A stretch of 64,000 nucleotides of DNA from Peristeroidobacter soli (GTDB taxonomy: Bacteria > Pseudomonadota > Gammaproteobacteria > Steroidobacterales > Steroidobacteraceae): the NCBI RefSeq assembly GCF_004138485.1, contig NZ_RYEV01000011.1, positions 1 to 64,000 on the forward strand. Reading direction: 5' to 3'. Shown here piece after piece: positions 1 through 64,000 of this stretch (the first letter of the stretch is position 1; every line of letters begins with the position of its first letter). A program made the position numbers and the translations under genes. The notes below the pieces were generated by a model. The model saw only the letters and a program-made list of their open reading frames with translations, was not told the origin of the DNA and made no database searches.

Positions 1-121
1 GTGGCTCCAATACGCCGATCAGCCAGTGGCTCCATTATGGCGATCACGCCGTGGCTCCATTACGCCGATCATCCACTGGCTCCTATATGCCGATCACTAG
101 ATGGCTCCAATATGCCGGTCG
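1..121. repeat. Five 25-bp tandem repeats, probable IS21-type terminus
   Basis: Five consecutive 25-bp units begin at positions 1, 26, 51, 76 and 101. Each has the pattern TGGCTCC, four or five A/T-rich bases, then GCCGATCA or a close variant and a variable tail. Multiple short direct repeats at the ends are characteristic of IS21-family elements. The array starts at the window edge, so it may continue to the left. An IstA/IstB relic elsewhere in the window (46711-47105) shows that IS21-family DNA was present in this genome. There are no unique spacers, so this is not a CRISPR array. The IS21 assignment is inference; the repeats themselves are directly visible. Confidence 0.6.
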
Positions 122-172
122 GTGACACCTCCATCGCCCCCCGGTGTCCGCTCGAGATTCGCTGTCTGTCGG

Positions 173-364
173 ACCCAACGCATATGCTCTGCGCGCGAGT
201 CGACGGCGTTCGGCATCCGTGAATCGCAGGCGTCGACCGCCGAGGCGCTCCTTCAGCAGCCGATTCTCTTCCTTGAGGTACTCGATCACATCGAGCTGCC
301 GGCGATTAATCCAGCGAGCAAGCAGAGTCAGGAGGAATTGCAGTGGCTGGATGGGGGGAAACAT
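173..364 (-). mobile_element. Relic: N-terminus of an integrase-type transposase (copy 1)
   Basis: About 64 codons read as the N-terminal part of a DDE integrase-type transposase: a hydrophobic start, then the stretch ending in [17 protein letters not shown] and [16 protein letters not shown]. Below about position 173 the reading frame loses all resemblance to the family, and the catalytic core is absent. A second damaged copy of the same N-terminus lies at 30843-31117 on the other strand, where the next residues of the family are still partly readable. The 25-bp repeats at 1-121 lie immediately downstream, so two mobile elements abut here. It cannot encode an active transposase. Confidence 0.7.
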
Positions 365-462
365 CCGGGCAAGTATGGCCCGTTACGAACCATGGGACCC
401 GCGGACTGTCGAATCTCAAAGCCGGAGCAGGTGACAACTCTGGCGAGTGTCGACCCCCGTTA

Positions 463-1968
463 TCAGGCGCTGAGGAGCTCGCGGATCAGCGAAAGTAACT
501 CGTCCGCGTTGATGGGTTTGCTGGTGATGCGCAACCGCTGATCGTGCTGCAGGTTGCGCACTACCGAGGACGTGTCGCCCGTCATCAGGATGGTCCGGAG
601 ATTCGTCTCGAGTTGCCCCCGTATCGCTGCGATCACCTGGGCGCCCGTCTCCTGATTCGTGAGATGGTAGTCGGTCACCAGCAACTCGATGTCAGTGTGT
701 TCCTCGGCTTGCCGAAGCGCTTCGGCGATCGAGCCGGCCGTGGTCACACGATAACCCTCGAGGACCAGCAGCAGACTGGTGGCCGTGCGCACGCCCGGGT
801 CGTCCTCGACCAGCAGGATGTGCGCCAGGGCTGCGGGCTGTTCTGCGATGATCTCGGAACGCTCCGACACATGATCGTCCGCATCCGTTCGCCTGCCTCT
901 GGGCAATTGCAGCGAGAATGTCGAACCTCTGCCGAGCTCGGATTGAACTTCCAGCTTGAGGCCGAGCAGGTTTACGATCCGGTGCACGATGCTCAGTCCG
1001 AGGCCATATCCTTCGCGCGCGGTGTTGGTGGGGACACCAACCTGGTAGAACTCATCATAGATATGCGTCAGCGCATTCTCCGACATCCCGATACCCGTAT
1101 CGAGGACTTCCAGGCGCACGAATGCCTGGTCGTGCAGGCACCGCAACTGCACGAAACCGTGTCGAGTGTATTTGATCGCGTTGGATACCAGATTTCGCAG
1201 CACCTGCTCGATGAGCGATGGGTCGGACTGCACGCAGTCGGCACATGTATCCACGCGTAGCTGCAGACCCTTTTCCGCGGCCAGATTGGCAAACTCATTA
1301 CGCAGCTCGGCAAAGATCGCGGCAACGGTGAAGTCGGTCACTTCCGGCTTGATGGCGCCGGATTCGAGCTTGCTGATGTCGAGGAGCGCGTTCAACAGGC
1401 GCGACATCGCGCCGATGGCCTGCTCCTGTTGCGCCAGGGCTTTGGCGGGCTCGGGATCTTTCACCATCCGGCGCAGCGCTCCGTTCAGCAGCGCGAGAGT
1501 TTGCAACGGTTGGCGAAGATCGTGGCTCGCGGTGGCGAGAAAACGGCTCTTCGTTTGATTTGCGCGCTCGGCTGCTTCCCGTGTGTCCAGCAGCTGCAGC
1601 TCGATCGCGCGGCGATCCGTTACGTCGTGGATCGTGGCGGCTCGCAGCTCATCCTTTCCGACGATCGGGCTCAAGCTGATCTCGATGGAAAACTCCGTAC
1701 CGTCCTTACGCAGGGCGAACAGATCGAGGCCCCAGCCTTCGGAGATTCGCACGTTCTCGGCGCCGTTCCGGGGATGCGCGATGTGGTGTTTGCGACAGCG
1801 TTGTGCCAGGAGGACGTCGACGGGCCGGCCGGAGATCTCGTTCAGCGCATAGCCGAAGAGCGATGAAACGCGGCGATTCGCAAATACAATTGCCTCGCAG
1901 GCGTCGATGATCACCATTGCATCCGGAGCGGAATCGAAAGCGCTGCCCGCGATATCGGAGGAAAGCAT
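463..1968 (-). CDS. Hybrid sensor histidine kinase with PAS and receiver domains
   Basis: A cytoplasmic hybrid kinase of 501 residues. A PAS domain occupies roughly residues 5-120, then a HisKA domain with ASHDLRQPLQ and phospho-acceptor His149, then a HATPase domain with N box NLVSNAIKYT, G1 box DTGIGM and G2 box GYGLGLSI. A C-terminal receiver domain (about 383-501) has the acidic pair Asp389/Asp390, phospho-acceptor Asp433 and the SKP lysine. No membrane segment is seen. The frame is open further upstream to 2085, but the Met at 1968 is preferred because GGTGG lies just upstream and the PAS domain starts right after it. No separate response regulator is adjacent, so the partner and signal are unknown; lack of a DNA-binding domain implies a phosphorelay. 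Confidence 0.85.
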   Translation of the reverse strand: MLSSDIAGSAFDSAPDAMVIIDACEAIVFANRRVSSLFGYALNEISGRPVDVLLAQRCRKHHIAHPRNGAENVRISEGWGLDLFALRKDGTEFSIEISLSPIVGKDELRAATIHDVTDRRAIELQLLDTREAAERANQTKSRFLATASHDLRQPLQTLALLNGALRRMVKDPEPAKALAQQEQAIGAMSRLLNALLDISKLESGAIKPEVTDFTVAAIFAELRNEFANLAAEKGLQLRVDTCADCVQSDPSLIEQVLRNLVSNAIKYTRHGFVQLRCLHDQAFVRLEVLDTGIGMSENALTHIYDEFYQVGVPTNTAREGYGLGLSIVHRIVNLLGLKLEVQSELGRGSTFSLQLPRGRRTDADDHVSERSEIIAEQPAALAHILLVEDDPGVRTATSLLLVLEGYRVTTAGSIAEALRQAEEHTDIELLVTDYHLTNQETGAQVIAAIRGQLETNLRTILMTGDTSSVVRNLQHDQRLRITSKPINADELLSLIRELLSA

Positions 1969-2230
1969 AGGCCACCAATTGTTGGAGCAATACCAGCGGC
2001 TGGTTTCTCCCTGTCGTCTGACAGGGAACACGGGGGCATGCGACGCCCACGCAGAAGCCGCTCCCGGCAGTCGCTGCAAGGTCACGATTAGTCGTCAGTA
2101 TGCACCGGAGGCGTGGTTGGTCTGTGCGTTGGCGTACGTACGCAGCGAGTCACGCTATATTCCCGACCCGAGTTCTCGCCGGCCATTCGTAGTTGGGGGC
2201 CGGCAGGCAGCCTCTACCTAGCGAACAAGC

Positions 2231-2441
2231 GGTATCCGCGAGTTCAAATCAACCGCGGAAGCGCAAATCGCCGCCGGTCTGGGCATCGCCTATCGTTCCA
2301 TTCCGATCCAGGGAGCGCAGTCACTGACGGAGGAGAACGCTCGCACGCTGGACGCAGCGCTCGCGGAGGTCGGGCCTCACGTCGCTGGAAGCTTCAGTTC
2401 GCGAGCTGCTCGAAACGCGCGCGCAGTCGAACAGGCCGTAA
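2231..2441 (+). pseudogene. Relic of a DUF442-type phosphatase/sulfurtransferase
   Basis: From 2231 one frame reads a stretch typical of this tyrosine-phosphatase-like family, including AYRSIPIQGAQ and LTEENARTLDAALAEVG. At about 2379 the match jumps to another frame reading TSLEASVRELLE followed by a stop at 2439-2441, which is the usual C-terminus of the family. The segment between these parts, which carries the HCxxGxR-like catalytic loop, is missing, and so is the N-terminus. In other bacteria a DUF442 domain is part of the BigR-regulated beta-lactamase-like hydrolase involved in persulfide handling, so a relic next to a BigR-like gene fits. The family call rests on recall of motifs, without alignment. 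Confidence 0.5.
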
Positions 2442-2478
2442 GCGGACCAACTCGGCATCGAGTGCACCGGCGACAACG

Positions 2479-2871
2479 CTAGGTGCCCACCGCGCCGATC
2501 ACTTTCGCGAGGCGTCGCCGAACTTCTCCGGCCGTCGCGGCAAGCGCTGGATTTCCAGTGCGCTCCATGGCAACCACTGGATCGACGCTAGCGATCTCCA
2601 CCTGCTTCTCGGGTGTCTCGCGCACGATGACATTGCAGGGTAGGAGCACGCCAAGCTTGTTTTCCAGCGCGAGCGCTTCGTGGGCGAATGTGGGATTGCA
2701 CGCGCCGACGATCCGATATTTGGGAATATCAGCGCCGATCTTGTTCTTCAGCGTCGCTTGCACGTCGATGTCGGTCAGGACCCCGAAACCTTCCTGCTTC
2801 AGTTGCTCGACGACCGCGGCGAGCACGCTTTCGAACGATCCCGTGACGGTCTTCGCGATGTAGTAGCTCAT
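2479..2871 (-). CDS. DUF302 domain protein
   Basis: A soluble protein of 130 residues matching the DUF302 family across its length: an N-terminal part with SYYIAKTV, a central KYRIVGACNP and the later LLPCNVIVRE segment, with two cysteines that recur in this family. DUF302 proteins are commonly found next to sulfur and redox stress genes, but no reaction has been established for them. The gene starts 9 nt after the ArsR-family regulator on the same strand with GAGAGG six bases before the ATG, so the two form an operon transcribed away from the pump/oxidase genes. Function is inferred from neighbourhood only. Confidence 0.85.
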   Translation of the reverse strand: MSYYIAKTVTGSFESVLAAVVEQLKQEGFGVLTDIDVQATLKNKIGADIPKYRIVGACNPTFAHEALALENKLGVLLPCNVIVRETPEKQVEIASVDPVVAMERTGNPALAATAGEVRRRLAKVIGAVGT

Positions 2872-2880
2872 AAGTACCTC

Positions 2881-3219
2881 TCAACGTTCGCAGAATTCCC
2901 GGTGCAGCAGGCCGATGATCTCGGTCGCTACGCCCGCGGGCAGTGCATATCGAATGCTCTGCGATTCTCGCGTGGTCGCGACGATCTGCGCCTCGCGCAA
3001 TACCGCAAGGTGTTGCGAAAGGGCGGATTGGCTCAAGGCGACGCGCCCATTCAGCTCGCTCACCGACAGCGGGCCCTCGATGAGCGTACACAGGATCATC
3101 AATCGTTGCTCATTCGCCAGTGCCTTGAGCAATGCGGCAGCCCGAGCGGCATGCGGCTCGATGTCCTGCGCTGCGCCGGGGCGCAATGCACCTGTCTTCT
3201 TTCGCGGTTTGCTTGCCAA
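2881..3219 (-). CDS. bigR: ArsR-family repressor, BigR/SqrR-like persulfide sensor
   Basis: A 112-residue winged-helix ArsR regulator. The DNA-recognition helix is visible in SQSALSQHLAVLRE. Cys44 sits in RLMILCTLIEG and Cys110 in the C-terminal REFCER. BigR and SqrR have a cysteine in each of these positions and form a tri- or tetrasulfide bridge between them when exposed to hydrogen sulfide or persulfides, which releases DNA. Classical ArsR/SmtB metal-site motifs (ELCVCDL-like) are not seen. The gene diverges from the DUF2892/RND/SQR/cyd genes across an AT-rich region, the expected place for an operator controlling both sides. The sensing chemistry is inferred from cysteine conservation. 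Confidence 0.82.
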   Translation of the reverse strand: MASKPRKKTGALRPGAAQDIEPHAARAAALLKALANEQRLMILCTLIEGPLSVSELNGRVALSQSALSQHLAVLREAQIVATTRESQSIRYALPAGVATEIIGLLHREFCER

Positions 3220-3246
3220 TGTCTGCTCGAGTCTACGATCGGGTGG

Positions 3247-3293
3247 ATAGATAATAAATCAGTGTGTTCTAAATTAGCAAGTGATAATGTAAT
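3247..3293. promoter_or_regulatory. AT-rich divergent promoter/operator region for the sulfide cluster
   Basis: In otherwise GC-rich DNA, this 47-bp stretch between the divergent regulator and the DUF2892 gene is strongly AT-rich. On the minus strand TTGCTA (3275-3280) and TTATTA (3252-3257) are separated by 17 bp, a plausible -35/-10 pair that would place the transcript start about 25 bp upstream of the regulator ATG. On the plus strand GATAAT at 3283-3288 could serve as a -10, without a convincing -35. No perfect palindrome was found, so the exact operator is not resolved. Confidence 0.45.
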
Positions 3294-3432
3294 GGCTCGG
3301 CAGAACTGACCGATCTTGCTAAGGGGATGTTCTGTACGGCTAGCCGGGGTTCCGGATACGGCAGAAGGTCGCCGCGCCGTTTAATGCTCTGGCTCGATCT
3401 CAATGACTACAAACCCGTTGCAAAGGTGCCCT

Positions 3433-3633
3433 ATGGTGATCGATCGCATCGTGCTCGCGTTCGCGGGCCTCATGGTCCTGACCAGCTTGTCGCTCGCGTA
3501 CTGGGTCAGCCCGTACTGGCTGATACTCGCGGCATTCGTCGGCTTGAATCTGTTTCAAGCGGCATTCACCGGCTTCTGTCCACTGGCAATGGTGTTGAAG
3601 AAGCTGGGCTATCGGCCCGGCGCGGCGTTCTAA
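3433..3633 (+). CDS. DUF2892 (YgaP-type) membrane protein
   Basis: A 66-residue membrane protein with two hydrophobic helices (about 5-25 and 28-45) and the family signature [15 protein letters not shown]. The same domain forms the membrane anchor of the YgaP rhodanese and occurs as a stand-alone protein in sulfide-responsive gene clusters. The single cysteine in GFCPL is strongly conserved in the family. The ATG at 3433 is chosen over an in-frame ATG at 3403 because AAAGGTG lies just upstream and the product then has the usual family length. It is the first gene of the long plus-strand operon, 4 nt before the RND adaptor gene. Confidence 0.82.
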
Positions 3634-3637
3634 AGTC

Positions 3638-4699
3638 ATGCGTCGCCTCACACCATTCGTGGCGGCTGGATTGGCGTTGCTATCAGTCGGCTGCTCGCAC
3701 GAAGAGCCCGAGCGCGCGGGCGCATCGGTACCGGTGCTGGAAACGGTAGTGATATCGCCGCGCCCCACGCCGATAGAGCGGCTCCTGGACGGCACCGTCG
3801 AGGCAGTGAATCAGGGGACGGTGGCGGCGCAAACCTCCGGGCGCGTGACCGAGATTCTGTATGACGTGAACGATTTTGTGCCGGCGGGCGCCGTCATCAT
3901 GCGTTTGCGGGCGACGGAACAGCAATCAGGCTTGAAGCAGGCGGAGGCGGCGCTGCAAGAGGCCCGGGCGCGCGAGCTGGAAGCACAGACGAGATACAAA
4001 CGTGTCGCCGACATGTATGAGCGCCAGGTGGTGCCTAAAGCCACGTTCGATGAGGCCACGGCTGCTCGCGACTCCACAGTGGCTCGCCTGGCGGCGGCGC
4101 GTGCGGCATTGGATACGGCGAAAGAGGGCGTCAGCTACACGGAGATTCGAGCGCCATACGCGGGCGTCGTGACCAAACGACTCGTCGAGCCCGGGGAATC
4201 CGTACATCCGGGCACACCGTTGATGAGCGGATTGTCGTTGCAGTATCTGCGCGTCTCGGTGGACGTGCCCCAGTCCAGCATCGATGCGATCCGACGTATC
4301 AAACAAGCCGCGGTTTATATCGACGGCCGTCGCGTCGAGGTCAGTAAGCTGACCGTCTTTCCCGAAGCCGCCAAGCCGTCGAACACGTTTCGCGCGCGAT
4401 TGGAACTGCCGGAGAACGCCGCCGATCTGTATCCCGGGATGTTCGTCAAAGTGGGCTTCGTCACCGGCGAGGCTCGACGTTTGTTGGCGCCACTGAGCTC
4501 AGTGGTCGAGCGCGGTGAGGTCACAGCATTGTACATCGTGAACGACGACGGCCGCGCCTCGCTGCGTCAGGTGCGATTGGGTCATAAGTTCGAGAAAGAC
4601 GTTGAAGTGCTTGCGGGGCTCGCCGAGGGTGAGCGGGTTGCTCTGGATCCGGTGGCCGCGATGAAGCAGCTGCGGCGTGCCGAGGACCTCGATTCATGA
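3638..4699 (+). CDS. RND efflux periplasmic adaptor (membrane fusion) lipoprotein
   Basis: A 353-residue membrane-fusion protein. The lipobox LLSVGC gives a lipidated Cys19 after a short signal peptide. A biotinyl-lipoyl-like half motif follows (TSGRVTEILYDVNDFVPAGA), then an alpha-helical hairpin at about 95-165, the second lipoyl half (IRAPYAGVVTKRLVEPGE), a beta-barrel domain and a membrane-proximal domain. It would bridge the inner-membrane permease and the TolC-like channel encoded downstream. Its stop codon overlaps the permease start by 4 nt. The sequence does not show the exported substrate; placement in a sulfide-responsive operon is the only hint. Confidence 0.92.
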   Translation: MRRLTPFVAAGLALLSVGCSHEEPERAGASVPVLETVVISPRPTPIERLLDGTVEAVNQGTVAAQTSGRVTEILYDVNDFVPAGAVIMRLRATEQQSGLKQAEAALQEARARELEAQTRYKRVADMYERQVVPKATFDEATAARDSTVARLAAARAALDTAKEGVSYTEIRAPYAGVVTKRLVEPGESVHPGTPLMSGLSLQYLRVSVDVPQSSIDAIRRIKQAAVYIDGRRVEVSKLTVFPEAAKPSNTFRARLELPENAADLYPGMFVKVGFVTGEARRLLAPLSSVVERGEVTALYIVNDDGRASLRQVRLGHKFEKDVEVLAGLAEGERVALDPVAAMKQLRRAEDLDS

Positions 4700-7600
4700 G
4701 CGAGGAACTCGGGTTCAGCGGGCGGATCGCGCGTCGATTCCTTGGCAATCAGCTGACGCCGCTGCTCGCATTGGCGGCGCTGTTGCTTGGAGTGTTCGCG
4801 GTTCTGGTCACGCCCAGAGAGGAAGAGCCGCAGATCGATGTGACTTTCGCGAACGTGTTCGTGCCGTTCCCCGGCGCTTCGGCCGTGCAAGTCGAAAGTC
4901 TGGTAGCGACGCCGATGGAGCAGGTGCTCGGGGAAATTGCCGGCGTGGAGCACATTACGTCGATGTCGCGTCCGGGCATGGCCGTGCTCGGCGTGCAGTT
5001 CAAAGTGGGCGAGCCGCGCACGGAGGCCATCGTACGCCTGTATAACGCCATCTATTCCAATCAGGACTGGCGGCCGGCGAACGCTGGCATCCTGCCTGCG
5101 CTGGTCAAGCCCAAAGGCATCGACGATGTGCCGATCGTCACTCTGACCTTGTGGACCGCCGACCCGCAGCGTGGCAGTCATGAGCTCGGGCTCGTGGCGC
5201 GCTCGATTCAAACCGAGCTCAAACGTGTTGCCGGCACTCGTAACATCTATGCGATCGGCAGCCCGCGGAACACCGTGCGAGTCGAGCTCGATGCACAGAA
5301 GCTGGCGGGCTATGACCTCACGGTCGGCGAGCTGACCGCGGCCCTGCAGGCAACAAATATTGTTCAGCACATCGGCTCCGTGGTCGGCGACGATCGCGTA
5401 TCGGTGGTGGACGCCGGGCAATTCCTCGCAGGGCAGGAAGACGTTGCGTCGCTCGTAGTCACCGCGCGCGACGGCCGACCGGTTTATCTGAGCGACGTCG
5501 CCGACGTGAGCCAGGGCGCCGAGCAACCGGTTTCGTATGTTTCTTTCGGCACCGGTCCCGGAGCGGCGTCGCGCGGCCTGCCGGAAGTCGAGCATGCGCC
5601 GGCCGTCACCATTGCGATCTCCAAACAGCCGGGAGCCAATGCGATCGACGTCGCCGACGAGGTTCTGCGTCGCGTCGAGGGATTGAAGGGAACATTCATT
5701 CCGGAAGGCGTGGAAGTCACCGTAACGCGCAACTATGGCGTGACCGCAAATGACAAAGCACAAAAGCTGATTCAGAAGTTGCTGTTCGCGACCGCGTCGG
5801 TGGTGCTGCTGGTGGTGCTGGCCATGGGACGGCGCGAGGCGCTGGTCGTCGGCGCGGCCGTCATCGTCACCCTGGCGGCCACGCTGTTCGCCTCGTGGGC
5901 TTGGGGATTCACGATCAATCGTGTCTCGTTGTTCGCCCTGATCTTTTCCATCGGCATCCTGGTGGACGACGCCATCGTGGTGGTGGAAAACATTCATCGA
6001 CACATGCGCCTCGACGCCGGTCCGCTCACGGAGTTGATTCCAAGAGCGGTGGACGAGGTCGGCGGTCCAACCATCCTGGCCACGCTGACCGTCATCGCGG
6101 CGTTGCTGCCGATGGCGTTCGTCAGCGGTTTGATGGGCCCCTACATGAGCCCGATTCCCATCAATTCGAGCATGGGCATGCTGATCTCACTCGCGGTGGC
6201 GTTGGTGTTCACGCCATGGCTGTGCCGCAAGTTGCTCAGTGGACATGCCGAGCGTTCGGCGGAAGAGGACAGCGGGTTGCATCGATTGTTCACCCGACTG
6301 TTGCGCCCATTCCTGGATGCTGAAAACGGTCGGCGCCAGCGACATCGATTGTACGGGGGCGTCGCCGTCGCCATCGTGCTCGCGGTCGCGCTGGCAGGAG
6401 TGCGTCTGGTGGTGCTGAAGATGCTGCCCTTCGACAACAAGTCCGAGTTTCAGGTGGTGTTGAATCTGCCGGAGGGCACGACGCTCGAGACGACCGCGCG
6501 CGTGCTCGACGAGCTCGCACATCGGATCGATCAGGTGCCGGAAGTGAGCGACTATCAGGCTTACGCCGGGACCGCAGCGCCGATCAACTTCAACGGATTG
6601 GTGCGGCAATATTATTTGCGGGAAAGCCCGGAACTGGGCGATCTGCAGGTGAATCTGGTCGACAAACATGAGCGCGACCGGCAGAGCCACGAGATTGCGC
6701 GGGCCGTGCGAGCGGATCTCACCGCCATCGGCGAGCGCTTCGGCGCATCGGTACAGGTGGTGGAAGTCCCGCCCGGGCCGCCGGTGCAAGCGCCGCTGGT
6801 GGCGGAAATCTACGGGCCGAGCTACGAAGCACAGCGACACGTGGCTTCGGAGGTGCGCAAGCTCTTCGCAGCCACGCCAGACATCGTCGACGTCGACGAC
6901 AGCCTGGAGACACCCGCTCGACGTTTCGTGGTGACCGTGGATCGTCAGAAGGCGGCGCTGCTCGGCGTATCACAAGAGCAGATCGTCCAGACCCTGGCAA
7001 CGGCGCTGCACGGCGCCGATACAACTTATATCCATGCCGGCCACGAGCGGCAGCCCATTCCGGTGCGCCTGGAGCTGCCGATCGCGGACAAGGCCAGTCT
7101 CGGCTCGATGACGGCGTTGCAGGTTCGTAGTGCCAGCGGCATCGCGATCCCGCTATCGGAGCTGGTGCGGATACAGACGACGGAGTGGGACGGCGCCATT
7201 TATCACAAGGATCTGCTGCCAGTCGTGTATGTCACGGGCGATATGGCGGGGCGGCTGGACAGTCCGCTGTACGGCATGTTCTCGATGGTCGGCAGCATCT
7301 CACGCGAGCCACCCGGCGGCGCGCCGATCGCGCAGTACTTCATCAGGCAGCCCGACGATCCACTCGCGACCGCGGTCAAATGGGATGGCGAGTGGCAGAT
7401 CACCTATGAAACATTCCGCGACATGGGGCTGGCGTACTCGGTCGGGTTGATCTGCATCTACCTGCTGGTGGTCGCGCAGTTCGGCTCTTATTTTCTGCCG
7501 CTGATCATCATGGCGCCCATCCCTTTGACCATCATCGGCGTCATGCCCGGGCACGCCCTGCTGGGCGCGCAGTTCACCGCGACTTCCATGATCGGCATGA

Positions 7601-7905
7601 TCGCGCTGGCCGGCATCATCGTGCGCAACTCAATATTGTTGGTGGACTTCATCGATGCCGAGGTGCGCACCGGCCGCACGTTGGAGGATGCAGTCATGCG
7701 GGCCGGCGCGGTGCGGGCCAAGCCGATCGCACTGACCGCACTCGCGGCCATGATCGGCGCGTTCTTCATCCTCGACGATCCTATCTTCAGCGGGCTCGCG
7801 GTATCGCTGATCTTCGGCATCCTGGTGTCGACCGCGCTTACGTTGATCCTGATTCCAGTCCTGTACTACGCGTATCTGCGGCGTCGAACGTTGCAAGGAG
7901 CATGA
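4696..7905 (+). CDS. RND efflux inner-membrane permease
   Basis: A 1069-residue AcrB-type permease with the duplicated RND layout: TM1 near residues 18-38, a periplasmic porter domain, a cluster of TM helices around 350-530, a second large periplasmic domain from about 570, and a last TM cluster from about 905. TM4 carries the adjacent aspartates Asp424 and Asp425 (GILVDDAIVVVENI) that relay protons in this family, so it should be an active proton antiporter. It overlaps the adaptor by 4 nt upstream and touches the SQR gene downstream. The substrate is unknown; the HME metal-pump signature was not obvious. Confidence 0.95.
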   Translation: MSEELGFSGRIARRFLGNQLTPLLALAALLLGVFAVLVTPREEEPQIDVTFANVFVPFPGASAVQVESLVATPMEQVLGEIAGVEHITSMSRPGMAVLGVQFKVGEPRTEAIVRLYNAIYSNQDWRPANAGILPALVKPKGIDDVPIVTLTLWTADPQRGSHELGLVARSIQTELKRVAGTRNIYAIGSPRNTVRVELDAQKLAGYDLTVGELTAALQATNIVQHIGSVVGDDRVSVVDAGQFLAGQEDVASLVVTARDGRPVYLSDVADVSQGAEQPVSYVSFGTGPGAASRGLPEVEHAPAVTIAISKQPGANAIDVADEVLRRVEGLKGTFIPEGVEVTVTRNYGVTANDKAQKLIQKLLFATASVVLLVVLAMGRREALVVGAAVIVTLAATLFASWAWGFTINRVSLFALIFSIGILVDDAIVVVENIHRHMRLDAGPLTELIPRAVDEVGGPTILATLTVIAALLPMAFVSGLMGPYMSPIPINSSMGMLISLAVALVFTPWLCRKLLSGHAERSAEEDSGLHRLFTRLLRPFLDAENGRRQRHRLYGGVAVAIVLAVALAGVRLVVLKMLPFDNKSEFQVVLNLPEGTTLETTARVLDELAHRIDQVPEVSDYQAYAGTAAPINFNGLVRQYYLRESPELGDLQVNLVDKHERDRQSHEIARAVRADLTAIGERFGASVQVVEVPPGPPVQAPLVAEIYGPSYEAQRHVASEVRKLFAATPDIVDVDDSLETPARRFVVTVDRQKAALLGVSQEQIVQTLATALHGADTTYIHAGHERQPIPVRLELPIADKASLGSMTALQVRSASGIAIPLSELVRIQTTEWDGAIYHKDLLPVVYVTGDMAGRLDSPLYGMFSMVGSISREPPGGAPIAQYFIRQPDDPLATAVKWDGEWQITYETFRDMGLAYSVGLICIYLLVVAQFGSYFLPLIIMAPIPLTIIGVMPGHALLGAQFTATSMIGMIALAGIIVRNSILLVDFIDAEVRTGRTLEDAVMRAGAVRAKPIALTALAAMIGAFFILDDPIFSGLAVSLIFGILVSTALTLILIPVLYYAYLRRRTLQGA

Positions 7906-7907
7906 CC

Positions 7908-9188
7908 ATGGCACACGTGATCGTGATTGGGGCTGGCATCGGCGGCGTGCCCGCAGCGTACGAATTGCGCAAGAAACTCGGCAAACAGCACGCGGTCACG
8001 TTGATCGGCGCCTCGCCGTACTTCGAGTTTACCCCGTCGAATCCATGGGTCGCCGTGGGCTGGCGTCAATGCGAGCAGACACGTGTCGCCTTACAAGAGC
8101 CGTTGCAAGCCAAAGGCGTGCAATGGATTGCCGAACGCGTCGATCGCATCGATGCGGATACCCGGCGCTTGCAACTGAGCGGCGGTCGCGAGCTCGACTA
8201 CGATTATCTGGTGATCGCCACCGGACCGAAGCTGGCGTTCGACGAAGTCCCGGGACTTGGGCCTGCCGGTTTCACGCAATCGGTCTGCACGCAGGAGCAT
8301 GCGGCGCAGACGTGGCAGAAGTATCAGGAGTTCATCAAGGATCCCGGGGCGATCGTGATCGGCGCTGCCGCCGGCGCGAGCTGCTTCGGGCCGGCGTATG
8401 AATTCGCGATGATCGTGGATGCCGACCTGCGCAAACGCAAGCTGCGCGATCGGGTGCCGATCACGTTCGTCACGAGCGAGCCGTATATCGGACACATGGG
8501 GCTCGGTGGCGTCGGCGACAGCAAAGGACTGATGGAATCGGAGCTGCGCCAGCGCCATATCAAGTGGCTGACCAACGCCAAGATCACGCGCGTCGAGAGT
8601 GGTTCGATCCTGGCCGTCGAGCACGACGAAGACGGCAAGCCGAAGAAGGAGCACGAAGTACCGTTCAAGTACGCCATGGTGATCCCGGCGTTCAAAGGTG
8701 TGGACGCGGTCGCTGCCGTGCCGGGATTGTGCAATCCACGCGGTTTCGTGCTGATCGATATGCAGCAGCGCTCGACGAAGTATCCAAACATTTTCTCCGC
8801 AGGCGTCTGTGTGGCGATCCCACCCGTGGAGGCGACACCGGTACCCACCGGCGCGCCCAAGACAGGTTACATGATCGAGTCGATGGTCAGCGCGCTGGTC
8901 GAGAACATCGCGGCGGATATCGACGGCAAATCCGCCACAGCCCAAGCGACCTGGAATGCCGTCTGCCTCGCCGACTTTGGAGACACGGGCGCGGCCTTCG
9001 TCGCGTTGCCGGAGATCCCACCGCGCAACGTCACGTGGGCTGGCGTGGGGAAGTGGGTGCATCTGGCGAAGATTGCCTTCGAAAAGTATTTCCTGCGCAA
9101 GGTCCGCACCGGCTCGGTGACGCCGATCTATGAGCGGTATGTGCTGAAGCTGTTGGGCATCGTTGCGCTCAAGGAGCGTCCTCAATGA
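7908..9188 (+). CDS. sqr: Sulfide:quinone oxidoreductase (type I-like)
   Basis: A 426-residue FAD enzyme that oxidises sulfide and passes electrons to membrane quinone. The N-terminal dinucleotide-binding motif is VIVIGAGIGG. The three redox cysteines known from Acidithiobacillus ferrooxidans SQR (128, 160, 356) are matched by Cys127 (SVCTQEH), Cys159 (ASCFGPAYEF) and Cys353 (CLADFGDTG). The quinone/FAD segment PTGAPKTGYMIESM is intact and an amphipathic C-terminal region (WVHLAKIAFEKYFL) suits membrane attachment. The ATG at 7908 is used because AGGAG lies 7 nt before it; the ATG at 7902 overlaps the permease stop but is too close. It lies between permease and channel genes of the pump. Confidence 0.92.
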   Translation: MAHVIVIGAGIGGVPAAYELRKKLGKQHAVTLIGASPYFEFTPSNPWVAVGWRQCEQTRVALQEPLQAKGVQWIAERVDRIDADTRRLQLSGGRELDYDYLVIATGPKLAFDEVPGLGPAGFTQSVCTQEHAAQTWQKYQEFIKDPGAIVIGAAAGASCFGPAYEFAMIVDADLRKRKLRDRVPITFVTSEPYIGHMGLGGVGDSKGLMESELRQRHIKWLTNAKITRVESGSILAVEHDEDGKPKKEHEVPFKYAMVIPAFKGVDAVAAVPGLCNPRGFVLIDMQQRSTKYPNIFSAGVCVAIPPVEATPVPTGAPKTGYMIESMVSALVENIAADIDGKSATAQATWNAVCLADFGDTGAAFVALPEIPPRNVTWAGVGKWVHLAKIAFEKYFLRKVRTGSVTPIYERYVLKLLGIVALKERPQ

Positions 9189-10486
9189 GATGGCCGGCGC
9201 GAGCGGGGAGCGTATTTCTCGCCATGGCGGCGGCGTCGGTCTGCATGTCATCTTCGGCGGAATCGCTATCCGAAGCATGGCAGATGGGACTGAGCAGAAA
9301 CATGGAATTCGCAGCCGTTGCGGCGGAGGCGGAGAGCGCTCGTGCCGCCGAAAGCGCGGCGCGTGCCGAACGGTGGCCGTCATTGACCGCTGCCGCCAGT
9401 TACACGCAATTCGATAACGCTCCGCAGCTCGACATCGTCGCGGCAGGGATGGCGTTGCAGGCTCCGATCTTTCCAGGTCAGTCCTACGCATCCGGTGGCG
9501 TACAGTTGAAGTTGCCCTTGTACACGAGCGGTCGCCTCTCGGCGCAGATCGGCGCCGCACATAAAGTGGCGATGGGCGCGGCGGATTCCGAGGCGGCCGC
9601 GCGCTCCGGCTTACGCATGGCGATCGCGACGGCCTATGTGAACGTGCTCCGGTCGCAGCGCCTGCTGCAAGCGGCGCAGTCATCGGTGACGAGTCTGAAG
9701 GCTCATGCGAGCGACGTGAAGCTCATGGTCGAGCGTGAGTTGGTGACCCGCAGCGACTTGTTGGCGGCGCAAGTGGCCCTGGCAAATGCGGAACAGCTGC
9801 GCGTGCAGGCTGACAACGGCGTGGCGTTGGCCTACGCAGGCTACAACCGGCTCGTTGGCGAACCGAGCGAGCGCACGCCGGAGCTCGACGCCGTGTTGCC
9901 CATCGAGCGGGCGCTCAGCGAACAACCACTGGATCAACTGATTCAGAGCGCGCTGAATTCACGCAGTGAAATTTCGGCGCTGGGCGCCCAGGCCGATGCG
10001 TTGTCGCTGCAGTCGGATGCACAGCGCGCCCTATTGCTGCCGCAGCTGGCGCTGTCCGGCGGCTATACCTATGTCGAGAACGAGATCCTCGACCGGCAAA
10101 GCTTCGCGGCGGTCGGCATCGGCGTGAGCTGGAATCTTTTCGACGGTGGCGTGGTGCGTAATCGCAGCGAATCGCTGCGGCGTGCCAGTCGCGCGGCTCA
10201 GCACCGGCTCGATGATTTGCGATCCCAAGTACAGCTCGAGGTTCGGCAAGCCTGGTTGGATGTGCGTGCGGCTCAGGCAAGAATCGCCGCACTACGAGAA
10301 GCCAGAGCGCAGGCCGAAGAGAATCTGCGCATGTCGCGGGAGCTTTACGGCGGCGAGCTTGGCACCAATACGCAGGTCTTGGACGCCGTCACTTTGCAGA
10401 TCACCGCGACCAGCAATCACGACAATGCGGTGCTGGACGAAGCGCTGTCACTGCTGGCGTTGGAGCGCGCGGTGGGCAGGTTATGA
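9185..10486 (+). CDS. TolC-family outer-membrane efflux channel
   Basis: A 433-residue outer-membrane efflux protein with a signal peptide (about 1-25, ending in an Ala/Ser-rich stretch). Two structural repeats of long coiled-coil helices and beta strands are visible, with repeat motifs such as VTRSDLLAAQVALANAEQ in the first half and LREARAQAEENLRMSREL in the second. It supplies the exit duct for the RND pump. The start codon overlaps the SQR stop by 4 nt and its own stop overlaps the CydP start by 4 nt, so it is embedded in one translationally coupled transcript. Confidence 0.92.
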   Translation: MRWPARAGSVFLAMAAASVCMSSSAESLSEAWQMGLSRNMEFAAVAAEAESARAAESAARAERWPSLTAAASYTQFDNAPQLDIVAAGMALQAPIFPGQSYASGGVQLKLPLYTSGRLSAQIGAAHKVAMGAADSEAAARSGLRMAIATAYVNVLRSQRLLQAAQSSVTSLKAHASDVKLMVERELVTRSDLLAAQVALANAEQLRVQADNGVALAYAGYNRLVGEPSERTPELDAVLPIERALSEQPLDQLIQSALNSRSEISALGAQADALSLQSDAQRALLLPQLALSGGYTYVENEILDRQSFAAVGIGVSWNLFDGGVVRNRSESLRRASRAAQHRLDDLRSQVQLEVRQAWLDVRAAQARIAALREARAQAEENLRMSRELYGGELGTNTQVLDAVTLQITATSNHDNAVLDEALSLLALERAVGRL

Positions 10487-10686
10487 GCGCGGCACACGGC
10501 GATGATTGGCGCAGCTGGCTGCGACGGAAGATCGGCTGGTTGCTGCTGGTCAAACTGCTCGGCTTGCTGTTGCTGCGCTCGATGTTCTTCTCCGGCGAGC
10601 ATCGCCAGAGCGTCGATGAGGACAGCCTGGCGCAGCGCCTGGCGATCGAGCAAGCCAACAACCAACGAGAAGCGAGGTCACCGTGA
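10483..10686 (+). CDS. cydP: CydP, small cytochrome bd-associated membrane protein
   Basis: A 67-residue protein with one hydrophobic helix (about 18-37, IGWLLLVKLLGLLLLRSMFF) followed by an HRQSVD segment, the pattern of CydP, the putative small subunit encoded directly upstream of cydAB in several proteobacteria. It overlaps the channel gene before it and cydA after it by 4 nt each, which ties the efflux half of the operon to the oxidase half. Its role in assembling or stabilising the bd oxidase is inferred from the family. Confidence 0.8.
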   Translation: MSAAHGDDWRSWLRRKIGWLLLVKLLGLLLLRSMFFSGEHRQSVDEDSLAQRLAIEQANNQREARSP

Positions 10687-12263
10687 TCGATTTCGAAGTC
10701 GTCAATCTGTCGCGCCTGCAGTTCGCGCTGACCGCGCTGTATCACTTCCTGTTCGTGCCGCTGACGCTCGGGCTGTCGATGATCCTGGTGATCATGGAGG
10801 CCACATACGTGATGACCGGCAAGGTCATCTGGAAACAGATGACGCAGTTCTGGGGCGTGCTGTTTGGGATCAACTTCGCCATGGGCGTTGCGACCGGCAT
10901 CACCATGGAGTTTCAGTTCGGCACCAACTGGGCCTATTACTCGCACTACGTCGGCGACATTTTCGGCGCGCCGCTCGCGATCGAAGGACTGATGGCGTTC
11001 TTTCTGGAGTCCACGTTCGTCGGGCTGTTCTTCTTCGGCTGGAACCGGCTGTCGAAAGTGGGGCATCTGATCGTCACCGGGCTGGTGGCGCTCGGTTCGA
11101 GCCTGTCTGCGCTGTGGATTCTGATCGCGAATGCCTGGATGCAGAATCCGATCGGCGCGGAGTTCAATTACGAAACCATGCGAATGGAGCTCACCTCGTT
11201 CGGCGCGGTGATCTTCAATCCGGTCGCGCAGGCGAAATTCGTCCACACGGTTGCCGCAGGCTATGTGGTCGGGTCGATCTTCGTGCTCTCGATCAGCGCG
11301 TGGTATCTGCTGCGCGGTCGTAACGTCGAGGTCGCACGGCGCTCGCTCGCGGTGGCCGCGAGTTTCGGCCTCGCGTGCTCGCTGTCGGTGGTAGTGCTGG
11401 GCGACGAGTCCGGCTACGTCGCCAGCGAGAACCAGAAGATGAAGATCGCCGCAATCGAAGCGGCGTGGCACACGGAGCCGGCGCCGGCCGGATTCACATT
11501 GTTCGGCGTGCCCGATGTGGCCGAGCGGCGCACGCATGCGGAAGTGAAGGTGCCGTGGCTGCTCGGGCTGATCGCGACGCGCTCTATCGACGGTGAGGTC
11601 GCTGGAATCACGGAACTCGTGGAGCACGCCAAGCAGCGCGTGCGTAATGGCATGCAAGCGCACGGCGCCTTGCAAAGACTGCGAGCCGATCCAAACGACA
11701 GCGTGGCGCGTGCCGAGTTCGACAAGCATCGGAGCGATCTCGGCTACGGATTGCTTCTGCTGCGCTATACAACCGATCCTGCCAAGGCCGACGAGGCCCT
11801 GATCGAGCGCGCGGCCTGGTCGACCGTGCCCAATGTTCCGGTGCTGTTCTGGAGCTTCCGGATCATGGTGGCGCTGGGCTTCTTTTTCATTTTCCTGTTC
11901 GGCGCGACCTTCTATCTGGCCTCGCGCCATCGCCTCGATCGCCACCGCTGGTTCCTGCGACTGGCATTTTTCAGCTTGCCCTTGCCCTGGATCGCCGCCG
12001 AGCTGGGTTGGATCGTGGCCGAATACGGTCGACAGCCGTGGGCGATCGATGGACTGTTGCCGACGTTTCTCGGTGTCTCCACGACGTCGGCGGCCAACGT
12101 CTGGATGTCGCTGCTGGGCTTCGTCGTGTTCTACACCACGCTCGCTGTCGTCGATATTTATCTAATGCTCCGAGTGGTGCGTCGAGGGCCGGACGGGCTC
12201 GGCTACTGGCCGCAACCGTCATCCACTTCCCAACCTGCGCCGGCCGCGGCCGCCGTTTCCTGA
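10683..12263 (+). CDS. cydA: Cytochrome bd quinol oxidase subunit I
   Basis: A 526-residue multi-helix membrane protein. The heme ligands of E. coli CydA (His19, His186, Met393) are matched by His21, His188 and Met395, and the quinol-loop motif GRQPW is present. Length equals the long Q-loop subfamily. The enzyme oxidises quinol and reduces oxygen to water; bd oxidases are known to resist sulfide, unlike heme-copper oxidases. The GTG start overlaps the CydP stop. Placement in an operon with SQR suggests it takes the electrons SQR puts into the quinone pool. Confidence 0.97.
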   Translation: MIDFEVVNLSRLQFALTALYHFLFVPLTLGLSMILVIMEATYVMTGKVIWKQMTQFWGVLFGINFAMGVATGITMEFQFGTNWAYYSHYVGDIFGAPLAIEGLMAFFLESTFVGLFFFGWNRLSKVGHLIVTGLVALGSSLSALWILIANAWMQNPIGAEFNYETMRMELTSFGAVIFNPVAQAKFVHTVAAGYVVGSIFVLSISAWYLLRGRNVEVARRSLAVAASFGLACSLSVVVLGDESGYVASENQKMKIAAIEAAWHTEPAPAGFTLFGVPDVAERRTHAEVKVPWLLGLIATRSIDGEVAGITELVEHAKQRVRNGMQAHGALQRLRADPNDSVARAEFDKHRSDLGYGLLLLRYTTDPAKADEALIERAAWSTVPNVPVLFWSFRIMVALGFFFIFLFGATFYLASRHRLDRHRWFLRLAFFSLPLPWIAAELGWIVAEYGRQPWAIDGLLPTFLGVSTTSAANVWMSLLGFVVFYTTLAVVDIYLMLRVVRRGPDGLGYWPQPSSTSQPAPAAAAVS

Positions 12264-12273
12264 AGGTGCCGCC

Positions 12274-13410
12274 ATGTTCGACTATGAAACATTGCGTCTG
12301 ATCTGGTGGGCGATTCTCGGCGTGTTGCTCATCGGCTTCGCGGTGATGGACGGCTTCGATCTCGGCGTCGGCGCGATCTTTCGTTTCGTCGGCCGCAACG
12401 ATGAGGAGCGCCGCGTGCTGCTGGAGACCGTGGAGCCGGTGTGGGAGGGCAACCAGGTCTGGTTCATTCTGGGCGGCGGTGCTGCGTTCGCGGCGTGGCC
12501 ATTGCTGTACGCCGCGGCGTTCTCGGGGCTATATCTGGCACTGTTCCTGGTGTTGATCGCGCTCATCTTGCGGCCGGTGGGTTTCACTTTCCGAGGTCAC
12601 GTAGATGATGCGCGCTGGCGCAATGTCTGGGACTGGGCGCTGTTCGTCGGCGGCGCCGCGCCGGCGCTGCTGTTCGGTGTCGCCTTCGGCAATCTGTTGC
12701 TGGGCATTCCATTTCATTTCGATGAGTTGAGGCGGCCCGTGTACACGGCGGGCTTCTTCAACCTGCTGCATCCGTTCGCATTGTTGGCCGGGATCGTCAG
12801 CCTGAGCATGCTCGTGATGCACGGTGCGACGTATGCCGCGCTGAAGATCGACCGTTCCCTGGCTTCGCGGGCCGCGGCGGTCGGCAGGGTAGGGGCGCTG
12901 GTGTTGATCGTCGCGTTCGTAATGGCCGGGTTCTGGATCGCCACCGGCATCGACGGGCATCGGATCGTGTCCGAGATCAACACCGCCGGACCTTCCAACC
13001 CGGTGGCGAAAGGCGTCGAGTTGATACGCGGTGGCTGGCTTGAGAACTATCGCGCGCACGCGTCGTTATGGATCGTTCCCGGACTGGCGTTGGCGATGGC
13101 GCTCGTGACCGAGCGCCTGCTGAACCGCGGACGTTACGGTTTGGCATTCCTGAGCAGCGCGCTAGCAGTGGCGGGGGTGATTCTCACCGCGGGCATCGCG
13201 ATGTTTCCTTTCCTCATGCCATCCTCGATCCAGCCGGGTCACGGGCTGACGATTTGGGATGCCTCCAGCAGCGCGAAGACGTTGGGAATCATGCTGGTGG
13301 CGGTCATCGTGTTCTTGCCGATCGTGCTGGCGTATACGAGTTGGGTGTTTCGCACGTTACGCGGCGAGGTAACGCTCGAGCACGTGCGGCGTCAGTCCGG
13401 ACTCTACTGA
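12274..13410 (+). CDS. cydB: Cytochrome bd quinol oxidase subunit II
   Basis: A 378-residue membrane protein with the N-terminal CydB signature (WWAILGVLLIGFAVMDGFDL) and the conserved WEGNQVW segment, and about eight or nine hydrophobic helices. It is the partner of CydA in the heterodimeric oxidase. It starts 10 nt after cydA and is followed by CydX. Length and motifs are normal for the family. Confidence 0.97.
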   Translation: MFDYETLRLIWWAILGVLLIGFAVMDGFDLGVGAIFRFVGRNDEERRVLLETVEPVWEGNQVWFILGGGAAFAAWPLLYAAAFSGLYLALFLVLIALILRPVGFTFRGHVDDARWRNVWDWALFVGGAAPALLFGVAFGNLLLGIPFHFDELRRPVYTAGFFNLLHPFALLAGIVSLSMLVMHGATYAALKIDRSLASRAAAVGRVGALVLIVAFVMAGFWIATGIDGHRIVSEINTAGPSNPVAKGVELIRGGWLENYRAHASLWIVPGLALAMALVTERLLNRGRYGLAFLSSALAVAGVILTAGIAMFPFLMPSSIQPGHGLTIWDASSSAKTLGIMLVAVIVFLPIVLAYTSWVFRTLRGEVTLEHVRRQSGLY

Positions 13411-13434
13411 TCCATTAAGTGAAGAGGCAGTCCT

Positions 13435-13554
13435 ATGTGGTACTTCTCCTGGATTCTCGGCTTGGGCTTGGCCCTGGTGTTCGGCGTGCTCAATGCCATG
13501 TGGTATGAGTTCGGTGAGCGCGACGAGCAGCATGGCTTTGGGCCCGAGGCATAG
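13435..13554 (+). CDS. cydX: CydX-type small subunit of cytochrome bd
   Basis: A 39-residue single-helix protein starting MWYFSWILGLGLALVFGVLN and continuing with a short acidic tail containing WYE. This is the CydX/CbdX pattern: Met-Trp-Tyr-Phe-x-Trp-Ile-Leu-Gly, one helix, then a charged C-terminus. CydX binds CydA and stabilises the di-heme site. It lies 24 nt after cydB with GAAGAGG upstream of the ATG, in the usual position at the end of cydABX. Confidence 0.93.
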   Translation: MWYFSWILGLGLALVFGVLNAMWYEFGERDEQHGFGPEA

Positions 13555-13565
13555 GGGGATTGATC

Positions 13566-14003
13566 ATGCATCCCTATCCCCATGTGTATCGAGTGAGTGC
13601 CAAGGCCGTGCTGAGCGGCAATGTCACGGTCGAATCGCCCGGCCTGCCGCCGTTGCAGACTGCGCCGCCGGTGGAGTTCGATGGCCCCGGCGATGCCTGG
13701 TCGCCCGAGACGTTGCTCTGTGGCGCCATCGCGGATTGTTTCATCCTGACTTTCCGGGCGGTCGCGCGCGCCGCGAAGTTCGAGTGGTCGAAGTTAGAAT
13801 GTCACGTCGACGGAACCCTGGAGCGCGTCGAGGGCGTAGCGCAGTTCACGAAGTATGCCGTCCATGTCACGCTCACGCTGGCAGGGAACGGGGATGAGGC
13901 GAAAGCCAAATCTCTGCTGGAGCGCTCGGAGCGCGGCTGCTTGATCTCGAACTCCGTGCGGGGTGAACGCACCTTATATATGGAGGTGCTGTCCGAGGTG
14001 TGA
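13566..14003 (+). CDS. OsmC-family thiol-dependent peroxidase-like protein
   Basis: A 145-residue OsmC/Ohr-fold protein. The two redox cysteines of the family are present as Cys58 (AIADCFILTF) and Cys125 (ERGCLISNSV). OsmC-family enzymes reduce organic hydroperoxides, and some act on or sense sulfane sulfur. The ATG at 13566 follows an AGGGGG ribosome site by 7 nt; an upstream TTG at 13560 is in frame but less well placed. It lies 11 nt after CydX, so it is probably the last intact gene of the sulfide/oxidase operon. Role in persulfide clearance is inferred from context. Confidence 0.85.
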   Translation: MHPYPHVYRVSAKAVLSGNVTVESPGLPPLQTAPPVEFDGPGDAWSPETLLCGAIADCFILTFRAVARAAKFEWSKLECHVDGTLERVEGVAQFTKYAVHVTLTLAGNGDEAKAKSLLERSERGCLISNSVRGERTLYMEVLSEV

Positions 14004-14107
14004 TTCATATTTATCATGCACGGTCGATGCCGGTGGATGCGCTCGGGCTCGAACGGCTACTACTTCGCATCAGCGACGGCTGTGTGCGAGCGGGCGTCCA
14101 CAGCTGA

Positions 14108-14653
14108 ATGAGCAACCTTCTGGACGTGGCTGCCCTCCTTGGAGCGATACTGCTGGGCTATCTGCTCTACCTCGTGCTGTTCGAACGCGGCGTATTCTAC
14201 AAAACCAGCACAGCGCTCCATGGGCTGAGCGAATCGCAGCGCCTGCGGCTGCTCAGCGCCGTGTTGGGGACGCCAGCACAGCGCATCGATTCGATTCGCG
14301 TCCTTCGAGAGGGCGCCGACCTCTATGACGCTCAGTTTGCCGCGATGGCTGCGGCGAAACACTCCGTTCACCTCGAAGTGTATATCTACTATCCGGGGCG
14401 GATTGCGGAGGCCTATCTTGCTGCCCTCTGCGAGCGCGCCAGATGTGGGGTGCGCGTGCGTGTGGTGATCGATGCGATCGGCAGTCTGCGCCGTGCCGGG
14501 CGCCGTCGGTACGGCGTGCTTCTCGAGGCAGGGGTCGAGATCTTTGAATACAACTCGGCGAGTTATCGAACGTCATCAGTGAGATGTCGTAGTCCCTCAG
14601 CTAAGAGGGAACACGTGCCTCATGCGCGGATGTCCCGGTTCGTTACGCGATGA
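14108..14653 (+). pseudogene. Truncated cardiolipin-synthase/phospholipase D-like gene
   Basis: The first 150 or so codons match the N-terminal part of PLD-superfamily cardiolipin synthases: one membrane helix, then VHLEVYIYYPGRIAEAYLAAL, RVRVVIDAIGS and LLEAGVEIFEYNS. Family similarity stops at about 14560, before the first HxKxxxxD catalytic motif, and the frame ends in an unrelated arginine/serine-rich tail. Neither HKD motif is present, so it cannot be active. A downstream universal-stress gene is also broken, suggesting that deletions have hit this stretch. Confidence 0.8.
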
Positions 14654-14701
14654 GAGGCACTAGTATCTTCGACAGCAATCGCAGTCGTCGGGCGGACCGC
14701 C

Positions 14702-15011
14702 ATGTATCGGAAAATACTCGTCGCAGTCGATGGCAGCACGACCTCGCTGCGGGGGCTGGATGAAGCGATGCGCGTAGCGAAGGCGACCGGGGGATGCCTC
14801 GGAGGAGATCATCGCTCAGGCCAAGGACTGGCCCGCGGACTTGATCGTACTCGGAACACACGGCCGCCGTGGACTGACGCGACTGGTCATGGGCAGCGAC
14901 GCGGAGCGAGTGTTGCGGCGATCGCCGGTTCCGGTATTGATGGTTCGAGGAAATTGGCTAGACCGCGGCGAGCCTGTTCTGTCTGAATCCAGGAGATTGA
15001 ATCATGAGTAA
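14702..15011 (+). pseudogene. Universal stress protein relic with internal deletion
   Basis: The first 30 codons read a UspA N-terminus (YRKILVAVDGSTTSLRGLDEA). At about 14796 the reading must shift frame to recover the family C-terminus: ASEEIIAQAKDWPADLIVLG, THGRRGLTRLVMGSDAE and VPVLMVRGN, ending at a stop at 15009-15011. About 70 residues that the intact paralogue at 18791-19270 has between these blocks are missing, so a deletion removed the middle and broke the frame. The relic's 3' end overlaps the start of the next gene (15004). Confidence 0.85.
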
Positions 15012-15288
15012 GTCACAAATTGCGTCTGGACCGATCCAGGTCCTGATGGCGGCAATCATGTTCGCCGGCGCTGCATTCGCAGCAGAAGTGCCACCGGCCG
15101 CCGACCCGGTTCCATCCAAGGAAGTGCGTGCGAAGATGGCGGCAGCGCACGAGGCGATGGCGGCCTGCTTACGCTCCGATAAGAGCGTTGCCGATTGCCG
15201 TAACGAAATGCAGACGACCTGCAGGAAGATGCACGGCGATGGCTGCATGATGATGAGCATGGGAATGCATGATCACATGCAGAAGTAA
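15004..15288 (+). CDS. Secreted Met/His/Cys-rich small protein, possible metal binder
   Basis: A 94-residue protein with a signal peptide (cleavage probably after AGAAFA near residue 27), leaving a mature chain of about 67 residues. The mature part has four cysteines (in AACLRSD, ADCRNE, TTCRKM and GDGCMM) and ends in a Met/His-rich tail (MHGDGCMMMSMGMHDHMQK). Such tails bind soft metals such as copper or silver in other proteins; four cysteines suggest two disulfides in the periplasm. No named family was recognised. It has a GGAG ribosome site upstream and follows the Usp relic on the same strand. Confidence 0.7.
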   Translation: MSKSQIASGPIQVLMAAIMFAGAAFAAEVPPAADPVPSKEVRAKMAAAHEAMAACLRSDKSVADCRNEMQTTCRKMHGDGCMMMSMGMHDHMQK

Positions 15289-15307
15289 TAGCCCAGGTGG
15301 CGTCGCC

Positions 15308-18300
15308 TTACCGCGGATGGGACGCCAGTTGCTGCAAGGAAAGTGAAACCTCATGCAGCAGATCGGTGTCGCGACAAGGCATGCCCTCATCCTCGGCGGT
15401 CGCGATCTCCACGGCGTCGTATTGCCAGTGGCGCAGGATGTCGATCTTCTGAGCGTCCGGCAATGAGTCACATTTCAATAGCGCTGCGGGCGAGCCAAAC
15501 GTCGAGCCCGGATCGAGCTGCGGCTCTTCAATGTTCGGCTGGCCGCCGTCGTTTCGATCGGCGGGCATGCCAGTTGAGTCGGGCTCGCCGCAGTGTTCGA
15601 GGATGTGGCGCCGGGCGGCATCGCGCAGTTGGATCGTCGCTGCGAAGGCATTGCGTGCGCCAGGTGGTTTGATTGGAGCGCCGACATGAACGGCGACAGG
15701 TCCGCGTCGTGGTAGCCACTGGCCATCGCGAAGTAGGGCACGGGCACCGTGTAGCGCAACCGGAACGATGGGCTGGTCAGCTTCAACTGCCGCGGCAAAT
15801 GCCCCCAGATGGAATGCCAACAAGCCAGGCACGGCAACGAATGTTCCTTCGGGAAAGATAATGCACGACTCGCCTTGTGACGCCAGCGTCGCCAATCGAT
15901 GCGCATCTTCGACGCCGGCACGAACATCGAAGCGTTCGACAAACACAACGCCGAACCGGCGCAGGAAGGTGCCGACAATCGGCACGCGAGCGAGCTCGCG
16001 TTTGGCGACGAAGCGGCAGGCCTGCGGAAGGGCCGCCATGAGTAGCACGCCGTCGAGATAGCTGGCGTGATTCGCCACGATGATTGCACCTTTTGCTTCA
16101 GCAGCAGCGTCGAGCCGATGGACGGTGAGCCGGACGCCGGCCATGCGGAGGAACGAGCGAGCTGCGCGATGGCCTATCGACCAGATTGTTTGTGCCGGCA
16201 GTGGCAGAAGGGAGAGCAGGAACGTAGTGCCGCCGAGCAAGCCGAACACCGCCCAGAAATACGCGCCGTACAGAAGATCCAATACTCGGTGAACGGCGCG
16301 TTGTGACATGGGACGCGCGGTGCTCAACGCGAGATGCAGCAGCTGCACTCCCGTGCCGTGCTGGTGCATCGGTCCATAGTGCTTCGATTCGTAAATTTCG
16401 CGGCTGGCCGCCCGGCGAATCTTGCCGCTCGAGGTCTTGAGGACAGTGTGGGGGGCTGCTAACGCGACGTCGTCGGGCGGTTCGCCGAGCAGCCCGAGTG
16501 TAGTTGCAATGATCGACTGTCGCAGGCTCTCACGATCCTCGGCGCGCTGTAGATGCGTCTCGGCGAGCACGATGACGCGCTCGGTGCCAGTAGCGGTATC
16601 CGTGCTACCGAATACTGCGACACAACCTTTGCGCACACCCGGGATGGCGCCGATCGCAGACTCCAACTCATCCGGGTGAATGTGGCGGCCGGCACGAATG
16701 ATGATGTCCTTGATGCGGCCGGTGACGTAAATTTCGCCGCCTGTCATGTAGGCACGATCGCCGCTATCCAACCAGTCATCGTGTATTAGCTTCGCAGTCG
16801 CCTCTGGGTTTCGGTAGTAGGCTTGGGTAGCGGACGGCCCGCGAAACTCCAAGCGGCCCTCGTGACGTTCCCCCACAGGCCGGCCGGCGTCGTTGACGAT
16901 GCGAACATCGTGCCGTGCGAGGGGGCGGCCGCACGACACGAAGGACAGTGTGTTGGCGCCTGCGATGACAGGAGCCGCGATGCCTTGTCGCACGAACGAT
17001 TCGCGGTCGATCACATCGATCAGCGGACCGCGTTCCAGAGGTGGCACAGTCAGGCCGACCGAGCATTCCGCAAGACCGTAAACCGGAGTCAAAGCACTCC
17101 GACGTAAGCCACATCGCGCGAACCTGCTCTGAAATTTCACGAGCGTGTCCGGCATGACCGCTTCCGCGCCGTTCATGGCAATACGCCATGTGCTCAGGTC
17201 CAATCCGGCGAGGTCCCGATCAGTCACGCGTTTCAGGCATAGCTCGTACGCAAAGTTGGGCGCGGCAGAGAGCGTCCCCCGGTGCCGATGGATTGCTTCC
17301 AGCCAGCGCAGCGGACGGGAGAGGAAGGAGATCGGCGACATCACGACCAGCGGCAGGCCGTGATACAGCGTTCCAAGCCATGCGCCAATCAGTCCCATGT
17401 CGTGATACAGCGGCAGCCAACTCACGAACACATCTTCCCGTCGCACCGCGAGCGCGTTTCCTAACGCTGTGATGTTGGAGAGCACGTTGGCGTGGCTCAG
17501 CACGACGCCTTTGGGCTGCCCGGTGCTGCCCGATGTGTACTGGAGCAGGGCAGTCGAGCCGTGGTCTACATCGACGTGTATCGGTTCAGCGTGCGCGCAT
17601 CGCAGTTCATCGGCGGTCGCAATTCCGTGCAGCGACGGCACATGCATGCGCAGAACGGCCGCGAGCCGGTGCATCGCCGCTGTAGTAATGAGAGTGTCGG
17701 CCATAGCATTTGTGAGAATCCCCGCGTGCCTGCGCACATGCTCTTCGATCTGGCTCAGTCGATTGGGAGGATAAAGCGGCACAGGCACCGCGCCCGCGAG
17801 CAGAACTCCGAAGAACGAGCCAAAGTAGTCGCGACCCGTTGGCAGCATCAACGCGACAGTGTCGCCGCGCCGGACTCCTTGATGTTGAAGGCCGCCGGCC
17901 ACCGCGCAGGCGTCGTTCCACAGTTGTTCGTAAGTGATGGTCTCCTCACCGGTATCCAGGCACACCGTGATTTGCGGGAAGTCGGGATGATGCTCACGAT
18001 GCCAGCGAAGCACCTGCCCAAGAGTGTCGATGTTCGCTGGAGGCGAGGCGACCGGATAGGGCGCCGGCGTGCGTTCAGCGGGCTGACGCGAGAGCGCTTC
18101 GAGAGACTGAGCTCCTTTAAGCGCGGCGGCGATATCACCCAGCGTTTCGGCGGTCTCGAACAACGAGTCGGGCAATCGAACGCGCAACTCTTGCTCGATG
18201 CGCGCGAACAACTCTACGCGAGCGAGACTGTCGAGGCCGAGGTCATGATCGAGTGTGCTGTCGAGGGTTAACGGCAGCGAATCGGCTTCCACCTGATGGA

Positions 18301-18367
18301 GATCTCGCAGGGTTGCTCGCGCGATCTCAACCAGAGGCTCGGGCACATGCACTACGGCCGCGCTCAT
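15308..18367 (-). CDS. ACP / fatty acyl-AMP ligase / acyltransferase fusion protein
   Basis: A 1019-residue multidomain protein. An acyl carrier domain (about 8-85) has the phosphopantetheine serine Ser47 in LGLDSLARVEL. An AMP-dependent acyl ligase domain (about 110-650) has the P-loop TSGSTGQPKGVVLSH and SWLPLYHDMGL typical of fatty acyl-AMP ligases. A lysophospholipid acyltransferase (PlsC-type) domain (about 720-930) has NHASYLDG and FPEGT. The last 55 residues match a short domain usually seen as a separate protein (KIDILRHWQYDAVEIATAEDEGM). It could activate a fatty acid, load it on its own carrier and transfer it to a lysolipid. The start at 18367 lies 2 nt after the stop of the small gene upstream. 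Confidence 0.88.
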   Translation of the reverse strand: MSAAVVHVPEPLVEIARATLRDLHQVEADSLPLTLDSTLDHDLGLDSLARVELFARIEQELRVRLPDSLFETAETLGDIAAALKGAQSLEALSRQPAERTPAPYPVASPPANIDTLGQVLRWHREHHPDFPQITVCLDTGEETITYEQLWNDACAVAGGLQHQGVRRGDTVALMLPTGRDYFGSFFGVLLAGAVPVPLYPPNRLSQIEEHVRRHAGILTNAMADTLITTAAMHRLAAVLRMHVPSLHGIATADELRCAHAEPIHVDVDHGSTALLQYTSGSTGQPKGVVLSHANVLSNITALGNALAVRREDVFVSWLPLYHDMGLIGAWLGTLYHGLPLVVMSPISFLSRPLRWLEAIHRHRGTLSAAPNFAYELCLKRVTDRDLAGLDLSTWRIAMNGAEAVMPDTLVKFQSRFARCGLRRSALTPVYGLAECSVGLTVPPLERGPLIDVIDRESFVRQGIAAPVIAGANTLSFVSCGRPLARHDVRIVNDAGRPVGERHEGRLEFRGPSATQAYYRNPEATAKLIHDDWLDSGDRAYMTGGEIYVTGRIKDIIIRAGRHIHPDELESAIGAIPGVRKGCVAVFGSTDTATGTERVIVLAETHLQRAEDRESLRQSIIATTLGLLGEPPDDVALAAPHTVLKTSSGKIRRAASREIYESKHYGPMHQHGTGVQLLHLALSTARPMSQRAVHRVLDLLYGAYFWAVFGLLGGTTFLLSLLPLPAQTIWSIGHRAARSFLRMAGVRLTVHRLDAAAEAKGAIIVANHASYLDGVLLMAALPQACRFVAKRELARVPIVGTFLRRFGVVFVERFDVRAGVEDAHRLATLASQGESCIIFPEGTFVAVPGLLAFHLGAFAAAVEADQPIVPVALHGARALLRDGQWLPRRGPVAVHVGAPIKPPGARNAFAATIQLRDAARRHILEHCGEPDSTGMPADRNDGGQPNIEEPQLDPGSTFGSPAALLKCDSLPDAQKIDILRHWQYDAVEIATAEDEGMPCRDTDLLHEVSLSLQQLASHPR

Positions 18368-18369
18368 AA

Positions 18370-18555
18370 CTAATGAAGGCGTGGCGGCCGCGCGCGTGCT
18401 GGGGCCTCGTTCCACCACGATGGCTGTGGTGACGGTGTCCAGCGCGCAGGTTCGAGCGCGGGAGCTGGCAATTGGGGCTCGCTCATCGTTGAGTCGTCGG
18501 GTTCTGGCTGCGGGGGCTCGCCAGCGAACAGCGGGAAGATTCTTTGCTTGCCCAT
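18370..18555 (-). CDS. Small proline-rich protein upstream of the acyl ligase fusion
   Basis: A 61-residue protein starting MGKQRIFPLFAGEPPQPEP, rich in proline, glutamate and tryptophan, with no membrane segment or signal peptide. A strong ribosome site (AAAGGAGT) ends 6 nt before the ATG at 18555, which argues that it is translated. The stop codon is 2 nt before the start of the acyl ligase fusion, so the two are likely coupled. I do not recognise a family; it may assist or regulate the fusion enzyme, which is inference from position only. Confidence 0.6.
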   Translation of the reverse strand: MGKQRIFPLFAGEPPQPEPDDSTMSEPQLPAPALEPARWTPSPQPSWWNEAPARARPPRLH

Positions 18556-18790
18556 GACGTTACTCCTTTGACGTGCCAGTGCATGAGCGTAGGGGGTTTG
18601 TCGAAATAAACTACCGGGGGATCCCATGCGCTACTAAGTTGGAGTACGTGGGGCTTTTTCCACTCGGTCAAGCATCCTTCATGATGGTCTTGCGCCTCCA
18701 GTACCTAGTCACTCACGGGAAGACACGCTGCACCGGACGATCCGGGCGCGCAGCATCGACTCACGGACCTAACTCAACGGGAGCGCCGCA

Positions 18791-19270
18791 ATGATCAACA
18801 AAGTACTGGTTCCGATCGATGGCAGTCCAACCTCGATGCGCGGCCTTGCCGAAGCTGTAGCGTTGGTAAGGCAAGTGAACGGCACACTGCGGATACTGCA
18901 TGTAGTGGACGAGTTGCTGATGAGCGACGTCCCGTTGGGTACGGATTACTACAACAAATGGGTCGAAGGGGTGCGCGCTCGCGGCCAAAAGGTCATCCGC
19001 GACGCTCAAACGTTTTGCCGTGCGAAAGATGTCGATGCGGAGGCGGTGCTCGCCGAGACGATGGGCAAGCGCGCGGCCGATGCCATTATCGACCAAGCTA
19101 AGCAATGGCCCGCTGACATTATCGTGATGGGTACACACGGACGGCGAGGGATCACTCGCGTACTGATGGGGAGTGATGCAGAGCTAGTGCTCCGGTCTGC
19201 CGCAGTTCCGGTAATGCTGGTGCGCGAACATCCCGAATCAACCTGGACTCCGGGAGCTGCGCCGGTGTAG
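18791..19270 (+). CDS. Universal stress protein (UspA family)
   Basis: A 159-residue single-domain UspA protein. The N-terminal strand NKVLVPIDGS and the ATP-binding pattern GTHGRRGITRVLMGSDAELVL (G-2x-G-9x-G-S/T-like) are intact, followed by VPVMLVRE. Usp proteins bind ATP or act as stress-regulated scaffolds in the cytoplasm. It is the intact paralogue of the relic at 14702-15011 and stands between the divergent acyl ligase operon and the phosphoenolpyruvate synthase gene. The ATG at 18791 follows a GGGAG site. Confidence 0.93.
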   Translation: MINKVLVPIDGSPTSMRGLAEAVALVRQVNGTLRILHVVDELLMSDVPLGTDYYNKWVEGVRARGQKVIRDAQTFCRAKDVDAEAVLAETMGKRAADAIIDQAKQWPADIIVMGTHGRRGITRVLMGSDAELVLRSAAVPVMLVREHPESTWTPGAAPV

Positions 19271-19439
19271 CGGATCGAACACTTATTACCTCGACGTAGT
19301 GACCCTGGGCGGAATTTCCCGGAGCGCGGTCAAACAGGCATTCGTCGGTAGTACGGCGGAGTGCGCTCTCGAGCGGCTACCATGCGATGCGCTGGTCGTC
19401 AAAACGTAGAGGTGAATGGATCGCCGAGGACCATTGATT

Positions 19440-21857
19440 ATGCAGCCTGCTAACACCCGATACATATTGTGGTTCGAGAGCTTGAGCCGAGGCGATGTAG
19501 CGCGGGTCGGAGGCAAGAATGCCTCGCTCGGTGAGATGGTTCAGCGACTCACGTCGAAGGGTGTGCGTACGCCGGAAGGATTTGCCACGAGCGCCGATGC
19601 GTATCGCGCCTACGTCGAGGAAAACGCCATTGCGAGCGCTCTTGCGACAAGGCTGCAGGCACTGAAGGCAGGCAAGGTGAGCTTGCACGACACAGGCGAA
19701 GCTGTGCGCCGCCTGTTTCTCGACGGTGAGTTCCCCAAGCCGATCGCAGAGTCGATCACAGAGGCCTATAGAAAATTATCAGCCCGTTGCGAGCAAGGCG
19801 AGGCGAGTGTGGCGGTTCGCTCGAGCGCTACGGCCGAGGACCTGCCGGACGCCAGTTTCGCCGGCCAACAGGAGACGTTTCTCAACGTGCGCGGCGAGCG
19901 AGAGCTGCTCGATGCCTGTCGTCGTTGCTACGCCTCGTTGTTCACGGATCGAGCGATCTCATACCGCGAGGCTAAAGGCTTTGACCACTTGCAGGTCGCA
20001 CTCTCGATCGGCGTACAGCGCATGGTGCGCTCCGATATCGCAAGCTCGGGTGTAATGTTCTCGATCGATACCGAAACAGGGTTCCCGCGCGCCGCAGTGA
20101 TCAATGCAGCGTGGGGCCTGGGCGAGACGGTCGTGCAGGGCTCCGTCGACCCGGACAAGTACGTCGTGTTCAAGCCGCTGCTCGAGAACGAGCGGCTGCA
20201 GCCGATCATCGAAAAGACGCTCGGGAGCAAGCAGCGCAAGATGATCTATGCAAGCGGTGGAAGCGCACGCACCGTCACTGTCGAGACGACACAGAAGGAA
20301 CGTCGTTCGTACGTGCTTTCCAATGAGGAGATCCTGCAACTCGGCCGCTGGGCGGTGCTCGTGGAGAATCACTACGGCTGCCCCATGGACATGGAATGGG
20401 CAAAGGATGGTGAAACTGGCGAGCTATACATGGTGCAGGCACGACCGGAGACGGTGCAGTCAACGCGCGGCGCCGGCACGCTCAAGACGTTTCGCTTGCA
20501 GAGGCGGAGCAAAGTTCTCATCACCGGTTCAGCCGTCGGCGAGGCGATCGCAACCGGAGTCGCGTGTCTTATTCGTAGCGCAGATGAGATAGACCGCTTC
20601 AAGGACGGCGCGATTCTCGTTACCGAAATGACCGACCCCGATTGGGTGCCTGTCATGAAACGCGCCGCGGGCATCATCACCGATCACGGCGGCACGACCA
20701 GCCACGCTGCGATCGTCAGCCGCGAGCTCGGTGTGCCTGCGATTGTCGGCACGGGTCGCGCGACTGAGCTGCTGCGCGATGGCGATGCTCTGACGCTGTC
20801 GTGCGCTGAGGGCGAGCAGGGTGTCGTATATGAGGGCGCACTGCCGTTCGAAACGCAGCAGGTGGATCTCACCACCATTCCCCAGACACGGACCGCAATG
20901 ATGGTGAACATTGCGAGCCCCGCCGCGGCGTTTCGTTGGTGGCGTCTTCCCGCGAAGGGCGTGGGACTGGCGCGCCTTGAATTCATCGTGAGCAATTCGA
21001 TCCGTGTGCATCCAATGGCGCTGGTGGAGCCGCAGCGCGTGGCAGATCCGGCCGCGCGGCGCGAGATCGACGCGCTCACCCGCGGCTATCAAGATCCGAC
21101 GGACTTTTTCGTCGACAAGCTTGCGCTCGGCATCGCAAAGATCGCCGCGCCGTTTTACCCCCATCCAGTGATCGTGCGCTTGAGCGACTTCAAAACGAAT
21201 GAGTACGCCGATTTGCTCGGCGGTGCGGCGTTCGAGCCGAAAGAGGAAAACCCGATGATTGGCTGGCGCGGGGCATCGCGGTATTACGACGAGCGCTATC
21301 GCGCAGGTTTTGCGCTCGAGTGCCGGGCCTTGCGCAAGGTGCGCCAGGATATCGGCTTCGACAACGTGATCATCATGGTTCCATTCTGTCGGACGCTCGA
21401 TGAGGCCGATCGAGTACTGGCAGAGATGGCGAAGGGCGGGCTCACCCGCGGGCGGGATGGTCTGCAGGTCTACATGATGTGCGAGGTTCCATCGAACGTG
21501 ATCCTCGCGAAAGAGTTTGCAAGTCGCTTCGATGGATTCTCGATCGGTTCCAACGATCTCACGCAGCTGGTGCTCGGTGTCGATCGCGACTCCGCCGACC
21601 TCGCCCGCCTGTTCGATGAGCGTAACGAAGCGGTCAAGAGATTCGTCGGCGCGGCTATCTCGGAGGCGCATGCGACCGGGATCAAGATCGGGATCTGCGG
21701 TCAGGCGCCGAGCAACTATCCGGAGTTCGCGGCCTATCTGGTCGAGTGCGGCATCGATTCGATCTCGCTGAATCCGGACAGCTTCGTGACCACGACGCGA
21801 CGCGTAGCGCAGGTGGAGCAGCAGAAGAATAAAGCGCCCGAGGCGATCGCGACTTGA
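19440..21857 (+). CDS. ppsA: Phosphoenolpyruvate synthase
   Basis: An 805-residue pyruvate, water dikinase that makes phosphoenolpyruvate from pyruvate with ATP, feeding gluconeogenesis. The ATP-grasp domain has RVGGKNASLGEM and AVRSSATAEDLPDASFAGQQ; the swivel domain carries the phospho-histidine His422; the C-terminal PEP-binding barrel has SIGSNDLTQL and the catalytic Cys in GICGQ. The swivel motif reads GGTTSHAAIVSRELG where E. coli has GGRTCHAAI, resembling the TSH version in pyruvate phosphate dikinase. The ATG at 19440 (GAGGA 9 nt upstream) is preferred to one at 19416, not decisively. It is 7 nt upstream of the ATPase fusion. Confidence 0.95.
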   Translation: MQPANTRYILWFESLSRGDVARVGGKNASLGEMVQRLTSKGVRTPEGFATSADAYRAYVEENAIASALATRLQALKAGKVSLHDTGEAVRRLFLDGEFPKPIAESITEAYRKLSARCEQGEASVAVRSSATAEDLPDASFAGQQETFLNVRGERELLDACRRCYASLFTDRAISYREAKGFDHLQVALSIGVQRMVRSDIASSGVMFSIDTETGFPRAAVINAAWGLGETVVQGSVDPDKYVVFKPLLENERLQPIIEKTLGSKQRKMIYASGGSARTVTVETTQKERRSYVLSNEEILQLGRWAVLVENHYGCPMDMEWAKDGETGELYMVQARPETVQSTRGAGTLKTFRLQRRSKVLITGSAVGEAIATGVACLIRSADEIDRFKDGAILVTEMTDPDWVPVMKRAAGIITDHGGTTSHAAIVSRELGVPAIVGTGRATELLRDGDALTLSCAEGEQGVVYEGALPFETQQVDLTTIPQTRTAMMVNIASPAAAFRWWRLPAKGVGLARLEFIVSNSIRVHPMALVEPQRVADPAARREIDALTRGYQDPTDFFVDKLALGIAKIAAPFYPHPVIVRLSDFKTNEYADLLGGAAFEPKEENPMIGWRGASRYYDERYRAGFALECRALRKVRQDIGFDNVIIMVPFCRTLDEADRVLAEMAKGGLTRGRDGLQVYMMCEVPSNVILAKEFASRFDGFSIGSNDLTQLVLGVDRDSADLARLFDERNEAVKRFVGAAISEAHATGIKIGICGQAPSNYPEFAAYLVECGIDSISLNPDSFVTTTRRVAQVEQQKNKAPEAIAT

Positions 21858-21864
21858 GGAGCCA

Positions 21865-24800
21865 GTGGTCCTTCAAGCCGAACATCCCGCCACTTCATGG
21901 TTTGGCCGCCAGGCCCCCGACTCGGGTCGCACGCGTTGGCTGTCCTGGCTGGCCGGCGTGGCATTGGTTGGCGCGCTCGGCATTGCGGTAGTCCATTTCT
22001 CGGAAGCGGAGGAGATCGCTCGACTTGCCCAAGGCGCGCAGCCCTGGTGGCTGTTGCTTGCCTTCGCCTTGCAAATCGGGACGTATTTTGCGCAGGGTGA
22101 AATCTGGCGCGCAATCGGCAATGCCGCTGGCTTCGCATTGACTCATGCGGCGGCTGCCCGACTGAGTCTCGCAAAGTTGTTTGTCGACCAGGCGCTGCCC
22201 TCGGCCGGGATTAGCGGCACTGCCGCCGTCGCGAAGCATCTCGAGCAGGCCGGCATGGCGAAACCCGCGGTGATGGCGGGCGTTGCGATCAACCTCACTT
22301 CCTACTTCACTATTTATGTAGTGCTGCTGCTGGCTGCCGTATTCCTCTTGCCGATATCAGGCCCGGCAGGCAGGGCCGTGATGCTCGCGGCTGCCGTATT
22401 CGTCGCGTGCGCCGTTGCGTTGATTGTCTTGATGTTCTTGCTCCCTGGACGAGTGGGCTCGCGCTTGCCCCAACAGCTGGGGCACATTCATCCGCTCAAG
22501 AGTTTGCTCGCTTCATTCGAAGCGGCGGACACTGTCATGGTTCGCAACCGGCGGCTGTTCCTGGTGGCCTGTGCCGGCCAGGCAGCAATCATGTTGCTCG
22601 ATGCCGCGACCGTTTGGGTCCTGATCAAGGCACTCGGCGTAACCGCGACCGCATCGGCGGTCTTCGCGAGTTTCATGATCTCGAATGTCTTTCGTTCGAT
22701 CGGCATTTTGCCCGGCGGGCTGGGCGCGTTCGAGACGAGTTCGGTCGTCACCTTGCAGCTGGTGACTGTCCCGTTGCCCGTCGCGCTGTCCGCGACGCTG
22801 CTGTTTCGCGGCTTGAGCTTCTGGCTGCCGATGATCCCCGGCATGTGGCTGTCGCGCCGGATCTTCGGTCGCCGACCTGGCGGTTCCGCTGCTACGAACG
22901 CCGGCGACTATTGGTCGCTGACAGTGGATGATTTACTGCGACAGCTGGGCACTACGCGAAGCGGACTTGCGTCGGCGCAGGCGGCTGAGCGTCTGGCGAG
23001 ATTTGGGCCGAATGAGCTGCGGAAACAAAAACCGCTGTCGCGTCTGGCGGTGCTATTACGCCAGCTTGCAAGCCCCTTGTTGTTGCTGCTGGTGTTTGCG
23101 GTGGTCGTGGCAGCTGCATCGGGGGATCTGACGAACGCCACCATCGTGCTCACGATTCTGTGTGTGAGCGTATTCATTGGTTACAGCCGGGAATACAGCG
23201 CACATGCCGCGGCCGCAGCGCTGCGCGAGCGAGTCAAGATACGAGCAAGCGTGCTACGGGACGGCCAGGCGCAGTCGGTGCCGACGGAAGAGGTCGTGCC
23301 GGGAGATGTCGTCCTGCTGTCGGCAGGAAATCTCGTGCCGGCGGATGCGCTGGTGTTCGAGGCTGCCGATGGATTCGTCAGCGAGTCCGTGCTCACCGGA
23401 GAAAGCTTTCCGGTCGAGAAGGAACCCGGTGTGATCGCGGCCGATGCGCCGCTCGGCAAGCGCCCGAACTGCGTTTATCTCGGTACAAACGTTCGCAGCG
23501 GAAACCTGCGCTGTGTGGTCGTCGCGACCGGTGCGGCGACCCAGTTCGGCGCAATCGCGCAGCGCCTCGCCTTGCGGCCTCCGCAGACGGAATTTGATCG
23601 TGGGATACGAAGCTTTGGCTATTGGCTCACCAGCGCCATGCTGGTGATGGTGCTGCTGGTTTTCGCAGCGCATATGTTGGCCGGCCGGCCCGTCGTCGAG
23701 ACGCTGCTGTTCGCCATTGCACTGGCGGTGGGCTTGAGTCCCGAACTGTTGCCTGCGATCCTGAGTGTGAATCTGGCGCGTGGTGCACAGATGATGGCAC
23801 GCCATGGCGTGCTCGTGCGGCATCTGAACGCGATCGAGAATCTCGGCAGCATGGACGTGCTGTGTACCGATAAGACAGGCACGCTCACCGAAGGCGTCAT
23901 CAATCTGGAGGGTGGGTACGACGCCACCGGCATGGCATCGCCCGCAGTCGTGGAGTTGGGCGCGATCAATGCGGCGCTCGAGACCGGGATCGCAATCCCC
24001 CTCGACGATGCGATCCTGGCGACTCGCAAGCCCGATCTCACTAACGTGGAAAAGCGTGGGGAGATACCGTTCGATTTTGTCCGCAAGCGAGTCAGCGTCT
24101 TGATCGAGCGGGACGGCCGCGTGCAACTGATCAGCAAAGGAGCTTTTGAGCACGTGCTCGATGCCTGCACGACGCTCGCCACCGGCGTAGCGCTCAACGA
24201 GGGTGAACGCGCCGGTCTCGTGCAGCGCTACGCAATCTGGAGCAGCCAGGGGATTCGCGTGCTCGCTGTCGCGACACGGTACATCGAGAAGAAGGAAAAA
24301 TATGACCGCAACGATGAGCATGATCTCGCCTTCGAGGGCTTTCTAACATTCATGGATCGGCCCAAGGAGGGCGCAGCCAAAGCCCTCTCGGAGCTGGCTG
24401 CCCTCGGCGTCTGCGTAAAGCTCATCACCGGCGATAGCAAGCTCGTAGCTCAGCACGTTGCGGGATTGGTTGGCATGCGTCACGAGCGGGTGCTCACCGG
24501 CATGCAACTGGATGAGTTGCACGATGAAGCTTTGTGGCGCGAGGCGGAGCGCACCGATTTGTTCGTCGAGGTCGACCCAAATCAGAAGGAGCGCATCATC
24601 CTGTCGCTCAAGAAGATGGGACACGTCGTCGGCTTTCTGGGGGATGGGGTGAACGATGCGCCGGCGATGCACGCGGCCGATACGAGTCTGTCGGTCGAGT
24701 ACGCGGTTGACGTGGCTCGGGAGGCCGCCGACTTCGTGCTGCTGGAGCGGGACCTGGATGTCATCCGACGCGGTGTGGAAGAAGGCCGGCGGACATTCGC

Positions 24801-25398
24801 AAATACACTCAAATACGTGCTGACAACGACCAGCGCCAATCTCGGCAACATGATCAGCATGGCGGTCGCGTCGGTGTTCTTGCCGTTCTTGCCGCTGACT
24901 GCCGGGCAAATCCTGCTCAACAATTTTCTCTCCGACATCCCAGCAGTGGGAATCGCAGATGACAGCGTCGATCGCGAACTGGTGGAGCGCCCGCGGCGGT
25001 GGGACATCCGCTTCATCGGCCGGTTCATGCTGGAGTTCGGATTGTTGAGCTCCGTGTTCGATTTCCTGACGTTCGGCGCGCTCCTCTATATATTCCACGC
25101 CTCGCCGGAAATGTTCCGCACGGCGTGGTTCATCGAATCGCTGCTGACCGAGTTGGTGATTGCGCTCGTCGTGCGCACGCGGCGGACCTTCTTCCACAGC
25201 CGGCCAGGAAATACACTGTTGGTTTCAACGCTGGTGCTCATAGTGCTGACGCTGGCGATTCCTTATCTGCCATTCGCGCCTGCCCTTGGGTTCATGCCGT
25301 TACCTGCGGCGCTCGTCATGACGGTAATTGCCATTACCGGGTTCTACGTTCTGGCGGCGGAGACCACGAAGCACTGGTTCTATCGCTTGGCGGACTGA
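21865..25398 (+). CDS. Fusion of UPF0104/LPG-synthase-type membrane domain with MgtA-like P-type ATPase
   Basis: An 1177-residue membrane protein. Residues about 25-335 form a multi-helix domain like the UPF0104/lysylphosphatidylglycerol-synthase membrane region, including FRSIGILPGGLGAFE. From about 348 the chain is a complete P-type ATPase: cation-transporter N-terminal domain, actuator loop with LTGESFPVEKE, phosphorylation site DKTGT at Asp669, hinge GDGVNDAPAM and terminal helices with the MgtA-like block RFMLEFGLLSSVFDFLTFG. The P3B type imports magnesium in other bacteria. The GTG start has GAGGAG upstream and lies 7 nt after ppsA, implying one transcript. No stop or frame change separates the domains. 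Function of the fused N-terminal domain is unknown. Confidence 0.9.
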   Translation: MVLQAEHPATSWFGRQAPDSGRTRWLSWLAGVALVGALGIAVVHFSEAEEIARLAQGAQPWWLLLAFALQIGTYFAQGEIWRAIGNAAGFALTHAAAARLSLAKLFVDQALPSAGISGTAAVAKHLEQAGMAKPAVMAGVAINLTSYFTIYVVLLLAAVFLLPISGPAGRAVMLAAAVFVACAVALIVLMFLLPGRVGSRLPQQLGHIHPLKSLLASFEAADTVMVRNRRLFLVACAGQAAIMLLDAATVWVLIKALGVTATASAVFASFMISNVFRSIGILPGGLGAFETSSVVTLQLVTVPLPVALSATLLFRGLSFWLPMIPGMWLSRRIFGRRPGGSAATNAGDYWSLTVDDLLRQLGTTRSGLASAQAAERLARFGPNELRKQKPLSRLAVLLRQLASPLLLLLVFAVVVAAASGDLTNATIVLTILCVSVFIGYSREYSAHAAAAALRERVKIRASVLRDGQAQSVPTEEVVPGDVVLLSAGNLVPADALVFEAADGFVSESVLTGESFPVEKEPGVIAADAPLGKRPNCVYLGTNVRSGNLRCVVVATGAATQFGAIAQRLALRPPQTEFDRGIRSFGYWLTSAMLVMVLLVFAAHMLAGRPVVETLLFAIALAVGLSPELLPAILSVNLARGAQMMARHGVLVRHLNAIENLGSMDVLCTDKTGTLTEGVINLEGGYDATGMASPAVVELGAINAALETGIAIPLDDAILATRKPDLTNVEKRGEIPFDFVRKRVSVLIERDGRVQLISKGAFEHVLDACTTLATGVALNEGERAGLVQRYAIWSSQGIRVLAVATRYIEKKEKYDRNDEHDLAFEGFLTFMDRPKEGAAKALSELAALGVCVKLITGDSKLVAQHVAGLVGMRHERVLTGMQLDELHDEALWREAERTDLFVEVDPNQKERIILSLKKMGHVVGFLGDGVNDAPAMHAADTSLSVEYAVDVAREAADFVLLERDLDVIRRGVEEGRRTFANTLKYVLTTTSANLGNMISMAVASVFLPFLPLTAGQILLNNFLSDIPAVGIADDSVDRELVERPRRWDIRFIGRFMLEFGLLSSVFDFLTFGALLYIFHASPEMFRTAWFIESLLTELVIALVVRTRRTFFHSRPGNTLLVSTLVLIVLTLAIPYLPFAPALGFMPLPAALVMTVIAITGFYVLAAETTKHWFYRLAD

Positions 25399-25684
25399 GC
25401 GCGCTGCTGGGATTCTGGGTCCTCGACCTCGTGTTCCGCTGCAGCCATGTCAACAACCACCACGGACACCGTCGAACTGCACGCATTGCATTCCTTGCCC
25501 GGAAAACATGCATTCGTGTGCTCTGCGTAGCCAGCCAGGAAATGCCCTGTGTCGTAGACGCAAGCGCCCGTGACCAGGAGCATGGAGCTGGGCGTGCTCG
25601 GGCAGAGTTCTCGACTATCGAACAACTGCACGAGGCTAAGCATTACATCCATGCGCGGATGCGAGTTGGACGGGAGGGACCTTC
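25399..25684. other. Gap with no recognisable gene
   Basis: This 286-bp stretch between the ATPase fusion and the cytochrome gene carries open frames on both strands, but none has a convincing ribosome site or resembles a known family. No hairpin followed by a T-run was found. A promoter for the cytochrome gene may lie here, but no clear -35/-10 pair could be picked. Confidence 0.4.
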
Positions 25685-26101
25685 GTGCGAATTTCACAAA
25701 TCATTGCTGTTGTCGCGCTTGCATCAGTTACAGCTTGCGCCGGTCAAACATCACGCCGGGAGGTGTCCCAGATGTCCGGCAAGGAGATGTATGGGCGGCT
25801 GTGTACGAGCTGTCACGGGGTGGGAGGAAGAGGCAATGGCCCAATGGCTCCGATGCTGAAGGTGGAAGTGCCCGACCTGACCGGAATCGCGCAGCGCCAT
25901 GGCGGCGAATTTCCGGCGGAGCAGGTGAGGCGCACCATCGACGGACGATTCGAGCGTCCGGCCCATGGGCTGCCGTACATGCCGGTCTGGGGCTGGAAAT
26001 TCTATGATGCCGAAGCCTCGAATGACGCGGAGGCGCGTGCGCTCGCCGACTCACTGATCGATCGCCTGGTCGTGTATCTTGGCTCGATACAGGAAGACTG
26101 A
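25685..26101 (+). CDS. c-type cytochrome lipoprotein
   Basis: A 138-residue protein with a short signal sequence and a lipobox-like ASVTAC, so probably anchored by lipid at about Cys18. One heme site, CTSCH, lies near residues 40-44 after GKEMYGRLC, and Met residues in YMPVWGW could give the axial ligand. It would carry electrons in the periplasm. The start is a GTG with GGGAGGGAC upstream. It stands alone between the ATPase fusion and the convergent VIT gene, so its redox partners cannot be told from context; the bd oxidase in this window does not use cytochrome c. Confidence 0.85.
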   Translation: MRISQIIAVVALASVTACAGQTSRREVSQMSGKEMYGRLCTSCHGVGGRGNGPMAPMLKVEVPDLTGIAQRHGGEFPAEQVRRTIDGRFERPAHGLPYMPVWGWKFYDAEASNDAEARALADSLIDRLVVYLGSIQED

Positions 26102-26179
26102 ACTCTGCGGCCGGATTGGCCAGTGCCGGCTTGACACTCGACGGGGGAGGAGCGAATGAAGAAAGGGAAGCGTCGAGCT

Positions 26180-26872
26180 TTACCCGACAGCGCCGAACAG
26201 GGCACCCGCAGCGCTCGTCACGGCCATGGCCATCGCTCCCCACAAGGTCACGCGCCACGCGCCAACCGATAGACGAGCGCCGCCGATGTTAGCGGCGAGT
26301 GCACCCAGCATCGCCAGCAATCCCACAGAGACTGCCGACACCGCCCAGCTCACAACAGGCTCAGGCGCGAGCATCACAACGATCAATGGAAACATCGCGC
26401 CCACTGCGAAGCTCGCTGCCGATGACAGAGCGGCCTGGACGGGCCGAGCGGTGAGCGTTTCGGCAAGGCCCAACTCATCGCGCGCATGGGCACCAAGTGC
26501 ATCGTGCGCCATGAGTTGCTCAGCGACTTGCCGCGCCAATTCGGGTGTCAGGCCTCGGCGGATATAGATGCCAGCCAGTTCACGCCCCTCGGCTGCGTAG
26601 TCAGTAGCCAATTCCTGGCGCTCGCGGGCTAGATCGGCTTTTTCCGTGTCCGCCTGTGAGCTCACGGAAACATATTCACCTGCCGCCATTGAGGCTGCAC
26701 CGGCGATGAGTCCAGCGACGCCTGCGGTGAGAACGCCTCGCATATCAGAGCCAGCGGCCGCCACGCCCAGAATCAGGCTGGCCGTGGAAATCAATCCATC
26801 GTTGGCGCCGAGCACTGCCGCTCGCAGCCAGCCAATGCGCTGCGTCCGGTGTCGTTCGGTATGTCTTCGCAC
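26180..26872 (-). CDS. VIT1/CCC1-family transporter
   Basis: A 230-residue membrane protein of the VIT1/CCC1 family, which moves iron or manganese out of the cytoplasm. Visible features are the family N-terminus (WLRAAVLGANDGLISTASLI), the AGAASMAAGEYVSVSSQ segment containing conserved metal-site residues, a cytoplasmic helical region with repeated glutamates (about 75-135) and three C-terminal helices. Length is normal. It is transcribed alone on the minus strand, convergent with the cytochrome gene. Substrate is not decided by the sequence. Confidence 0.92.
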   Translation of the reverse strand: MRRHTERHRTQRIGWLRAAVLGANDGLISTASLILGVAAAGSDMRGVLTAGVAGLIAGAASMAAGEYVSVSSQADTEKADLARERQELATDYAAEGRELAGIYIRRGLTPELARQVAEQLMAHDALGAHARDELGLAETLTARPVQAALSSAASFAVGAMFPLIVVMLAPEPVVSWAVSAVSVGLLAMLGALAANIGGARLSVGAWRVTLWGAMAMAVTSAAGALFGAVG

Positions 26873-27220
26873 CTCGGGGCTCCTTTGAAATATACGTCGT
26901 CTGCCAGGTTATATCGTAGTTGGCGCTTCGCGCGGGAAGCGACAGGTTTCTGCGCGGGGCGCGGAAGTCTCGAAGCGCGACGGGTCCGAGTAATTCGCAC
27001 AGGCTCTAAAGATGAGATTCGTGAGCTGCGCTCGCCGCTGCCGAAGGCTCGACAAGCAATCCGGTCCTCCGCGTAACGTCTCCGGAATTCCCACGTGGAG
27101 CAGGCGGCGGCTCGCGATTAGGCAGGTTCTCGGCGTTCTTGGCGGGAATCCCTAATAACCCCGCGCGGTGCGAGACGACACTCTGAAAACTTCAATGCCA
27201 AGCGGCGAGGCCCGCACCTC
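26873..27220. other. Intergenic region between divergent VIT and histidine kinase genes
   Basis: About 350 bp without a supported gene. It must hold the promoters for the VIT gene (leftward) and the kinase gene (rightward). Short open frames here look like random reading of GC-rich DNA. No repeat, tRNA-like fold or clear operator was seen. Confidence 0.4.
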
Positions 27221-29959
27221 ATGAATGCCGGGAGCGCGGATCATCCGCTCGTCACAGTGCAACTGGACGCCGGTGCCATCCAGGGCCGGCTGCAGCTGTC
27301 GCGTGCCTTCGGGATTTTGGTGGCGACGCTCGGCGCGAGTGTGTTACTCGGCTGGTGGTTGCGCATTCCCATCGTGACCACCGTTCTCCCCGGGCTCGTA
27401 TCGATGAAGGCGAATACGGCACTTGGCTTTGTGATGACTGGTATCGCCTTGGCACTCGCGCCCTGGAGCAGCCGAGGTGCCGCTCACGTCGCGCGTATCT
27501 GCGCGTCGATTACGATGGCGATGGCGTCGCTTACGCTGCTCGAATACGGCAGGGGTGTCGATCTTGGCATCGACAATCTTCTGATCACCGGTCTGAACTA
27601 CCAGCCGCCGCCGACCCGCATGTCGCTCGCTACCGCCGTGGCGTTTGTGGCAGCGAGCCTGCCGGTGCTGCTGCTGTCGCGCACTCCCCGCAACAGCCCG
27701 CTCATTCGTGACATCGCCGCCATGGCCAGCGCTATCGTCGTCATCATAGGCACAGTCGGACTGATTGGTTACGCCATTGATATCGACGTGCTGTACTCAT
27801 GGGCCGCATTCGGTACGGTGGCGATGCACACTGCGGCGGCGTTCTGTCTGCTGGGAAGCGGCTTGTGGTTGATCCGAACTCGTTGGCGTGCGCCGCGCGC
27901 CGAGGAGGTACGCATCGCCCGGCGCGCGAGCGGGCTCATTGCGTTGGCTGCGTGCGCGCTCGGCATCGCCGCCCTCGTCTCGAACGCGAACAGCTTGAAA
28001 AGTATGTTGGCGCAAGGATTGGAGTCGACGCTTCATGCGCGCGCCGCACAGATCCGCACCTCCATGACGCTGCGAGCGAATCGCGCTTCGGTGCTAGCAA
28101 ATCGGCACGACTTGCTCCGGTGGGTACGGCTCCTGGCGGCCGATCCGACGCGCTCGGATCTTCGCGGCGCCATCCGTGAGGAGGCCCAGAGCCATGCTGC
28201 GGGCGATGTTACATCCATTATTGTGATGGATGGTGCCGGTCGCGAGCTGGTCAGCATTGGCAATCCGATGGAGCGCGACGCGCAGGGTTTGCATGCCACG
28301 GCCGATATTCCAACCACGCTCGCGTGGAATCGGGGCATCCACGTTCGACACGAAGTGCCGTTGGACGACGAGCTGGGGCCGCTCGGCACGCTCGTAATGG
28401 AGCAGTACATGCCTGAAGCCACTCGCGGCCTGCTCGGTTTGGCGGAGGCATTCGGAAAATCGTCGCGCCTGATGTTGTGCGACAGGCAGCGGCGCGGCAT
28501 CGATTGTTTCCACGTCAACACAACGATTCCGGCGGTGCTGTTGAAGGATACGGATCCGTTGACGCAGCCGGCGAATCGGGCGTTCAGCGGACAGCACGGG
28601 GTCACGAGCAGCTTCGCTGCGGGACGGCGGCTGACGGTCGGCTACGCTCCGATCGAGCCGTTTGGACTGGTTGTTTTGCTGAGCGTCGACTCGACGGAAA
28701 TCTATCGACCCCTCGGGCGGCAGCTGCAGTGGGTGCTGGCGCTGGTCATGGCGACCTCGTTCGCGGGTTATTTCCTGGTGAGGACATGGGTGCGACCGCT
28801 CGCCGTGAGCTTGGAACAACGGGTTCAGGCCCGGACGGCGCAGTTGGCTAAGACCAATGGGCGATTGGCACTCAGCGAGCAGCGATTCCGCACGCTGTTC
28901 GAAGCAACGCCTGTCGCGATGGTAGTCACTGACGCCGCGGGACGGATCGCGCTGGTCAATGCCGCGACCGAGGCGTTGTTTGGTTATGAGCGTAGCGAGC
29001 TGCTGGGCCAATCCATCCAGATCCTGGTACCGCGTGATCTGCGTGCGAAGCATGAAACGCTCTGCCGCGAGTTCATACGCGAAGCCAGTACGCGCCAGAT
29101 GGGGAGCGGCCAGGAGCTGCATGGACTGCGCAAAGACGGCTCTGAGTTCGTAGTCGAAATCGGACTGAGCCCGGCGCAAGCCGATGGCGGCATGACGGTG
29201 CTTGCGACGATCGTCGATCAAAGTGAGCGCTTGCGCCAGTCAGCCGTGCTGAGAAATGTGAATGCGGCGCTCAAGCGCAGCAATCTGGAGCTGGAACGGT
29301 TCGCATACGTTGCCTCACATGACCTGCAGACACCGATGCGCGGCGTCGCCAGCTTCGCTGAGTTGCTGAGCTCGAAGTATGCCGACAAGCTGGATACTCA
29401 GGCGCGCGATTGGCTGCGGCGCATAATCGACTCGATCGATCAGTTGCAGCGACTGATCCGCGACTTGCTGGAGTACTCCCGCATCGGCGCGGAAGTGCAG
29501 CCGCTGGAGCGCGTCCAGCTTCGCGACGTTTTCAATCAGGTGCTGGGTCTGCTCGAGAGCACGATACGTGATACCGGCGCGCAGGTCACGTGCGGTGAGC
29601 TGCCGACGGTCATGGGACATCGTTCGCCGCTTGTGGAGCTGCTGCTCAACCTCATCGATAACGCGATCAAATACCATGGACCTGAGTCGCCGCGCGTGTA
29701 CGTTTCAGCCGAACGCGTCGGTGGGGAATGGCAGGTCACCGTCCAGGACAACGGTATCGGCATCGCGCCTCGCTATCACGAGCGCATCTTCGAAATATTT
29801 ACGCGGCTGCACGGACCGCATGAGTTTCGTGGGACGGGCATTGGTCTTGCCGCTTGCCGTCGCATCGTTCACCGGCACGGTGGCCGCATCTGGGTGGACT
29901 CGGATGCAGGTCTAGGCAGCGTGTTCCGTTTTACCCTTCCGGAGTTGAGCGATGAGTAG
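27221..29959 (+). CDS. Membrane-bound PAS sensor histidine kinase
   Basis: A 912-residue sensor kinase. Several hydrophobic helices occupy about residues 25-235, another helix lies near 238-258, a probable extracytoplasmic sensor region follows (about 260-500), then a final helix near 505-525. A PAS domain (about 560-675) has LFEATPVAMVVTDAAGRIAL. The kinase core is of the phytochrome/bacteriophytochrome type: YVASHDLQTPMRGVASF with phospho-acceptor His700, NLIDNAIKYHG, DNGIGIAP, and GTGIGLAACRRIV. The stop overlaps the response regulator start by 8 nt, so the two are a pair. Signal unknown; the neighbouring stress genes suggest a redox or energy cue, as inference. Confidence 0.9.
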   Translation: MNAGSADHPLVTVQLDAGAIQGRLQLSRAFGILVATLGASVLLGWWLRIPIVTTVLPGLVSMKANTALGFVMTGIALALAPWSSRGAAHVARICASITMAMASLTLLEYGRGVDLGIDNLLITGLNYQPPPTRMSLATAVAFVAASLPVLLLSRTPRNSPLIRDIAAMASAIVVIIGTVGLIGYAIDIDVLYSWAAFGTVAMHTAAAFCLLGSGLWLIRTRWRAPRAEEVRIARRASGLIALAACALGIAALVSNANSLKSMLAQGLESTLHARAAQIRTSMTLRANRASVLANRHDLLRWVRLLAADPTRSDLRGAIREEAQSHAAGDVTSIIVMDGAGRELVSIGNPMERDAQGLHATADIPTTLAWNRGIHVRHEVPLDDELGPLGTLVMEQYMPEATRGLLGLAEAFGKSSRLMLCDRQRRGIDCFHVNTTIPAVLLKDTDPLTQPANRAFSGQHGVTSSFAAGRRLTVGYAPIEPFGLVVLLSVDSTEIYRPLGRQLQWVLALVMATSFAGYFLVRTWVRPLAVSLEQRVQARTAQLAKTNGRLALSEQRFRTLFEATPVAMVVTDAAGRIALVNAATEALFGYERSELLGQSIQILVPRDLRAKHETLCREFIREASTRQMGSGQELHGLRKDGSEFVVEIGLSPAQADGGMTVLATIVDQSERLRQSAVLRNVNAALKRSNLELERFAYVASHDLQTPMRGVASFAELLSSKYADKLDTQARDWLRRIIDSIDQLQRLIRDLLEYSRIGAEVQPLERVQLRDVFNQVLGLLESTIRDTGAQVTCGELPTVMGHRSPLVELLLNLIDNAIKYHGPESPRVYVSAERVGGEWQVTVQDNGIGIAPRYHERIFEIFTRLHGPHEFRGTGIGLAACRRIVHRHGGRIWVDSDAGLGSVFRFTLPELSDE

Positions 29960-30425
29960 CACTCTCGTGGCATGCGGCCGGCCCGTGGATATCCTGCTGG
30001 TCGAGGACAACGACAACGATGCGGAGCTGATGCGGCTGGCATTCCAGGACGCCAAGCTGCTGGTGAGGGTGCATCGCGTTTCTGACGGAGAGGCATGCAT
30101 GGCGTTTCTGCGCAAGCAGACGCCGTTTGAAAACGCCCCGGAACCGGACTTGGTCTTTCTCGACTTGAACATGCCGCGCATGGACGGACGCGAGGTCATG
30201 CAGGAACTAAATAAGGACGAGCGACTCAGGCATTTTCCCGTCATCGTCATGACCAGCTCCGACGCCGATGCCGATGTGCTTGCTTCATACAAGCTGCGGT
30301 GCAGCTCCTATGTCGTCAAGCCGATCGGTTTCGAGAACTTTGCGCAAATTATCCGCTCGCTCAGCAACTACTGGTTCACGGTCGTGGTTCTGCCGACCAC
30401 GGGGAGCCCGGGCACGGTCACATGA
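29952..30425 (+). CDS. Single-domain response regulator (Rcp1-like)
   Basis: A 157-residue protein made of one receiver domain: acidic residues in LLVEDNDND, phospho-acceptor Asp71 in LVFLDLNMPRMDG, Thr/Ser in VIVMTSSD and Lys in YVVKPIGF. It has no output domain. The NDND and LDLNMP pattern is that of Rcp1-type regulators that pair with phytochrome-class kinases, matching the kinase encoded just upstream with an 8-nt overlap. It likely passes phosphate onward or acts by protein contact. The last 15 residues after SNYWF look unstructured. Confidence 0.93.
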   Translation: MSSTLVACGRPVDILLVEDNDNDAELMRLAFQDAKLLVRVHRVSDGEACMAFLRKQTPFENAPEPDLVFLDLNMPRMDGREVMQELNKDERLRHFPVIVMTSSDADADVLASYKLRCSSYVVKPIGFENFAQIIRSLSNYWFTVVVLPTTGSPGTVT

Positions 30426-30443
30426 GGTGTGACAATGCAGTAC

Positions 30444-30790
30444 TCACTCAGCGGCATCGAGCGTGCGCCAGATCTGGTACTGAGCGCTGAAGTCCTGGCC
30501 GTACAGCGTGGTGCTGACAGCGCGCTGTAACGAAGTAGGTCAGTGCCTCCGGCGCGATCGGGTAGTACCAGACGCGCTCGGTCCGGCCTTTAATGGAGAT
30601 GATGGGCTCGCCGATGCCGAATGAGGCTCCCCGGCCGCGCTGGAGCGAGAACAAACGATCGTCAGCTGCGATCTCGAGTCTTGCGCCGCTCGCCGGCAAC
30701 TTTGAGTTCTCACTCACGGTCGACCACGCGCGCGCCACCAGATACGTCCGCCGCTCGCCCCTAGTATCCAACAATTCGAACGGCTCGCTT
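30444..30790 (-). pseudogene. Frameshifted relic of an unrecognised protein
   Basis: On the minus strand one frame reads EPFELLDTRGERRTYLVARA and continues through ASFGIGEPIISIKGRTERVW to PEALTYFVTA. One base would have to be restored near 30527 to continue into VSTTLYGQDFSAQYQIWRTL and a stop at 30444-30446. Both pieces have protein-like composition and join without a gap. The N-terminus is lost near 30790, next to a transposase relic on the other strand, so insertion and deletion probably destroyed it. No family was recognised. Confidence 0.5.
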
Positions 30791-30842
30791 CAGTCGAGGA
30801 CGGAAGGCGCTCGATGAGTCGTATCTCGCTATGCTGACGAAG

Positions 30843-31117
30843 ATGCTTCGCTCCATCCAGCCGCTGCAGTTCCTCCTGACGCTGGCTGGATCGAGCGCCG
30901 GCAGCTCGAGGCGATCGAGTACCTAAAGAGGAAAATCGGTTGCTGAAGGGGAGCGGCTCGGCGACCGACGCCTTCGATTCACGATGCCGAACGCCGTTGA
31001 CTCGCACGCAGAGCGTATGCGTTGGGTCGCAAAGCGCTCAGCGAACTCGACACGTTGATCGCATGAGACCCAAGGCAATGCCCGGCGAGCTGCACCACGC
31101 GTACTCGCTGGCGCGTG
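30843..31117 (+). mobile_element. Relic of integrase-type transposase with internal deletion (copy 2)
   Basis: The DNA from 30843 is clearly related to copy 1 at 173-364: [10 protein letters not shown], then RLGDRRLRF in the same order but with frameshifts, then codons for the next family segment (ALGRKALSELDTL in one frame). Directly after about 31063 the sequence reads GELHHAYSLARA at about 31086-31117, the family's C-terminal end, also found at 47126-47161. The whole catalytic core between these points is missing. It is a decayed, internally deleted copy and cannot transpose by itself. Confidence 0.65.
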
Positions 31118-31238
31118 CGCGATGCAGATCGGCAGATCGGCAGATCGGGGCCGCAGGCTATCCGCGGCGAAGGCGTCGGCGTCGACGATTGCCGTCATGC
31201 CGGCAAGTCAGTTGCCGGTAGCAGAGCGTTTTTGGTTG

Positions 31239-31688
31239 TCAGTGCAACAATCCCCAGAGAATGTCTTGCTCATGGCCGTAACCGGCCGCCCCCAGGAGAT
31301 CGACCACGGCGGGTGCGAACTGAGCAGCGACTGACGGTGCGATGCCGAGACGCACCAGTACCGATTCGTATTCGCCGACATTGTCGATCGGCTTCGTCAC
31401 GATTCCGCTCTGCTTGACATCTTGCATGATGCGCTCTGCATTTGGGATGCGCTCGGAAAGATCGTCGAACTCGGGCTTGGCAAGCCGTTCGCGGGAAAAC
31501 ACCAGCAGAGCACCGAGGGCGCCGCGCACCTGATGCTCGCTGAGGCCGAAACGTTCCTGCAGGGCTGGAACGAGGCTCCACGCGCGCTGCGCGAGGACAG
31601 GTCCATTCGCTGTGAGACACGCAATTAGGGTGGCGAGCATTGCGGCTCGCCAAAAATGCAAGCGACTTCCGCGTGTGTGCATTCGCAT
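31239..31688 (-). CDS. Secreted DUF2780-like (VcgC/VcgE) protein
   Basis: A 149-residue protein with an N-terminal signal sequence (hydrophobic core AAMLATLIACLTANGPVLA). The mature part is helical: LQERFGLSEHQVRGALGALLVFSRERL, a middle segment with PNAERIMQD, and the end APAVVDLLGAAGYGHEQDILWGLL. This matches the DUF2780 family, whose role is unknown. The frame stays open upstream to 32090, but that part has basic, random-looking composition, so a start at 31688 (or 31682) is preferred. It is transcribed divergently from the glucosidase gene. Confidence 0.68.
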   Translation of the reverse strand: MRMHTRGSRLHFWRAAMLATLIACLTANGPVLAQRAWSLVPALQERFGLSEHQVRGALGALLVFSRERLAKPEFDDLSERIPNAERIMQDVKQSGIVTKPIDNVGEYESVLVRLGIAPSVAAQFAPAVVDLLGAAGYGHEQDILWGLLH

Positions 31689-32043
31689 TTCCGGACGGAA
31701 TGTGGATCGCCACTCGAGGATTCGTTTTAGTATGGAAATTCCATCGCCACGATGCGTATGCAGGGCACGTGCTTTCACGCGCCGAACGAAGCCATACGCG
31801 TGTGCTCTGTACTCTCGTTGGTGCTTGTTCAGCGCTGCGTTGCCACCCAGACCGTGGATCAATGAGTCAGTTGGCTGCGCTTCACGCTTGGCGTTCTTTT
31901 TCCGTGCGCTCCGCCCGCGAGACAAGAGGACCTTGGGCCATCCGCGAAAAGTCCAATCGTGCGAGTGCCGTAGCCTGCGTACGTTGATCTTTTTCTGAGT
32001 TTCTCGTGCCCTGTCGAGGGCTGCGACGAGCGGGAGAATGGCC
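31689..32043. other. Intergenic region upstream of DUF2780-like and GH63 genes
   Basis: About 355 bp between divergent starts. Open frames on both strands are continuations of neighbouring frames with no ribosome site. The region should contain two promoters, but no confident -35/-10 pair or operator palindrome was identified. Confidence 0.35.
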
Positions 32044-34755
32044 ATGGCACGCAATGCAGAGCAGGCGCGACTCGACGAGGCACGCGACAAAGATGGTGCC
32101 TGGAAGCGATGGGGTCCCTACCTCAGCGAGCGCCAATGGGGAACCGTGCGAGAGGACTACAGCGACAACGGTAACGCGTGGGACTACTTCACCCATGAGC
32201 AGTCGCGCTCTCGGGCCTACCGCTGGGGTGAGGACGGACTCGCCGGGATCTCGGATGACAAGCAAAGGCTTTGCTTTGCGCTCGCGCTCTGGAACGGCAA
32301 GGACCCGATCGTCAAGGAACGCCTGTTCGGTCTCACCAACAGCGAAGGCAATCACGGCGAGGACGTGAAGGAATACTACTTCTACCTCGATAGCACTCCG
32401 ACGCACTCGTACATGAAATATCTGTACAAGTACCCGCAATCCGAATATCCGTATGAGCAGCTCGTGGCCCGGAACAGACAGCGCGGTAGGCAGGATCTGG
32501 AGTACGAACTGCTCGATACGGGCATCTTCGACGCGGACCGCTACTTCGATGTCTTCGTGGAGTACGCCAAAGCGGATCCGCAGGACATCCTGATCCGGAT
32601 CACTATCGCGAACCGTGGCCCTGAGGCGGCAACACTGCATGTGCTGCCAACGCTCTGGTTCCGCAATACCTGGAGCGTCGGACCGCATGCATCGCGACCG
32701 ATACTGAGAAACGCGGGCGGCGAGTCGGGCATGCCGGCGATCCTGGCCTCGCATGATGCGCTCGGCGAACGCGAGCTGTACTGTGAAGGCGCTCCCACTC
32801 TGCTATTCACGGAGAATGAGACCAATAACAAACGCCTCTTCGGCGGCAACAACGCCACGCCGTATGTGAAGGACGCATTCAACGAATACGTCGTCCATCA
32901 GCAGCGTGATGCGGTGAACCCCGACGGCATGGGCACCAAGTCGGCCGCGCACTACATGCTGACCGTGGGAGGGCAGGAGAGTGCGGTGATTCGACTACGT
33001 CTCACCGACCCGAGCCGGCGAGCGGGCGAGCTGTTCGGAACGGCCTTCGATGCGGTGTTCACGGACAGGCTGCAAGAGGCGGATGAGTTCTATAAATCCA
33101 TCACGCCACCGTCCGCCACTCGGGACGAGGCGCGTGTGCTGCGTCAGGCGCTCGCCGGCATGCTCTGGAGCAAGCAGTACTACTTCTTCGACGCCAACCT
33201 GTGGCTGGAGGAGCATCGGGCCAATCCGTTGCATGCGCAGGAGCGCGCAATGCGCAATCGCGAGTGGTATCACATGGTGAACGACAATGTGATATCGATG
33301 CCGGACAAATGGGAATATCCCTGGTACGCGGCCTGGGACCTGGCGTTTCACTGTGTGGCGCTGGCCGCGGTCGATCCGGATTTTGCACGGACGCAGCTCG
33401 ATCTGATGCTGCGTGAGATTTATATGCACCCGAGCGGGCAGATCCCCGCGTACGAATGGAACTTCAGCGACGTCAATCCGCCCGTGCACGCGTGGGCCAC
33501 TCTATTCATCCATCGCGTCGAGATGGCCCTTGGCCACGCGCCGGACATGGACTTCCTCAAGCGCGCTTTCAACAAGCTGACGCTCAATTTCAGCTGGTGG
33601 GTGAATCGCAAGGACCGCTTCGGCAAGAACGTCTTCGAGGGCGGCTTCCTCGGGCTCGACAACATCGGCGTGTTCGACCGTAGCGCGCCGCTGCCGACCG
33701 GCGGCAATCTCGAGCAGGCCGACGGCACGGCATGGGTCGCGCTCTTCTGCCAGAACATGATGGAGCTGGCCGTGGAGCTCGCCGGCCAGGATCCGAGCTA
33801 CGAGGATATGTGTCTCAAATTCGTGGAGCATTTTCTCTGGATCGCCTCGGGCATGAACCGCACCGGGACTGGTGGGATGTGGGATGAGGAGGATGGGTTC
33901 TATTACGACGTGCTGAGATTGCCCGATGGCAGCGCGCAGCGACTGAAGGTGCGCTCGATCGTGGGCCTGCTGCCGGTTTGTGCCACAACCGTTATCGAAG
34001 GGTGGCAGCGCGAGCGCATGCCGCGGGTGGTGGCGGCGATGAGCGAACGCGTCAAGCGCATGCCTGAACTGATGCAGAGTGTGCACGCGACCGGCGCAGG
34101 GCACCTGGGCGTCGCCGGCCGCGGCATTTTTGCGCTCGTCAATGAGCAGCGGCTACGCCGCATCCTCACACGCATGCTCGATGAGCAGGAGTTTCTGAGC
34201 CCATACGGTCTGCGCGCGCTGTCACGCTACCACTACGAGCATCCGTTCACATTCGATGTTGGCTGGCAACACTTCTCGGTGGGCTATCTCCCCGCGGAGT
34301 CCGATTCGGGCATGTTTGGCGGCAACTCGAATTGGCGTGGTCCGATCTGGATGCCCGTCAACGCGCTGCTCATCCGGGCGCTGCTGCAGTACTACCTCTA
34401 CTACGGCGACAGCTTCCAGATCGAATGCCCGACCGGATCGGGCCACAAAATGAACCTATTCGAGGTGAGCATGGAGTTGTCGCGGCGTCTGGCACGCATC
34501 TTCCTGCGCGACGCGAACGGTCGCCGCCCGGTGTTCGGAGGGTCGGAGAAATTCCAGACAGATCCGCAATGGCGCGACCACATTCTCTTCTACGAGTATT
34601 TCCACGGTGATAACGGCGCGGGCCTCGGCGCAAGCCATCAGACGGGATGGACGGGCGTCGTCGCCCGTCTGATCCAGATGTACGGCATGTTCGACTCGCG
34701 CAAACTACTGGAGGCGGGCACGAAGGGAGCGTTCGGCCACCGCGCGGCGGGGTGA
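32044..34755 (+). CDS. GH63/MGH1-like glucosidase
   Basis: A 903-residue glycoside hydrolase of the GH63 (mannosyl-oligosaccharide glucosidase/MGH1-like) group. The N-terminal part carries the family pattern WKRWGPYLSERQWGTVREDYS and GLTNSEGNHGEDVKEYYFYL; the C-terminal (alpha/alpha)6 barrel has WYAAWDLAFHCVALAAVDP, EWNFSDVNPPVHAWA, WDEEDGFYYD and NWRGPIWMPVN. It has no signal peptide, so it should be cytoplasmic and act on alpha-linked glucosides. The ATG at 32044 is chosen over 32038 for better distance from GGGAG. It is 3 nt upstream of the GH13 gene. Confidence 0.92.
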   Translation: MARNAEQARLDEARDKDGAWKRWGPYLSERQWGTVREDYSDNGNAWDYFTHEQSRSRAYRWGEDGLAGISDDKQRLCFALALWNGKDPIVKERLFGLTNSEGNHGEDVKEYYFYLDSTPTHSYMKYLYKYPQSEYPYEQLVARNRQRGRQDLEYELLDTGIFDADRYFDVFVEYAKADPQDILIRITIANRGPEAATLHVLPTLWFRNTWSVGPHASRPILRNAGGESGMPAILASHDALGERELYCEGAPTLLFTENETNNKRLFGGNNATPYVKDAFNEYVVHQQRDAVNPDGMGTKSAAHYMLTVGGQESAVIRLRLTDPSRRAGELFGTAFDAVFTDRLQEADEFYKSITPPSATRDEARVLRQALAGMLWSKQYYFFDANLWLEEHRANPLHAQERAMRNREWYHMVNDNVISMPDKWEYPWYAAWDLAFHCVALAAVDPDFARTQLDLMLREIYMHPSGQIPAYEWNFSDVNPPVHAWATLFIHRVEMALGHAPDMDFLKRAFNKLTLNFSWWVNRKDRFGKNVFEGGFLGLDNIGVFDRSAPLPTGGNLEQADGTAWVALFCQNMMELAVELAGQDPSYEDMCLKFVEHFLWIASGMNRTGTGGMWDEEDGFYYDVLRLPDGSAQRLKVRSIVGLLPVCATTVIEGWQRERMPRVVAAMSERVKRMPELMQSVHATGAGHLGVAGRGIFALVNEQRLRRILTRMLDEQEFLSPYGLRALSRYHYEHPFTFDVGWQHFSVGYLPAESDSGMFGGNSNWRGPIWMPVNALLIRALLQYYLYYGDSFQIECPTGSGHKMNLFEVSMELSRRLARIFLRDANGRRPVFGGSEKFQTDPQWRDHILFYEYFHGDNGAGLGASHQTGWTGVVARLIQMYGMFDSRKLLEAGTKGAFGHRAAG

Positions 34756-34758
34756 GTT

Positions 34759-36237
34759 GTGAGTGAGTGGCCGAAGCACCCTTCGATTTATGAGATCAAT
34801 ACGTGGGTGTGGCTCGCGGAATTGAGTCGCAAGGCGGATCGCTCTCTGACGCTCGCCTCGGTCCCCGACGTGGAGTGGGACACGATCTCTGAACTCGGCT
34901 TCGATGCGGTCTGGCTCATGGGAGTGTGGGAGCGCAGTCCCACAGGCATTGAAATTGCGAATCGCAACGAAGCGCTGCGCGCGGATTTCCAGCGAGCCTT
35001 GCCGGACTTTCGTGTCGCGGACAATGTCGGTTCACCATATTGCGTGCGCCGCTATGTCGTCGATGCGCAGCTTGGCGGCCGTGAAGGGCTGGCAACGGCG
35101 CGCCAGGCGCTGGCGCGCCGTGGTCTGCGCCTCGTGCTCGACTTCGTGCCGAATCATGTCGCCTGCGATCATCCTTGGGTGAGCGAGCATCCGGAGTACT
35201 TTATTCGAGGCACAGCGCAGGACCGCGCGCGCGATCCGTCCTCCTTCGTCGAGCGTGACGGGCAGGTGCTCGCATGTGGCCGCGACCCTTATTTTCCGGC
35301 CTGGCCGGACGTACTGCAGGTCAACGCGTTCGTACCGTCGCTGCGCGCTGCCGCCATCGAAACGTTGCACGAAATCGCAAATCAGAGCGATGCCGTGCGC
35401 TGCGACATGGCGATGCTCATGCTCAACTCCGTTTTCGAGCGCACGTGGGGAGCGCGCGCTGGCCAGCCGCCGCAGAAGGATTACTGGAGAGAGGTGATTC
35501 CCGCGGTGCGCGCGGAGCATCCCGGCTTCAAGCTCATTGCTGAAGCCTATTGGGACCTCGAATGGGAACTGCAGCAGCAGGGCTTCGACTATTGCTACGA
35601 CAAACGGCTCTACGACCGCCTCGAGCACGGCGATGTCGAGGCCGTGCGGTTGCATCTGTGCGCAGACCTGGCGTATCAGGCCAAGCTACTCCGGTTCCTC
35701 GAGAATCACGATGAGCCACGGGCGGCTTCGACATTTGAACCGCGCAAGGCACGCGCGGTTGCGGTTACGGCGTTGACGTTGCCCGGCGCAATGCTCGTGC
35801 ACGAGGGACAGATCGAGGGCCGGCGTGTGCGCGTTCCTGTCTTTCTTGGGAGGCGACCGGATGAACGTCCGGACGAAGCGCTGAGCGACTTCTATCACAA
35901 GTTGCTGCGTGCGATCGCGGATGATGCAGTCCGCAACGGCGAGTGGCGGCTGTGCGAACGAACCGGCTGGCCGGACAATGCGAGCTTCCAGAACATACTG
36001 GCATGGTACTGGCGAGGAAGGAACACGCGTTACGTCATCGTCGTCAATCTCTCCGGTGCGCAGTCGCAGGCCAACATCCGATTGTCATGGGAGGATGCGC
36101 CCGGACATCGATGGCGCCTCGACGATCAGTTGAGCGGGCAGATGTTCGAGCGGGACGGCCTTGACGCCGCGGGCCCCGGCCTTTTCGTGGACTTGCCGCC
36201 GTGGGGAAGCCACCTCCTGCGGGTGCGGCCCGCGTGA
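34759..36237 (+). CDS. GH13 alpha-amylase-family enzyme
   Basis: A 492-residue protein with the alpha-amylase barrel: region I DFVPNH (about 128-133), nucleophile Asp216 in VRCDMAML, acid/base Glu262 in LIAEAYWD and the late motif NHDEP with His317 and Asp318. All three catalytic acids are present, so it should be active on alpha-glucans or short maltosides. No signal peptide. It starts with GTG 3 nt after the GH63 gene, so the two enzymes probably degrade or remodel the same intracellular glucan. This pairing of GH63 and short GH13 proteins is common; the exact substrate is not. Confidence 0.9.
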   Translation: MSEWPKHPSIYEINTWVWLAELSRKADRSLTLASVPDVEWDTISELGFDAVWLMGVWERSPTGIEIANRNEALRADFQRALPDFRVADNVGSPYCVRRYVVDAQLGGREGLATARQALARRGLRLVLDFVPNHVACDHPWVSEHPEYFIRGTAQDRARDPSSFVERDGQVLACGRDPYFPAWPDVLQVNAFVPSLRAAAIETLHEIANQSDAVRCDMAMLMLNSVFERTWGARAGQPPQKDYWREVIPAVRAEHPGFKLIAEAYWDLEWELQQQGFDYCYDKRLYDRLEHGDVEAVRLHLCADLAYQAKLLRFLENHDEPRAASTFEPRKARAVAVTALTLPGAMLVHEGQIEGRRVRVPVFLGRRPDERPDEALSDFYHKLLRAIADDAVRNGEWRLCERTGWPDNASFQNILAWYWRGRNTRYVIVVNLSGAQSQANIRLSWEDAPGHRWRLDDQLSGQMFERDGLDAAGPGLFVDLPPWGSHLLRVRPA

Positions 36238-36541
36238 GGGTGCATGTCACGGGAACCCTGTGTATTGCAGGCGACTTCGAGCGTCCTTCTGCGCATACCC
36301 CCTGGGCCTAACCGCGCCTGAGAATGCCGAACGCGTAACTGCCAAAGTGGAAGTTCTTCGCGTCCCGCGTGTTAGCTGTTGGCGAGGAACGGATCTCGAT
36401 GTTGCAATCGTCGATAAAGCAAGTGGTGAATCGATTGATCTCATCGACATCATTCGCATCCTGCGAGCAGTGCAGCGGTGTGTCTCGCTTCCCCGGCCGT
36501 CCTCTCGAACATCGACATGTATATGGGGGCAAGAAGCTCGT
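36238..36541. other. Intergenic region upstream of the DUF2092 gene
   Basis: About 300 bp. An open frame runs through it in phase with the DUF2092 gene, but it overlaps the GH13 end and has no family resemblance, so the start at 36542 is used. Nothing else is recognised here. Confidence 0.35.
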
Positions 36542-37333
36542 ATGAACCGCGGATCATCGATCAAGGGCGGCTTTTGGGCGACCACACTTGTCGTCTTCGT
36601 CGGCTGTTCGAGCGGATCTGCGCTTGCGGCCGAGCATCTCAATCCCGACGCCGACGAGATTCTGCGGGCCATGTCAAAATTTCTCGCGGGTACCAAGGCC
36701 TTCAGCGTGTCAGCGGACGTAAGTAACGAGATCATCACGCAGGAAGGTCAGAAGCTGCAGTTGAACAGTTACGCAACTGTGATCGTCGAGCGCCCGTCGC
36801 GGATCCATGTGGTTCGACAAGGCAAGTTTGCCGACGCCGCGTTGATCTACGATGGGAACAAGCTGACGATGTTCGGCAAGACGTTGAACATCTACGCTCA
36901 AATGGATGTTGCGGGCACCATCGACAATGCGATCGCTGCGGTCGAAAGCCGCACTGGATTGGATTTTCCGGGGGCTGATCTCCTGTTCTCCGATCCTTAT
37001 GCAGTGCTGGCGTCGGGAATAAGCAGTAGCGGCTACTACGGCAAGGCATATGTGCAGGGCGTCGAGTGCCATCACCTGGCATTTCGCAAAGACAACGTCG
37101 ATTGGCAGGTGTGGGTCATGACCGGCGATCGGCCGTTGCCCGTGAAGTACGTGATCACGACCAAGTGGATGACCGGCGCGCCGCAGTACAGTATGCAATT
37201 CAGCCACTGGAACACCAGGCCGGCGATCACTCCTGGAGAGTTCACATTTGTCCCTCCGAAAGGTGCAAGGAAGGTCGATACGCTGCCGGTTGACGAAGCC
37301 GGAGAGGTCACCGCAACGGAGGAGGGCAAATGA
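36542..37333 (+). CDS. Periplasmic DUF2092 protein
   Basis: A 263-residue secreted protein. The signal peptide is followed by ALAAEHLNPDADEILRAMSKFLAGTKAFSVSADV, the start of the DUF2092 domain, then PSRIHVVRQGKFADAALIYDG, VECHHLAFRKDNVDWQVWV and the C-terminal FTFVPPKGARKVD. DUF2092 proteins have a LolA/LppX-like fold expected to bind a hydrophobic ligand in the periplasm; no function is proven. It overlaps the following small gene by 4 nt (ATGA), so the two form an operon. Confidence 0.88.
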   Translation: MNRGSSIKGGFWATTLVVFVGCSSGSALAAEHLNPDADEILRAMSKFLAGTKAFSVSADVSNEIITQEGQKLQLNSYATVIVERPSRIHVVRQGKFADAALIYDGNKLTMFGKTLNIYAQMDVAGTIDNAIAAVESRTGLDFPGADLLFSDPYAVLASGISSSGYYGKAYVQGVECHHLAFRKDNVDWQVWVMTGDRPLPVKYVITTKWMTGAPQYSMQFSHWNTRPAITPGEFTFVPPKGARKVDTLPVDEAGEVTATEEGK

Positions 37334-37650
37334 AGAGGAGATCGACGTTGGTGATGCTGGCGACGGGGCTTTTGTTCGCCGTCATCTGTATGGAACCAAG
37401 AGGCGCGTTCGAATACATATCACCGATAGCGTATGCTCATGCCGTCGTCGGCCGGCCGGCGACGCCAGCAAGCGTGGCAGGCGTGGCCCGGCGCACTACG
37501 AGGCGCACCATTTACAGAACATCCATGTACGTCGCTTCGCTGCCGCCTTCCTGCACCGTCGTCGTAATAGAAGGCACCAGCCTGCACCAATGCGGTGGAA
37601 CCTACTATCAGGCCTCTGGTAGTCAGTATGTGGTCGTGAAAGTCGACTGA
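37330..37650 (+). CDS. Small secreted protein paired with DUF2092
   Basis: A 106-residue protein with an N-terminal hydrophobic signal segment. The mature part has an arginine/threonine-rich stretch (RRTTRRTIYRTS) followed by a compact C-terminal segment with two cysteines (PPSCTVVVIE, HQCGGTYY) and an ending YVVVKVD. Proteins of this form accompany DUF2092 genes in other proteobacteria, by my recollection; no function is known. It is translationally coupled to the DUF2092 gene by a 4-nt overlap. Confidence 0.72.
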   Translation: MKRRSTLVMLATGLLFAVICMEPRGAFEYISPIAYAHAVVGRPATPASVAGVARRTTRRTIYRTSMYVASLPPSCTVVVIEGTSLHQCGGTYYQASGSQYVVVKVD

Positions 37651-37721
37651 TCCTGCGGACGCGTTGGATTACTTGCCCGGTCGCCATCCGTCGCAGAATG
37701 AAGCGGATGTGAGTGTGCACC

Positions 37722-38783
37722 GTGAACAGACTGACCTCGATCCTCGCGGCTATGGTACTGACCGGCTGCGCCAGTGTCGGCCCCCGCACAGTCGAAATGG
37801 ATCGATTCGACTACAGCACCGCCATTGCGGACTCATGGAAGCAACAGACGCTGCTCAATATCGTGAAGATTCGCTATGTGGACCTGCCGGTGTTCGTGGA
37901 CGTCTCGTCCATCGTCGCCGGGTATTCGCTGCAGACCGGCGTCTCGGTGAGCGGCGTACTGTCGTCCGAGCGGGCCGTGCAGGGCGATTATGCGTCGCTC
38001 GGTGGGCAAGCCATTTACACGGATCGACCGACGATCACGTACCTGCCGATGACCGGGGAGAAGTTTCTGCGCGGATTGATTACGCCCATCGATCCGAAGA
38101 ATATCTTCTTCATGCTTCAGTCCGGGTACGCCGCGGATTTCATTCTGTCGCTGTGTGTCGAGTCCTTGAACGGCGTGCGCAATCGAACAGCTTCGGCAGG
38201 CTCGGTGAGCGAGGCTGACCCCGATTTCGTGCGGGCGCTGCAGTTGATGCGCGAGGTGCAGCTGGCCGGCGGCGTCGGCATGCGCGTGGAGGAAGATCAG
38301 GCCAAGCGCTCAACCGCTGTTCTGTTCTTCCAGCGAGACGACCTGTCTGCAGAAATGAGAGAGAAAACGGCTGAGGTGAGGCGGCTGCTGAAGCTGCCCG
38401 AAGGACTGCAGAAATTCGTGCTGTCGTATTCGCCGATGCGAGGCGCTGAGGGCGAGCTTGCAGTGAACAGCCGGTCCCTGTTGCAGATACTGCAGGCACT
38501 TGCGAGTTACGTCGAGGTGCCCGATCAGGATCTGCACCAAGGGTTTGCTACGCCATCCTTCGAGCACGCCGACGAGGGCATGCGTGGGATCGGGCGGATT
38601 CGTAGTGGGCTCGAAAAGCCGCAGGCTGCGTATGTCTCGGTTCAGTACCGCGGAAAATGGTTCTGGGTGGATGATAACGACTGGAGGGCAAAGCGAGCGA
38701 TCACGGCCGTCGTGTTCTTCTTCACGCTGGCCGACACTGGCGCCCCGGAACGGTTGCCCTTGGTGACGATTCCGGCGCAGTAG
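37722..38783 (+). CDS. Conserved lipoprotein of unknown function
   Basis: A 353-residue lipoprotein with signal sequence and lipobox MVLTGC near residue 16. Recognisable blocks are SVGPRTVEMDRFDYSTAIAD, WKQQTLLNIVKIRYVDLPVF and a C-terminal YRGKWFWVDDNDWRAKRAI followed by a hydrophobic FFFTLADTG segment. Proteins with this N-terminal pattern are widespread in proteobacteria but have no assigned role. The GTG at 37722 places the signal peptide properly; another GTG at 37713 would add three residues. It follows the small secreted protein by 71 nt. Confidence 0.72.
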   Translation: MNRLTSILAAMVLTGCASVGPRTVEMDRFDYSTAIADSWKQQTLLNIVKIRYVDLPVFVDVSSIVAGYSLQTGVSVSGVLSSERAVQGDYASLGGQAIYTDRPTITYLPMTGEKFLRGLITPIDPKNIFFMLQSGYAADFILSLCVESLNGVRNRTASAGSVSEADPDFVRALQLMREVQLAGGVGMRVEEDQAKRSTAVLFFQRDDLSAEMREKTAEVRRLLKLPEGLQKFVLSYSPMRGAEGELAVNSRSLLQILQALASYVEVPDQDLHQGFATPSFEHADEGMRGIGRIRSGLEKPQAAYVSVQYRGKWFWVDDNDWRAKRAITAVVFFFTLADTGAPERLPLVTIPAQ

Positions 38784-39103
38784 CCGACCGCCCTCCAAGA
38801 GTCCGCGGTGCGTCCGCAACAAACATTGCGGCGGCCGCAGCGTCGCGGGTTTACGTCGTCACGTGCCCTACCTACGCATCGTACCGACGGGACGCGAGTA
38901 CTAAAACTGGCTTCTGCCGGCGATCCACATTTCGGTGCAGATCCAATGCAGCACATCCGGGAGGCGGTTGCGGCCCGCGAATGCCGAACGCCACGCTTCG
39001 CTCGATGACTCTGCAGGAGCTTCTACCAATGACACGAACCGCCCCTGCTCGTAAGCACCACTCGCTGGACTACGACGAGCCCGAGGCCGCGCCAGGAGCG
39101 CAT
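38784..39103. other. Intergenic region upstream of the sulfatase
   Basis: About 320 bp. The sulfatase frame stays open back to 38981, but the codons before 39104 have no signal peptide character and no ribosome site. A short stretch at 38981 (ATGCCGAACGCC) equals part of the transposase relics, too short to count as a relic. Nothing else is recognised. Confidence 0.35.
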
Positions 39104-40888
39104 GTGAAGAGACCATCTATCTGCATGGTCGCGGGCTTTATCGCGGCGTTATTCACCGTGACCGTTCAGGCGCAGACGCAGGTGAAGAAGCCGAATATCG
39201 TCATCATCCTCGCCGATGACATGGGTTTCGCCGACATGGGCGCGTTTGGCGGCGAGATCAAGACACCCAACCTCGACTCGCTTGCGAACGAAGGCATGCG
39301 CTTCACGAACTTCTATACACACGCAAGCTGCTCGCCAACCCGATCGATGTTGTTGAGCGGCGTCGATACGCATTTGAATGGCCTGGGCAACATGGACGAG
39401 TGGACCGCGCCCAACCAGCGTGGCGTTCCCGGCTACGAAGGCTACCTCAACGACCGCGTGGTGACGCTCCCACAGCTGCTGAAGGACGCGGGCTACCACA
39501 CGTACATGGTTGGCAAATGGCATCTGGGCAAGGCGCCGTCGCAGATCCCGGCTGCGCGCGGATTCGAGCGTGACTTCTCGCTGCTCGACGGCGCGGGCAG
39601 CTACTGGGACATGACGAATTTCACGAACGCATCCCCGAAGTCGGTGTTCACCGAGGATGGGCGCTATCTGAGGCGGCTGCCGAAGGACTACTACGCGACC
39701 AAGACATACACCGATAAGCTGATCAAATTCATCGATGACAACCACGGCGATGGCAAACCCTTCTTTGCCTACGTCGCGCATCAAGCACCGCATGATCCAT
39801 ATCATCTGCCGCGGGATTGGCGTAATCGTCACGTTGGCACGTACGACCAGGGTTGGGATGCCATGCGCCAGGCAAGGCTGAAGCGGCAGATCGATCTGGG
39901 CATCATGCCCGCAGGCACATCGCTCTCCGAGCGCATGTGGTTCGTGCCTGATCCGACGTTGCTTGCTCCGGCGACTCGAAGCGTCCTCGGCAAGAAAATG
40001 GAACTCTATACCGGCATGGTGGAGAACCTCGACTTCCATGTCGGCCGGCTCATCGACCACCTCAAGAAGATCGGCGAATACGAGAACACGATATTCATCG
40101 TGTTCGGCGACAACGGCGCGGAGGGGAGCGATCTGTTCGCCATGATCTCGGGCACGCCGGGTACGCGCGACTACCTGTTCGCGGCAATCAACTGGTCGCA
40201 GACCAATCCGAACGCCTGGGGCGATCCGGGATCGTACGTCGCTTACGGGCCGATGTGGGCACAGGTGTCCATGACACCCTTCAGCCAATACAAGGGGTGG
40301 CTCGCCGAAGGCGGCATCCGTAACGCGCTCATCGTTAGCGGCCCCGTGGTGAAGCGGCCCAAGGGAAGTATCAATCACGGGCTCCTGCACGTCGCGGATC
40401 TCATGCCGACGCTGCTGGAAATTGGTGGCGCCAGCTATCCAAAGACACACGAGGGGCACGAACTGCCGCCGCTCATGGGGAAGTCCTGGGGGCGGGTGCT
40501 CGCGGGCCAGGAGGAATCGCCGCGAACGGACCAGGATTATCTCGCGTGGGAATTGTTCGGCAATCGAGCGGTGCGGCAAGGCGAGTGGAAGCTGCGCTGG
40601 CAATTCAGGCCATTGGGTAAGGGCGATTGGGAGTTGTTCGACCTCAAGTCCGATCCCGCCGAGCGCAAGGACCTCGCCGCGGAGCGTCCCGAAAAAGTGA
40701 AGGCGATGGTCGAGCTCTGGGACAGCTATGTGCGCGCCGACAACGTGGTGCTACCGAATCGCTCCGTGTTCGAGACGCTATATGACCAGCTTCCCCCGCG
40801 CGTTCCGGACGACCCGGGATACCCGCCGCTTACGAGCAAGCGGCAATTCGTGCCTCCAAAGGACATGATGGCCGATCCGAAGCCCTGA
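39104..40888 (+). CDS. Secreted type I sulfatase (arylsulfatase family)
   Basis: A 594-residue alkaline-phosphatase-superfamily sulfatase. The signal peptide (about 1-24) ends in TVQAQ. Metal-binding ADDMGFADMG follows, then the formylglycine signature CSPTR at Cys76-Arg80, which a formylglycine-generating enzyme must convert; no such enzyme is encoded in this window. Other matching blocks are GKWHLG, VFGDNGAEG and LHVADLMPTLLEIGG. It hydrolyses sulfate esters in the periplasm. A GTG start at 39104 is chosen because AGGAG lies 5 nt upstream and it directly precedes the signal peptide. The two genes that follow are spaced by 55 nt each, suggesting an operon. Confidence 0.92.
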   Translation: MKRPSICMVAGFIAALFTVTVQAQTQVKKPNIVIILADDMGFADMGAFGGEIKTPNLDSLANEGMRFTNFYTHASCSPTRSMLLSGVDTHLNGLGNMDEWTAPNQRGVPGYEGYLNDRVVTLPQLLKDAGYHTYMVGKWHLGKAPSQIPAARGFERDFSLLDGAGSYWDMTNFTNASPKSVFTEDGRYLRRLPKDYYATKTYTDKLIKFIDDNHGDGKPFFAYVAHQAPHDPYHLPRDWRNRHVGTYDQGWDAMRQARLKRQIDLGIMPAGTSLSERMWFVPDPTLLAPATRSVLGKKMELYTGMVENLDFHVGRLIDHLKKIGEYENTIFIVFGDNGAEGSDLFAMISGTPGTRDYLFAAINWSQTNPNAWGDPGSYVAYGPMWAQVSMTPFSQYKGWLAEGGIRNALIVSGPVVKRPKGSINHGLLHVADLMPTLLEIGGASYPKTHEGHELPPLMGKSWGRVLAGQEESPRTDQDYLAWELFGNRAVRQGEWKLRWQFRPLGKGDWELFDLKSDPAERKDLAAERPEKVKAMVELWDSYVRADNVVLPNRSVFETLYDQLPPRVPDDPGYPPLTSKRQFVPPKDMMADPKP

Positions 40889-40943
40889 GCGTTGTCGACT
40901 CAATTGGCATCACGGTTGACTGCGGAATTGCGCGGGAGGTCCG

Positions 40944-41924
40944 ATGAGAGCGGTGATCTGGTTGCGATGGTCGGTTGCAACGATGCTCACCATCGGATTG
41001 CTCGGCGCAATGCAAGCTCAGGCTCAGGTCCCGGCGCGTTTCTATTGGAAGACTTTATCGGGCGCCAATGCGGTGCCACTCATTTTCGAGTCGATCAGTG
41101 GCAACACGAACCCTTTCGACCCTTCTCACACCGTGACAGCTGGCGCGAACTTCGATGCCACGCTGGCGATGGCAGGCTATGCGCGCACCTTCACTTTGCT
41201 CGATCGCTCAGCCTTGGCTGCGGTCATCTTGCCCATGGGGCGGATCTCCGGCTCGGTCACCGCGGCTGGCAATTCAGTCACGCAATCGGCCGATGGGTTC
41301 GGCGACCCGATGATCGAGTTTGTCGTCAATCTTCTGGGCCCGCCGGCGCAGAAGAACCTTCCCGACGTCTTGCGTTATGAGCCGGGATTCTCCGTGGACT
41401 TGCTCGCCGACCTGGCAGTGCCGGTTGGCGAGTACGACAGCAGCCAGCAGCTGAATATCGGACAGAACCGCTGGTATGGACGCCTGGGCCTGCCGGTGAT
41501 CTGGCAACTCGGCGCATGGGTGCCGGGCCGGCGTACGACCCTGGAGTTCCTGCCCGGTGTGTGGCTGTTCGGGTCCAACGACGACTACGTTGGGCAGTCG
41601 TTGAAGACCGATGCGCTGTTCCAGCTGGACGCGCACCTGACACACGACTTCACCGAGCACGCCTGGGGATCGCTCGACGCCGCCTGGTACAGCGGCGGCA
41701 AAGCGAGCATCAACGGTGTGTCGGGAGAGAAGCTCGACAACTTCGGCCTCGGACTCACTCTCGGTTACCAGATCAACGACAACCTGAACCTCACTTTCGG
41801 CTACAAGTCGACGCTGAACGATGAGGCGCCGGACGACCTCCGCATGGATGGTTTCATGATCACGCTGGTGCTCGGTTGGCATCCGCTCCTGGAAGGCGCG
41901 CGACGGCTGCACGGCGAGAAGTAA
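40944..41924 (+). CDS. Outer-membrane transporter-like protein (phenol/MetA-pathway family)
   Basis: A 326-residue protein with a signal peptide (about 1-28, ending AQAQ) and a beta-barrel pattern of alternating hydrophobic residues. It matches the phenol-degradation meta-pathway outer-membrane family (PF13557), with VDLLADLAVPVGEYD, the WLFGSNDDY segment and the C-terminal LNLTFGYKSTLND. These proteins are thought to let hydrophobic or aromatic compounds cross the outer membrane. It lies between the sulfatase and an MBL-fold hydrolase in one probable operon. Confidence 0.82.
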   Translation: MRAVIWLRWSVATMLTIGLLGAMQAQAQVPARFYWKTLSGANAVPLIFESISGNTNPFDPSHTVTAGANFDATLAMAGYARTFTLLDRSALAAVILPMGRISGSVTAAGNSVTQSADGFGDPMIEFVVNLLGPPAQKNLPDVLRYEPGFSVDLLADLAVPVGEYDSSQQLNIGQNRWYGRLGLPVIWQLGAWVPGRRTTLEFLPGVWLFGSNDDYVGQSLKTDALFQLDAHLTHDFTEHAWGSLDAAWYSGGKASINGVSGEKLDNFGLGLTLGYQINDNLNLTFGYKSTLNDEAPDDLRMDGFMITLVLGWHPLLEGARRLHGEK

Positions 41925-41979
41925 CTTCACCGCAGAGGCAAGAGGCAATGGGAATTTCCCGAGCCAGGAGACTCAGACC

Positions 41980-42957
41980 ATGAAGATGGAGCAGGTCAGC
42001 GCCAATTGTTTTGCCGTCTTGAATGAAAAGAACCTCGTGTGCGATGCCAATTCGGGCCTCATCAATCTCGGTGGCGGCGTGGTCATCGATACGCAGTCCG
42101 ATCTCGCCCATGCGCGTCAGATGATCGAGATATTCGGCAAGGTCTGGCCGGGCATACCGAAACGCGTGATCAACACTCACGAAGACGCCGATCATGTGTG
42201 GGGGAACCAGCTCTTCAAAGGCGCCGAGATCATTGCCCAGCGCAGGGCGGCGGAACGCATGAAGCACGTCGCCGACCCGCAGGAAACGCAGCAGTTGCTC
42301 AAGGCGGCGAATGGCTCGCTGTCCAGCCTGCTGCTCAAGATGCTTCATCCCGGCGCGCTGGCCATCGCCAAACAGTTGGCGCGGGACTACAACTTCGATG
42401 GCATCGAGCTCGCGCTGCCAACGACCGTGTTCGATGAGCGCTGCGAGCTCAATCTCGACGGTACGCCGGTTCACCTCATCTTCGTGGGGCCATGCCACCA
42501 GGCCGGAGACACGATCGTGCACGTGCCGGAGGAGGGCGTGCTGTTCGCTGGCGACGTGCTCTTCCGCCTGTGCACCCCCATGGGCTGGACCGGCACCTAC
42601 GCAAAATGGATCGAGACGCTCGATCTCATCATCTCGCTCCAGCCAAAAATCGTGGTGCCCGGACATGGGCCGGTGTGCGGGCTCGACGCGGTGGCGCAGA
42701 TGAAGGCCTACCTCGAATACATGCGCAGCGAATCCAAGCGCTGCTTCGAGAAAGGGCTGACTTCCCTGCAGGCGTCCGAGCAGATCGACCTCGGACCGTA
42801 TGGCACATGGCGTGCCCCGGCACGTCTCTATCTGAATGTCGAGCGGGCCTATCGGGAATTCCGCCATGAACCGTCGGACAAACCTTGGGATTCGGCGAAG
42901 AGCTTCGACGCCATTTACAGAGTCGCTAAAGCGCGCGGCATCGAGGTTGAGTTCTGA
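41980..42957 (+). CDS. MBL-fold metallo-hydrolase
   Basis: A 325-residue metallo-beta-lactamase-fold enzyme without signal peptide. The metal motif reads NTHEDADHVWGNQLF: His67 and Asp71-His72 are canonical, but the usual second histidine is Asp69. Variants of this kind (THxDxDHxWGNQ) occur in a recognised branch of the superfamily, so activity is still likely with altered metal binding. Further ligands are in CHQAGDTIVHVP, LFAGDVLF and PGHGPVCG. It follows the transporter gene by 55 nt and may open or hydrolyse an imported substrate; substrate unknown. Confidence 0.88.
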   Translation: MKMEQVSANCFAVLNEKNLVCDANSGLINLGGGVVIDTQSDLAHARQMIEIFGKVWPGIPKRVINTHEDADHVWGNQLFKGAEIIAQRRAAERMKHVADPQETQQLLKAANGSLSSLLLKMLHPGALAIAKQLARDYNFDGIELALPTTVFDERCELNLDGTPVHLIFVGPCHQAGDTIVHVPEEGVLFAGDVLFRLCTPMGWTGTYAKWIETLDLIISLQPKIVVPGHGPVCGLDAVAQMKAYLEYMRSESKRCFEKGLTSLQASEQIDLGPYGTWRAPARLYLNVERAYREFRHEPSDKPWDSAKSFDAIYRVAKARGIEVEF

Positions 42958-43035
42958 GCTGGTCAACCTGGCAGGACGACGTTGGCTGTGGCCGACGCTG
43001 TTGATGATCGAGTTGTTGGACAGTACGCCCTGATA

Positions 43036-43049
43036 ATCAATTCGCCCCA
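43036..43049. repeat. 14-bp sequence also present at 54676-54689
   Basis: The 14 bases ATCAATTCGCCCCA occur here, after the MBL-fold gene, and again at 54676-54689 after the VapC toxin gene, both in noncoding DNA on the same strand. Flanking bases differ. It may be part of a small repeat or element end, or chance. Confidence 0.4.
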
Positions 43050-43080
43050 GGCACGGTGCGGGTACGTAAAGAGTTCGCTT

Positions 43081-43809
43081 TCAGCGCGACGCGCGGCTTG
43101 CGGCGTCGATCGCCTTGCGCATATCGGGCATGGCGCCTTCGATGGCCTTGTCGATGCATTTTCTCTTGGTGTCGCCTTCGGCGGCGACGGGATATTTCTG
43201 CTCCAGCTCGGTGCAGGCGGAATACGCTGCATCTCGGATGCGAGTATCGAGAACCTTCTCGCCTGAGGCTGTTGCCAGGCTGATGTCTGTATAGCTGACC
43301 ACACGTTTAGCCGTGACAACCTGAGTCTTCTCGCCGCGATCACCGCGCGCGGCCTCGACTGTGATCCCCTCTCTCGTCTGTATCCCAGGAGGCGGGGCGA
43401 CATACGCAGGCCCGCGTTGCTCGGCGGCGTCGATTGCTTTCTGCGCATCGGCCATAGCGCTTGCAACAGCATCATCGATACATTTCTGAGTGGTGTCGCC
43501 CTCAGCCGCGATCTGATACTTCTGGTCCAACTCGCTGCAGGCGGAAGTTGCCGCATCCCGGATGCGAGTCTTGAATACCTGCACGCCCGAGGGCGTCGTG
43601 AGGCTCAGACCGGCATAACTCACTAGGCGCTTTGTCGAGACAGTTCTGGTCTCGGCGCCAATTGCGGAACGGCCGAGGCTCGTGGCTTTCACAATGATCT
43701 CCTCCTGGGCGGCGTGCTCCTGTGCGGTTACCGCGCAGGGTATTGCGGTCATCGCAAAAGCAAGCGCCACGGAGGCGAGCGTTGGAGGTTGGCAAGTATG
43801 GCTGCGCAT
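43081..43809 (-). CDS. Secreted protein with two UrcA-like domains
   Basis: A 242-residue protein with a signal peptide (about 1-30, ending AVTAQ) and two copies of a UrcA-like module of about 90 residues. The first copy holds RTVSTKRLVSYAGLSLTTPS and ATSACSELDQKYQ; the second holds VTAKRVVSYTDISLATASGE and AYSACTELEQKYP. UrcA proteins are usually a single such domain; the two copies are also clearly alike at DNA level. Each has two conserved cysteines (SAC..., KCID) expected to form a disulfide. Role unknown. Start at 43809 is preferred over 43824 because GGGAA precedes it. Confidence 0.75.
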   Translation of the reverse strand: MRSHTCQPPTLASVALAFAMTAIPCAVTAQEHAAQEEIIVKATSLGRSAIGAETRTVSTKRLVSYAGLSLTTPSGVQVFKTRIRDAATSACSELDQKYQIAAEGDTTQKCIDDAVASAMADAQKAIDAAEQRGPAYVAPPPGIQTREGITVEAARGDRGEKTQVVTAKRVVSYTDISLATASGEKVLDTRIRDAAYSACTELEQKYPVAAEGDTKRKCIDKAIEGAMPDMRKAIDAASRASR

Positions 43810-44087
43810 GGAGAGTTCCCGCATCGGACGATCACTGAGCTCATGATTGCCATGACGCTCGACTGAGACTCTCAACGTGACAAACATGAGGTTGCGCCGG
43901 CTGCCGATCGAGCCACATTCGTACCGAGGGCAGGCTGCGGATCACGCCACCTCGATCGTCAGTTCTGAGATGTGTCTTCTCGGCATCGTTCGACGACTTT
44001 CGCTCGGCCCATGCCGGCTGCCCCCTCTACATACAGACCCATGCTGCGGCTCATTACACGATCGATAGAACGTCGGGAGTGAGTGGG

Positions 44088-45215
44088 ATGTCACAGCATT
44101 TGAATCGCAGCAGAGCTGGTTACGGTCGCGTATTGCTCCCAGGCGTGTTCTTGTGCGTGCTGAGCGCCGAGGTCAGTACAGCGCAACTCGACGATGCCTA
44201 TTTGTTTCACGACTCGCACTTTCACCTGACGAACTACGTGCAGAAGGGCACGGACATTCGCGACTATCTCGCAATCATGGGCGACAAGATCGGCCGCTCG
44301 ACGCTGTTTGGCATTCCCTTGCAGCAAACCTGGTCACACGAGAACTCCGGCGATTTCGCCCCGACGTATTACCTGCAATCCGACGCGCCGTTGTATTACT
44401 ACTCGTTCACGGACGCGTACATCGCGATGGCCTACCGCTCGCTGACACCGGAACAGCAACAGCGACTCGACCCGATGATCACGGGATTCAACCCGGCGGA
44501 CATGTACGGCGTCGATCATATTAGGCGCGTGCTCGAAACATTTCCCGGCGTGTTCACCGGCATCGGTGAATTCACGATTCACAAAGAGTTCGTCTCCTCG
44601 AAGGTGGCCGGCGAGATTGCGAGCCTGGCCGACCCGGCGCTCGACCGCATCCTGGACTTTGCCGCCGAAGTCGGACTGGTCGTGATCCTTCACAGCGACA
44701 TCGACATGCCCTTTGCCAAGGTCAACGAGGAGCCGGTGTTCTTGTCGCAGATGAAGTTGCTACTGCGCCGCCATCCGAAGGCGACGATCATTTGGGCGCA
44801 TACGGGCCTGGGACGCGTCGTCCATCCGGTGCAGGTGCAAGCCGTCGCGGGTTCAGCCGAGCGCGATGCCAATCACCTCGAGATCATCTCCGGCATGATC
44901 GAGGACCCGACACTGCGGCATGTTTACTTCGACATCTCATGGGACGAGGTCGCGAAGTACGCGGTCTCCTCGCCGGAGGTCGAACGCAGGACGGCTGCGG
45001 CGTTCAACAAGTACTCGGATCGCTTTCTGTTCGGCACGGACAATGTCGCGCCTCAGGATCAAGCAACCCAGCTGCGGGTCTTTCACATGTGGGATCCGGT
45101 GTTCGCGCGGCTGACGCCAGCAGCCAGCCGCGCCATTCGAAAAGGCAACTACGAACGACTCTTCGATGCAGCTCGCCAACGTGTGCGCGCGTGGGAAAAG
45201 GCGAACGTCAAATGA
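44088..45215 (+). CDS. Secreted amidohydrolase-2-type metal hydrolase
   Basis: A 375-residue TIM-barrel metal-dependent hydrolase with an N-terminal signal sequence (ending VSTAQ). It has the first metal motif as HDSHFHLTNY (H-x-x-H-x-H), a later VVILHSD, then WAHTGLGR and the C-terminal FLFGTDNVAP, all in the order of the amidohydrolase-2 family, whose members often hydrolyse or decarboxylate ring compounds. The start at 44088 has GGGAG 8 nt upstream; GTG 44079 is in frame. Its stop overlaps the porin start by 4 nt (ATGA), so they are coupled. Confidence 0.87.
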   Translation: MSQHLNRSRAGYGRVLLPGVFLCVLSAEVSTAQLDDAYLFHDSHFHLTNYVQKGTDIRDYLAIMGDKIGRSTLFGIPLQQTWSHENSGDFAPTYYLQSDAPLYYYSFTDAYIAMAYRSLTPEQQQRLDPMITGFNPADMYGVDHIRRVLETFPGVFTGIGEFTIHKEFVSSKVAGEIASLADPALDRILDFAAEVGLVVILHSDIDMPFAKVNEEPVFLSQMKLLLRRHPKATIIWAHTGLGRVVHPVQVQAVAGSAERDANHLEIISGMIEDPTLRHVYFDISWDEVAKYAVSSPEVERRTAAAFNKYSDRFLFGTDNVAPQDQATQLRVFHMWDPVFARLTPAASRAIRKGNYERLFDAARQRVRAWEKANVK

Positions 45216-46714
45216 TGGCTGTGGCGAATCGAGCTTGGCTAACGGTGGCCAGTCTCGCCGCGCCGATTTGGGCGTTCGCTCAGGCGCCGGCGTCAATCGG
45301 CACCGAAGAGCGGCAAAGTATCGAGAAGCAGTTGATCGAGCTGCGTGAAATGCGACGGGACATGGTCCGCCGCATGCAGGATTGGGATGAGCGTATCGCC
45401 GCGCTCGAGACCGAGCTTCAGGCCGCGTTGCCGGAATCCGCCGCTCAGCGCTCGCCAGGTGCTCCGGTCTCCACGATCGGCGAGCCACCGACGGAAGGCA
45501 ACGTTGCGCAAAAGGATCGCTGGGGTGCATTCGAACCTGGTCGGGGCTTCGTGCTCGCCCGCACCGAGCTGGGTGAGGTCGACTTCAGCGTCTTCAGCTA
45601 TGTGCGCTACCTCAATCAGCGCGCGCTCGACCACGACTACACTGATGCGTTCGGCCGCACGACGCGACTCGATCTGCGCAACGACATTCAGTTTCAGAAA
45701 GTGACGCTGAACTTCAAGGGTTGGTTCATCGATCCCGACTTTCGCTACCTCTTCTACACCTGGACTTCGAACACCAGCCAAGGAGATCCCGCGCAAGTCG
45801 TCGTTGCGGGAAACTTGAGCTACACGTTCAACGAGCATCTGTCGCTCGCCGCGGGAATCGGTGCGTTGCCGACGACGCGCTCGACGAATTCCACGTTTCC
45901 GAATTGGCTCAAGAACGATCACCGAACGATTGCGGACGAGTTCTTCCGTGGCTCATATACGACTGGCGTATGGGCCTCAGGTACGATCGTTCCCGGACTT
46001 CGCTATCGCGCGATGATCGGCAACAATCTGAGCCAGCTCGGAGTCAACGCCGCGCAGTTGGACGACAGCTTCAACACAGCATCCGCGGCGGTGTGGTGGA
46101 TGCCCACGACCGGCGAATACGGTCCCGGTGCGGGTCTCGGCGATTTCGAGCAGCATGAGCGCCCCGCAACTCTGCTCGGCGCTCACTTCACTCACAGCCG
46201 CGAGGATGCGCAGGCGCAGCCGGGGACGGAAGGTTTCGAGAATTCGCAGCTGCGCCTGTCGGATGGCACGCTGATCTTCAGCCGTGATCCGTTCGGCACG
46301 GGCGGCGTCATTCGCAAGGCGACTTACGAGATGCTGGCGCTCAACTCCGGCGTCAAGTACCGCGGCTGGTCGCTGGAGGGCGAGTTCTACTACCGCTGGC
46401 TCGATGACTTCCTGACCGTTGGGCCGATCCCGGTCTCCGAACTCACCGATTACGGCTTTCAAGTGCAAGGATCGACTATGCTATTGCCGCGGAGGCTGCA
46501 GGCCTATGCGGCGTACTCGAAGATTTTCGGCGACTACGGCGAGCCCTGGGATGTGAGCGTCGGCGTGAACTGGTTCCCGTTCGAGCGCAAGGAAACGCAC
46601 TTCAGCGTTCAAGCTCTCTACTTGAAGGACTCACCGGTCGGGTACAGCAGCGTGCCGTTCGCCGTCGGCGGCAACGGCTGGGTGCTCTCGACCGACGCCA
46701 TCGTGAACTTCTAG
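45212..46714 (+). CDS. Outer-membrane porin with N-terminal coiled coil
   Basis: A 500-residue secreted protein. After the signal peptide (ending FAQAPA) comes a short coiled coil (EERQSIEKQLIELREMRRDM and onward to about residue 75), then a long beta-barrel region with FEPGRGFVLARTELGEVDFS and the closing Phe of WVLSTDAIVNF. A coiled coil before a barrel is seen in phosphate-selective-type porins (OprO/P) and similar proteins. It shares a 4-nt overlap with the amidohydrolase, so it may bring in that enzyme's substrate. The frame is open upstream, but those codons lie inside the amidohydrolase gene. Confidence 0.85.
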   Translation: MMAVANRAWLTVASLAAPIWAFAQAPASIGTEERQSIEKQLIELREMRRDMVRRMQDWDERIAALETELQAALPESAAQRSPGAPVSTIGEPPTEGNVAQKDRWGAFEPGRGFVLARTELGEVDFSVFSYVRYLNQRALDHDYTDAFGRTTRLDLRNDIQFQKVTLNFKGWFIDPDFRYLFYTWTSNTSQGDPAQVVVAGNLSYTFNEHLSLAAGIGALPTTRSTNSTFPNWLKNDHRTIADEFFRGSYTTGVWASGTIVPGLRYRAMIGNNLSQLGVNAAQLDDSFNTASAAVWWMPTTGEYGPGAGLGDFEQHERPATLLGAHFTHSREDAQAQPGTEGFENSQLRLSDGTLIFSRDPFGTGGVIRKATYEMLALNSGVKYRGWSLEGEFYYRWLDDFLTVGPIPVSELTDYGFQVQGSTMLLPRRLQAYAAYSKIFGDYGEPWDVSVGVNWFPFERKETHFSVQALYLKDSPVGYSSVPFAVGGNGWVLSTDAIVNF

Positions 46715-46815
46715 CTTGCAACGCTCGCCATTGCGAAGAACTGCGCGAGCTGATCGACGGCCAAGCGAGCGAGGACAGTGTGGCGTAAGGTTTCCATCGT
46801 ATGCTGCGTCAACAT
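46711..46815 (-). mobile_element. istB: Relic: start of IstB (IS21-family helper ATPase)
   Basis: The minus-strand frame from 46815 begins MLTQHTMETLRHTVLARLA, the typical N-terminus of IstB, and diverges after about 25 codons, ending at a stop inside the porin's end. It starts 13 nt after the IstA relic, as in intact IS21 elements. Almost all of IstB including its Walker motifs is missing. Confidence 0.7.
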
Positions 46816-46828
46816 GAGGCCTCCGATG

Positions 46829-47105
46829 TTAGTTGTAATACTCTGCGCCACGTACATTGGGATGCTTGGGCAGATCGAGCGGTTCAGGCGCCGCCGCTGA
46901 GTGCTGGTCACGCCCGGTCTTCAAGATCGACAGCACACTCTTGCGAGTGGGACTTTGTAACTTCACCGCTACGGCGCTCGCTGCCTCGAGTCGCGCCTGT
47001 CCGTACTGCCGTGACAGCGACAGCAGTCCCAGACACGCCCGATAACCCTGCTCCGGGTGGGGCTTGCTCTTCAATAGATGCTCAACGACTGCGCCGGTGT
47101 GGTTC
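46829..47105 (-). mobile_element. istA: Relic: C-terminus of IstA (IS21-family transposase)
   Basis: About 90 codons on the minus strand match the C-terminal part of IstA: HTGAVVEHLLKSKPHPEQGY, RACLGLLSLSRQYGQARLEA, RKSVLSILKTGRDQ and LDLPKHPNVRGAEYYN with a stop at 46829. Everything upstream, including the DDE catalytic domain, is gone; the match ends at about 47105, where a different transposase relic on the plus strand takes over. Together with the IstB start it is a remnant of one IS21-type element. Confidence 0.8.
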
Positions 47106-47161
47106 AGGCCAACCGAATACTCGCTGGATTGCACCACGAGTACTCGTTGGCGCGCGCGTGA
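47105..47161 (+). mobile_element. Relic: C-terminal tip of the integrase-type transposase (copy 3)
   Basis: The plus strand reads QANRILAGLHHEYSLARA followed by a stop at 47159-47161. The same ending, GELHHAYSLARA, is seen in the relic at 30843-31117. It is therefore the 3' end of the same transposase family, joined head-on to the IstA relic. Only the last 19 codons remain. Confidence 0.6.
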
Positions 47162-47163
47162 AC

Positions 47164-47440
47164 AAGATCGACTCGGCCAAGAGCGGTCTGGCTGAGATAG
47201 TTGCGGACCACAACCGACAGTCCGACCGGTTCGGCGAGAACGAGATCGCGTTCATGTCGGAGCGAGGCAGGTTCTATATCGCGTCCGTGTCTGAAACGGG
47301 TTGGCCCTATATTCAACATCGCGTGGGCCGAGGCGATTTCTCGGGGGCATCGACGATCGCACGCTCTCGTTCGCCGACTATCGCGGGAACCGCCAATACA
47401 TCGGCACGGGCAGCTTCATGGCGAACGAGCAAGAGATTGC
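47164..47440 (+). pseudogene. Relic of a pyridoxamine-5'-phosphate-oxidase-like flavin protein
   Basis: From about 47170 one frame reads a PNPOx-type N-terminal half: GLAEIVADHNRQSDRFGENE, AFMSERGRFYIASVSETGWP and YIQHR. Near 47317 a frame change is needed to continue into FLGGIDDRTLSFADYRGNRQ and YIGTGSFMANE, the next conserved block of the family. The rest of the gene is lost, and the N-terminus abuts a transposase relic. Such proteins bind FMN and reduce small molecules; this copy is dead. Confidence 0.75.
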
Positions 47441-47559
47441 CGAGGCTGTCCAGCCGGCTGCGTCGTATCCGTGCATGATGACTCGCGCCATGCATGAGGA
47501 CTGCTCGAGCCTCGAATGTTACTTTTTACTCACGGCTGGAGCGCTGATCTCGTCTCGGC

Positions 47560-48576
47560 TCAACGTCTGCGGATCGTCACCGCCTCGCCGTCATTCCCCA
47601 CCACGATTTCCGGGTCGTGCCGCAGGAATTCCAGCAGCGCCTGTGGGTCGTCGGCATTGAAGACGCCGTTGAGTTCGCGTTGCGCGACTTGCGGATCATC
47701 GATACGGATCTGCATGCGATTGAAGCGATTGAACTCGCTGGCGACGCTGCTCAGCGAGGCGCCCCGAAAATCCAACTTGCGCTGACGCCAGGCGATCTGG
47801 CGCGCCACCTCATCCGCCGAGTGTAGCGCCACACGGCCATCGTTGCGAATATCCGCAACCTGGCCAGCGGCCAACAACTGTGCCGCGCCATTCTTCGGAG
47901 AGATCCGTACGATGCCTTCCACAACGGCAACGGTGGTCATCTCATGGCGGCGATAAACGTTGAATTCGGTACCGACGGCCTGAATGACCGCGTGTTCGGT
48001 GATGACGCGAAAGGGACGGCTCGCGTCGTGCTCGACGGAGAACAGCGCTTCGCCGTCGAGCAGACGGACGTCTCTCGTCGCCGCCGAAAGATCCACCTCG
48101 ATACGTGAGCGCGCATTCAATTCGATCCGCGACGCATCCTGAAGCTTGATCGTGCGTTGTTCGCCGATTGCAGTTGTGTAGCGCGGCGTCAGCAGTGCGC
48201 CGGCGATCAGCCAGGTGAGCAATGCCACGGCGGCAAGCCCTGCGGCAAGGCGCAGCTTGGAGAAATGCGTCGGCAATTTCTCCGGCATCGAAGCGGGCGG
48301 CCTCGTGACTGAGGCCGAGGCGGATGCATTCAACGCCACGATGTTGGAAGCTTCCTCTGCCGACCATTCACCGATGAGCCGGCCGGCGTCGATGCTGCTT
48401 GCCCCCTTCAGTGCGTCCAGTTCCTGGTAGGCGGCCGAGACCAGCAGAAAGTTCTCCACATGAAGCGGTGACTGCGACAGCCAGGCCGAGAACTCCGCTT
48501 TGCATCCGGCGGTCGGCTCCGCTTCCAGTCGAATCAGCCAGCCGGCTGCGTCTTCGGTGATCTGTCGTACGTCCAT
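47560..48576 (-). CDS. fecR: FecR-family anti-sigma factor
   Basis: A 338-residue FecR protein. The N-terminal cytoplasmic part binds the sigma factor (AAGWLIRLEAEPTAGCKAEFSAWL), one membrane helix follows near 125-147 (LAAGLAAVALLTWLIAGALL), then the periplasmic FecR domain (TTAIGEQRTIKLQDASRIELN and VRLLDGEALFSVEHD) and a C-terminal STN-like region contacting the receptor. It would hold the adjacent sigma factor inactive until the TonB receptor binds its ligand. It starts 4 nt after the sigma gene. Length and motifs are normal. Confidence 0.93.
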   Translation of the reverse strand: MDVRQITEDAAGWLIRLEAEPTAGCKAEFSAWLSQSPLHVENFLLVSAAYQELDALKGASSIDAGRLIGEWSAEEASNIVALNASASASVTRPPASMPEKLPTHFSKLRLAAGLAAVALLTWLIAGALLTPRYTTAIGEQRTIKLQDASRIELNARSRIEVDLSAATRDVRLLDGEALFSVEHDASRPFRVITEHAVIQAVGTEFNVYRRHEMTTVAVVEGIVRISPKNGAAQLLAAGQVADIRNDGRVALHSADEVARQIAWRQRKLDFRGASLSSVASEFNRFNRMQIRIDDPQVAQRELNGVFNADDPQALLEFLRHDPEIVVGNDGEAVTIRRR

Positions 48577-48580
48577 GTGG

Positions 48581-49126
48581 TTATGCCTTTGGTCCGGTGT
48601 TGTCGAATTCGTGCTTGAACTGGGCGACCGCACGAATCAGGTAGGTGTAGACGGTCGCCTTGCTCAGGTTCAGTCGCTGCGCGATCTCCTCCGGGGAGAG
48701 GCCGTCGCGCTTTCTCAGTAGCAGCACGATCTGATAGCTCTTGGGCAAGCGCCGCAGGACGGTGTCGATCTGCTGTGCCGTGCTGATGCGTTCGCTCACC
48801 TCATCCCGCCAGACATCATCCGAGCGCTCGGCGAGCCCGTCGGCGACTTCGGAGTCGAAGGTCACGTGGTTGCGGCGCTGGCGGACATGAAACTCGTAAA
48901 CGAGATTGGACGCCAGCCGGTAGAGCAGCGCCTGCGGCTCCCGGATGGTTTCCTGGGCCGAGATCTGCAGGAAACGCAGGTAGGCGTCCTGCGAAATGTC
49001 ATCGGCGTCGCGCGGGTTGCGCAGCCGAAACACCAGGAATCGATGTAGTCGCTCACGGTACTGCTCGAAGGCCGATTGCGCGGCGGCGCGTACGGACTCA
49101 TTCTCATCGAAGCGGATGGGACTCAT
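48581..49126 (-). CDS. fecI: FecI-like ECF RNA polymerase sigma factor
   Basis: A 181-residue ECF sigma factor. Region 2 shows RFLVFRLRNPRDADDISQDAYLRFL and region 4 shows LRRLPKSYQIVLLLRKRDGLS with the helix-turn-helix SPEEIAQRLNLSKATVYTYL. It is paired with FecR just downstream and diverges from a TonB receptor with a signalling domain, the classic cell-surface signalling arrangement. It should switch on the receptor gene when the ligand is present. Confidence 0.94.
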   Translation of the reverse strand: MSPIRFDENESVRAAAQSAFEQYRERLHRFLVFRLRNPRDADDISQDAYLRFLQISAQETIREPQALLYRLASNLVYEFHVRQRRNHVTFDSEVADGLAERSDDVWRDEVSERISTAQQIDTVLRRLPKSYQIVLLLRKRDGLSPEEIAQRLNLSKATVYTYLIRAVAQFKHEFDNTGPKA

Positions 49127-49152
49127 GCCTCAGGAGAAGACGCTAGGTTCCT

Positions 49153-49215
49153 GGACAGTGAGACTGTCCGGGCACGATACTTTAGGGACAGAATTTTATT
49201 TCGATCTCTAAAGTA
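49153..49215. promoter_or_regulatory. Inverted repeats between sigma factor and TonB receptor
   Basis: Two dyads lie in the divergent region: a perfect 7-bp inverted repeat GGACAGT-GAG-ACTGTCC (49153-49169), and an 8-bp pair TACTTTAG (49178-49185) and CTAAAGTA (49208-49215) spaced by 22 bp. They could be operator sites, a hairpin in an untranslated leader, or the end of a repetitive palindromic element (the GGGACAGAATTTTATTT core resembles ones I have seen with REP-type sequences). The dyads are directly visible; their role is not known. Confidence 0.4.
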
Positions 49216-49278
49216 CCCGCCCCGCACAGTCTACTCGACCAAGAGCGGTCAACATTACACCGCCATGGGGAGTCGACG

Positions 49279-51810
49279 ATGAAAGTTCTGCATTCGGGCA
49301 TTCTGGCACCATGCATGGTGGCGACCTGTCTTCTGGCCGGGCCGTCAGGAGCGGCGACCAACCAAGTGCCGGCGCCAAGGATTGCGCTGAACATACCGGC
49401 TCAGCCGCTGAGCGACGCGTTGAACGTCCTGGCGCATCAGTCCAATGTCCAGGTGGTTTTCTATAGCGATGTAGGGCAGGGGCTGGCGGCCGAGAAGCTG
49501 GAAGGCTCGTTCACGGTCCGCGAAGCGCTCGAGCAGTTACTGGCAAAGACCGAGCTCACGTATGAGTTCGTCAACGATGATGTAGTCCGCATCCTGCCGA
49601 AGCAGACCACCGGTAACGCGATGCGCCGGATCTCGCAGGTCACGGAGCATGAGACTGCGCGCGCTGGGGGCGCCGCCGCCCTGAACATCGACGAGGGCGT
49701 CGAGGAAGTCCTGGTCTTCGGTACGCTCGAGAATCGGCTGAGTGCCGGCTCCAAATCGGGGTTGTCGCTGCGAGAAACGCCGAAGTCCGTGACCTTGGTG
49801 ACCCGCGAGCGCATCGAGGCGCAAAACCTGACATCGCTCAACGATGCGCTCAACCAGACCACTGGTGTCACGTTGAGCAGCTTCACCTCGGTCAGCACTT
49901 TCTTTTTCTCGCGCGGATTTCGAGTGCAGACCCTGCAGTTCGATGGCGGCGCGCCTGCCTACGATGGCGGTTATGGGTTGTTCCTCACGCCGGATACGGC
50001 GGTCTACGATCACATCGAGATGCTACGCGGTGTCGATGGCATGTACAGCGGTGCCGGCGAGCCGGGCGGCGTCATCAACCTGGTGCGAAAGCGCGCCAAG
50101 TCGATCCCACAAAGCAAAGTCAGTCTGTCCGCCGGCAGTTGGAATCGCTATCGCGGCGAATTCGATCTGACCGGTCCGATCACCGAGGATGGCCGCCTGC
50201 GTGGCCGCGTGGTCGCGGCCTACGAAGACAAGGACTATTTCTACGATCGGGGCGAATCGAACAAGTCGGTGTTCTTCGCCACCGGTGAGTACGACCTTAC
50301 CCCGAGCACGCTGCTGATCGCCGGGGCGAGCTACGAGCGTCGCAAGGAAGATGGCTATTTCACCTGGGGCTTCCCGCGCTACACCGACGGCCGGGCGCTG
50401 AACCTGCCGACCAGCACGGCGTTCAACCCGAAGTGGGCGCATTGGTATTTCACCAACCAGGAAGTGTTTCTACGCGCCGAACAGAAGTACGGCGACACGG
50501 GCGTCATCAAACTGAACATGACGCGCTTCGCGCAGAAGAGCGAGAACCGTCAGTTCATCAACTACGGCGGCGTCGAACCGATCACTCGCACCGGCACCAT
50601 CAGCTATGGCGGCGGGACGGACTACGACTCGGCGGAGAATCTGGTCGACCTGTCGTTCAACGGCACGCTCTCGCTGTTCGGGCTCGAGCATCGATATACG
50701 TTCGGTGCGGATTATTCGCAGGTCGACGGCGGTGGCCAGAAGGACTTCGATCTGCCGGGTTACGGCTATCCGGGCCCCGCGGTCGATGTATTCAATTTCG
50801 ATCCTGGCGCCTACCCGGAACCCACCGCGGTCCTCTCGGGGTACTACCCGGAGAACGGTCAAACGCAGAACGGTTTCTATGCCACGGTGGGCGTGCAGTT
50901 GGCCGAGCCGCTGCGCTTGACGCTGGGCGGTCGCTACGGCGAATACCGTTTCAAGCGGATTTATCGATCCGTGGCGCCTGATGGAACGTTCGGTGCGCCC
51001 GGCACCCTGCGTTATGACGACAGCAAGTTCATTCCCAGCGTGGCGTTGAGTTTTAACTTTGCCGAGGATTGGTCGGCCTACGCGAGCTTTGCTGAAACGT
51101 TCAAGCCGCAGGGGAACTTGCTGCGCGCCTCCGGCGGTTCGCTGGATCCGATCACCGGCGACAGTCTCGAGCTGGGTATCAAAGGTGAGATCGCAGGCGT
51201 CCTCAATGCGTCGGCGGCGGTCTATCGCATGACGCGCAATGGGCAGGGGGTGAGGGATCCCGCCTTCCCGCCGACGCCGGGAAATAACGGTTCGAGCTGC
51301 TGCTACGTGCAGCAGGCAGACATTACCAGTGAGGGTGTCGATCTCGAAGTCAGCGGCACGGTGGCCCGCGGCTGGCAGCTGTTTGCCGGCTACACCTTTA
51401 ACAGCAACCGTTACGAGGGCGACAGCAGAGGGTTGTACTCCGCGGGCGCGTACTTCCTCAACATGACGCCGAAGCACATGATGAAGATGTGGACGACGTG
51501 GCAGCTGCCGGGGGAACTGTCGCGTTGGACCGTCAACGGTGGCGTGCTGGCACAGACCGAAAGTTACGTAACGGGGACCGCGCTGACCACGCCTGGCGGT
51601 ACGACTTACGCACCGTACCGGTTTGCCCAGAGCAGCTATGCGATCGTGAACGCATCCGTGCAGTACGAGATCAGCGATCGCTGGTCCGTGGGCCTGTACG
51701 GCGACAACTTATCCAACAAGACGTACTACCAGACGCTGGGCCTGCCTTCTTCGGAAAATGTTTACGGCACACCGCGCAGCTACATGCTGACCCTGCGGGG
51801 CAACTGGTAG
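49279..51810 (+). CDS. TonB-dependent siderophore-type receptor with STN signalling domain
   Basis: An 843-residue outer-membrane receptor. Signal peptide (about 1-26), then an STN domain (about 33-100, PAQPLSDALNVLAHQSNVQV), a plug domain with LRETPKSVTLVTRERIEAQN and GGVINLVRKRAKS, and a 22-strand-type barrel ending in SYMLTLRGNW with a terminal Trp. The STN domain means that it signals through FecR to FecI as well as importing. FhuE/FpvA-like blocks suggest a ferric siderophore as ligand; this is inference. Divergent from fecIR and followed by a hairpin and a serine hydrolase gene. Confidence 0.95.
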   Translation: MKVLHSGILAPCMVATCLLAGPSGAATNQVPAPRIALNIPAQPLSDALNVLAHQSNVQVVFYSDVGQGLAAEKLEGSFTVREALEQLLAKTELTYEFVNDDVVRILPKQTTGNAMRRISQVTEHETARAGGAAALNIDEGVEEVLVFGTLENRLSAGSKSGLSLRETPKSVTLVTRERIEAQNLTSLNDALNQTTGVTLSSFTSVSTFFFSRGFRVQTLQFDGGAPAYDGGYGLFLTPDTAVYDHIEMLRGVDGMYSGAGEPGGVINLVRKRAKSIPQSKVSLSAGSWNRYRGEFDLTGPITEDGRLRGRVVAAYEDKDYFYDRGESNKSVFFATGEYDLTPSTLLIAGASYERRKEDGYFTWGFPRYTDGRALNLPTSTAFNPKWAHWYFTNQEVFLRAEQKYGDTGVIKLNMTRFAQKSENRQFINYGGVEPITRTGTISYGGGTDYDSAENLVDLSFNGTLSLFGLEHRYTFGADYSQVDGGGQKDFDLPGYGYPGPAVDVFNFDPGAYPEPTAVLSGYYPENGQTQNGFYATVGVQLAEPLRLTLGGRYGEYRFKRIYRSVAPDGTFGAPGTLRYDDSKFIPSVALSFNFAEDWSAYASFAETFKPQGNLLRASGGSLDPITGDSLELGIKGEIAGVLNASAAVYRMTRNGQGVRDPAFPPTPGNNGSSCCYVQQADITSEGVDLEVSGTVARGWQLFAGYTFNSNRYEGDSRGLYSAGAYFLNMTPKHMMKMWTTWQLPGELSRWTVNGGVLAQTESYVTGTALTTPGGTTYAPYRFAQSSYAIVNASVQYEISDRWSVGLYGDNLSNKTYYQTLGLPSSENVYGTPRSYMLTLRGNW

Positions 51811-51843
51811 GCAGCCGCGATTCCTGAGGCGAAGTCAAACAGT

Positions 51844-51863
51844 CGGGCGGCATTGGCCGCCCG
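51844..51863. terminator. Hairpin after the TonB receptor
   Basis: A perfect 8-bp stem, CGGGCGGC and GCCGCCCG, with the 4-base loop ATTG lies 33 nt after the receptor stop. There is no T-run, so a factor-independent terminator is likely but not certain; it may attenuate transcription into the hydrolase. Confidence 0.6.
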
Positions 51864-51887
51864 GCTCATTCCATTGCGGAAGGTGCT

Positions 51888-53408
51888 ATGAAATCCTGGC
51901 TGGGATCGTTTGTTTCCATCGCATTGGGCTCGGCCTTGCTGAGCCACGGTGCGCTGGCGGATCGCTTCGACGGCGTGCGGGAGGCGGTCCGCCGCCACAT
52001 GCAGGAGAAAAAGGTGCCGGGTCTGGCCGTGGCGGCCTGGCGGGACGGCAAGATTCTTTGGGAGGAGGGGTTTGGCTGGGCGGATGTGGAGAATCGCGTG
52101 GCCGCCACTGAGCACACGATGTTCTGTCTTGCGTCGGTATCGAAGACATTGACGGCCGTCGGTGTGATGACGCTGGTGGAGGCGGGCAAGGTCGATCTCG
52201 ACCGGCCGGCCAACGACTATCTCGGGCCGGACAAAATGAAATCCTGGATCGGCGATCCGAACGCGGCGACCGTGCGCCGACTCGCCAATCACACCGCGGG
52301 GCTCACCGGTAGCAGCCAGTTCTTCTATGGCGAGGAAGCCAGGCAACTGCCGTCGATGAGTCAGACCATCAGTCGTTACGGCATCCTCGTGGCGCCGGCA
52401 GGAGAGCGTTATCGATACTCCAACATCGGTTACGGCATCCTGGGTCATCTGATCGCGCAAGTGTCTGGAAAGAGCTATGGGGACTACATGCGCCAGGATG
52501 TGTTTCTGCCGTTGGGAATGACACATTCCTCGTTGAATCTCGCGCCGGGGCTCGAGAAACATCAGGCCGTGCGCTATGACTTCGACCGGAAGCCACTGCC
52601 GTTCTACGAATCCGCCGAGCCGGCATCGGCGTCGATCTATTCCAGCGTGCACGATCTGGCGCGCTTCGGACTGTTCTTTCTCAACAATCGGCAGGCGGAT
52701 CAGGCTGCCATCCTGAGCGCGCGGTCGATCGCGCAGATGACCGGGCAATTGGTCCCGCAGAATGCGCCTGTCGGCTCGGAGACCGCGAAATCCTACGGCG
52801 TAGGCTGGATGGTGTCGCAGGAAGGCGGCTATGAAGTTATCTGGCACGAAGGCTCGACCTCCGGTGTCGGCACGGCGCTGTATCTGGTTCCCGGGAAGAA
52901 GGCTGGCGTGGCGATTCTGTCGAATGCCGATGGCGGCGCGTCCGGCCTTCACTCCATCGTGCTCAAGAGCCTGTTGCCTGAGTGGCGCGAGCGAACACCG
53001 ATCGACAGCGCCGCACCCGTCCCCTCCGCGCCATCTCAGCCGAGCGCGCAGTTGACGGGCAAATGGCGAGGCATCGTGCAGACCTATGAGGGCGAGCAGC
53101 CCATCCAGTTGCAGATCCTCGGCACGGGTGATGTGCACATCCGTGTGGGCGGGCCGCCGAAATTCGCCGGCCGCAGCACGTTGCAGCAGGAGGCTCTGCT
53201 CAATGATGTCACTTTCAACAATGGCGCCCTGACCGGCACGTCGCTCGCGAGCATTGCGACGTCGGATACGCAGCGTCACCCATCGACCTTGTCGTTGCAC
53301 CTGCAACTGCGAGGCGACGTGCTCAATGGATATGTAAGTGCGGAGTCGATCTACGAGGGTCGGTGGGGCTATTCATTGCCGTACTGGGCGGAGCTCAGGA
53401 AACAATAG
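51888..53408 (+). CDS. Secreted class C beta-lactamase-like serine hydrolase
   Basis: A 506-residue protein with a signal peptide (cleavage near ALADR). The penicillin-binding fold motifs are present: SVSK with nucleophile Ser83 and Lys86, YSN at Tyr177, and the late HEG motif in WHEGSTSGVG. A C-terminal extension (about 385-506) forms a separate beta-rich domain. These proteins act as esterases, D-amino-acid peptidases or beta-lactamases. Placed 78 nt after a TonB receptor, it may process a siderophore or ester in the periplasm; this is inference. Confidence 0.9.
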   Translation: MKSWLGSFVSIALGSALLSHGALADRFDGVREAVRRHMQEKKVPGLAVAAWRDGKILWEEGFGWADVENRVAATEHTMFCLASVSKTLTAVGVMTLVEAGKVDLDRPANDYLGPDKMKSWIGDPNAATVRRLANHTAGLTGSSQFFYGEEARQLPSMSQTISRYGILVAPAGERYRYSNIGYGILGHLIAQVSGKSYGDYMRQDVFLPLGMTHSSLNLAPGLEKHQAVRYDFDRKPLPFYESAEPASASIYSSVHDLARFGLFFLNNRQADQAAILSARSIAQMTGQLVPQNAPVGSETAKSYGVGWMVSQEGGYEVIWHEGSTSGVGTALYLVPGKKAGVAILSNADGGASGLHSIVLKSLLPEWRERTPIDSAAPVPSAPSQPSAQLTGKWRGIVQTYEGEQPIQLQILGTGDVHIRVGGPPKFAGRSTLQQEALLNDVTFNNGALTGTSLASIATSDTQRHPSTLSLHLQLRGDVLNGYVSAESIYEGRWGYSLPYWAELRKQ

Positions 53409-53512
53409 GTGCGACTGTCACTTGCTGGCTGCCGACCAACTAGATTGATAGGGCCATCAGAACGCTTCAGCAAGCGATTCTGCAGCCCCTGTAGAGCGCC
53501 GGGAGAGAGTCG

Positions 53513-53704
53513 GTGGAATGCTCAACTTCTATCATCGAGAAGCGGCTTGACGACGGAATTTTCAGATACTACGCGGTCGAGGGCTTCAACTCGATCTGGG
53601 GCTACTTGAAGTCTGCCGCCCTCAAGGCCGGCGTCATCGCTCCGGGCCAGCGTGTCACGCTGCAGGGCTTGAAGCGTCGAGGTGTAACAGACACTAAAGG
53701 ATGA
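53513..53704 (+). pseudogene. Relic: C-terminal piece of a phage-type integrase
   Basis: One frame reads SAALKAGVIAPGQRVTLQGL followed by KRRGVTDTKG and a stop. This is the C-terminal segment of phage-type tyrosine recombinases just before the catalytic Tyr block, where the pattern is HGLKRRGVTDTxG. The tyrosine region and the rest are missing. It suggests a lost prophage or integrative element. From 53705 to 53955 nothing recognisable was found. Confidence 0.5.
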
Positions 53705-53955
53705 AAATTCAGCGAGAAAGGGTGCAGATTCGGCGTCCAATTTTATAGAGGCTTTCGCGTGTACTCCTCGAGCGCTCGTCCGGATTGGATGGAGGAAGAG
53801 TTTCACTGATTTATCGGCGATACCCGCTCACGCCATGGAAAAGCGGCCAAACCGCAAGTGATGGGATTCTCGAGCAGTGCGACGGCCTGCTCATTGAAAG
53901 TAAGGGGAGTTGCCTTACATTTGGAGCCTTAAGTGCTCTGAAGGAGGGTTCCCCA

Positions 53956-54207
53956 ATGTCGTCGCTTACCGTGACAACGAAGGGCCAGGTCACGCTCAAG
54001 CGGGACCTGCTGCAGCACCTTGGCGTCAAGCCAGGGGAGAAGGTCGATCTTGAAAAACTGCCAGGTGGAGAGCTTCGGGTGCGCGCGGCGCGGCCGGTCG
54101 GCAGCATCGACGGCTTCCTCGGACTGCTCGCGGGCAAGACGGACAAGGTCGCCACCATCGAGGAAATGAACGAGGCCGCCGCTGCCGGCTGGGCGGGCGA
54201 GCGGTGA
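53956..54207 (+). CDS. AbrB/MazE-type antitoxin
   Basis: An 83-residue swapped-hairpin DNA-binding protein: SSLTVTTKGQVTLKRDLLQH is the AbrB fold, followed by a flexible acidic tail (GLLAGKTDKVATIEEMNEAA) that would cover the toxin. The ATG at 53956 has AAGGAGG 8 nt upstream, decisive over a much longer open frame. It overlaps the toxin gene by 4 nt, the usual antitoxin-first layout; the pair probably regulates itself by binding upstream. Confidence 0.9.
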   Translation: MSSLTVTTKGQVTLKRDLLQHLGVKPGEKVDLEKLPGGELRVRAARPVGSIDGFLGLLAGKTDKVATIEEMNEAAAAGWAGER

Positions 54208-54602
54208 AGGTCACTGTCGATACCAATGTGCTCATCCGCGGTGTCGTGCGCGACGACACCAAGCAGGCCCGCGCCGCCGACAAGGTACTGAAGCAGGCAT
54301 CGCTGATCGCGGTCTCGCTGCCGTGCCTGTGCGAATTCGTCTGGGTGCTGCGTCGGGTGTACGGCTTCGACGCCGCAACGATCGCCGTCGCGATGCGCGC
54401 ATTGCTCGATACCGCGAACGTGGTCATGAACCGTCCAGCCATCGAAGCCGGACTTGCACTGCTGGCGGCTGGCGGCGACTTCGCCGACGGCGTGATGGCC
54501 TATGAGGGCGCCTGGCTTGGTGGCGACACCTTGGTGTCCTTCGACAAGAAGGCGATCGCGTTGTTGAAGAAGCAGGGCCAGGCCGTGCAACTGCTGTCCT
54601 GA
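54204..54602 (+). CDS. vapC: VapC-type PIN-domain ribonuclease toxin
   Basis: A 132-residue PIN-domain toxin. The acidic site residues are Asp6 in VTVDTNVLIR, Glu44 in LCEFVWVLRRVY, Asp92/Asp95 in GGDFADGVMA and Asp114 in LVSFDKKA. It should cut RNA and be neutralised by the AbrB-type protein encoded just before it. It starts with GTG overlapping the antitoxin stop. All key residues are intact, so the system looks functional. Confidence 0.93.
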   Translation: MKVTVDTNVLIRGVVRDDTKQARAADKVLKQASLIAVSLPCLCEFVWVLRRVYGFDAATIAVAMRALLDTANVVMNRPAIEAGLALLAAGGDFADGVMAYEGAWLGGDTLVSFDKKAIALLKKQGQAVQLLS

Positions 54603-54675
54603 GCGCGGACGACGGACTGATCGACAGCGATCTCACTGCCGCTGCTTATATCAGCCAGCCTGTGGCCGCGAGACG

Positions 54676-54689
54676 ATCAATTCGCCCCA
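54676..54689. repeat. 14-bp sequence also present at 43036-43049
   Basis: Second copy of ATCAATTCGCCCCA, about 75 nt after the VapC stop, in noncoding DNA. See the first copy for the comparison. Confidence 0.4.
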
Positions 54690-54806
54690 CACAGGCGATG
54701 TGCGAAGGCGGGGGCATTGCCAATGTGACTATCGTTGAGGCGCTGTGACGCGGAGTACGTAACGGACCGATATGATCGAGTGCGATCGCTCACAGGCGAA
54801 GCCGCA

Positions 54807-55867
54807 ATGAGCGCCGGGAATGTCGGCAGCTCGGCGGTTCGCGAAGGCTTCGAATTCGACGTGCCACGGCTGCACGCATGGATGTGCGACCATGTAGAGG
54901 ACTATCAAGGCCCTCTACGTGTCGAACAGTTCGCCGGAGGGCAATCCACCCTACTTATCGACTGATCACCCCGGACCGCAATTACGTCCTGCGGCGCAAG
55001 CCGCCCGGGCAGCTGATCAAGGGCGCGCACGCGGTGGAGCGTGAAGCGCGCGTGCTGAGGGCGCTCGCGAGCGTCGACTTTCCGGTCGCGAAGGTCCATG
55101 GACTGTGCACCGACGATTCGGTCATCGGTACTTGGTTCTACGTGATGGAGATGGTCGAGGGGCGTATCTTCTGGGATACCGCGCTCCCGCAAGTCGATCG
55201 CAGCCAGCGGGCCGCCTGTTTCGATGCCATGAATGCGACTATCGCTCGCCTGCACGGGCTGGACCACGAGACATTGGGACTGCGCGATTACGGACGGCCG
55301 GGCAACTATTTCGCGCGGCAGATTACCCGCTGGAGCCGACAGTACCAGAATGATGACGCTGCCGGTCGCGATCCGAACCTCGATCGGCTCGTCGAATGGT
55401 TGCCCGCGAATATTCCATCCGGAGAACAGACATGCCTGGTGCACGGTGACTTTCGGGTCGACAACCTGATCTTTCATCCCACCGAGCCACGGGTGCTCGC
55501 CGTGCTCGACTGGGAGCTATCGACTCTCGGTCATCCCCTCGCCGATTTCACTTACCACTCGATGATGTATCGCATGCCGCCGCACATCGTCACGGGGCTC
55601 GCGGGCAGGGATCTCGGCGCATTGGGACTTCCCACGGAATCGGACTACGTCGCTGCGTACTGCCGGCGTACCGGGCGAGCTGCCATCGCCGACTATGGGT
55701 TCTACATGGCATTCAACTTTTTCCGCCTGGCAGCGATCATCCACGGGATCAAGGGACGAATGATCCGCGGTACCGCGTCCTCTGCTCAGGCGAAGCGGCG
55801 CGTCGAGGTGCTGCCGGAGCTTGCGGCCCTGGCGTGGCGGCAGGCCAGCGGTTCAGAGCCTGTGTGA
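54807..55867 (+). pseudogene. Phosphotransferase (ACAD10-like aminoglycoside-kinase fold) with a frameshift
   Basis: From 54807 the frame reads an APH-family N-terminus up to RVEQFAGGQS; the family then continues NPTYRL. Here that continuation is only in the next frame, as HPTYRLITPDRNYVLRRKPP. One missing A near 54947-54948 explains it. After the shift, the rest is intact: VEREARVLRAL, VHGDFRVDNLIFHP (catalytic Asp), VLDWELSTLGHPLADF. Such kinases often accompany acyl-CoA dehydrogenases, absent here. It is either a recent pseudogene or a sequencing error. Confidence 0.85.
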
Positions 55868-56029
55868 TGGCTCGGTACGTGATCGTGGAGGAGACGGAGA
55901 GCGTGTCGTTCGCAAAATTCGATCCTGCCCTCGGTCGCGTAATGTCCATGTATGGACTCCAGATGCAAGCCTTCTACTGCCGCGTCGGGCCTGGGCGGTA
56001 ACGATTGACAAAATGAGCTGTTGCGGGGA

Positions 56030-56059
56030 GGGCGGCACTATCGGACTTCAGTGCCGCCC
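56030..56059. terminator. Strong hairpin between convergent genes
   Basis: A perfect 10-bp stem, GGGCGGCACT and AGTGCCGCCC, with a 10-base loop, lies in the 251-bp gap between the phosphotransferase and the convergent serine hydrolase. It probably stops transcription from both sides. Nothing else was recognised in this gap. Confidence 0.65.
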
Positions 56060-56118
56060 CTTGCTTCAACGCGAGTTGCGATCAGCGCGTCATCCTAAAC
56101 CGCAGGTGGTTTCCAGCC

Positions 56119-57195
56119 TCACTGCCGTGCGATCGCGTCCTCGATGAGAGGTTTCAGCGTCCGCTCGATCTCCGTGCCGAGACCCCGGTCGGAGCGCAGG
56201 TCGTCCAGTTGCATCCCTAAGATCGCGTAGTAGCCGGCGGTACGGTCGAGCCACGGTGTGAAGCCAAACACGCCGGGTGAGGAGATACTCGTGCAACCGG
56301 TCGCGGGCGTGGGGCATTCGAGCCAGGCTGTGAGGCCGTAGCGGGCTTCGCTACGAGGCGAAGTGCCGATGACGGCGTTCGGGTACGGCTCGATCGACTG
56401 AGTGTCGAAGATGCTCGCCGCCAGCAGCTGCGATCCTTGCCACCGGCCTTTGTCGAAGACGAAATGCAGCACGCGCTCGTAGTCGTTCATCGAAGCGCGC
56501 ATGCCGCCGGCGAGTAGCGGGTTGGTCGGCCGCGTATCGCGCCCCTGACGGGGCGCGGCGTAGTAAGCAAATTCCGGAGCCAACTGCAGGGGCTTGTGAA
56601 GCTGCTCGGCGAAGATGTCGTTCCAGTCGCTGCCCACTGCGACTTCAGCCATGAGACCGGCGACGTGCAGGTGCGTGCTGCCGTAATCGAACCGGCTGCC
56701 CGGCGCACCGAGCAGGTCGCGCTGGCGGATCTGCTCCACGCAGTCGACAAGCGCGATGTCGGGCTGGTACGTGCAGGCATGTTCCGGCTCGAGGCCGGAT
56801 GTAAACGAGAGCAGATGACGCAGCGTGATCTCGCCCTTCGTGCCGGTCCAGCCCAGCAGCTCGCCGGTCGTGGAGTCGAGCGACAGATAGCCCGCATCGA
56901 TGAGCCTGAATATCGTGACGCCGGAAACGAGTTTGGACGCCGAAGCGATCGGCACGCGCCGATCGGCGGAGAAGTCGCCATACATGCGCTCGAACACCTT
57001 GGTGCCCTCGCGATCGTACACAGCGAGACCCATCGGCACTTGGTGTGTCGTATAAGCAGCGCGAGCTGCATTGTCCACCTCCACGAATGCGGCGGGAACG
57101 GAAGGCTCCGACGGCGAGTTGTCGTCGCTGCCGCATGCGGCGAGCAACAAGATCGAAGATGTGAGTAACAGGCGACTCGCGGAGAAATTCTGCAT
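56119..57195 (-). CDS. Serine hydrolase lipoprotein (beta-lactamase fold)
   Basis: A 358-residue lipoprotein with lipobox LLLAAC at Cys21. The nucleophile motif is SASK with Ser85 and Lys88. The second motif reads YGS (FDYGSTHLHV) where most class C enzymes have YxN, a change also found in some esterase-like members. The C-terminal part has GFTPWLDRTAGYYAILGMQL. It should sit on a membrane facing the periplasm and hydrolyse an ester or amide. It is unrelated in detail to the larger hydrolase at 51888. Confidence 0.85.
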   Translation of the reverse strand: MQNFSASRLLLTSSILLLAACGSDDNSPSEPSVPAAFVEVDNAARAAYTTHQVPMGLAVYDREGTKVFERMYGDFSADRRVPIASASKLVSGVTIFRLIDAGYLSLDSTTGELLGWTGTKGEITLRHLLSFTSGLEPEHACTYQPDIALVDCVEQIRQRDLLGAPGSRFDYGSTHLHVAGLMAEVAVGSDWNDIFAEQLHKPLQLAPEFAYYAAPRQGRDTRPTNPLLAGGMRASMNDYERVLHFVFDKGRWQGSQLLAASIFDTQSIEPYPNAVIGTSPRSEARYGLTAWLECPTPATGCTSISSPGVFGFTPWLDRTAGYYAILGMQLDDLRSDRGLGTEIERTLKPLIEDAIARQ

Positions 57196-57356
57196 CGATG
57201 AAACCATCCAAGTGTTGAACGAGCTGCATAGAACGCGAGGGCGAGCAGTACGTTGACTGCGCGTCACGGTCACGGCGCAACTCGCAGCAATCCTGCAATA
57301 TTTGCTACTCGTGTGCGGTGATTCGATCACGACAGTTCGACGGTAAGGGGCTCGGG

Positions 57357-57818
57357 ATGTCTGGCGCATGTCATGAATGTGGAGCGACGCTCCCGGAAGG
57401 CGGAACGTGTCGCGATCTCTTCCATGCGCTCTTGCTGCTGGAATCGCAGATGCGCGGTGGGCCCGGAGAAACATCGCATTTTCTGGCCGTCAGCGGCTAC
57501 GTCCTGCAGCATCCGGAGGGAATGAATTACACCGCGGAGGCGCTTGCCGGGTCGCGCCGCTGCGTGGCCGACCGCCTTGCGGGGATCGTCACGATGGAAC
57601 AGATCCGCAACGACGTGCGACGTGCGGTGGACGGTTCGAAGCGGGTGACTCGACGCAGCGGCGATCCAATCATCCGGTGGCAAGTCTCGGCTTGGCCCAT
57701 GAATGTCGCGCACGTGTTGGCCGGCGGCGCGGAGGGCTATGCCAGCCGCGTCGAAGCGTGGGCGCGTTCGATCGTTCTGGCTTTGGATCAGGCGGGCGCT
57801 GATGCGGCTCGGCGCTGA
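57357..57818 (+). CDS. DUF5946-like cytoplasmic protein
   Basis: A 153-residue protein beginning MSGACHECGATLPEGGTCRD, a CxxC zinc-knuckle-like start with a third cysteine, followed by a helical region (LFHALLLLESQM, FLAVSGYVLQHPEG) and WPMNVAHVLAGGAEGYASRV. The pattern matches the DUF5946 family as I recall it; no function is known. The ATG at 57357 is chosen as it directly precedes the cysteine motif. It reads divergently from the hydrolase lipoprotein. Confidence 0.7.
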   Translation: MSGACHECGATLPEGGTCRDLFHALLLLESQMRGGPGETSHFLAVSGYVLQHPEGMNYTAEALAGSRRCVADRLAGIVTMEQIRNDVRRAVDGSKRVTRRSGDPIIRWQVSAWPMNVAHVLAGGAEGYASRVEAWARSIVLALDQAGADAARR

Positions 57819-57971
57819 CTCCAGCGACGCAATCGGCTCGATGCGGGCACGATCGGCCGAACAAATGCGACGGTCGCGCGGGCTCGGAGCGGGGGCCACG
57901 CTTCGCGCGCGGAATAGAATGGCTCGGCGAGAAGTGCAACACGCAACCTTCACCATACATGGGACTCGGAA

Positions 57972-58370
57972 ATGGATCGCAGAACTGCTATCTCGATGGT
58001 GGGGCTCGGCCTGGCTGCGACAGGGACCAGCGTCGCCGAAACCACTCCGTCCAGCGGCGGAATCAAATTGGTGATGCTCTACGGTCATCCACCGGACCCG
58101 GCAGAATTCGACAAATACTACCTTGGCGTACACATGCCGTTGGTCGCCGCCATCAAAGGTTTCCGACGAATGGAGGCGGCCAAATGTTTGCCGCAGGCCG
58201 ATGGCTCACCGCCCGCGTTCTACAGAACCTTCGAGATGTGGTTCGATAGTCCCGAACATATGGCCGCGGTGCTCGCCACACCCGAAGGAATGAAGGTGCG
58301 AGCCGACGTTGCCAATTTCACCACCGGAACGACCGTCACACGACTCGTTTGCAAATTGGATCGATGGTGA
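57972..58370 (+). CDS. EthD-family protein with Tat-like signal
   Basis: A 132-residue protein. The N-terminus MDRRTAISMVGLGLAATGTS has a twin-arginine-type signal. The rest is an EthD dimeric alpha-beta barrel domain: KLVMLYGHPPDPAEFDKYYL, HMPLVAAIKGFRRMEAAKC and the late FTTGTTVTRLVCKLDRW. EthD was found with ether-degrading P450s but most relatives are uncharacterised. Export is unusual for this family and worth noting. It is convergent with the lactonase-like gene. Confidence 0.82.
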   Translation: MDRRTAISMVGLGLAATGTSVAETTPSSGGIKLVMLYGHPPDPAEFDKYYLGVHMPLVAAIKGFRRMEAAKCLPQADGSPPAFYRTFEMWFDSPEHMAAVLATPEGMKVRADVANFTTGTTVTRLVCKLDRW

Positions 58371-58391
58371 GACAGGCCGAGTCCATCGCTG

Positions 58392-58423
58392 GAGCGCACG
58401 CCTGCGGCAGGGCCGGCGTGCTC
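58392..58423. terminator. Imperfect hairpin between convergent genes
   Basis: The bases GAGCGCACGCC and GGCGTGCTC can pair with a 2-base bulge around a GC-rich loop. The position, 20 nt after the EthD stop and between convergent genes, suggests a terminator. No T-run follows. Confidence 0.4.
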
Positions 58424-58479
58424 GATGAGCAGACCGATTCGCCTCCAATGGCGACGCTCGATCGGGCTAAGTAATGGCT

Positions 58480-59313
58480 TTACTGTGCGTATGCCGGGAA
58501 GGCGGGCAGCTTGCGGATGTCCGCCTCCTCGTGCTGAATCACGACGAGGGCACGCAGATTCTTGGCGATGCCTTTGAATCGATCCAGCGAGGCGAGTGAC
58601 TCCGAGCGGTCGGTGTTGAAGATGGGCACGCCGTTGGCTGCGTAGTTCTCCTCGAAGTGCGCCACGTCGCCTGACAATAGAACGTAACCTTGCCTCGGCA
58701 ACTTTACCAACAAGCCGTGGTGCCCCGGCGTGTGCCCCGGCAAGTCGAGCATCACGACGCTCTGATCGCCAAACACATCTTTGTCGCCCGTGACTTCTTC
58801 CAGCTTGCCTGCGCCCGTGAGCCAATGGGCGAGCGGCTTCGCTCGCGCGCTGCCCGGCACTCGAAGCGCAGTGATATCGCCTTTGCCCATCAGCAGCGTT
58901 GCCTGCGGGAACAGCGCCGCCTGGCCGGTGTGGTCGTAGTGATAGTGGCTGATGCCTATGATCTCGATCTGCTTCGGATCGATGCCGAGCTTGTTCAGCT
59001 GCTGCGGCAACGCCTGGCTCAGACTCTCACCCGTCGCGCCTGGGCCTCGCAACGGCTTGCCGAGTGCATCCGTCGAGATGCCGGTGTCCCAAAGCATGTA
59101 CCGCTCACCGTGCTTGATGAGATAGCAGCTCGCGGCTAGCTGCTTAGACTTGCCGACGTACGCGTAGGTGTCGGAGAAGATGTTCAGGTCATCCTCCTGA
59201 ATCACACCGCAGTCCAGACGCCACAGCTGAATCGTCATCGGCGGTTCGGCCGGCGCCGCGGCGGAGAAGAAGAGCAGGATTGCGGCAAGCGATTTTGCGA
59301 ATCTCGGGCGCAT
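58480..59313 (-). CDS. Secreted MBL-fold lactonase-like hydrolase
   Basis: A 277-residue metallo-beta-lactamase-fold enzyme with a signal peptide (about 1-24, ending AAPAEP). The metal motif is canonical: SHYHYDHTG with His123, His125, Asp127 and His128; other ligands are in LPGHTPGHHGLLV and LLSGDVAHFEEN. The nearest named relatives are N-acyl-homoserine lactonases (AiiA/AttM-like), so quorum-signal degradation is possible, but a signal peptide and distant motifs leave the substrate open. Confidence 0.87.
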   Translation of the reverse strand: MRPRFAKSLAAILLFFSAAAPAEPPMTIQLWRLDCGVIQEDDLNIFSDTYAYVGKSKQLAASCYLIKHGERYMLWDTGISTDALGKPLRGPGATGESLSQALPQQLNKLGIDPKQIEIIGISHYHYDHTGQAALFPQATLLMGKGDITALRVPGSARAKPLAHWLTGAGKLEEVTGDKDVFGDQSVVMLDLPGHTPGHHGLLVKLPRQGYVLLSGDVAHFEENYAANGVPIFNTDRSESLASLDRFKGIAKNLRALVVIQHEEADIRKLPAFPAYAQ

Positions 59314-59515
59314 CAGTGAAACCGGTAGCTTTCGAGTATGTAGCGAATGATAGCCGGAACTATCGTCCTCCGGCGATTCCATGACGTCACCTGTCCCGGG
59401 TCGTCGGAACCGTTGTTTCTCGTGCTCTCTCGTCGACTTAACTTCCGCTCCGACGGTGCTAATAAAAAATATCGTTTCGCACAGGAAAACTTCAATCTGG
59501 CGAATCCCATCGTCG

Positions 59516-60778
59516 TCAGGTTCCACGCAACCGTAACATGGCACACAGGCCACTCGGCGTGTTCGGTATCAGCCGCAACTCGCCGCCGTGCTGATGAGCC
59601 ACGCGATCGACGATGGGCAACCCAAGGCCGCTGCCGCCGTGCTTTAGGCTGCGCGCAAAGGGTTGTCGCACACGGTCGGCCTCCTCGGGCGACAGGCCCG
59701 CGCCCTGGTCGCACACTTCGATTGTCCACGAGTCTTGCGTCCGAGTCAGACACAAGCTGAACGGCGGCGCGCCATGACGCTGGGCATTGGCGAGCAAGTT
59801 GCTGACAGCGCGCAGCAGCGCCATCGGTCGGCCGTGCATCGACGCGGTATCTGGCGCAAAGATGATCCAGTCGCCATTTGCTGCGGTCACGGCGTTGCGG
59901 CAGATGTCCGCCAGATTCACTGCTTCGCTGGCCTCGTCGCGACCGTCGCGAGCATAGTCGATGAACTGCGTGAGGATGGCGTCGATCTCCTCGACGTCGC
60001 GGCCAATGCCGGCGCGCAGCTCCGGGTCGGTGTCCGGCAACAGCTCGATGGCGTATTGCAGTCGTGTCAGTGGGGTTCGCAGATCATGTGAGATGCCGGC
60101 CAGCATCATCGAACGATCCTCGGCCGCGTTGCGTACTTCCTCGCTGGCAGCTGCCAGAGCCTGCGCGAGTTCCGCGACCTCGCGAGACGAGGCGGCGAGC
60201 CCCGCGGGCGGAGGCTCTCCACGACTGATGCGAGGTGCTGCTTGCGCGAGTTGTCGCAGCGGCAGGACCAGCCGTCGCGCGTAATATGCAGCCGCGAGCC
60301 ACACGAGCGGTACGCTGCCAGCCAGCAGCAGTACGGAGAACCGACGTACTAGCTTGCCTGCCCTTGGATATCCCAAGGACATCCAGACGGGCGGAGTCGT
60401 ATCCAGTTCGAACCAGATCGCTTGCGTGCCGTCGGCCTGCCCCATTTGTATGACCCGCTGTTCCTCCGATCGCTGCTGGGCCTGATCGATGATCTCTCGC
60501 ATGAACGGTCCAAGGCGCTGCGTGGATCGTTCCGGCGGCGTTTCGCTGACCTGCAGTCCCGCTTCACGCAACGTTTCCAGCATTCGTGCGCGCGGCTGGT
60601 GCCTGTCCAGTTCTTCGATTACATCGGCGAACCCATCTATGGCGCGCAGTAATTGCGCGGCGGCAGGACGCGTGACCAGTTCACGGCCGAGCAGCACCGC
60701 TAGCATCGCCGCGCCAATCAGCGTAAATGCAATCACGAGCGCCAGCTGAGCGAAAACTCCGCGCGATAGGGGAGTCAT
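59516..60778 (-). CDS. EnvZ-type sensor histidine kinase
   Basis: A 420-residue inner-membrane kinase: TM1 at about 8-31, a periplasmic domain (about 32-145), TM2 at about 147-167, a HAMP domain, HisKA with GISHDLRTPLTRLQYAIELL and phospho-acceptor His231, and HATPase with NLLANAQRHG, CDQGAGLS and GGSGLGLPIV. The start overlaps the response regulator stop by 4 nt. It is the EnvZ/CpxA-like class; a Spy/CpxP-like gene lies divergent to the pair, which suggests envelope stress as the signal. Confidence 0.93.
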   Translation of the reverse strand: MTPLSRGVFAQLALVIAFTLIGAAMLAVLLGRELVTRPAAAQLLRAIDGFADVIEELDRHQPRARMLETLREAGLQVSETPPERSTQRLGPFMREIIDQAQQRSEEQRVIQMGQADGTQAIWFELDTTPPVWMSLGYPRAGKLVRRFSVLLLAGSVPLVWLAAAYYARRLVLPLRQLAQAAPRISRGEPPPAGLAASSREVAELAQALAAASEEVRNAAEDRSMMLAGISHDLRTPLTRLQYAIELLPDTDPELRAGIGRDVEEIDAILTQFIDYARDGRDEASEAVNLADICRNAVTAANGDWIIFAPDTASMHGRPMALLRAVSNLLANAQRHGAPPFSLCLTRTQDSWTIEVCDQGAGLSPEEADRVRQPFARSLKHGGSGLGLPIVDRVAHQHGGELRLIPNTPSGLCAMLRLRGT

Positions 60779-61494
60779 GGCGCTTCTCCCGGCGGCACGT
60801 ACACGTAGCCCGTGCCCCATACCGTTTGAATCAGGCGTGGATTGCGCAGATCTTCTTCGAGCAGCCGTCTCAGCCGCGCGATCGTGACGTCGATACTGCG
60901 CTCGAACGCATCATGTTCGCGGCCGTGTGCCAGACTCATCAGCCTGTCGCGGCTGAGCGGCTGGCGCGGATAACGCAACAGCGCTGCGAGCACGGAGAAT
61001 TCGCCGGAGGTCAGCCGCACGTGTTGGCCATTGCGCAGCAGCTGGCGCGTACCCAGGTCGAGCTGAAATTCTCCGAAACGAATTTCGCCGCCTTCGGGTT
61101 TGGGCGCACCGGGCACCGGCCGCGTCCTGCGCAGGACCGCCTTGATGCGCGCGACGAGCTCACGAGGATTGACCGGCTTCGGCAGATAATCATCGGCGCC
61201 GATCTCCAGGCCGACGATACGGTCGATCTCGTCGCCCTTTGCGGTCAACATGACGATCGGCGTGACATCGCCCTGGCCACGCAGCCGGCGACAGACCTGC
61301 AGCCCGTCTTCTTCCGGCAGCATCAGATCCAACACGATCAGATCGTAATGGCCGCGGTCCATTTGCTGCCGCATCTGGATGGCATCCGCGGCGCCTTTGG
61401 CTTCGAAGCCCTGCGACTGCAAATAGCGCAGCAGCAGTTCGCGCAGCCGCGCATCGTCGTCGACCAGCAGGATTCGTGCGGCCACATCGTTCAT
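60775..61494 (-). CDS. OmpR-family response regulator
   Basis: A 239-residue regulator: receiver domain with LLVDDDARLRELLLRYLQSQ, phospho-acceptor Asp56 in LIVLDLMLPEEDGLQVCRRL, and MLTAKGDEIDRIVGLEIGAD with YLPKP; then a winged-helix DNA-binding domain with LTSGEFSVLAALLRYPRQPL, RSIDVTIARLRRLLEED and VWGTGYVYVPP. The ATG at 61494 gives normal length; the frame is open upstream but with no domain. Partner of the kinase just downstream. Confidence 0.95.
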   Translation of the reverse strand: MNDVAARILLVDDDARLRELLLRYLQSQGFEAKGAADAIQMRQQMDRGHYDLIVLDLMLPEEDGLQVCRRLRGQGDVTPIVMLTAKGDEIDRIVGLEIGADDYLPKPVNPRELVARIKAVLRRTRPVPGAPKPEGGEIRFGEFQLDLGTRQLLRNGQHVRLTSGEFSVLAALLRYPRQPLSRDRLMSLAHGREHDAFERSIDVTIARLRRLLEEDLRNPRLIQTVWGTGYVYVPPGEAP

Positions 61495-61717
61495 GCGATC
61501 ACTATCGCGATTGCGAGCGGCCATGGCAAACGGCGCGGGCGGCAAATTTGTAAATAAATGTTTCGGCGGCCCAAGCTCGCAACAACTGCTGACAAAACGC
61601 TGCTGCGCATTCGCCACGGCCACCCTATCTTGTCTTTCACACCGGTTGCCCGAATTCAACGGCGAGTCGGTGCCGCCAAATCATCCAGCCCAAAGACTAC
61701 TTATAGGGAGTGCATCG

Positions 61718-62152
61718 ATGACCGCCTTCAAAGGTGTTCTTGTCGCAATGGTTGCGGTCGCGGCGATGGGCGCCGCAGGCCCGGTAGCAGCCCAGGCTCG
61801 AGAGCGACAGCTGACCGAGGAGCAGCGAGCCCAGATCGAGGCACGGCTCGCGGAAGTTCGCAAACGCCTCGATCTATCGGCCGAGCAGGAAGCGAAACTC
61901 GAGCCCATCCTCCGCGACAGCTTTGCAAAAAGGCTCGCCCTGCTGGATTCGTATGGACTGAGCCGGGACGGCGCAGAGCGGCCGAGCTTGCGACAGATGC
62001 AAGCCCTGGGCGGCGAAATGGCTGATATCAGGGAAGCCACGGAGAAGCAGGTCGCGACCGTGCTCGATCAACGCCAGATGGCCGAGTTCAGGAAGATTCA
62101 GGATGAAATGCGTGAGCAGATTCGGGCGCGCATCCGAGAGCGGAAGCGGTAG
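61718..62152 (+). CDS. Spy/CpxP-like periplasmic protein
   Basis: A 144-residue protein with a signal peptide (ending PVAAQA, about residue 26) and a long helical mature chain: LTEEQRAQIEARLAEVRKRL, LSAEQEAKLEPILRD and ATVLDQRQMAEFRKIQDEMR. The LTxxQ-like repeats and length are those of the Spy/CpxP family, periplasmic chaperones or sensor-kinase inhibitors. GGGAG lies 8 nt before the ATG. It is divergent from the OmpR/EnvZ pair across 223 bp, as cpxP is from cpxRA, and so may be its main target and feedback partner. Confidence 0.82.
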   Translation: MTAFKGVLVAMVAVAAMGAAGPVAAQARERQLTEEQRAQIEARLAEVRKRLDLSAEQEAKLEPILRDSFAKRLALLDSYGLSRDGAERPSLRQMQALGGEMADIREATEKQVATVLDQRQMAEFRKIQDEMREQIRARIRERKR

Positions 62153-62159
62153 AGCGGGA

Positions 62160-63740
62160 ATGCCAGTCGTGACAGCAAGCACACAAACTCATCTCGCGCC
62201 GGCGCTCGCAAGGTTCGTGCTCGCGAGCTGTTGCATGCTGGCGCCCGTTTGTTTCTCCGTGGCCAAGGCCGCATCGGATCAAGGGGAGGAGACAAACGGG
62301 GCCGAATGGAGCGACAGCAGATGGCTCGACGATCTGGCGACGCTCAAGGCCGAGCTCGAAGCGAGCTATCCGAACTTGCTGTGGAAAGCGTCGCACGAGA
62401 GTGACGTGGATCTGCCGGCGCTCGCATCGGCCGCCGAGAGCGCGATCCGGCGCGCGACCACCGATGAGGAAGCGTTCGAGGCAATCGCTGCGCTGATCGA
62501 CGGCATCGGCGACGGTCATCTCTACGTCGCCGACGTGGAACGTTCCGCGGATCAGCCCCCGAGCGAGGCCAGGGAGCTTTTCCATGATGCGGCTTCCGCC
62601 TGCGCCTCGATCGGTTACATCGATTTCGACGGCGACGCCTATTCGCTCCCCTTCGAAGCGGCGGGGAGCTTCGAGCTGATTCGCGGCACTCCGGCATCGG
62701 GTTTCAGGACGGGCATCGTCACAACGGCGTCGGGACCGAAAATCGCGGTGCTGCGCGTTGCCTCCTTCCTATCCGTCAATCTCGTGGAGGCCTGCGAGGC
62801 ATCCTTCATGAAGGTCTCGGTGCAGGCCGGGCGTGGGGGCGGACGTGCAGACTGGCCGCGCTGGTGTTCGGCGAATTGCCTGACCCGGCTCAGAGACGAA
62901 ACCATTGCCCGGAGCATCGCCTTCCTACGGCGGGATCTGGAGGTGGCGTGGCATCGGGGCGCCCGGATGTTGCTCGTCGACCTCGGCCAGAATCCCGGCG
63001 GCGAAGGTTGGGCCTGGGATCTGGCGCAATCGCTCGCACGAACCCCGCTCGACGCCCCGGTGCTCGGCGTCGTCGCGGACGGCCGCCTCGATCGGTATCT
63101 CTCTATCGAGACCGATGAGCTGCACGAAACGGCACACGACGCCCGCAACGACCTGGCAACTCGCGAGGCGGCGCTTGCCGCCCACGACGCGCTGCTGCAG
63201 TTTCGTGTCGATGCGACGAGCAGCGAGCCGTGCGACCTGTCATGGGCTTGGACGGAGAAGCGAGCGTGGTCGGTGGATGCCTTCTGGCAATGCGGCCGCG
63301 TCGCTCGCCTGCCGTTCGACGCCAGCGGCGAACTGCTACTCGACGGGAGGGTGATCGCTCCTGGAAAGGGAGTACTGCGGCGACTCGAGATTGCCGTCGA
63401 TAAGATCGGATGGCGCGGCTCCTTGGGCGTCTATGTCGATCGCGACAGCGCGTCCGCGGCCGAGCTTTTCGCGGGATATCTTCAGGACTCCAATGCCGCG
63501 GTCGTCATCGGCGAGCAGACGCTCGGCGCCGGTTGCGGCTTCATCGGCTATCAAAGATCGAACATCGTGCTGCCGGCCTCCGGCTTGAAGGTCGTCGTGC
63601 CTGATTGCGTCATCCTCAGAAAAGATGGGAGCAACAGCGCCGCAGGCGTGCGTCCCGACATATCTATCGACAGGTCTTATGCGGAGAATCCTGCATTGTT
63701 TGCTGCCCGCGTCGTCAAGGCGGCCGCCCCGAGGCGTTGA
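62160..63740 (+). CDS. Secreted S41-family (tail-specific) peptidase-like protein
   Basis: A 526-residue protein with a signal peptide (about 1-37). The N-terminal half has IAALIDGIGDGHLYVADVER, typical of the S41 helper domain; the C-terminal half has RMLLVDLGQNPGGEG and VYVDRDSASAAELFAGYL, where Ser432 is the expected nucleophile, followed by AVVIGEQTLGAGCGFIGY. No PDZ domain was clear. It lies 7 nt after the Spy/CpxP-like gene, so it may share stress control and degrade misfolded periplasmic proteins; this last point is inference. Confidence 0.82.
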   Translation: MPVVTASTQTHLAPALARFVLASCCMLAPVCFSVAKAASDQGEETNGAEWSDSRWLDDLATLKAELEASYPNLLWKASHESDVDLPALASAAESAIRRATTDEEAFEAIAALIDGIGDGHLYVADVERSADQPPSEARELFHDAASACASIGYIDFDGDAYSLPFEAAGSFELIRGTPASGFRTGIVTTASGPKIAVLRVASFLSVNLVEACEASFMKVSVQAGRGGGRADWPRWCSANCLTRLRDETIARSIAFLRRDLEVAWHRGARMLLVDLGQNPGGEGWAWDLAQSLARTPLDAPVLGVVADGRLDRYLSIETDELHETAHDARNDLATREAALAAHDALLQFRVDATSSEPCDLSWAWTEKRAWSVDAFWQCGRVARLPFDASGELLLDGRVIAPGKGVLRRLEIAVDKIGWRGSLGVYVDRDSASAAELFAGYLQDSNAAVVIGEQTLGAGCGFIGYQRSNIVLPASGLKVVVPDCVILRKDGSNSAAGVRPDISIDRSYAENPALFAARVVKAAAPRR

Positions 63741-63891
63741 TCGGCGCCGTGCCGGGTTGCGATGCGGTTGCCGCTGACGCGCAACGCGTTCGAATCGCGA
63801 CAAACTTGTCACTCCTAGCCCAAGATCTCTGCAATCTAATCTATCGCACGAACGACGACCGACCGGTCGTCGAGATGGAACGCAGAGACTT

Positions 63892-64000
63892 ATGAACAGC
63901 AAGTGGTTTCGCTCCCTGATCGCAATTGCCTTCACAGTTCCCGCGGCCGCGGCAGACACAGAGCGGGAGACGGCGCTCGAAGCCATGCCGGCACAGCTCG
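63892..64000 (+). CDS. Start of a secreted protein (cut by window edge)
   Basis: The first 36 codons are visible: MNSKWFRSLIAIAFTVPAAA followed by ADTERETALEAMPAQL. This is a signal peptide with a probable cleavage after AAA, then an acidic start of the mature chain. The gene runs off the right edge, so the family cannot be named. It lies 151 nt after the S41 peptidase gene on the same strand. Confidence 0.6.
   Translation, partial: MNSKWFRSLIAIAFTVPAAAADTERETALEAMPAQL

Follow-up and report, generated by a model that had tools for sequence, protein, structure and literature searches.

In Azospira suillum PS, an operon (Dsui_3440-3443) with an RND adaptor, sulfide:quinone oxidoreductase (SQR), a pump and a small protein is highly expressed under H2S and was picked out by transposon fitness data (PMC5358917). 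The locus described here, from a 64,000-nucleotide stretch of Peristeroidobacter soli DNA (the window), has the same four parts. In contrast to the window, the A. suillum operon as reported is without TolC, cyd and OsmC genes and follows another order, and the passages on it mention neither a regulator nor an operator (PMC5358917). Deletion of this SQR-RND operon left the sulfide oxidation rate of perchlorate-reducing cells unchanged (PMC5358917). The order of the A. suillum locus tags matches the adaptor-SQR-RND-DUF2892 order of three of our loci (L059, L071 and L089), and from this gene order we infer that the A. suillum pump belongs to the RND clade of the window.

Other systems share different parts with the locus. 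BigR operons of Xylella/Agrobacterium and of Acinetobacter baumannii also place a two-cysteine ArsR repressor over sulfide detoxification, but carry sulfur transferase/dioxygenase or PDO2 and YeeE/YedE-type proteins, and the passages describing them name no RND pump, SQR or bd oxidase (PMC5823870, PMC7315123). A neighbourhood survey found sqr, pdo, rhodanese and RND efflux genes close to sulfane-sulfur-responsive ArsR regulators, a setting similar to that in the window; its section 2.1 contains neither cyd nor an operator motif (PMC12423496). In Ferrovum JA12, SQR directly adjoins bd oxidase genes, which is a likeness to the window, and rhodanese is also found there; unlike in the window, no linked pump or regulator is mentioned in the part of the report on these genes (PMC4725956). 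In A. baumannii, cydAB is induced by sulfide and a link from SQR to CydAB through Q was predicted, but the sulfide operons and cydAB appear there under separate locus numbers (PMC7315123). Read counts of cydAB rise in an E. coli mutant of ygaV, a SqrR/BigR homologue, and the corresponding passages mention no operon of the pump/SQR/bd type (PMC9774250). Three RND proteins and a bd oxidase were raised in Acidithiobacillus ferrooxidans biofilms on pyrite (PMC6450195). The relevant parts of PMC10128140, PMC9995734, PMC10509353, PMC6504805 and PMC7074706 held nothing decisive. The literature search, mostly at the level of titles and abstracts, found no published operon with pump, SQR and bd oxidase. 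The original prediction had stated that no BigR operon with an RND pump and a dedicated bd oxidase was known to its author. This was too wide, since RND genes next to such regulators (PMC12423496) and an SQR-RND operon induced by sulfide (PMC5358917) are already published. The adjacency of SQR and bd genes and the induction of cydAB by sulfide have been described as well, so the novelty is partial.

The divergent locus and its putative operator

All genes listed in the original prediction were found, each at the coordinates and on the strand given here. The regulator gene (2881-3219, minus strand) faces ten plus-strand genes in the order DUF2892-adaptor-RND-SQR-TolC-CydP-CydA-CydB-CydX-OsmC. 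These encode a DUF2892/YgaP-like membrane protein (3403-3633; PF11127), an RND periplasmic adaptor with a lipobox-like Cys19 (3638-4699; TIGR01730, 188 bits, cut-off 94.9), an RND permease (ACR_tran; 4696-7905; PF00873, 506 bits), SQR (7902-9188), a TolC-family outer membrane factor (OEP; 9185-10486; PF02321), a CydP-like small subunit (10483-10686), CydA (10683-12263; PF01654), CydB (12274-13410; TIGR00203, over the cut-off), CydX (13435-13554; TIGR02106, 60.3 bits, cut-off 31.6) and an OsmC-family protein with Cys54, Cys60, Cys81 and Cys127 (13560-14003; PF02566). For the DUF2892 gene an alternative start is possible at the internal ATG at 3433. The OsmC start was called at a TTG, and an ATG lies two codons further in.

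The 4-nt overlaps predicted for adaptor/RND, SQR/TolC, TolC/CydP and CydP/CydA are present, and the count of four becomes five with RND/SQR (7902-7905). The further claim that these genes form one coupled unit is supported at the level of comparison, by the five overlaps and by a single tandem operator. Since the same set of genes recurs in relatives, it appears to be more than a chance assembly. The region holds 14 terminator-like sites compared to 8.8 in shuffled sequences, so they are not depleted, and plus-strand consensus matches lie inside tolC, cydA and cydB. A plus-strand promoter scan of 2400-15400 returned zero sites, even at the operon start, and is therefore uninformative.

Upstream of two-cysteine ArsR genes, the operator consensus is the palindrome TATATTAGCAATTGCTAATATA. 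By comparison, this AT-rich palindrome is conserved beside the regulator's own gene. In the window it forms an overlapping tandem at 3255-3291, between the regulator and the ten-gene operon. With a weight matrix trained without the window, box 1 (3255-3276) scored 22.5 bits and box 2 (3270-3291) 26.3 bits, compared to 8.8 bits for the next-best score elsewhere in the 64-kb window. Across the whole genome, only 3270-3291 differs from the consensus by 3 mismatches or fewer. In two-fold held-out scoring, in which both halves contain related sequences, 58 of 68 regions exceeded 14 bits, and shuffles gave 0.0 per 68. On the minus strand, both boxes overlap a promoter-like site at 3280-3251 that would serve the regulator gene. 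The footprinted 35-mer of Vibrio cholerae HlyU contains the core CTAAATTAG (PMC4330345), which is present in the window's tandem too; on the other hand, HlyU reportedly lacks a strict consensus site (PMC4330345). We consider 3255-3291 a putative repressor operator.

The regulator is an ArsR/SmtB winged-helix protein (HTH_5, 47 bits). Both of its cysteines, Cys44 and Cys110 counted from the TTG start, align with those of HlyU, which is also its closest solved relative (88 bits), followed by BigR (68) and SqrR (62). The predicted "BigR-like" sensor holds in so far as the protein is of the two-cysteine ArsR family; BigR proper it does not appear to be, with 89 bits to the NCBIfam BigR model NF040642 against a curated cut-off of 155. 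Because this cut-off was missed and HlyU scores best, "HlyU/BigR/SqrR subfamily" is the safer name. The regulator looks like a single sulfur-sensing switch.

The sulfide oxidoreductase, cytochrome bd and the pump clade

SQR matches the A. ferrooxidans enzyme (3sz0) with 559 bits over residues 3-426. Its Cys129, Cys161 and Cys355, which we take to be the catalytic cysteines, align with cysteines of that enzyme. CydA scored 690 bits to E. coli bd-I, and His21, His188 and Met395 fit what are presumably the haem ligands in E. coli, with an offset of two residues. It is the only PF01654 match in the whole genome. The small subunit predicted as CydP fits in size and position, but stays below the cut-off of the NF045611 model (21.1 against 29.6 bits). 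For CydD, the best match in the genome had 282 bits against a cut-off of 435, in a search whose model passes in 5 of 14 control genomes. Cytochrome bd of E. coli tolerates sulfide, and the bd oxidase encoded here is probably sulfide-tolerant.

Co-location was determined in a class sample of 274 genomes, the window's own excluded, with chance calculated from a 3-Mb genome, CydA matches under about 400 bits dropped and two RND candidates scored per genome. Among the matches listed, 31 genomes have SQR as well as CydA, and in 10 of these the two genes are no more than 15 kb apart (about 0.3 expected). The gene families, the single CydA and this co-location agree with the predicted electron path from SQR through quinone to cytochrome bd, which may operate here. 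Adjacency of RND and SQR, seen in 3 of 45 cases where about 0.45 would be expected, is much less marked than in the window's family. Of 20 genomes that have RND and CydA, again among the matches listed, none has them less than 15 kb apart, so the full trio is rare.

The gene set for a tripartite RND pump is complete, with permease, adaptor and outer membrane factor. The permease scored 484 bits with a multidrug-type model compared to 256 with CusA/CzcA, both below the cut-offs, and its solved relatives among the matches listed are mostly multidrug-type RND transporters. Its only cysteines are Cys510 and Cys920. Comparison of 33 clade-specific permease positions gave no pointer to the cargo.

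The box was found upstream of the window's RND clade at 31 of 47 class loci and at none of 20 in the sister group, using weights for which loci of the window's family had been among the upstream regions of the training set; without the one locus shared with that set, the count is 30 of 46. For this count 49 of 75 RND-close places were taken (the 29 top-ranked ones, not counting that of the window itself, and 20 further), 2 of which were left out because their upstream sequence was too short. The sister-group control comprised 20 of 58 places, with a mean GC of 0.53 compared to 0.60; 5 of the 20 reach 13 bits and none reaches 17. The box is also present at 29 of 45 class loci at which the fetched stretch contains no ArsR match. 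By record name, members of the clade include the sulfur oxidisers Thiocapsa, Thiohalocapsa, Allochromatium and Thiobacillus. A plasmid search returned 52 records, with RND identities of about 43-59% among the 40 matches listed, and a search for near DNA returned only short conserved stretches among the matches listed. In six plasmid regions, DUF2892 lies near the pump in all six and an ArsR gene in five. Two of the six carry the box, both with an RND only 45% identical; the box is therefore not exclusive to the window's RND clade.

Relatives with the same box

In the window's family, an ArsR gene lies upstream of RND at 38 of 50 loci, a subclade that has just the second cysteine being counted as well, SQR is near RND at 28 of 41 and persulfide dioxygenase upstream at 5 of 50. 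SQR, persulfide dioxygenase and rhodanese recur in relatives behind the same regulator and box. A tally of 166 boxes is biased, since its loci were picked for these very genes. Within 1.3 kb upstream of CydA, 7 of 43 genes have a box (about 0.005 per gene expected) and 36 have none. Some standalone cyd genes have it, including those of a congener in which pump operon and cyd operon lie apart, each with the same operator. Joins of cyd and pump do recur but are rare: among the 39 family loci for which 7 kb or more of downstream sequence was available, 2 have one. The joins stand on separate branches of a CydA tree, which was calculated without L254, whose CydA is incomplete.

The comparison supports that the pump, and in some relatives cyd, belong to the same putative regulon, and the arrangement in the window suggests that two units of a single regulon were joined. 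As relatives carry the same switch before these parts separately, the pump is a good candidate for a sulfur exporter. An acquired cyd island was considered and rejected: the CydA of the window falls into a clade of 5 with members of its family (100/99) and the GC content is even (0.58-0.64).

Proposed circuit and alternatives

We consider it rather probable that the locus is a sulfide/persulfide defence regulon contained in one operon. In the resting state, the repressor would occupy the tandem at 3255-3291 and block its own promoter and the ten-gene operon. In HlyU/BigR/SqrR proteins, sulfane sulfur bridges the two cysteines and the repressor leaves the DNA. By analogy, sulfide entry would lead to an accumulation of sulfane sulfur and to release of the repressor here. 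As known for their families, SQR would then convert sulfide to sulfane sulfur and reduce quinone, and cytochrome bd would pass the electrons of the quinol on to oxygen at a time when haem-copper oxidases are blocked. Adaptor, RND and TolC may expel a sulfur species from the SQR reaction, with polysulfide or a low-molecular-weight persulfide as the likeliest candidates, and DUF2892 and OsmC may handle sulfane sulfur or peroxide; these are the weakest steps. Export would not be the sole sink of sulfane sulfur, because the genome has a persulfide dioxygenase-like gene at another place (55%). The operon itself would have arisen when a pump/SQR unit joined a cyd unit. That the RND clade, which occurs across the window's class and often behind the HlyU/BigR-type operator, is a dedicated sulfane-sulfur exporter, joined here with SQR and bd into a closed circuit under one operator that would be the sole strict site of the repressor in this genome, we put forward tentatively.

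To our knowledge, neither the exit route of SQR-made sulfane sulfur from cells that do not store it nor the natural cargo of most environmental RND pumps has a settled answer. With a putative persulfide-sensor operator common to it, SQR and cytochrome bd, the RND clade offers a direct test case for both. The locus would also show how a respiratory oxidase is brought under a sulfur sensor through operon joining. If the proposal is true, one circuit under one operator oxidises sulfide, burns the electrons via a sulfide-proof oxidase and expels the product.

The pump might instead export metals mobilised by sulfide, metal sulfides or metal-thiol complexes, with SQR and bd handling sulfide itself. 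Metal-sulfide export was preferred by the A. suillum authors for pumps raised under H2S (PMC5358917), an RND adaptor and a pump of the CzcA type, which may or may not be members of the clade, are raised in Allochromatium vinosum on pyrite (PMC11267869), and in the Rhizobium plasmid relative L036 a metal-sensing repressor and a cation diffusion facilitator lie a few kb from the pump. However, the permease fits the multidrug-type model better than CusA/CzcA and the regulator's subfamily senses sulfane sulfur, and we regard metal export as rather unlikely, yet as a serious rival. The multidrug-type solved relatives rather suit a general toxicant pump without sulfur cargo, recruited into the sulfide response for cross-protection, as does the effect of YgaV on antibiotic tolerance (PMC9774250). 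The tie of the box to one RND clade in the class sample and the sulfur oxidisers among the clade's record names speak against such a pump, although both are neutral as to cargo; we give it a low probability.

A similarly low probability applies to a repressor that answers redox state or oxygen limitation by a disulfide, in which case the operon would chiefly switch respiration at low oxygen and carry SQR and pump along as passengers. Bd oxidases, after all, serve at low oxygen, and BigR is described as a redox switch in the title of a report. The homologue YgaV controls many anaerobic genes in E. coli (PMC9774250), and oxidation, not polysulfide alone, elicits a response of SoxR in Hyphomicrobium denitrificans (PMC10451225). 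Against this, relatives repeatedly have SQR, persulfide dioxygenase and rhodanese genes behind this regulator and its box. Finally, cyd could have its own promoter and merely lie behind tolC by chance. The few joins among the family loci and the terminator-like matches inside tolC, cydA and cydB would agree with this, but the TolC/CydP and CydP/CydA overlaps, the joins on separate CydA branches and the same box before some standalone cyd operons make it very improbable.

Sequence comparison favours the sulfide/persulfide defence regulon, and a further gene may belong to it. A gene for a DUF302 protein (2479-2871, minus strand; PF03625, 81 bits) follows the regulator gene after 9 nt, beyond the span covered by the original prediction, and is a possible member of the regulon.

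Genes and proteins of the locus

The operon (3403-14003, plus strand) encodes, in order, DUF2892, an RND adaptor, an RND permease, sulfide:quinone oxidoreductase (SQR), TolC, a CydP-like protein, CydA, CydB, CydX and OsmC. A small ArsR regulator gene (2881-3219, minus strand) faces the operon and is followed by a DUF302 gene (2479-2871, minus strand). Intergenic gaps along the operon were +4, -4, -4, -4, -4, -4, +10, +24 and +5 nt. The 4-nt overlaps of the original prediction were present, although its list had left out the one between RND and SQR. The GC content varied little across the operon (0.58-0.64), with 0.616 for the window. Behind OsmC (14108-14986), two frames resemble remnants: one of 181 aa matches just about 90 residues of cardiolipin synthase models, and the other, of 94 aa, aligns with residues 1-31 of the universal stress protein family. 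A 1036-aa protein with phosphopantetheine, AMP-binding and acyltransferase domains is encoded at 15308-18418, and near it lies a pyruvate phosphate dikinase-like gene (19416-21857).

The regulator had been described as BigR-like. BigR is among its nearest solved relatives (68 bits; SqrR 62 bits), but HlyU is nearer (88 bits) and the NCBIfam BigR cut-off was missed (89 versus 155 bits). Both cysteines of the regulator align with HlyU. The SQR showed full-length similarity to that of A. ferrooxidans (559 bits), and its three aligned cysteines are presumably the catalytic ones. CydA matched E. coli bd-I with 690 bits; we take its His and Met residues to sit at the haem ligand places of that enzyme. 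The permease scored below cut-off with general multidrug-type RND models and less well still with CusA and CzcA models; its solved relatives are remote, the best at 243 bits. The genome contains one CydA match, one SQR match (E <= 1e-60) and six haem-copper oxidase family matches. A persulfide dioxygenase-like gene lies on a different contig (55% to the gene of L170; L numbers denote loci fetched from relatives). CydD was not found over the curated cut-off in this CydAB-encoding genome, the top ABC exporter reaching 282 versus 435 bits.

Predicted operator before the pump genes

Two-cysteine ArsR genes, 68 distinct ones including that of the window, share the palindrome TATATTAGCAATTGCTAATATA in their upstream regions. 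In two-fold held-out scoring, 58 of the 68 regions exceeded 14 bits (shuffles 0.0), a result flattered by kin sequences present in both halves. With weights trained without the window, the top two places in the 64 kb were 3270-3291 (26.3 bits) and 3255-3276 (22.5 bits), and the next reached 8.8 bits. Searching the genome with up to 3 mismatches to the consensus gave a single match; a reversed control pattern gave 2, hence the count is no excess, yet the sole true match is 3270-3291. The regulator has a promoter-like site that overlaps these boxes, and no other such site was found in 2400-15400 (1 found versus 3.2 in shuffles). The footprinted fragment of V. cholerae HlyU contains CTAAATTAG (PMC4330345), and this core is also present in the window operator. 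The same paper reports that HlyU sites follow no strict consensus (PMC4330345).

Among class-sample loci of the window's RND clade, a box of at least 17 bits was detected in 31/47 (shuffles 0.1), or in 30/46 once one training overlap was removed. It lay ahead of the adaptor gene, about 1.1-1.5 kb upstream of RND. The box was also found in 29 of the 45 class loci whose fetched stretch has no ArsR match; with flanks of just 1.5 or 4 kb fetched, this means none close by. A sister RND group (43-48% identity) had no box in 20 loci. In the named set of 80 loci, 11 were too short for box scoring and were left out, and 34 of the remaining 69 had a box. Two of six plasmid loci had one, both with a 45% RND, thus box-linked RND pumps extend past the window's clade. 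About 14 kb of a Methylocella tundrae plasmid (L035) carry cydA, cydB, cydX, part of cydD, two ArsR regulators, an RND pump (45%), DUF2892, an SQR-like gene (58%), DUF302 and a box of 22.4 bits.

Recurrence of the pump unit and joining of cyd

The family sample comprised 120 genomes. This RND clade occurred in 62 others at 63 places, all of which were fetched. Where at least 2.6 kb upstream were available, an ArsR gene preceded RND in 38/50 loci and the operator in 35/50; most of the regulators displayed had both cysteines, and those of a subclade described below just the second. DUF2892 was present in 39/41 and SQR in 28/41 loci with enough sequence on either side, and TolC in 27/45 with at least 3 kb downstream. 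From these counts, the core consists of regulator, DUF2892, adaptor, RND, SQR and TolC. In a second RND subclade of the family (L241, L255, L256, L257, L289, L290), the neighbouring ArsR showed the second cysteine position but not the first. L241, L255, L256 and L290 had no box, and L257 had one of 19.3 bits.

The same gene order was looked for in other genomes. Joined pump-SQR-cyd loci did recur, but CydA lay within 9 kb in only two of the 39 family loci that had 7 kb or more of downstream sequence. L240 has the order regulator, DUF2892, adaptor, RND, SQR, CydP, CydABX, and TolC was not found at this locus. L241 (the contig of L095, judging by its length and layout) has adaptor, RND, DUF2892, TolC, SQR, CydABX, rhodanese, OsmC. 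The sequence of L254 stops inside CydA, directly after SQR. Outside the family, similar joins were seen in L105 (Oxalobacteraceae), at which SQR was not found, and L067 (Rhodanobacter), and cyd lies nearby on the opposite strand in L066, L074 and L088. A CydA tree was built from 37 rows. To place the five joined genes on it takes at least three changes on branches with good support, and these genes clustered no more than shuffled labels; window CydA falls among family members in which cyd is separate. For the window, L240, L241 and L105, the RND tree shows different nearest neighbours in each case. This pattern fits a repeated joining of cyd to the pump unit, as read from the trees; a single early join followed by many losses could also have produced it. 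SQR and CydA were at most 15 kb apart in 10 of the 31 class genomes having both (about 0.3 expected). In seven of these ten (L187, L189-L192, L195, L196) they were consecutive on one strand, and RND of the window's clade was absent from the stretch.

A box within 1.3 kb upstream was found for 7 of 43 CydA genes (41 with full upstream), where about 0.005 per gene, derived from unassigned boxes, were expected. These were L242, L074, L088, L192, L196 and two distant CydA types, L233 and L236. The majority of the CydA genes examined had no box, thus cyd is an optional member. L233 (box at 2570, 29.6 bits) and L236 (834, 22.9 bits) come from two family genomes, one in the window's own genus, and their CydA type is 36-38% to that of the window. 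L242 belongs to the congener G276 and is a DUF2892-CydP-CydABX operon with a CydA 83% identical to that of the window. Its box scored 28.5 bits and that of the G276 pump operon (L182) 29.2 bits. The operator pattern was counted at two places in the whole G276 genome. Its strict regulon therefore appears to consist of the pump and cyd operons. SQR gave no match in G276 at E <= 1e-40. In contrast, pump and cyd form one operon in the window's genome, with one box place left.

The arrangement had been put forward as new. Pairings of RND pumps with sulfane-sulfur regulators (PMC12423496), a sulfide-induced SQR-RND operon (PMC5358917) and SQR adjoining bd genes (PMC4725956) are already in print; however, the open-licence literature searched yielded no operon that combines a pump with SQR and bd oxidase, and no operator link between this RND clade and cyd.

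Proposed working and pump cargo

Gene content, overlaps and recurrence can be regarded as established, as can the predicted operator by comparison. Judging from the protein families, the repressor would be let go by sulfane sulfur, SQR would pass electrons to quinone and the bd oxidase would drain the quinone pool during sulfide exposure. In A. baumannii, sulfide raises cydAB, and a link of SQR and CydAB via the quinone pool was predicted by the authors (PMC7315123). Read counts of cydAB are up in E. coli without YgaV (PMC9774250). The SQR-RND operon of Azospira suillum is highly expressed under H2S, and transposon fitness data point to it (PMC5358917). From gene order, we infer that its pump belongs to the window's RND clade.

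The putative cargo of the pump is the weakest step. We favour a sulfur product because, in the class sample, the box tracks the RND clade, and because SQR adjoins the pump in most family loci with sufficient sequence. For A. suillum, the cargo preferred by the authors is metal sulfides (PMC5358917). On a Rhizobium rhizogenes plasmid (L036), an SQR-DUF2892-adaptor-RND run is followed after about 2-5 kb by genes for a metal-sensing repressor and a cation diffusion facilitator. Deletion of the A. suillum operon reportedly left the sulfide oxidation rate during perchlorate reduction unchanged, which counts against a sulfur cargo (PMC5358917). A role in sulfur handling is backed independently by persulfide dioxygenase, which lies between regulator and pump in 5/50 family loci, most of the five also with rhodanese.
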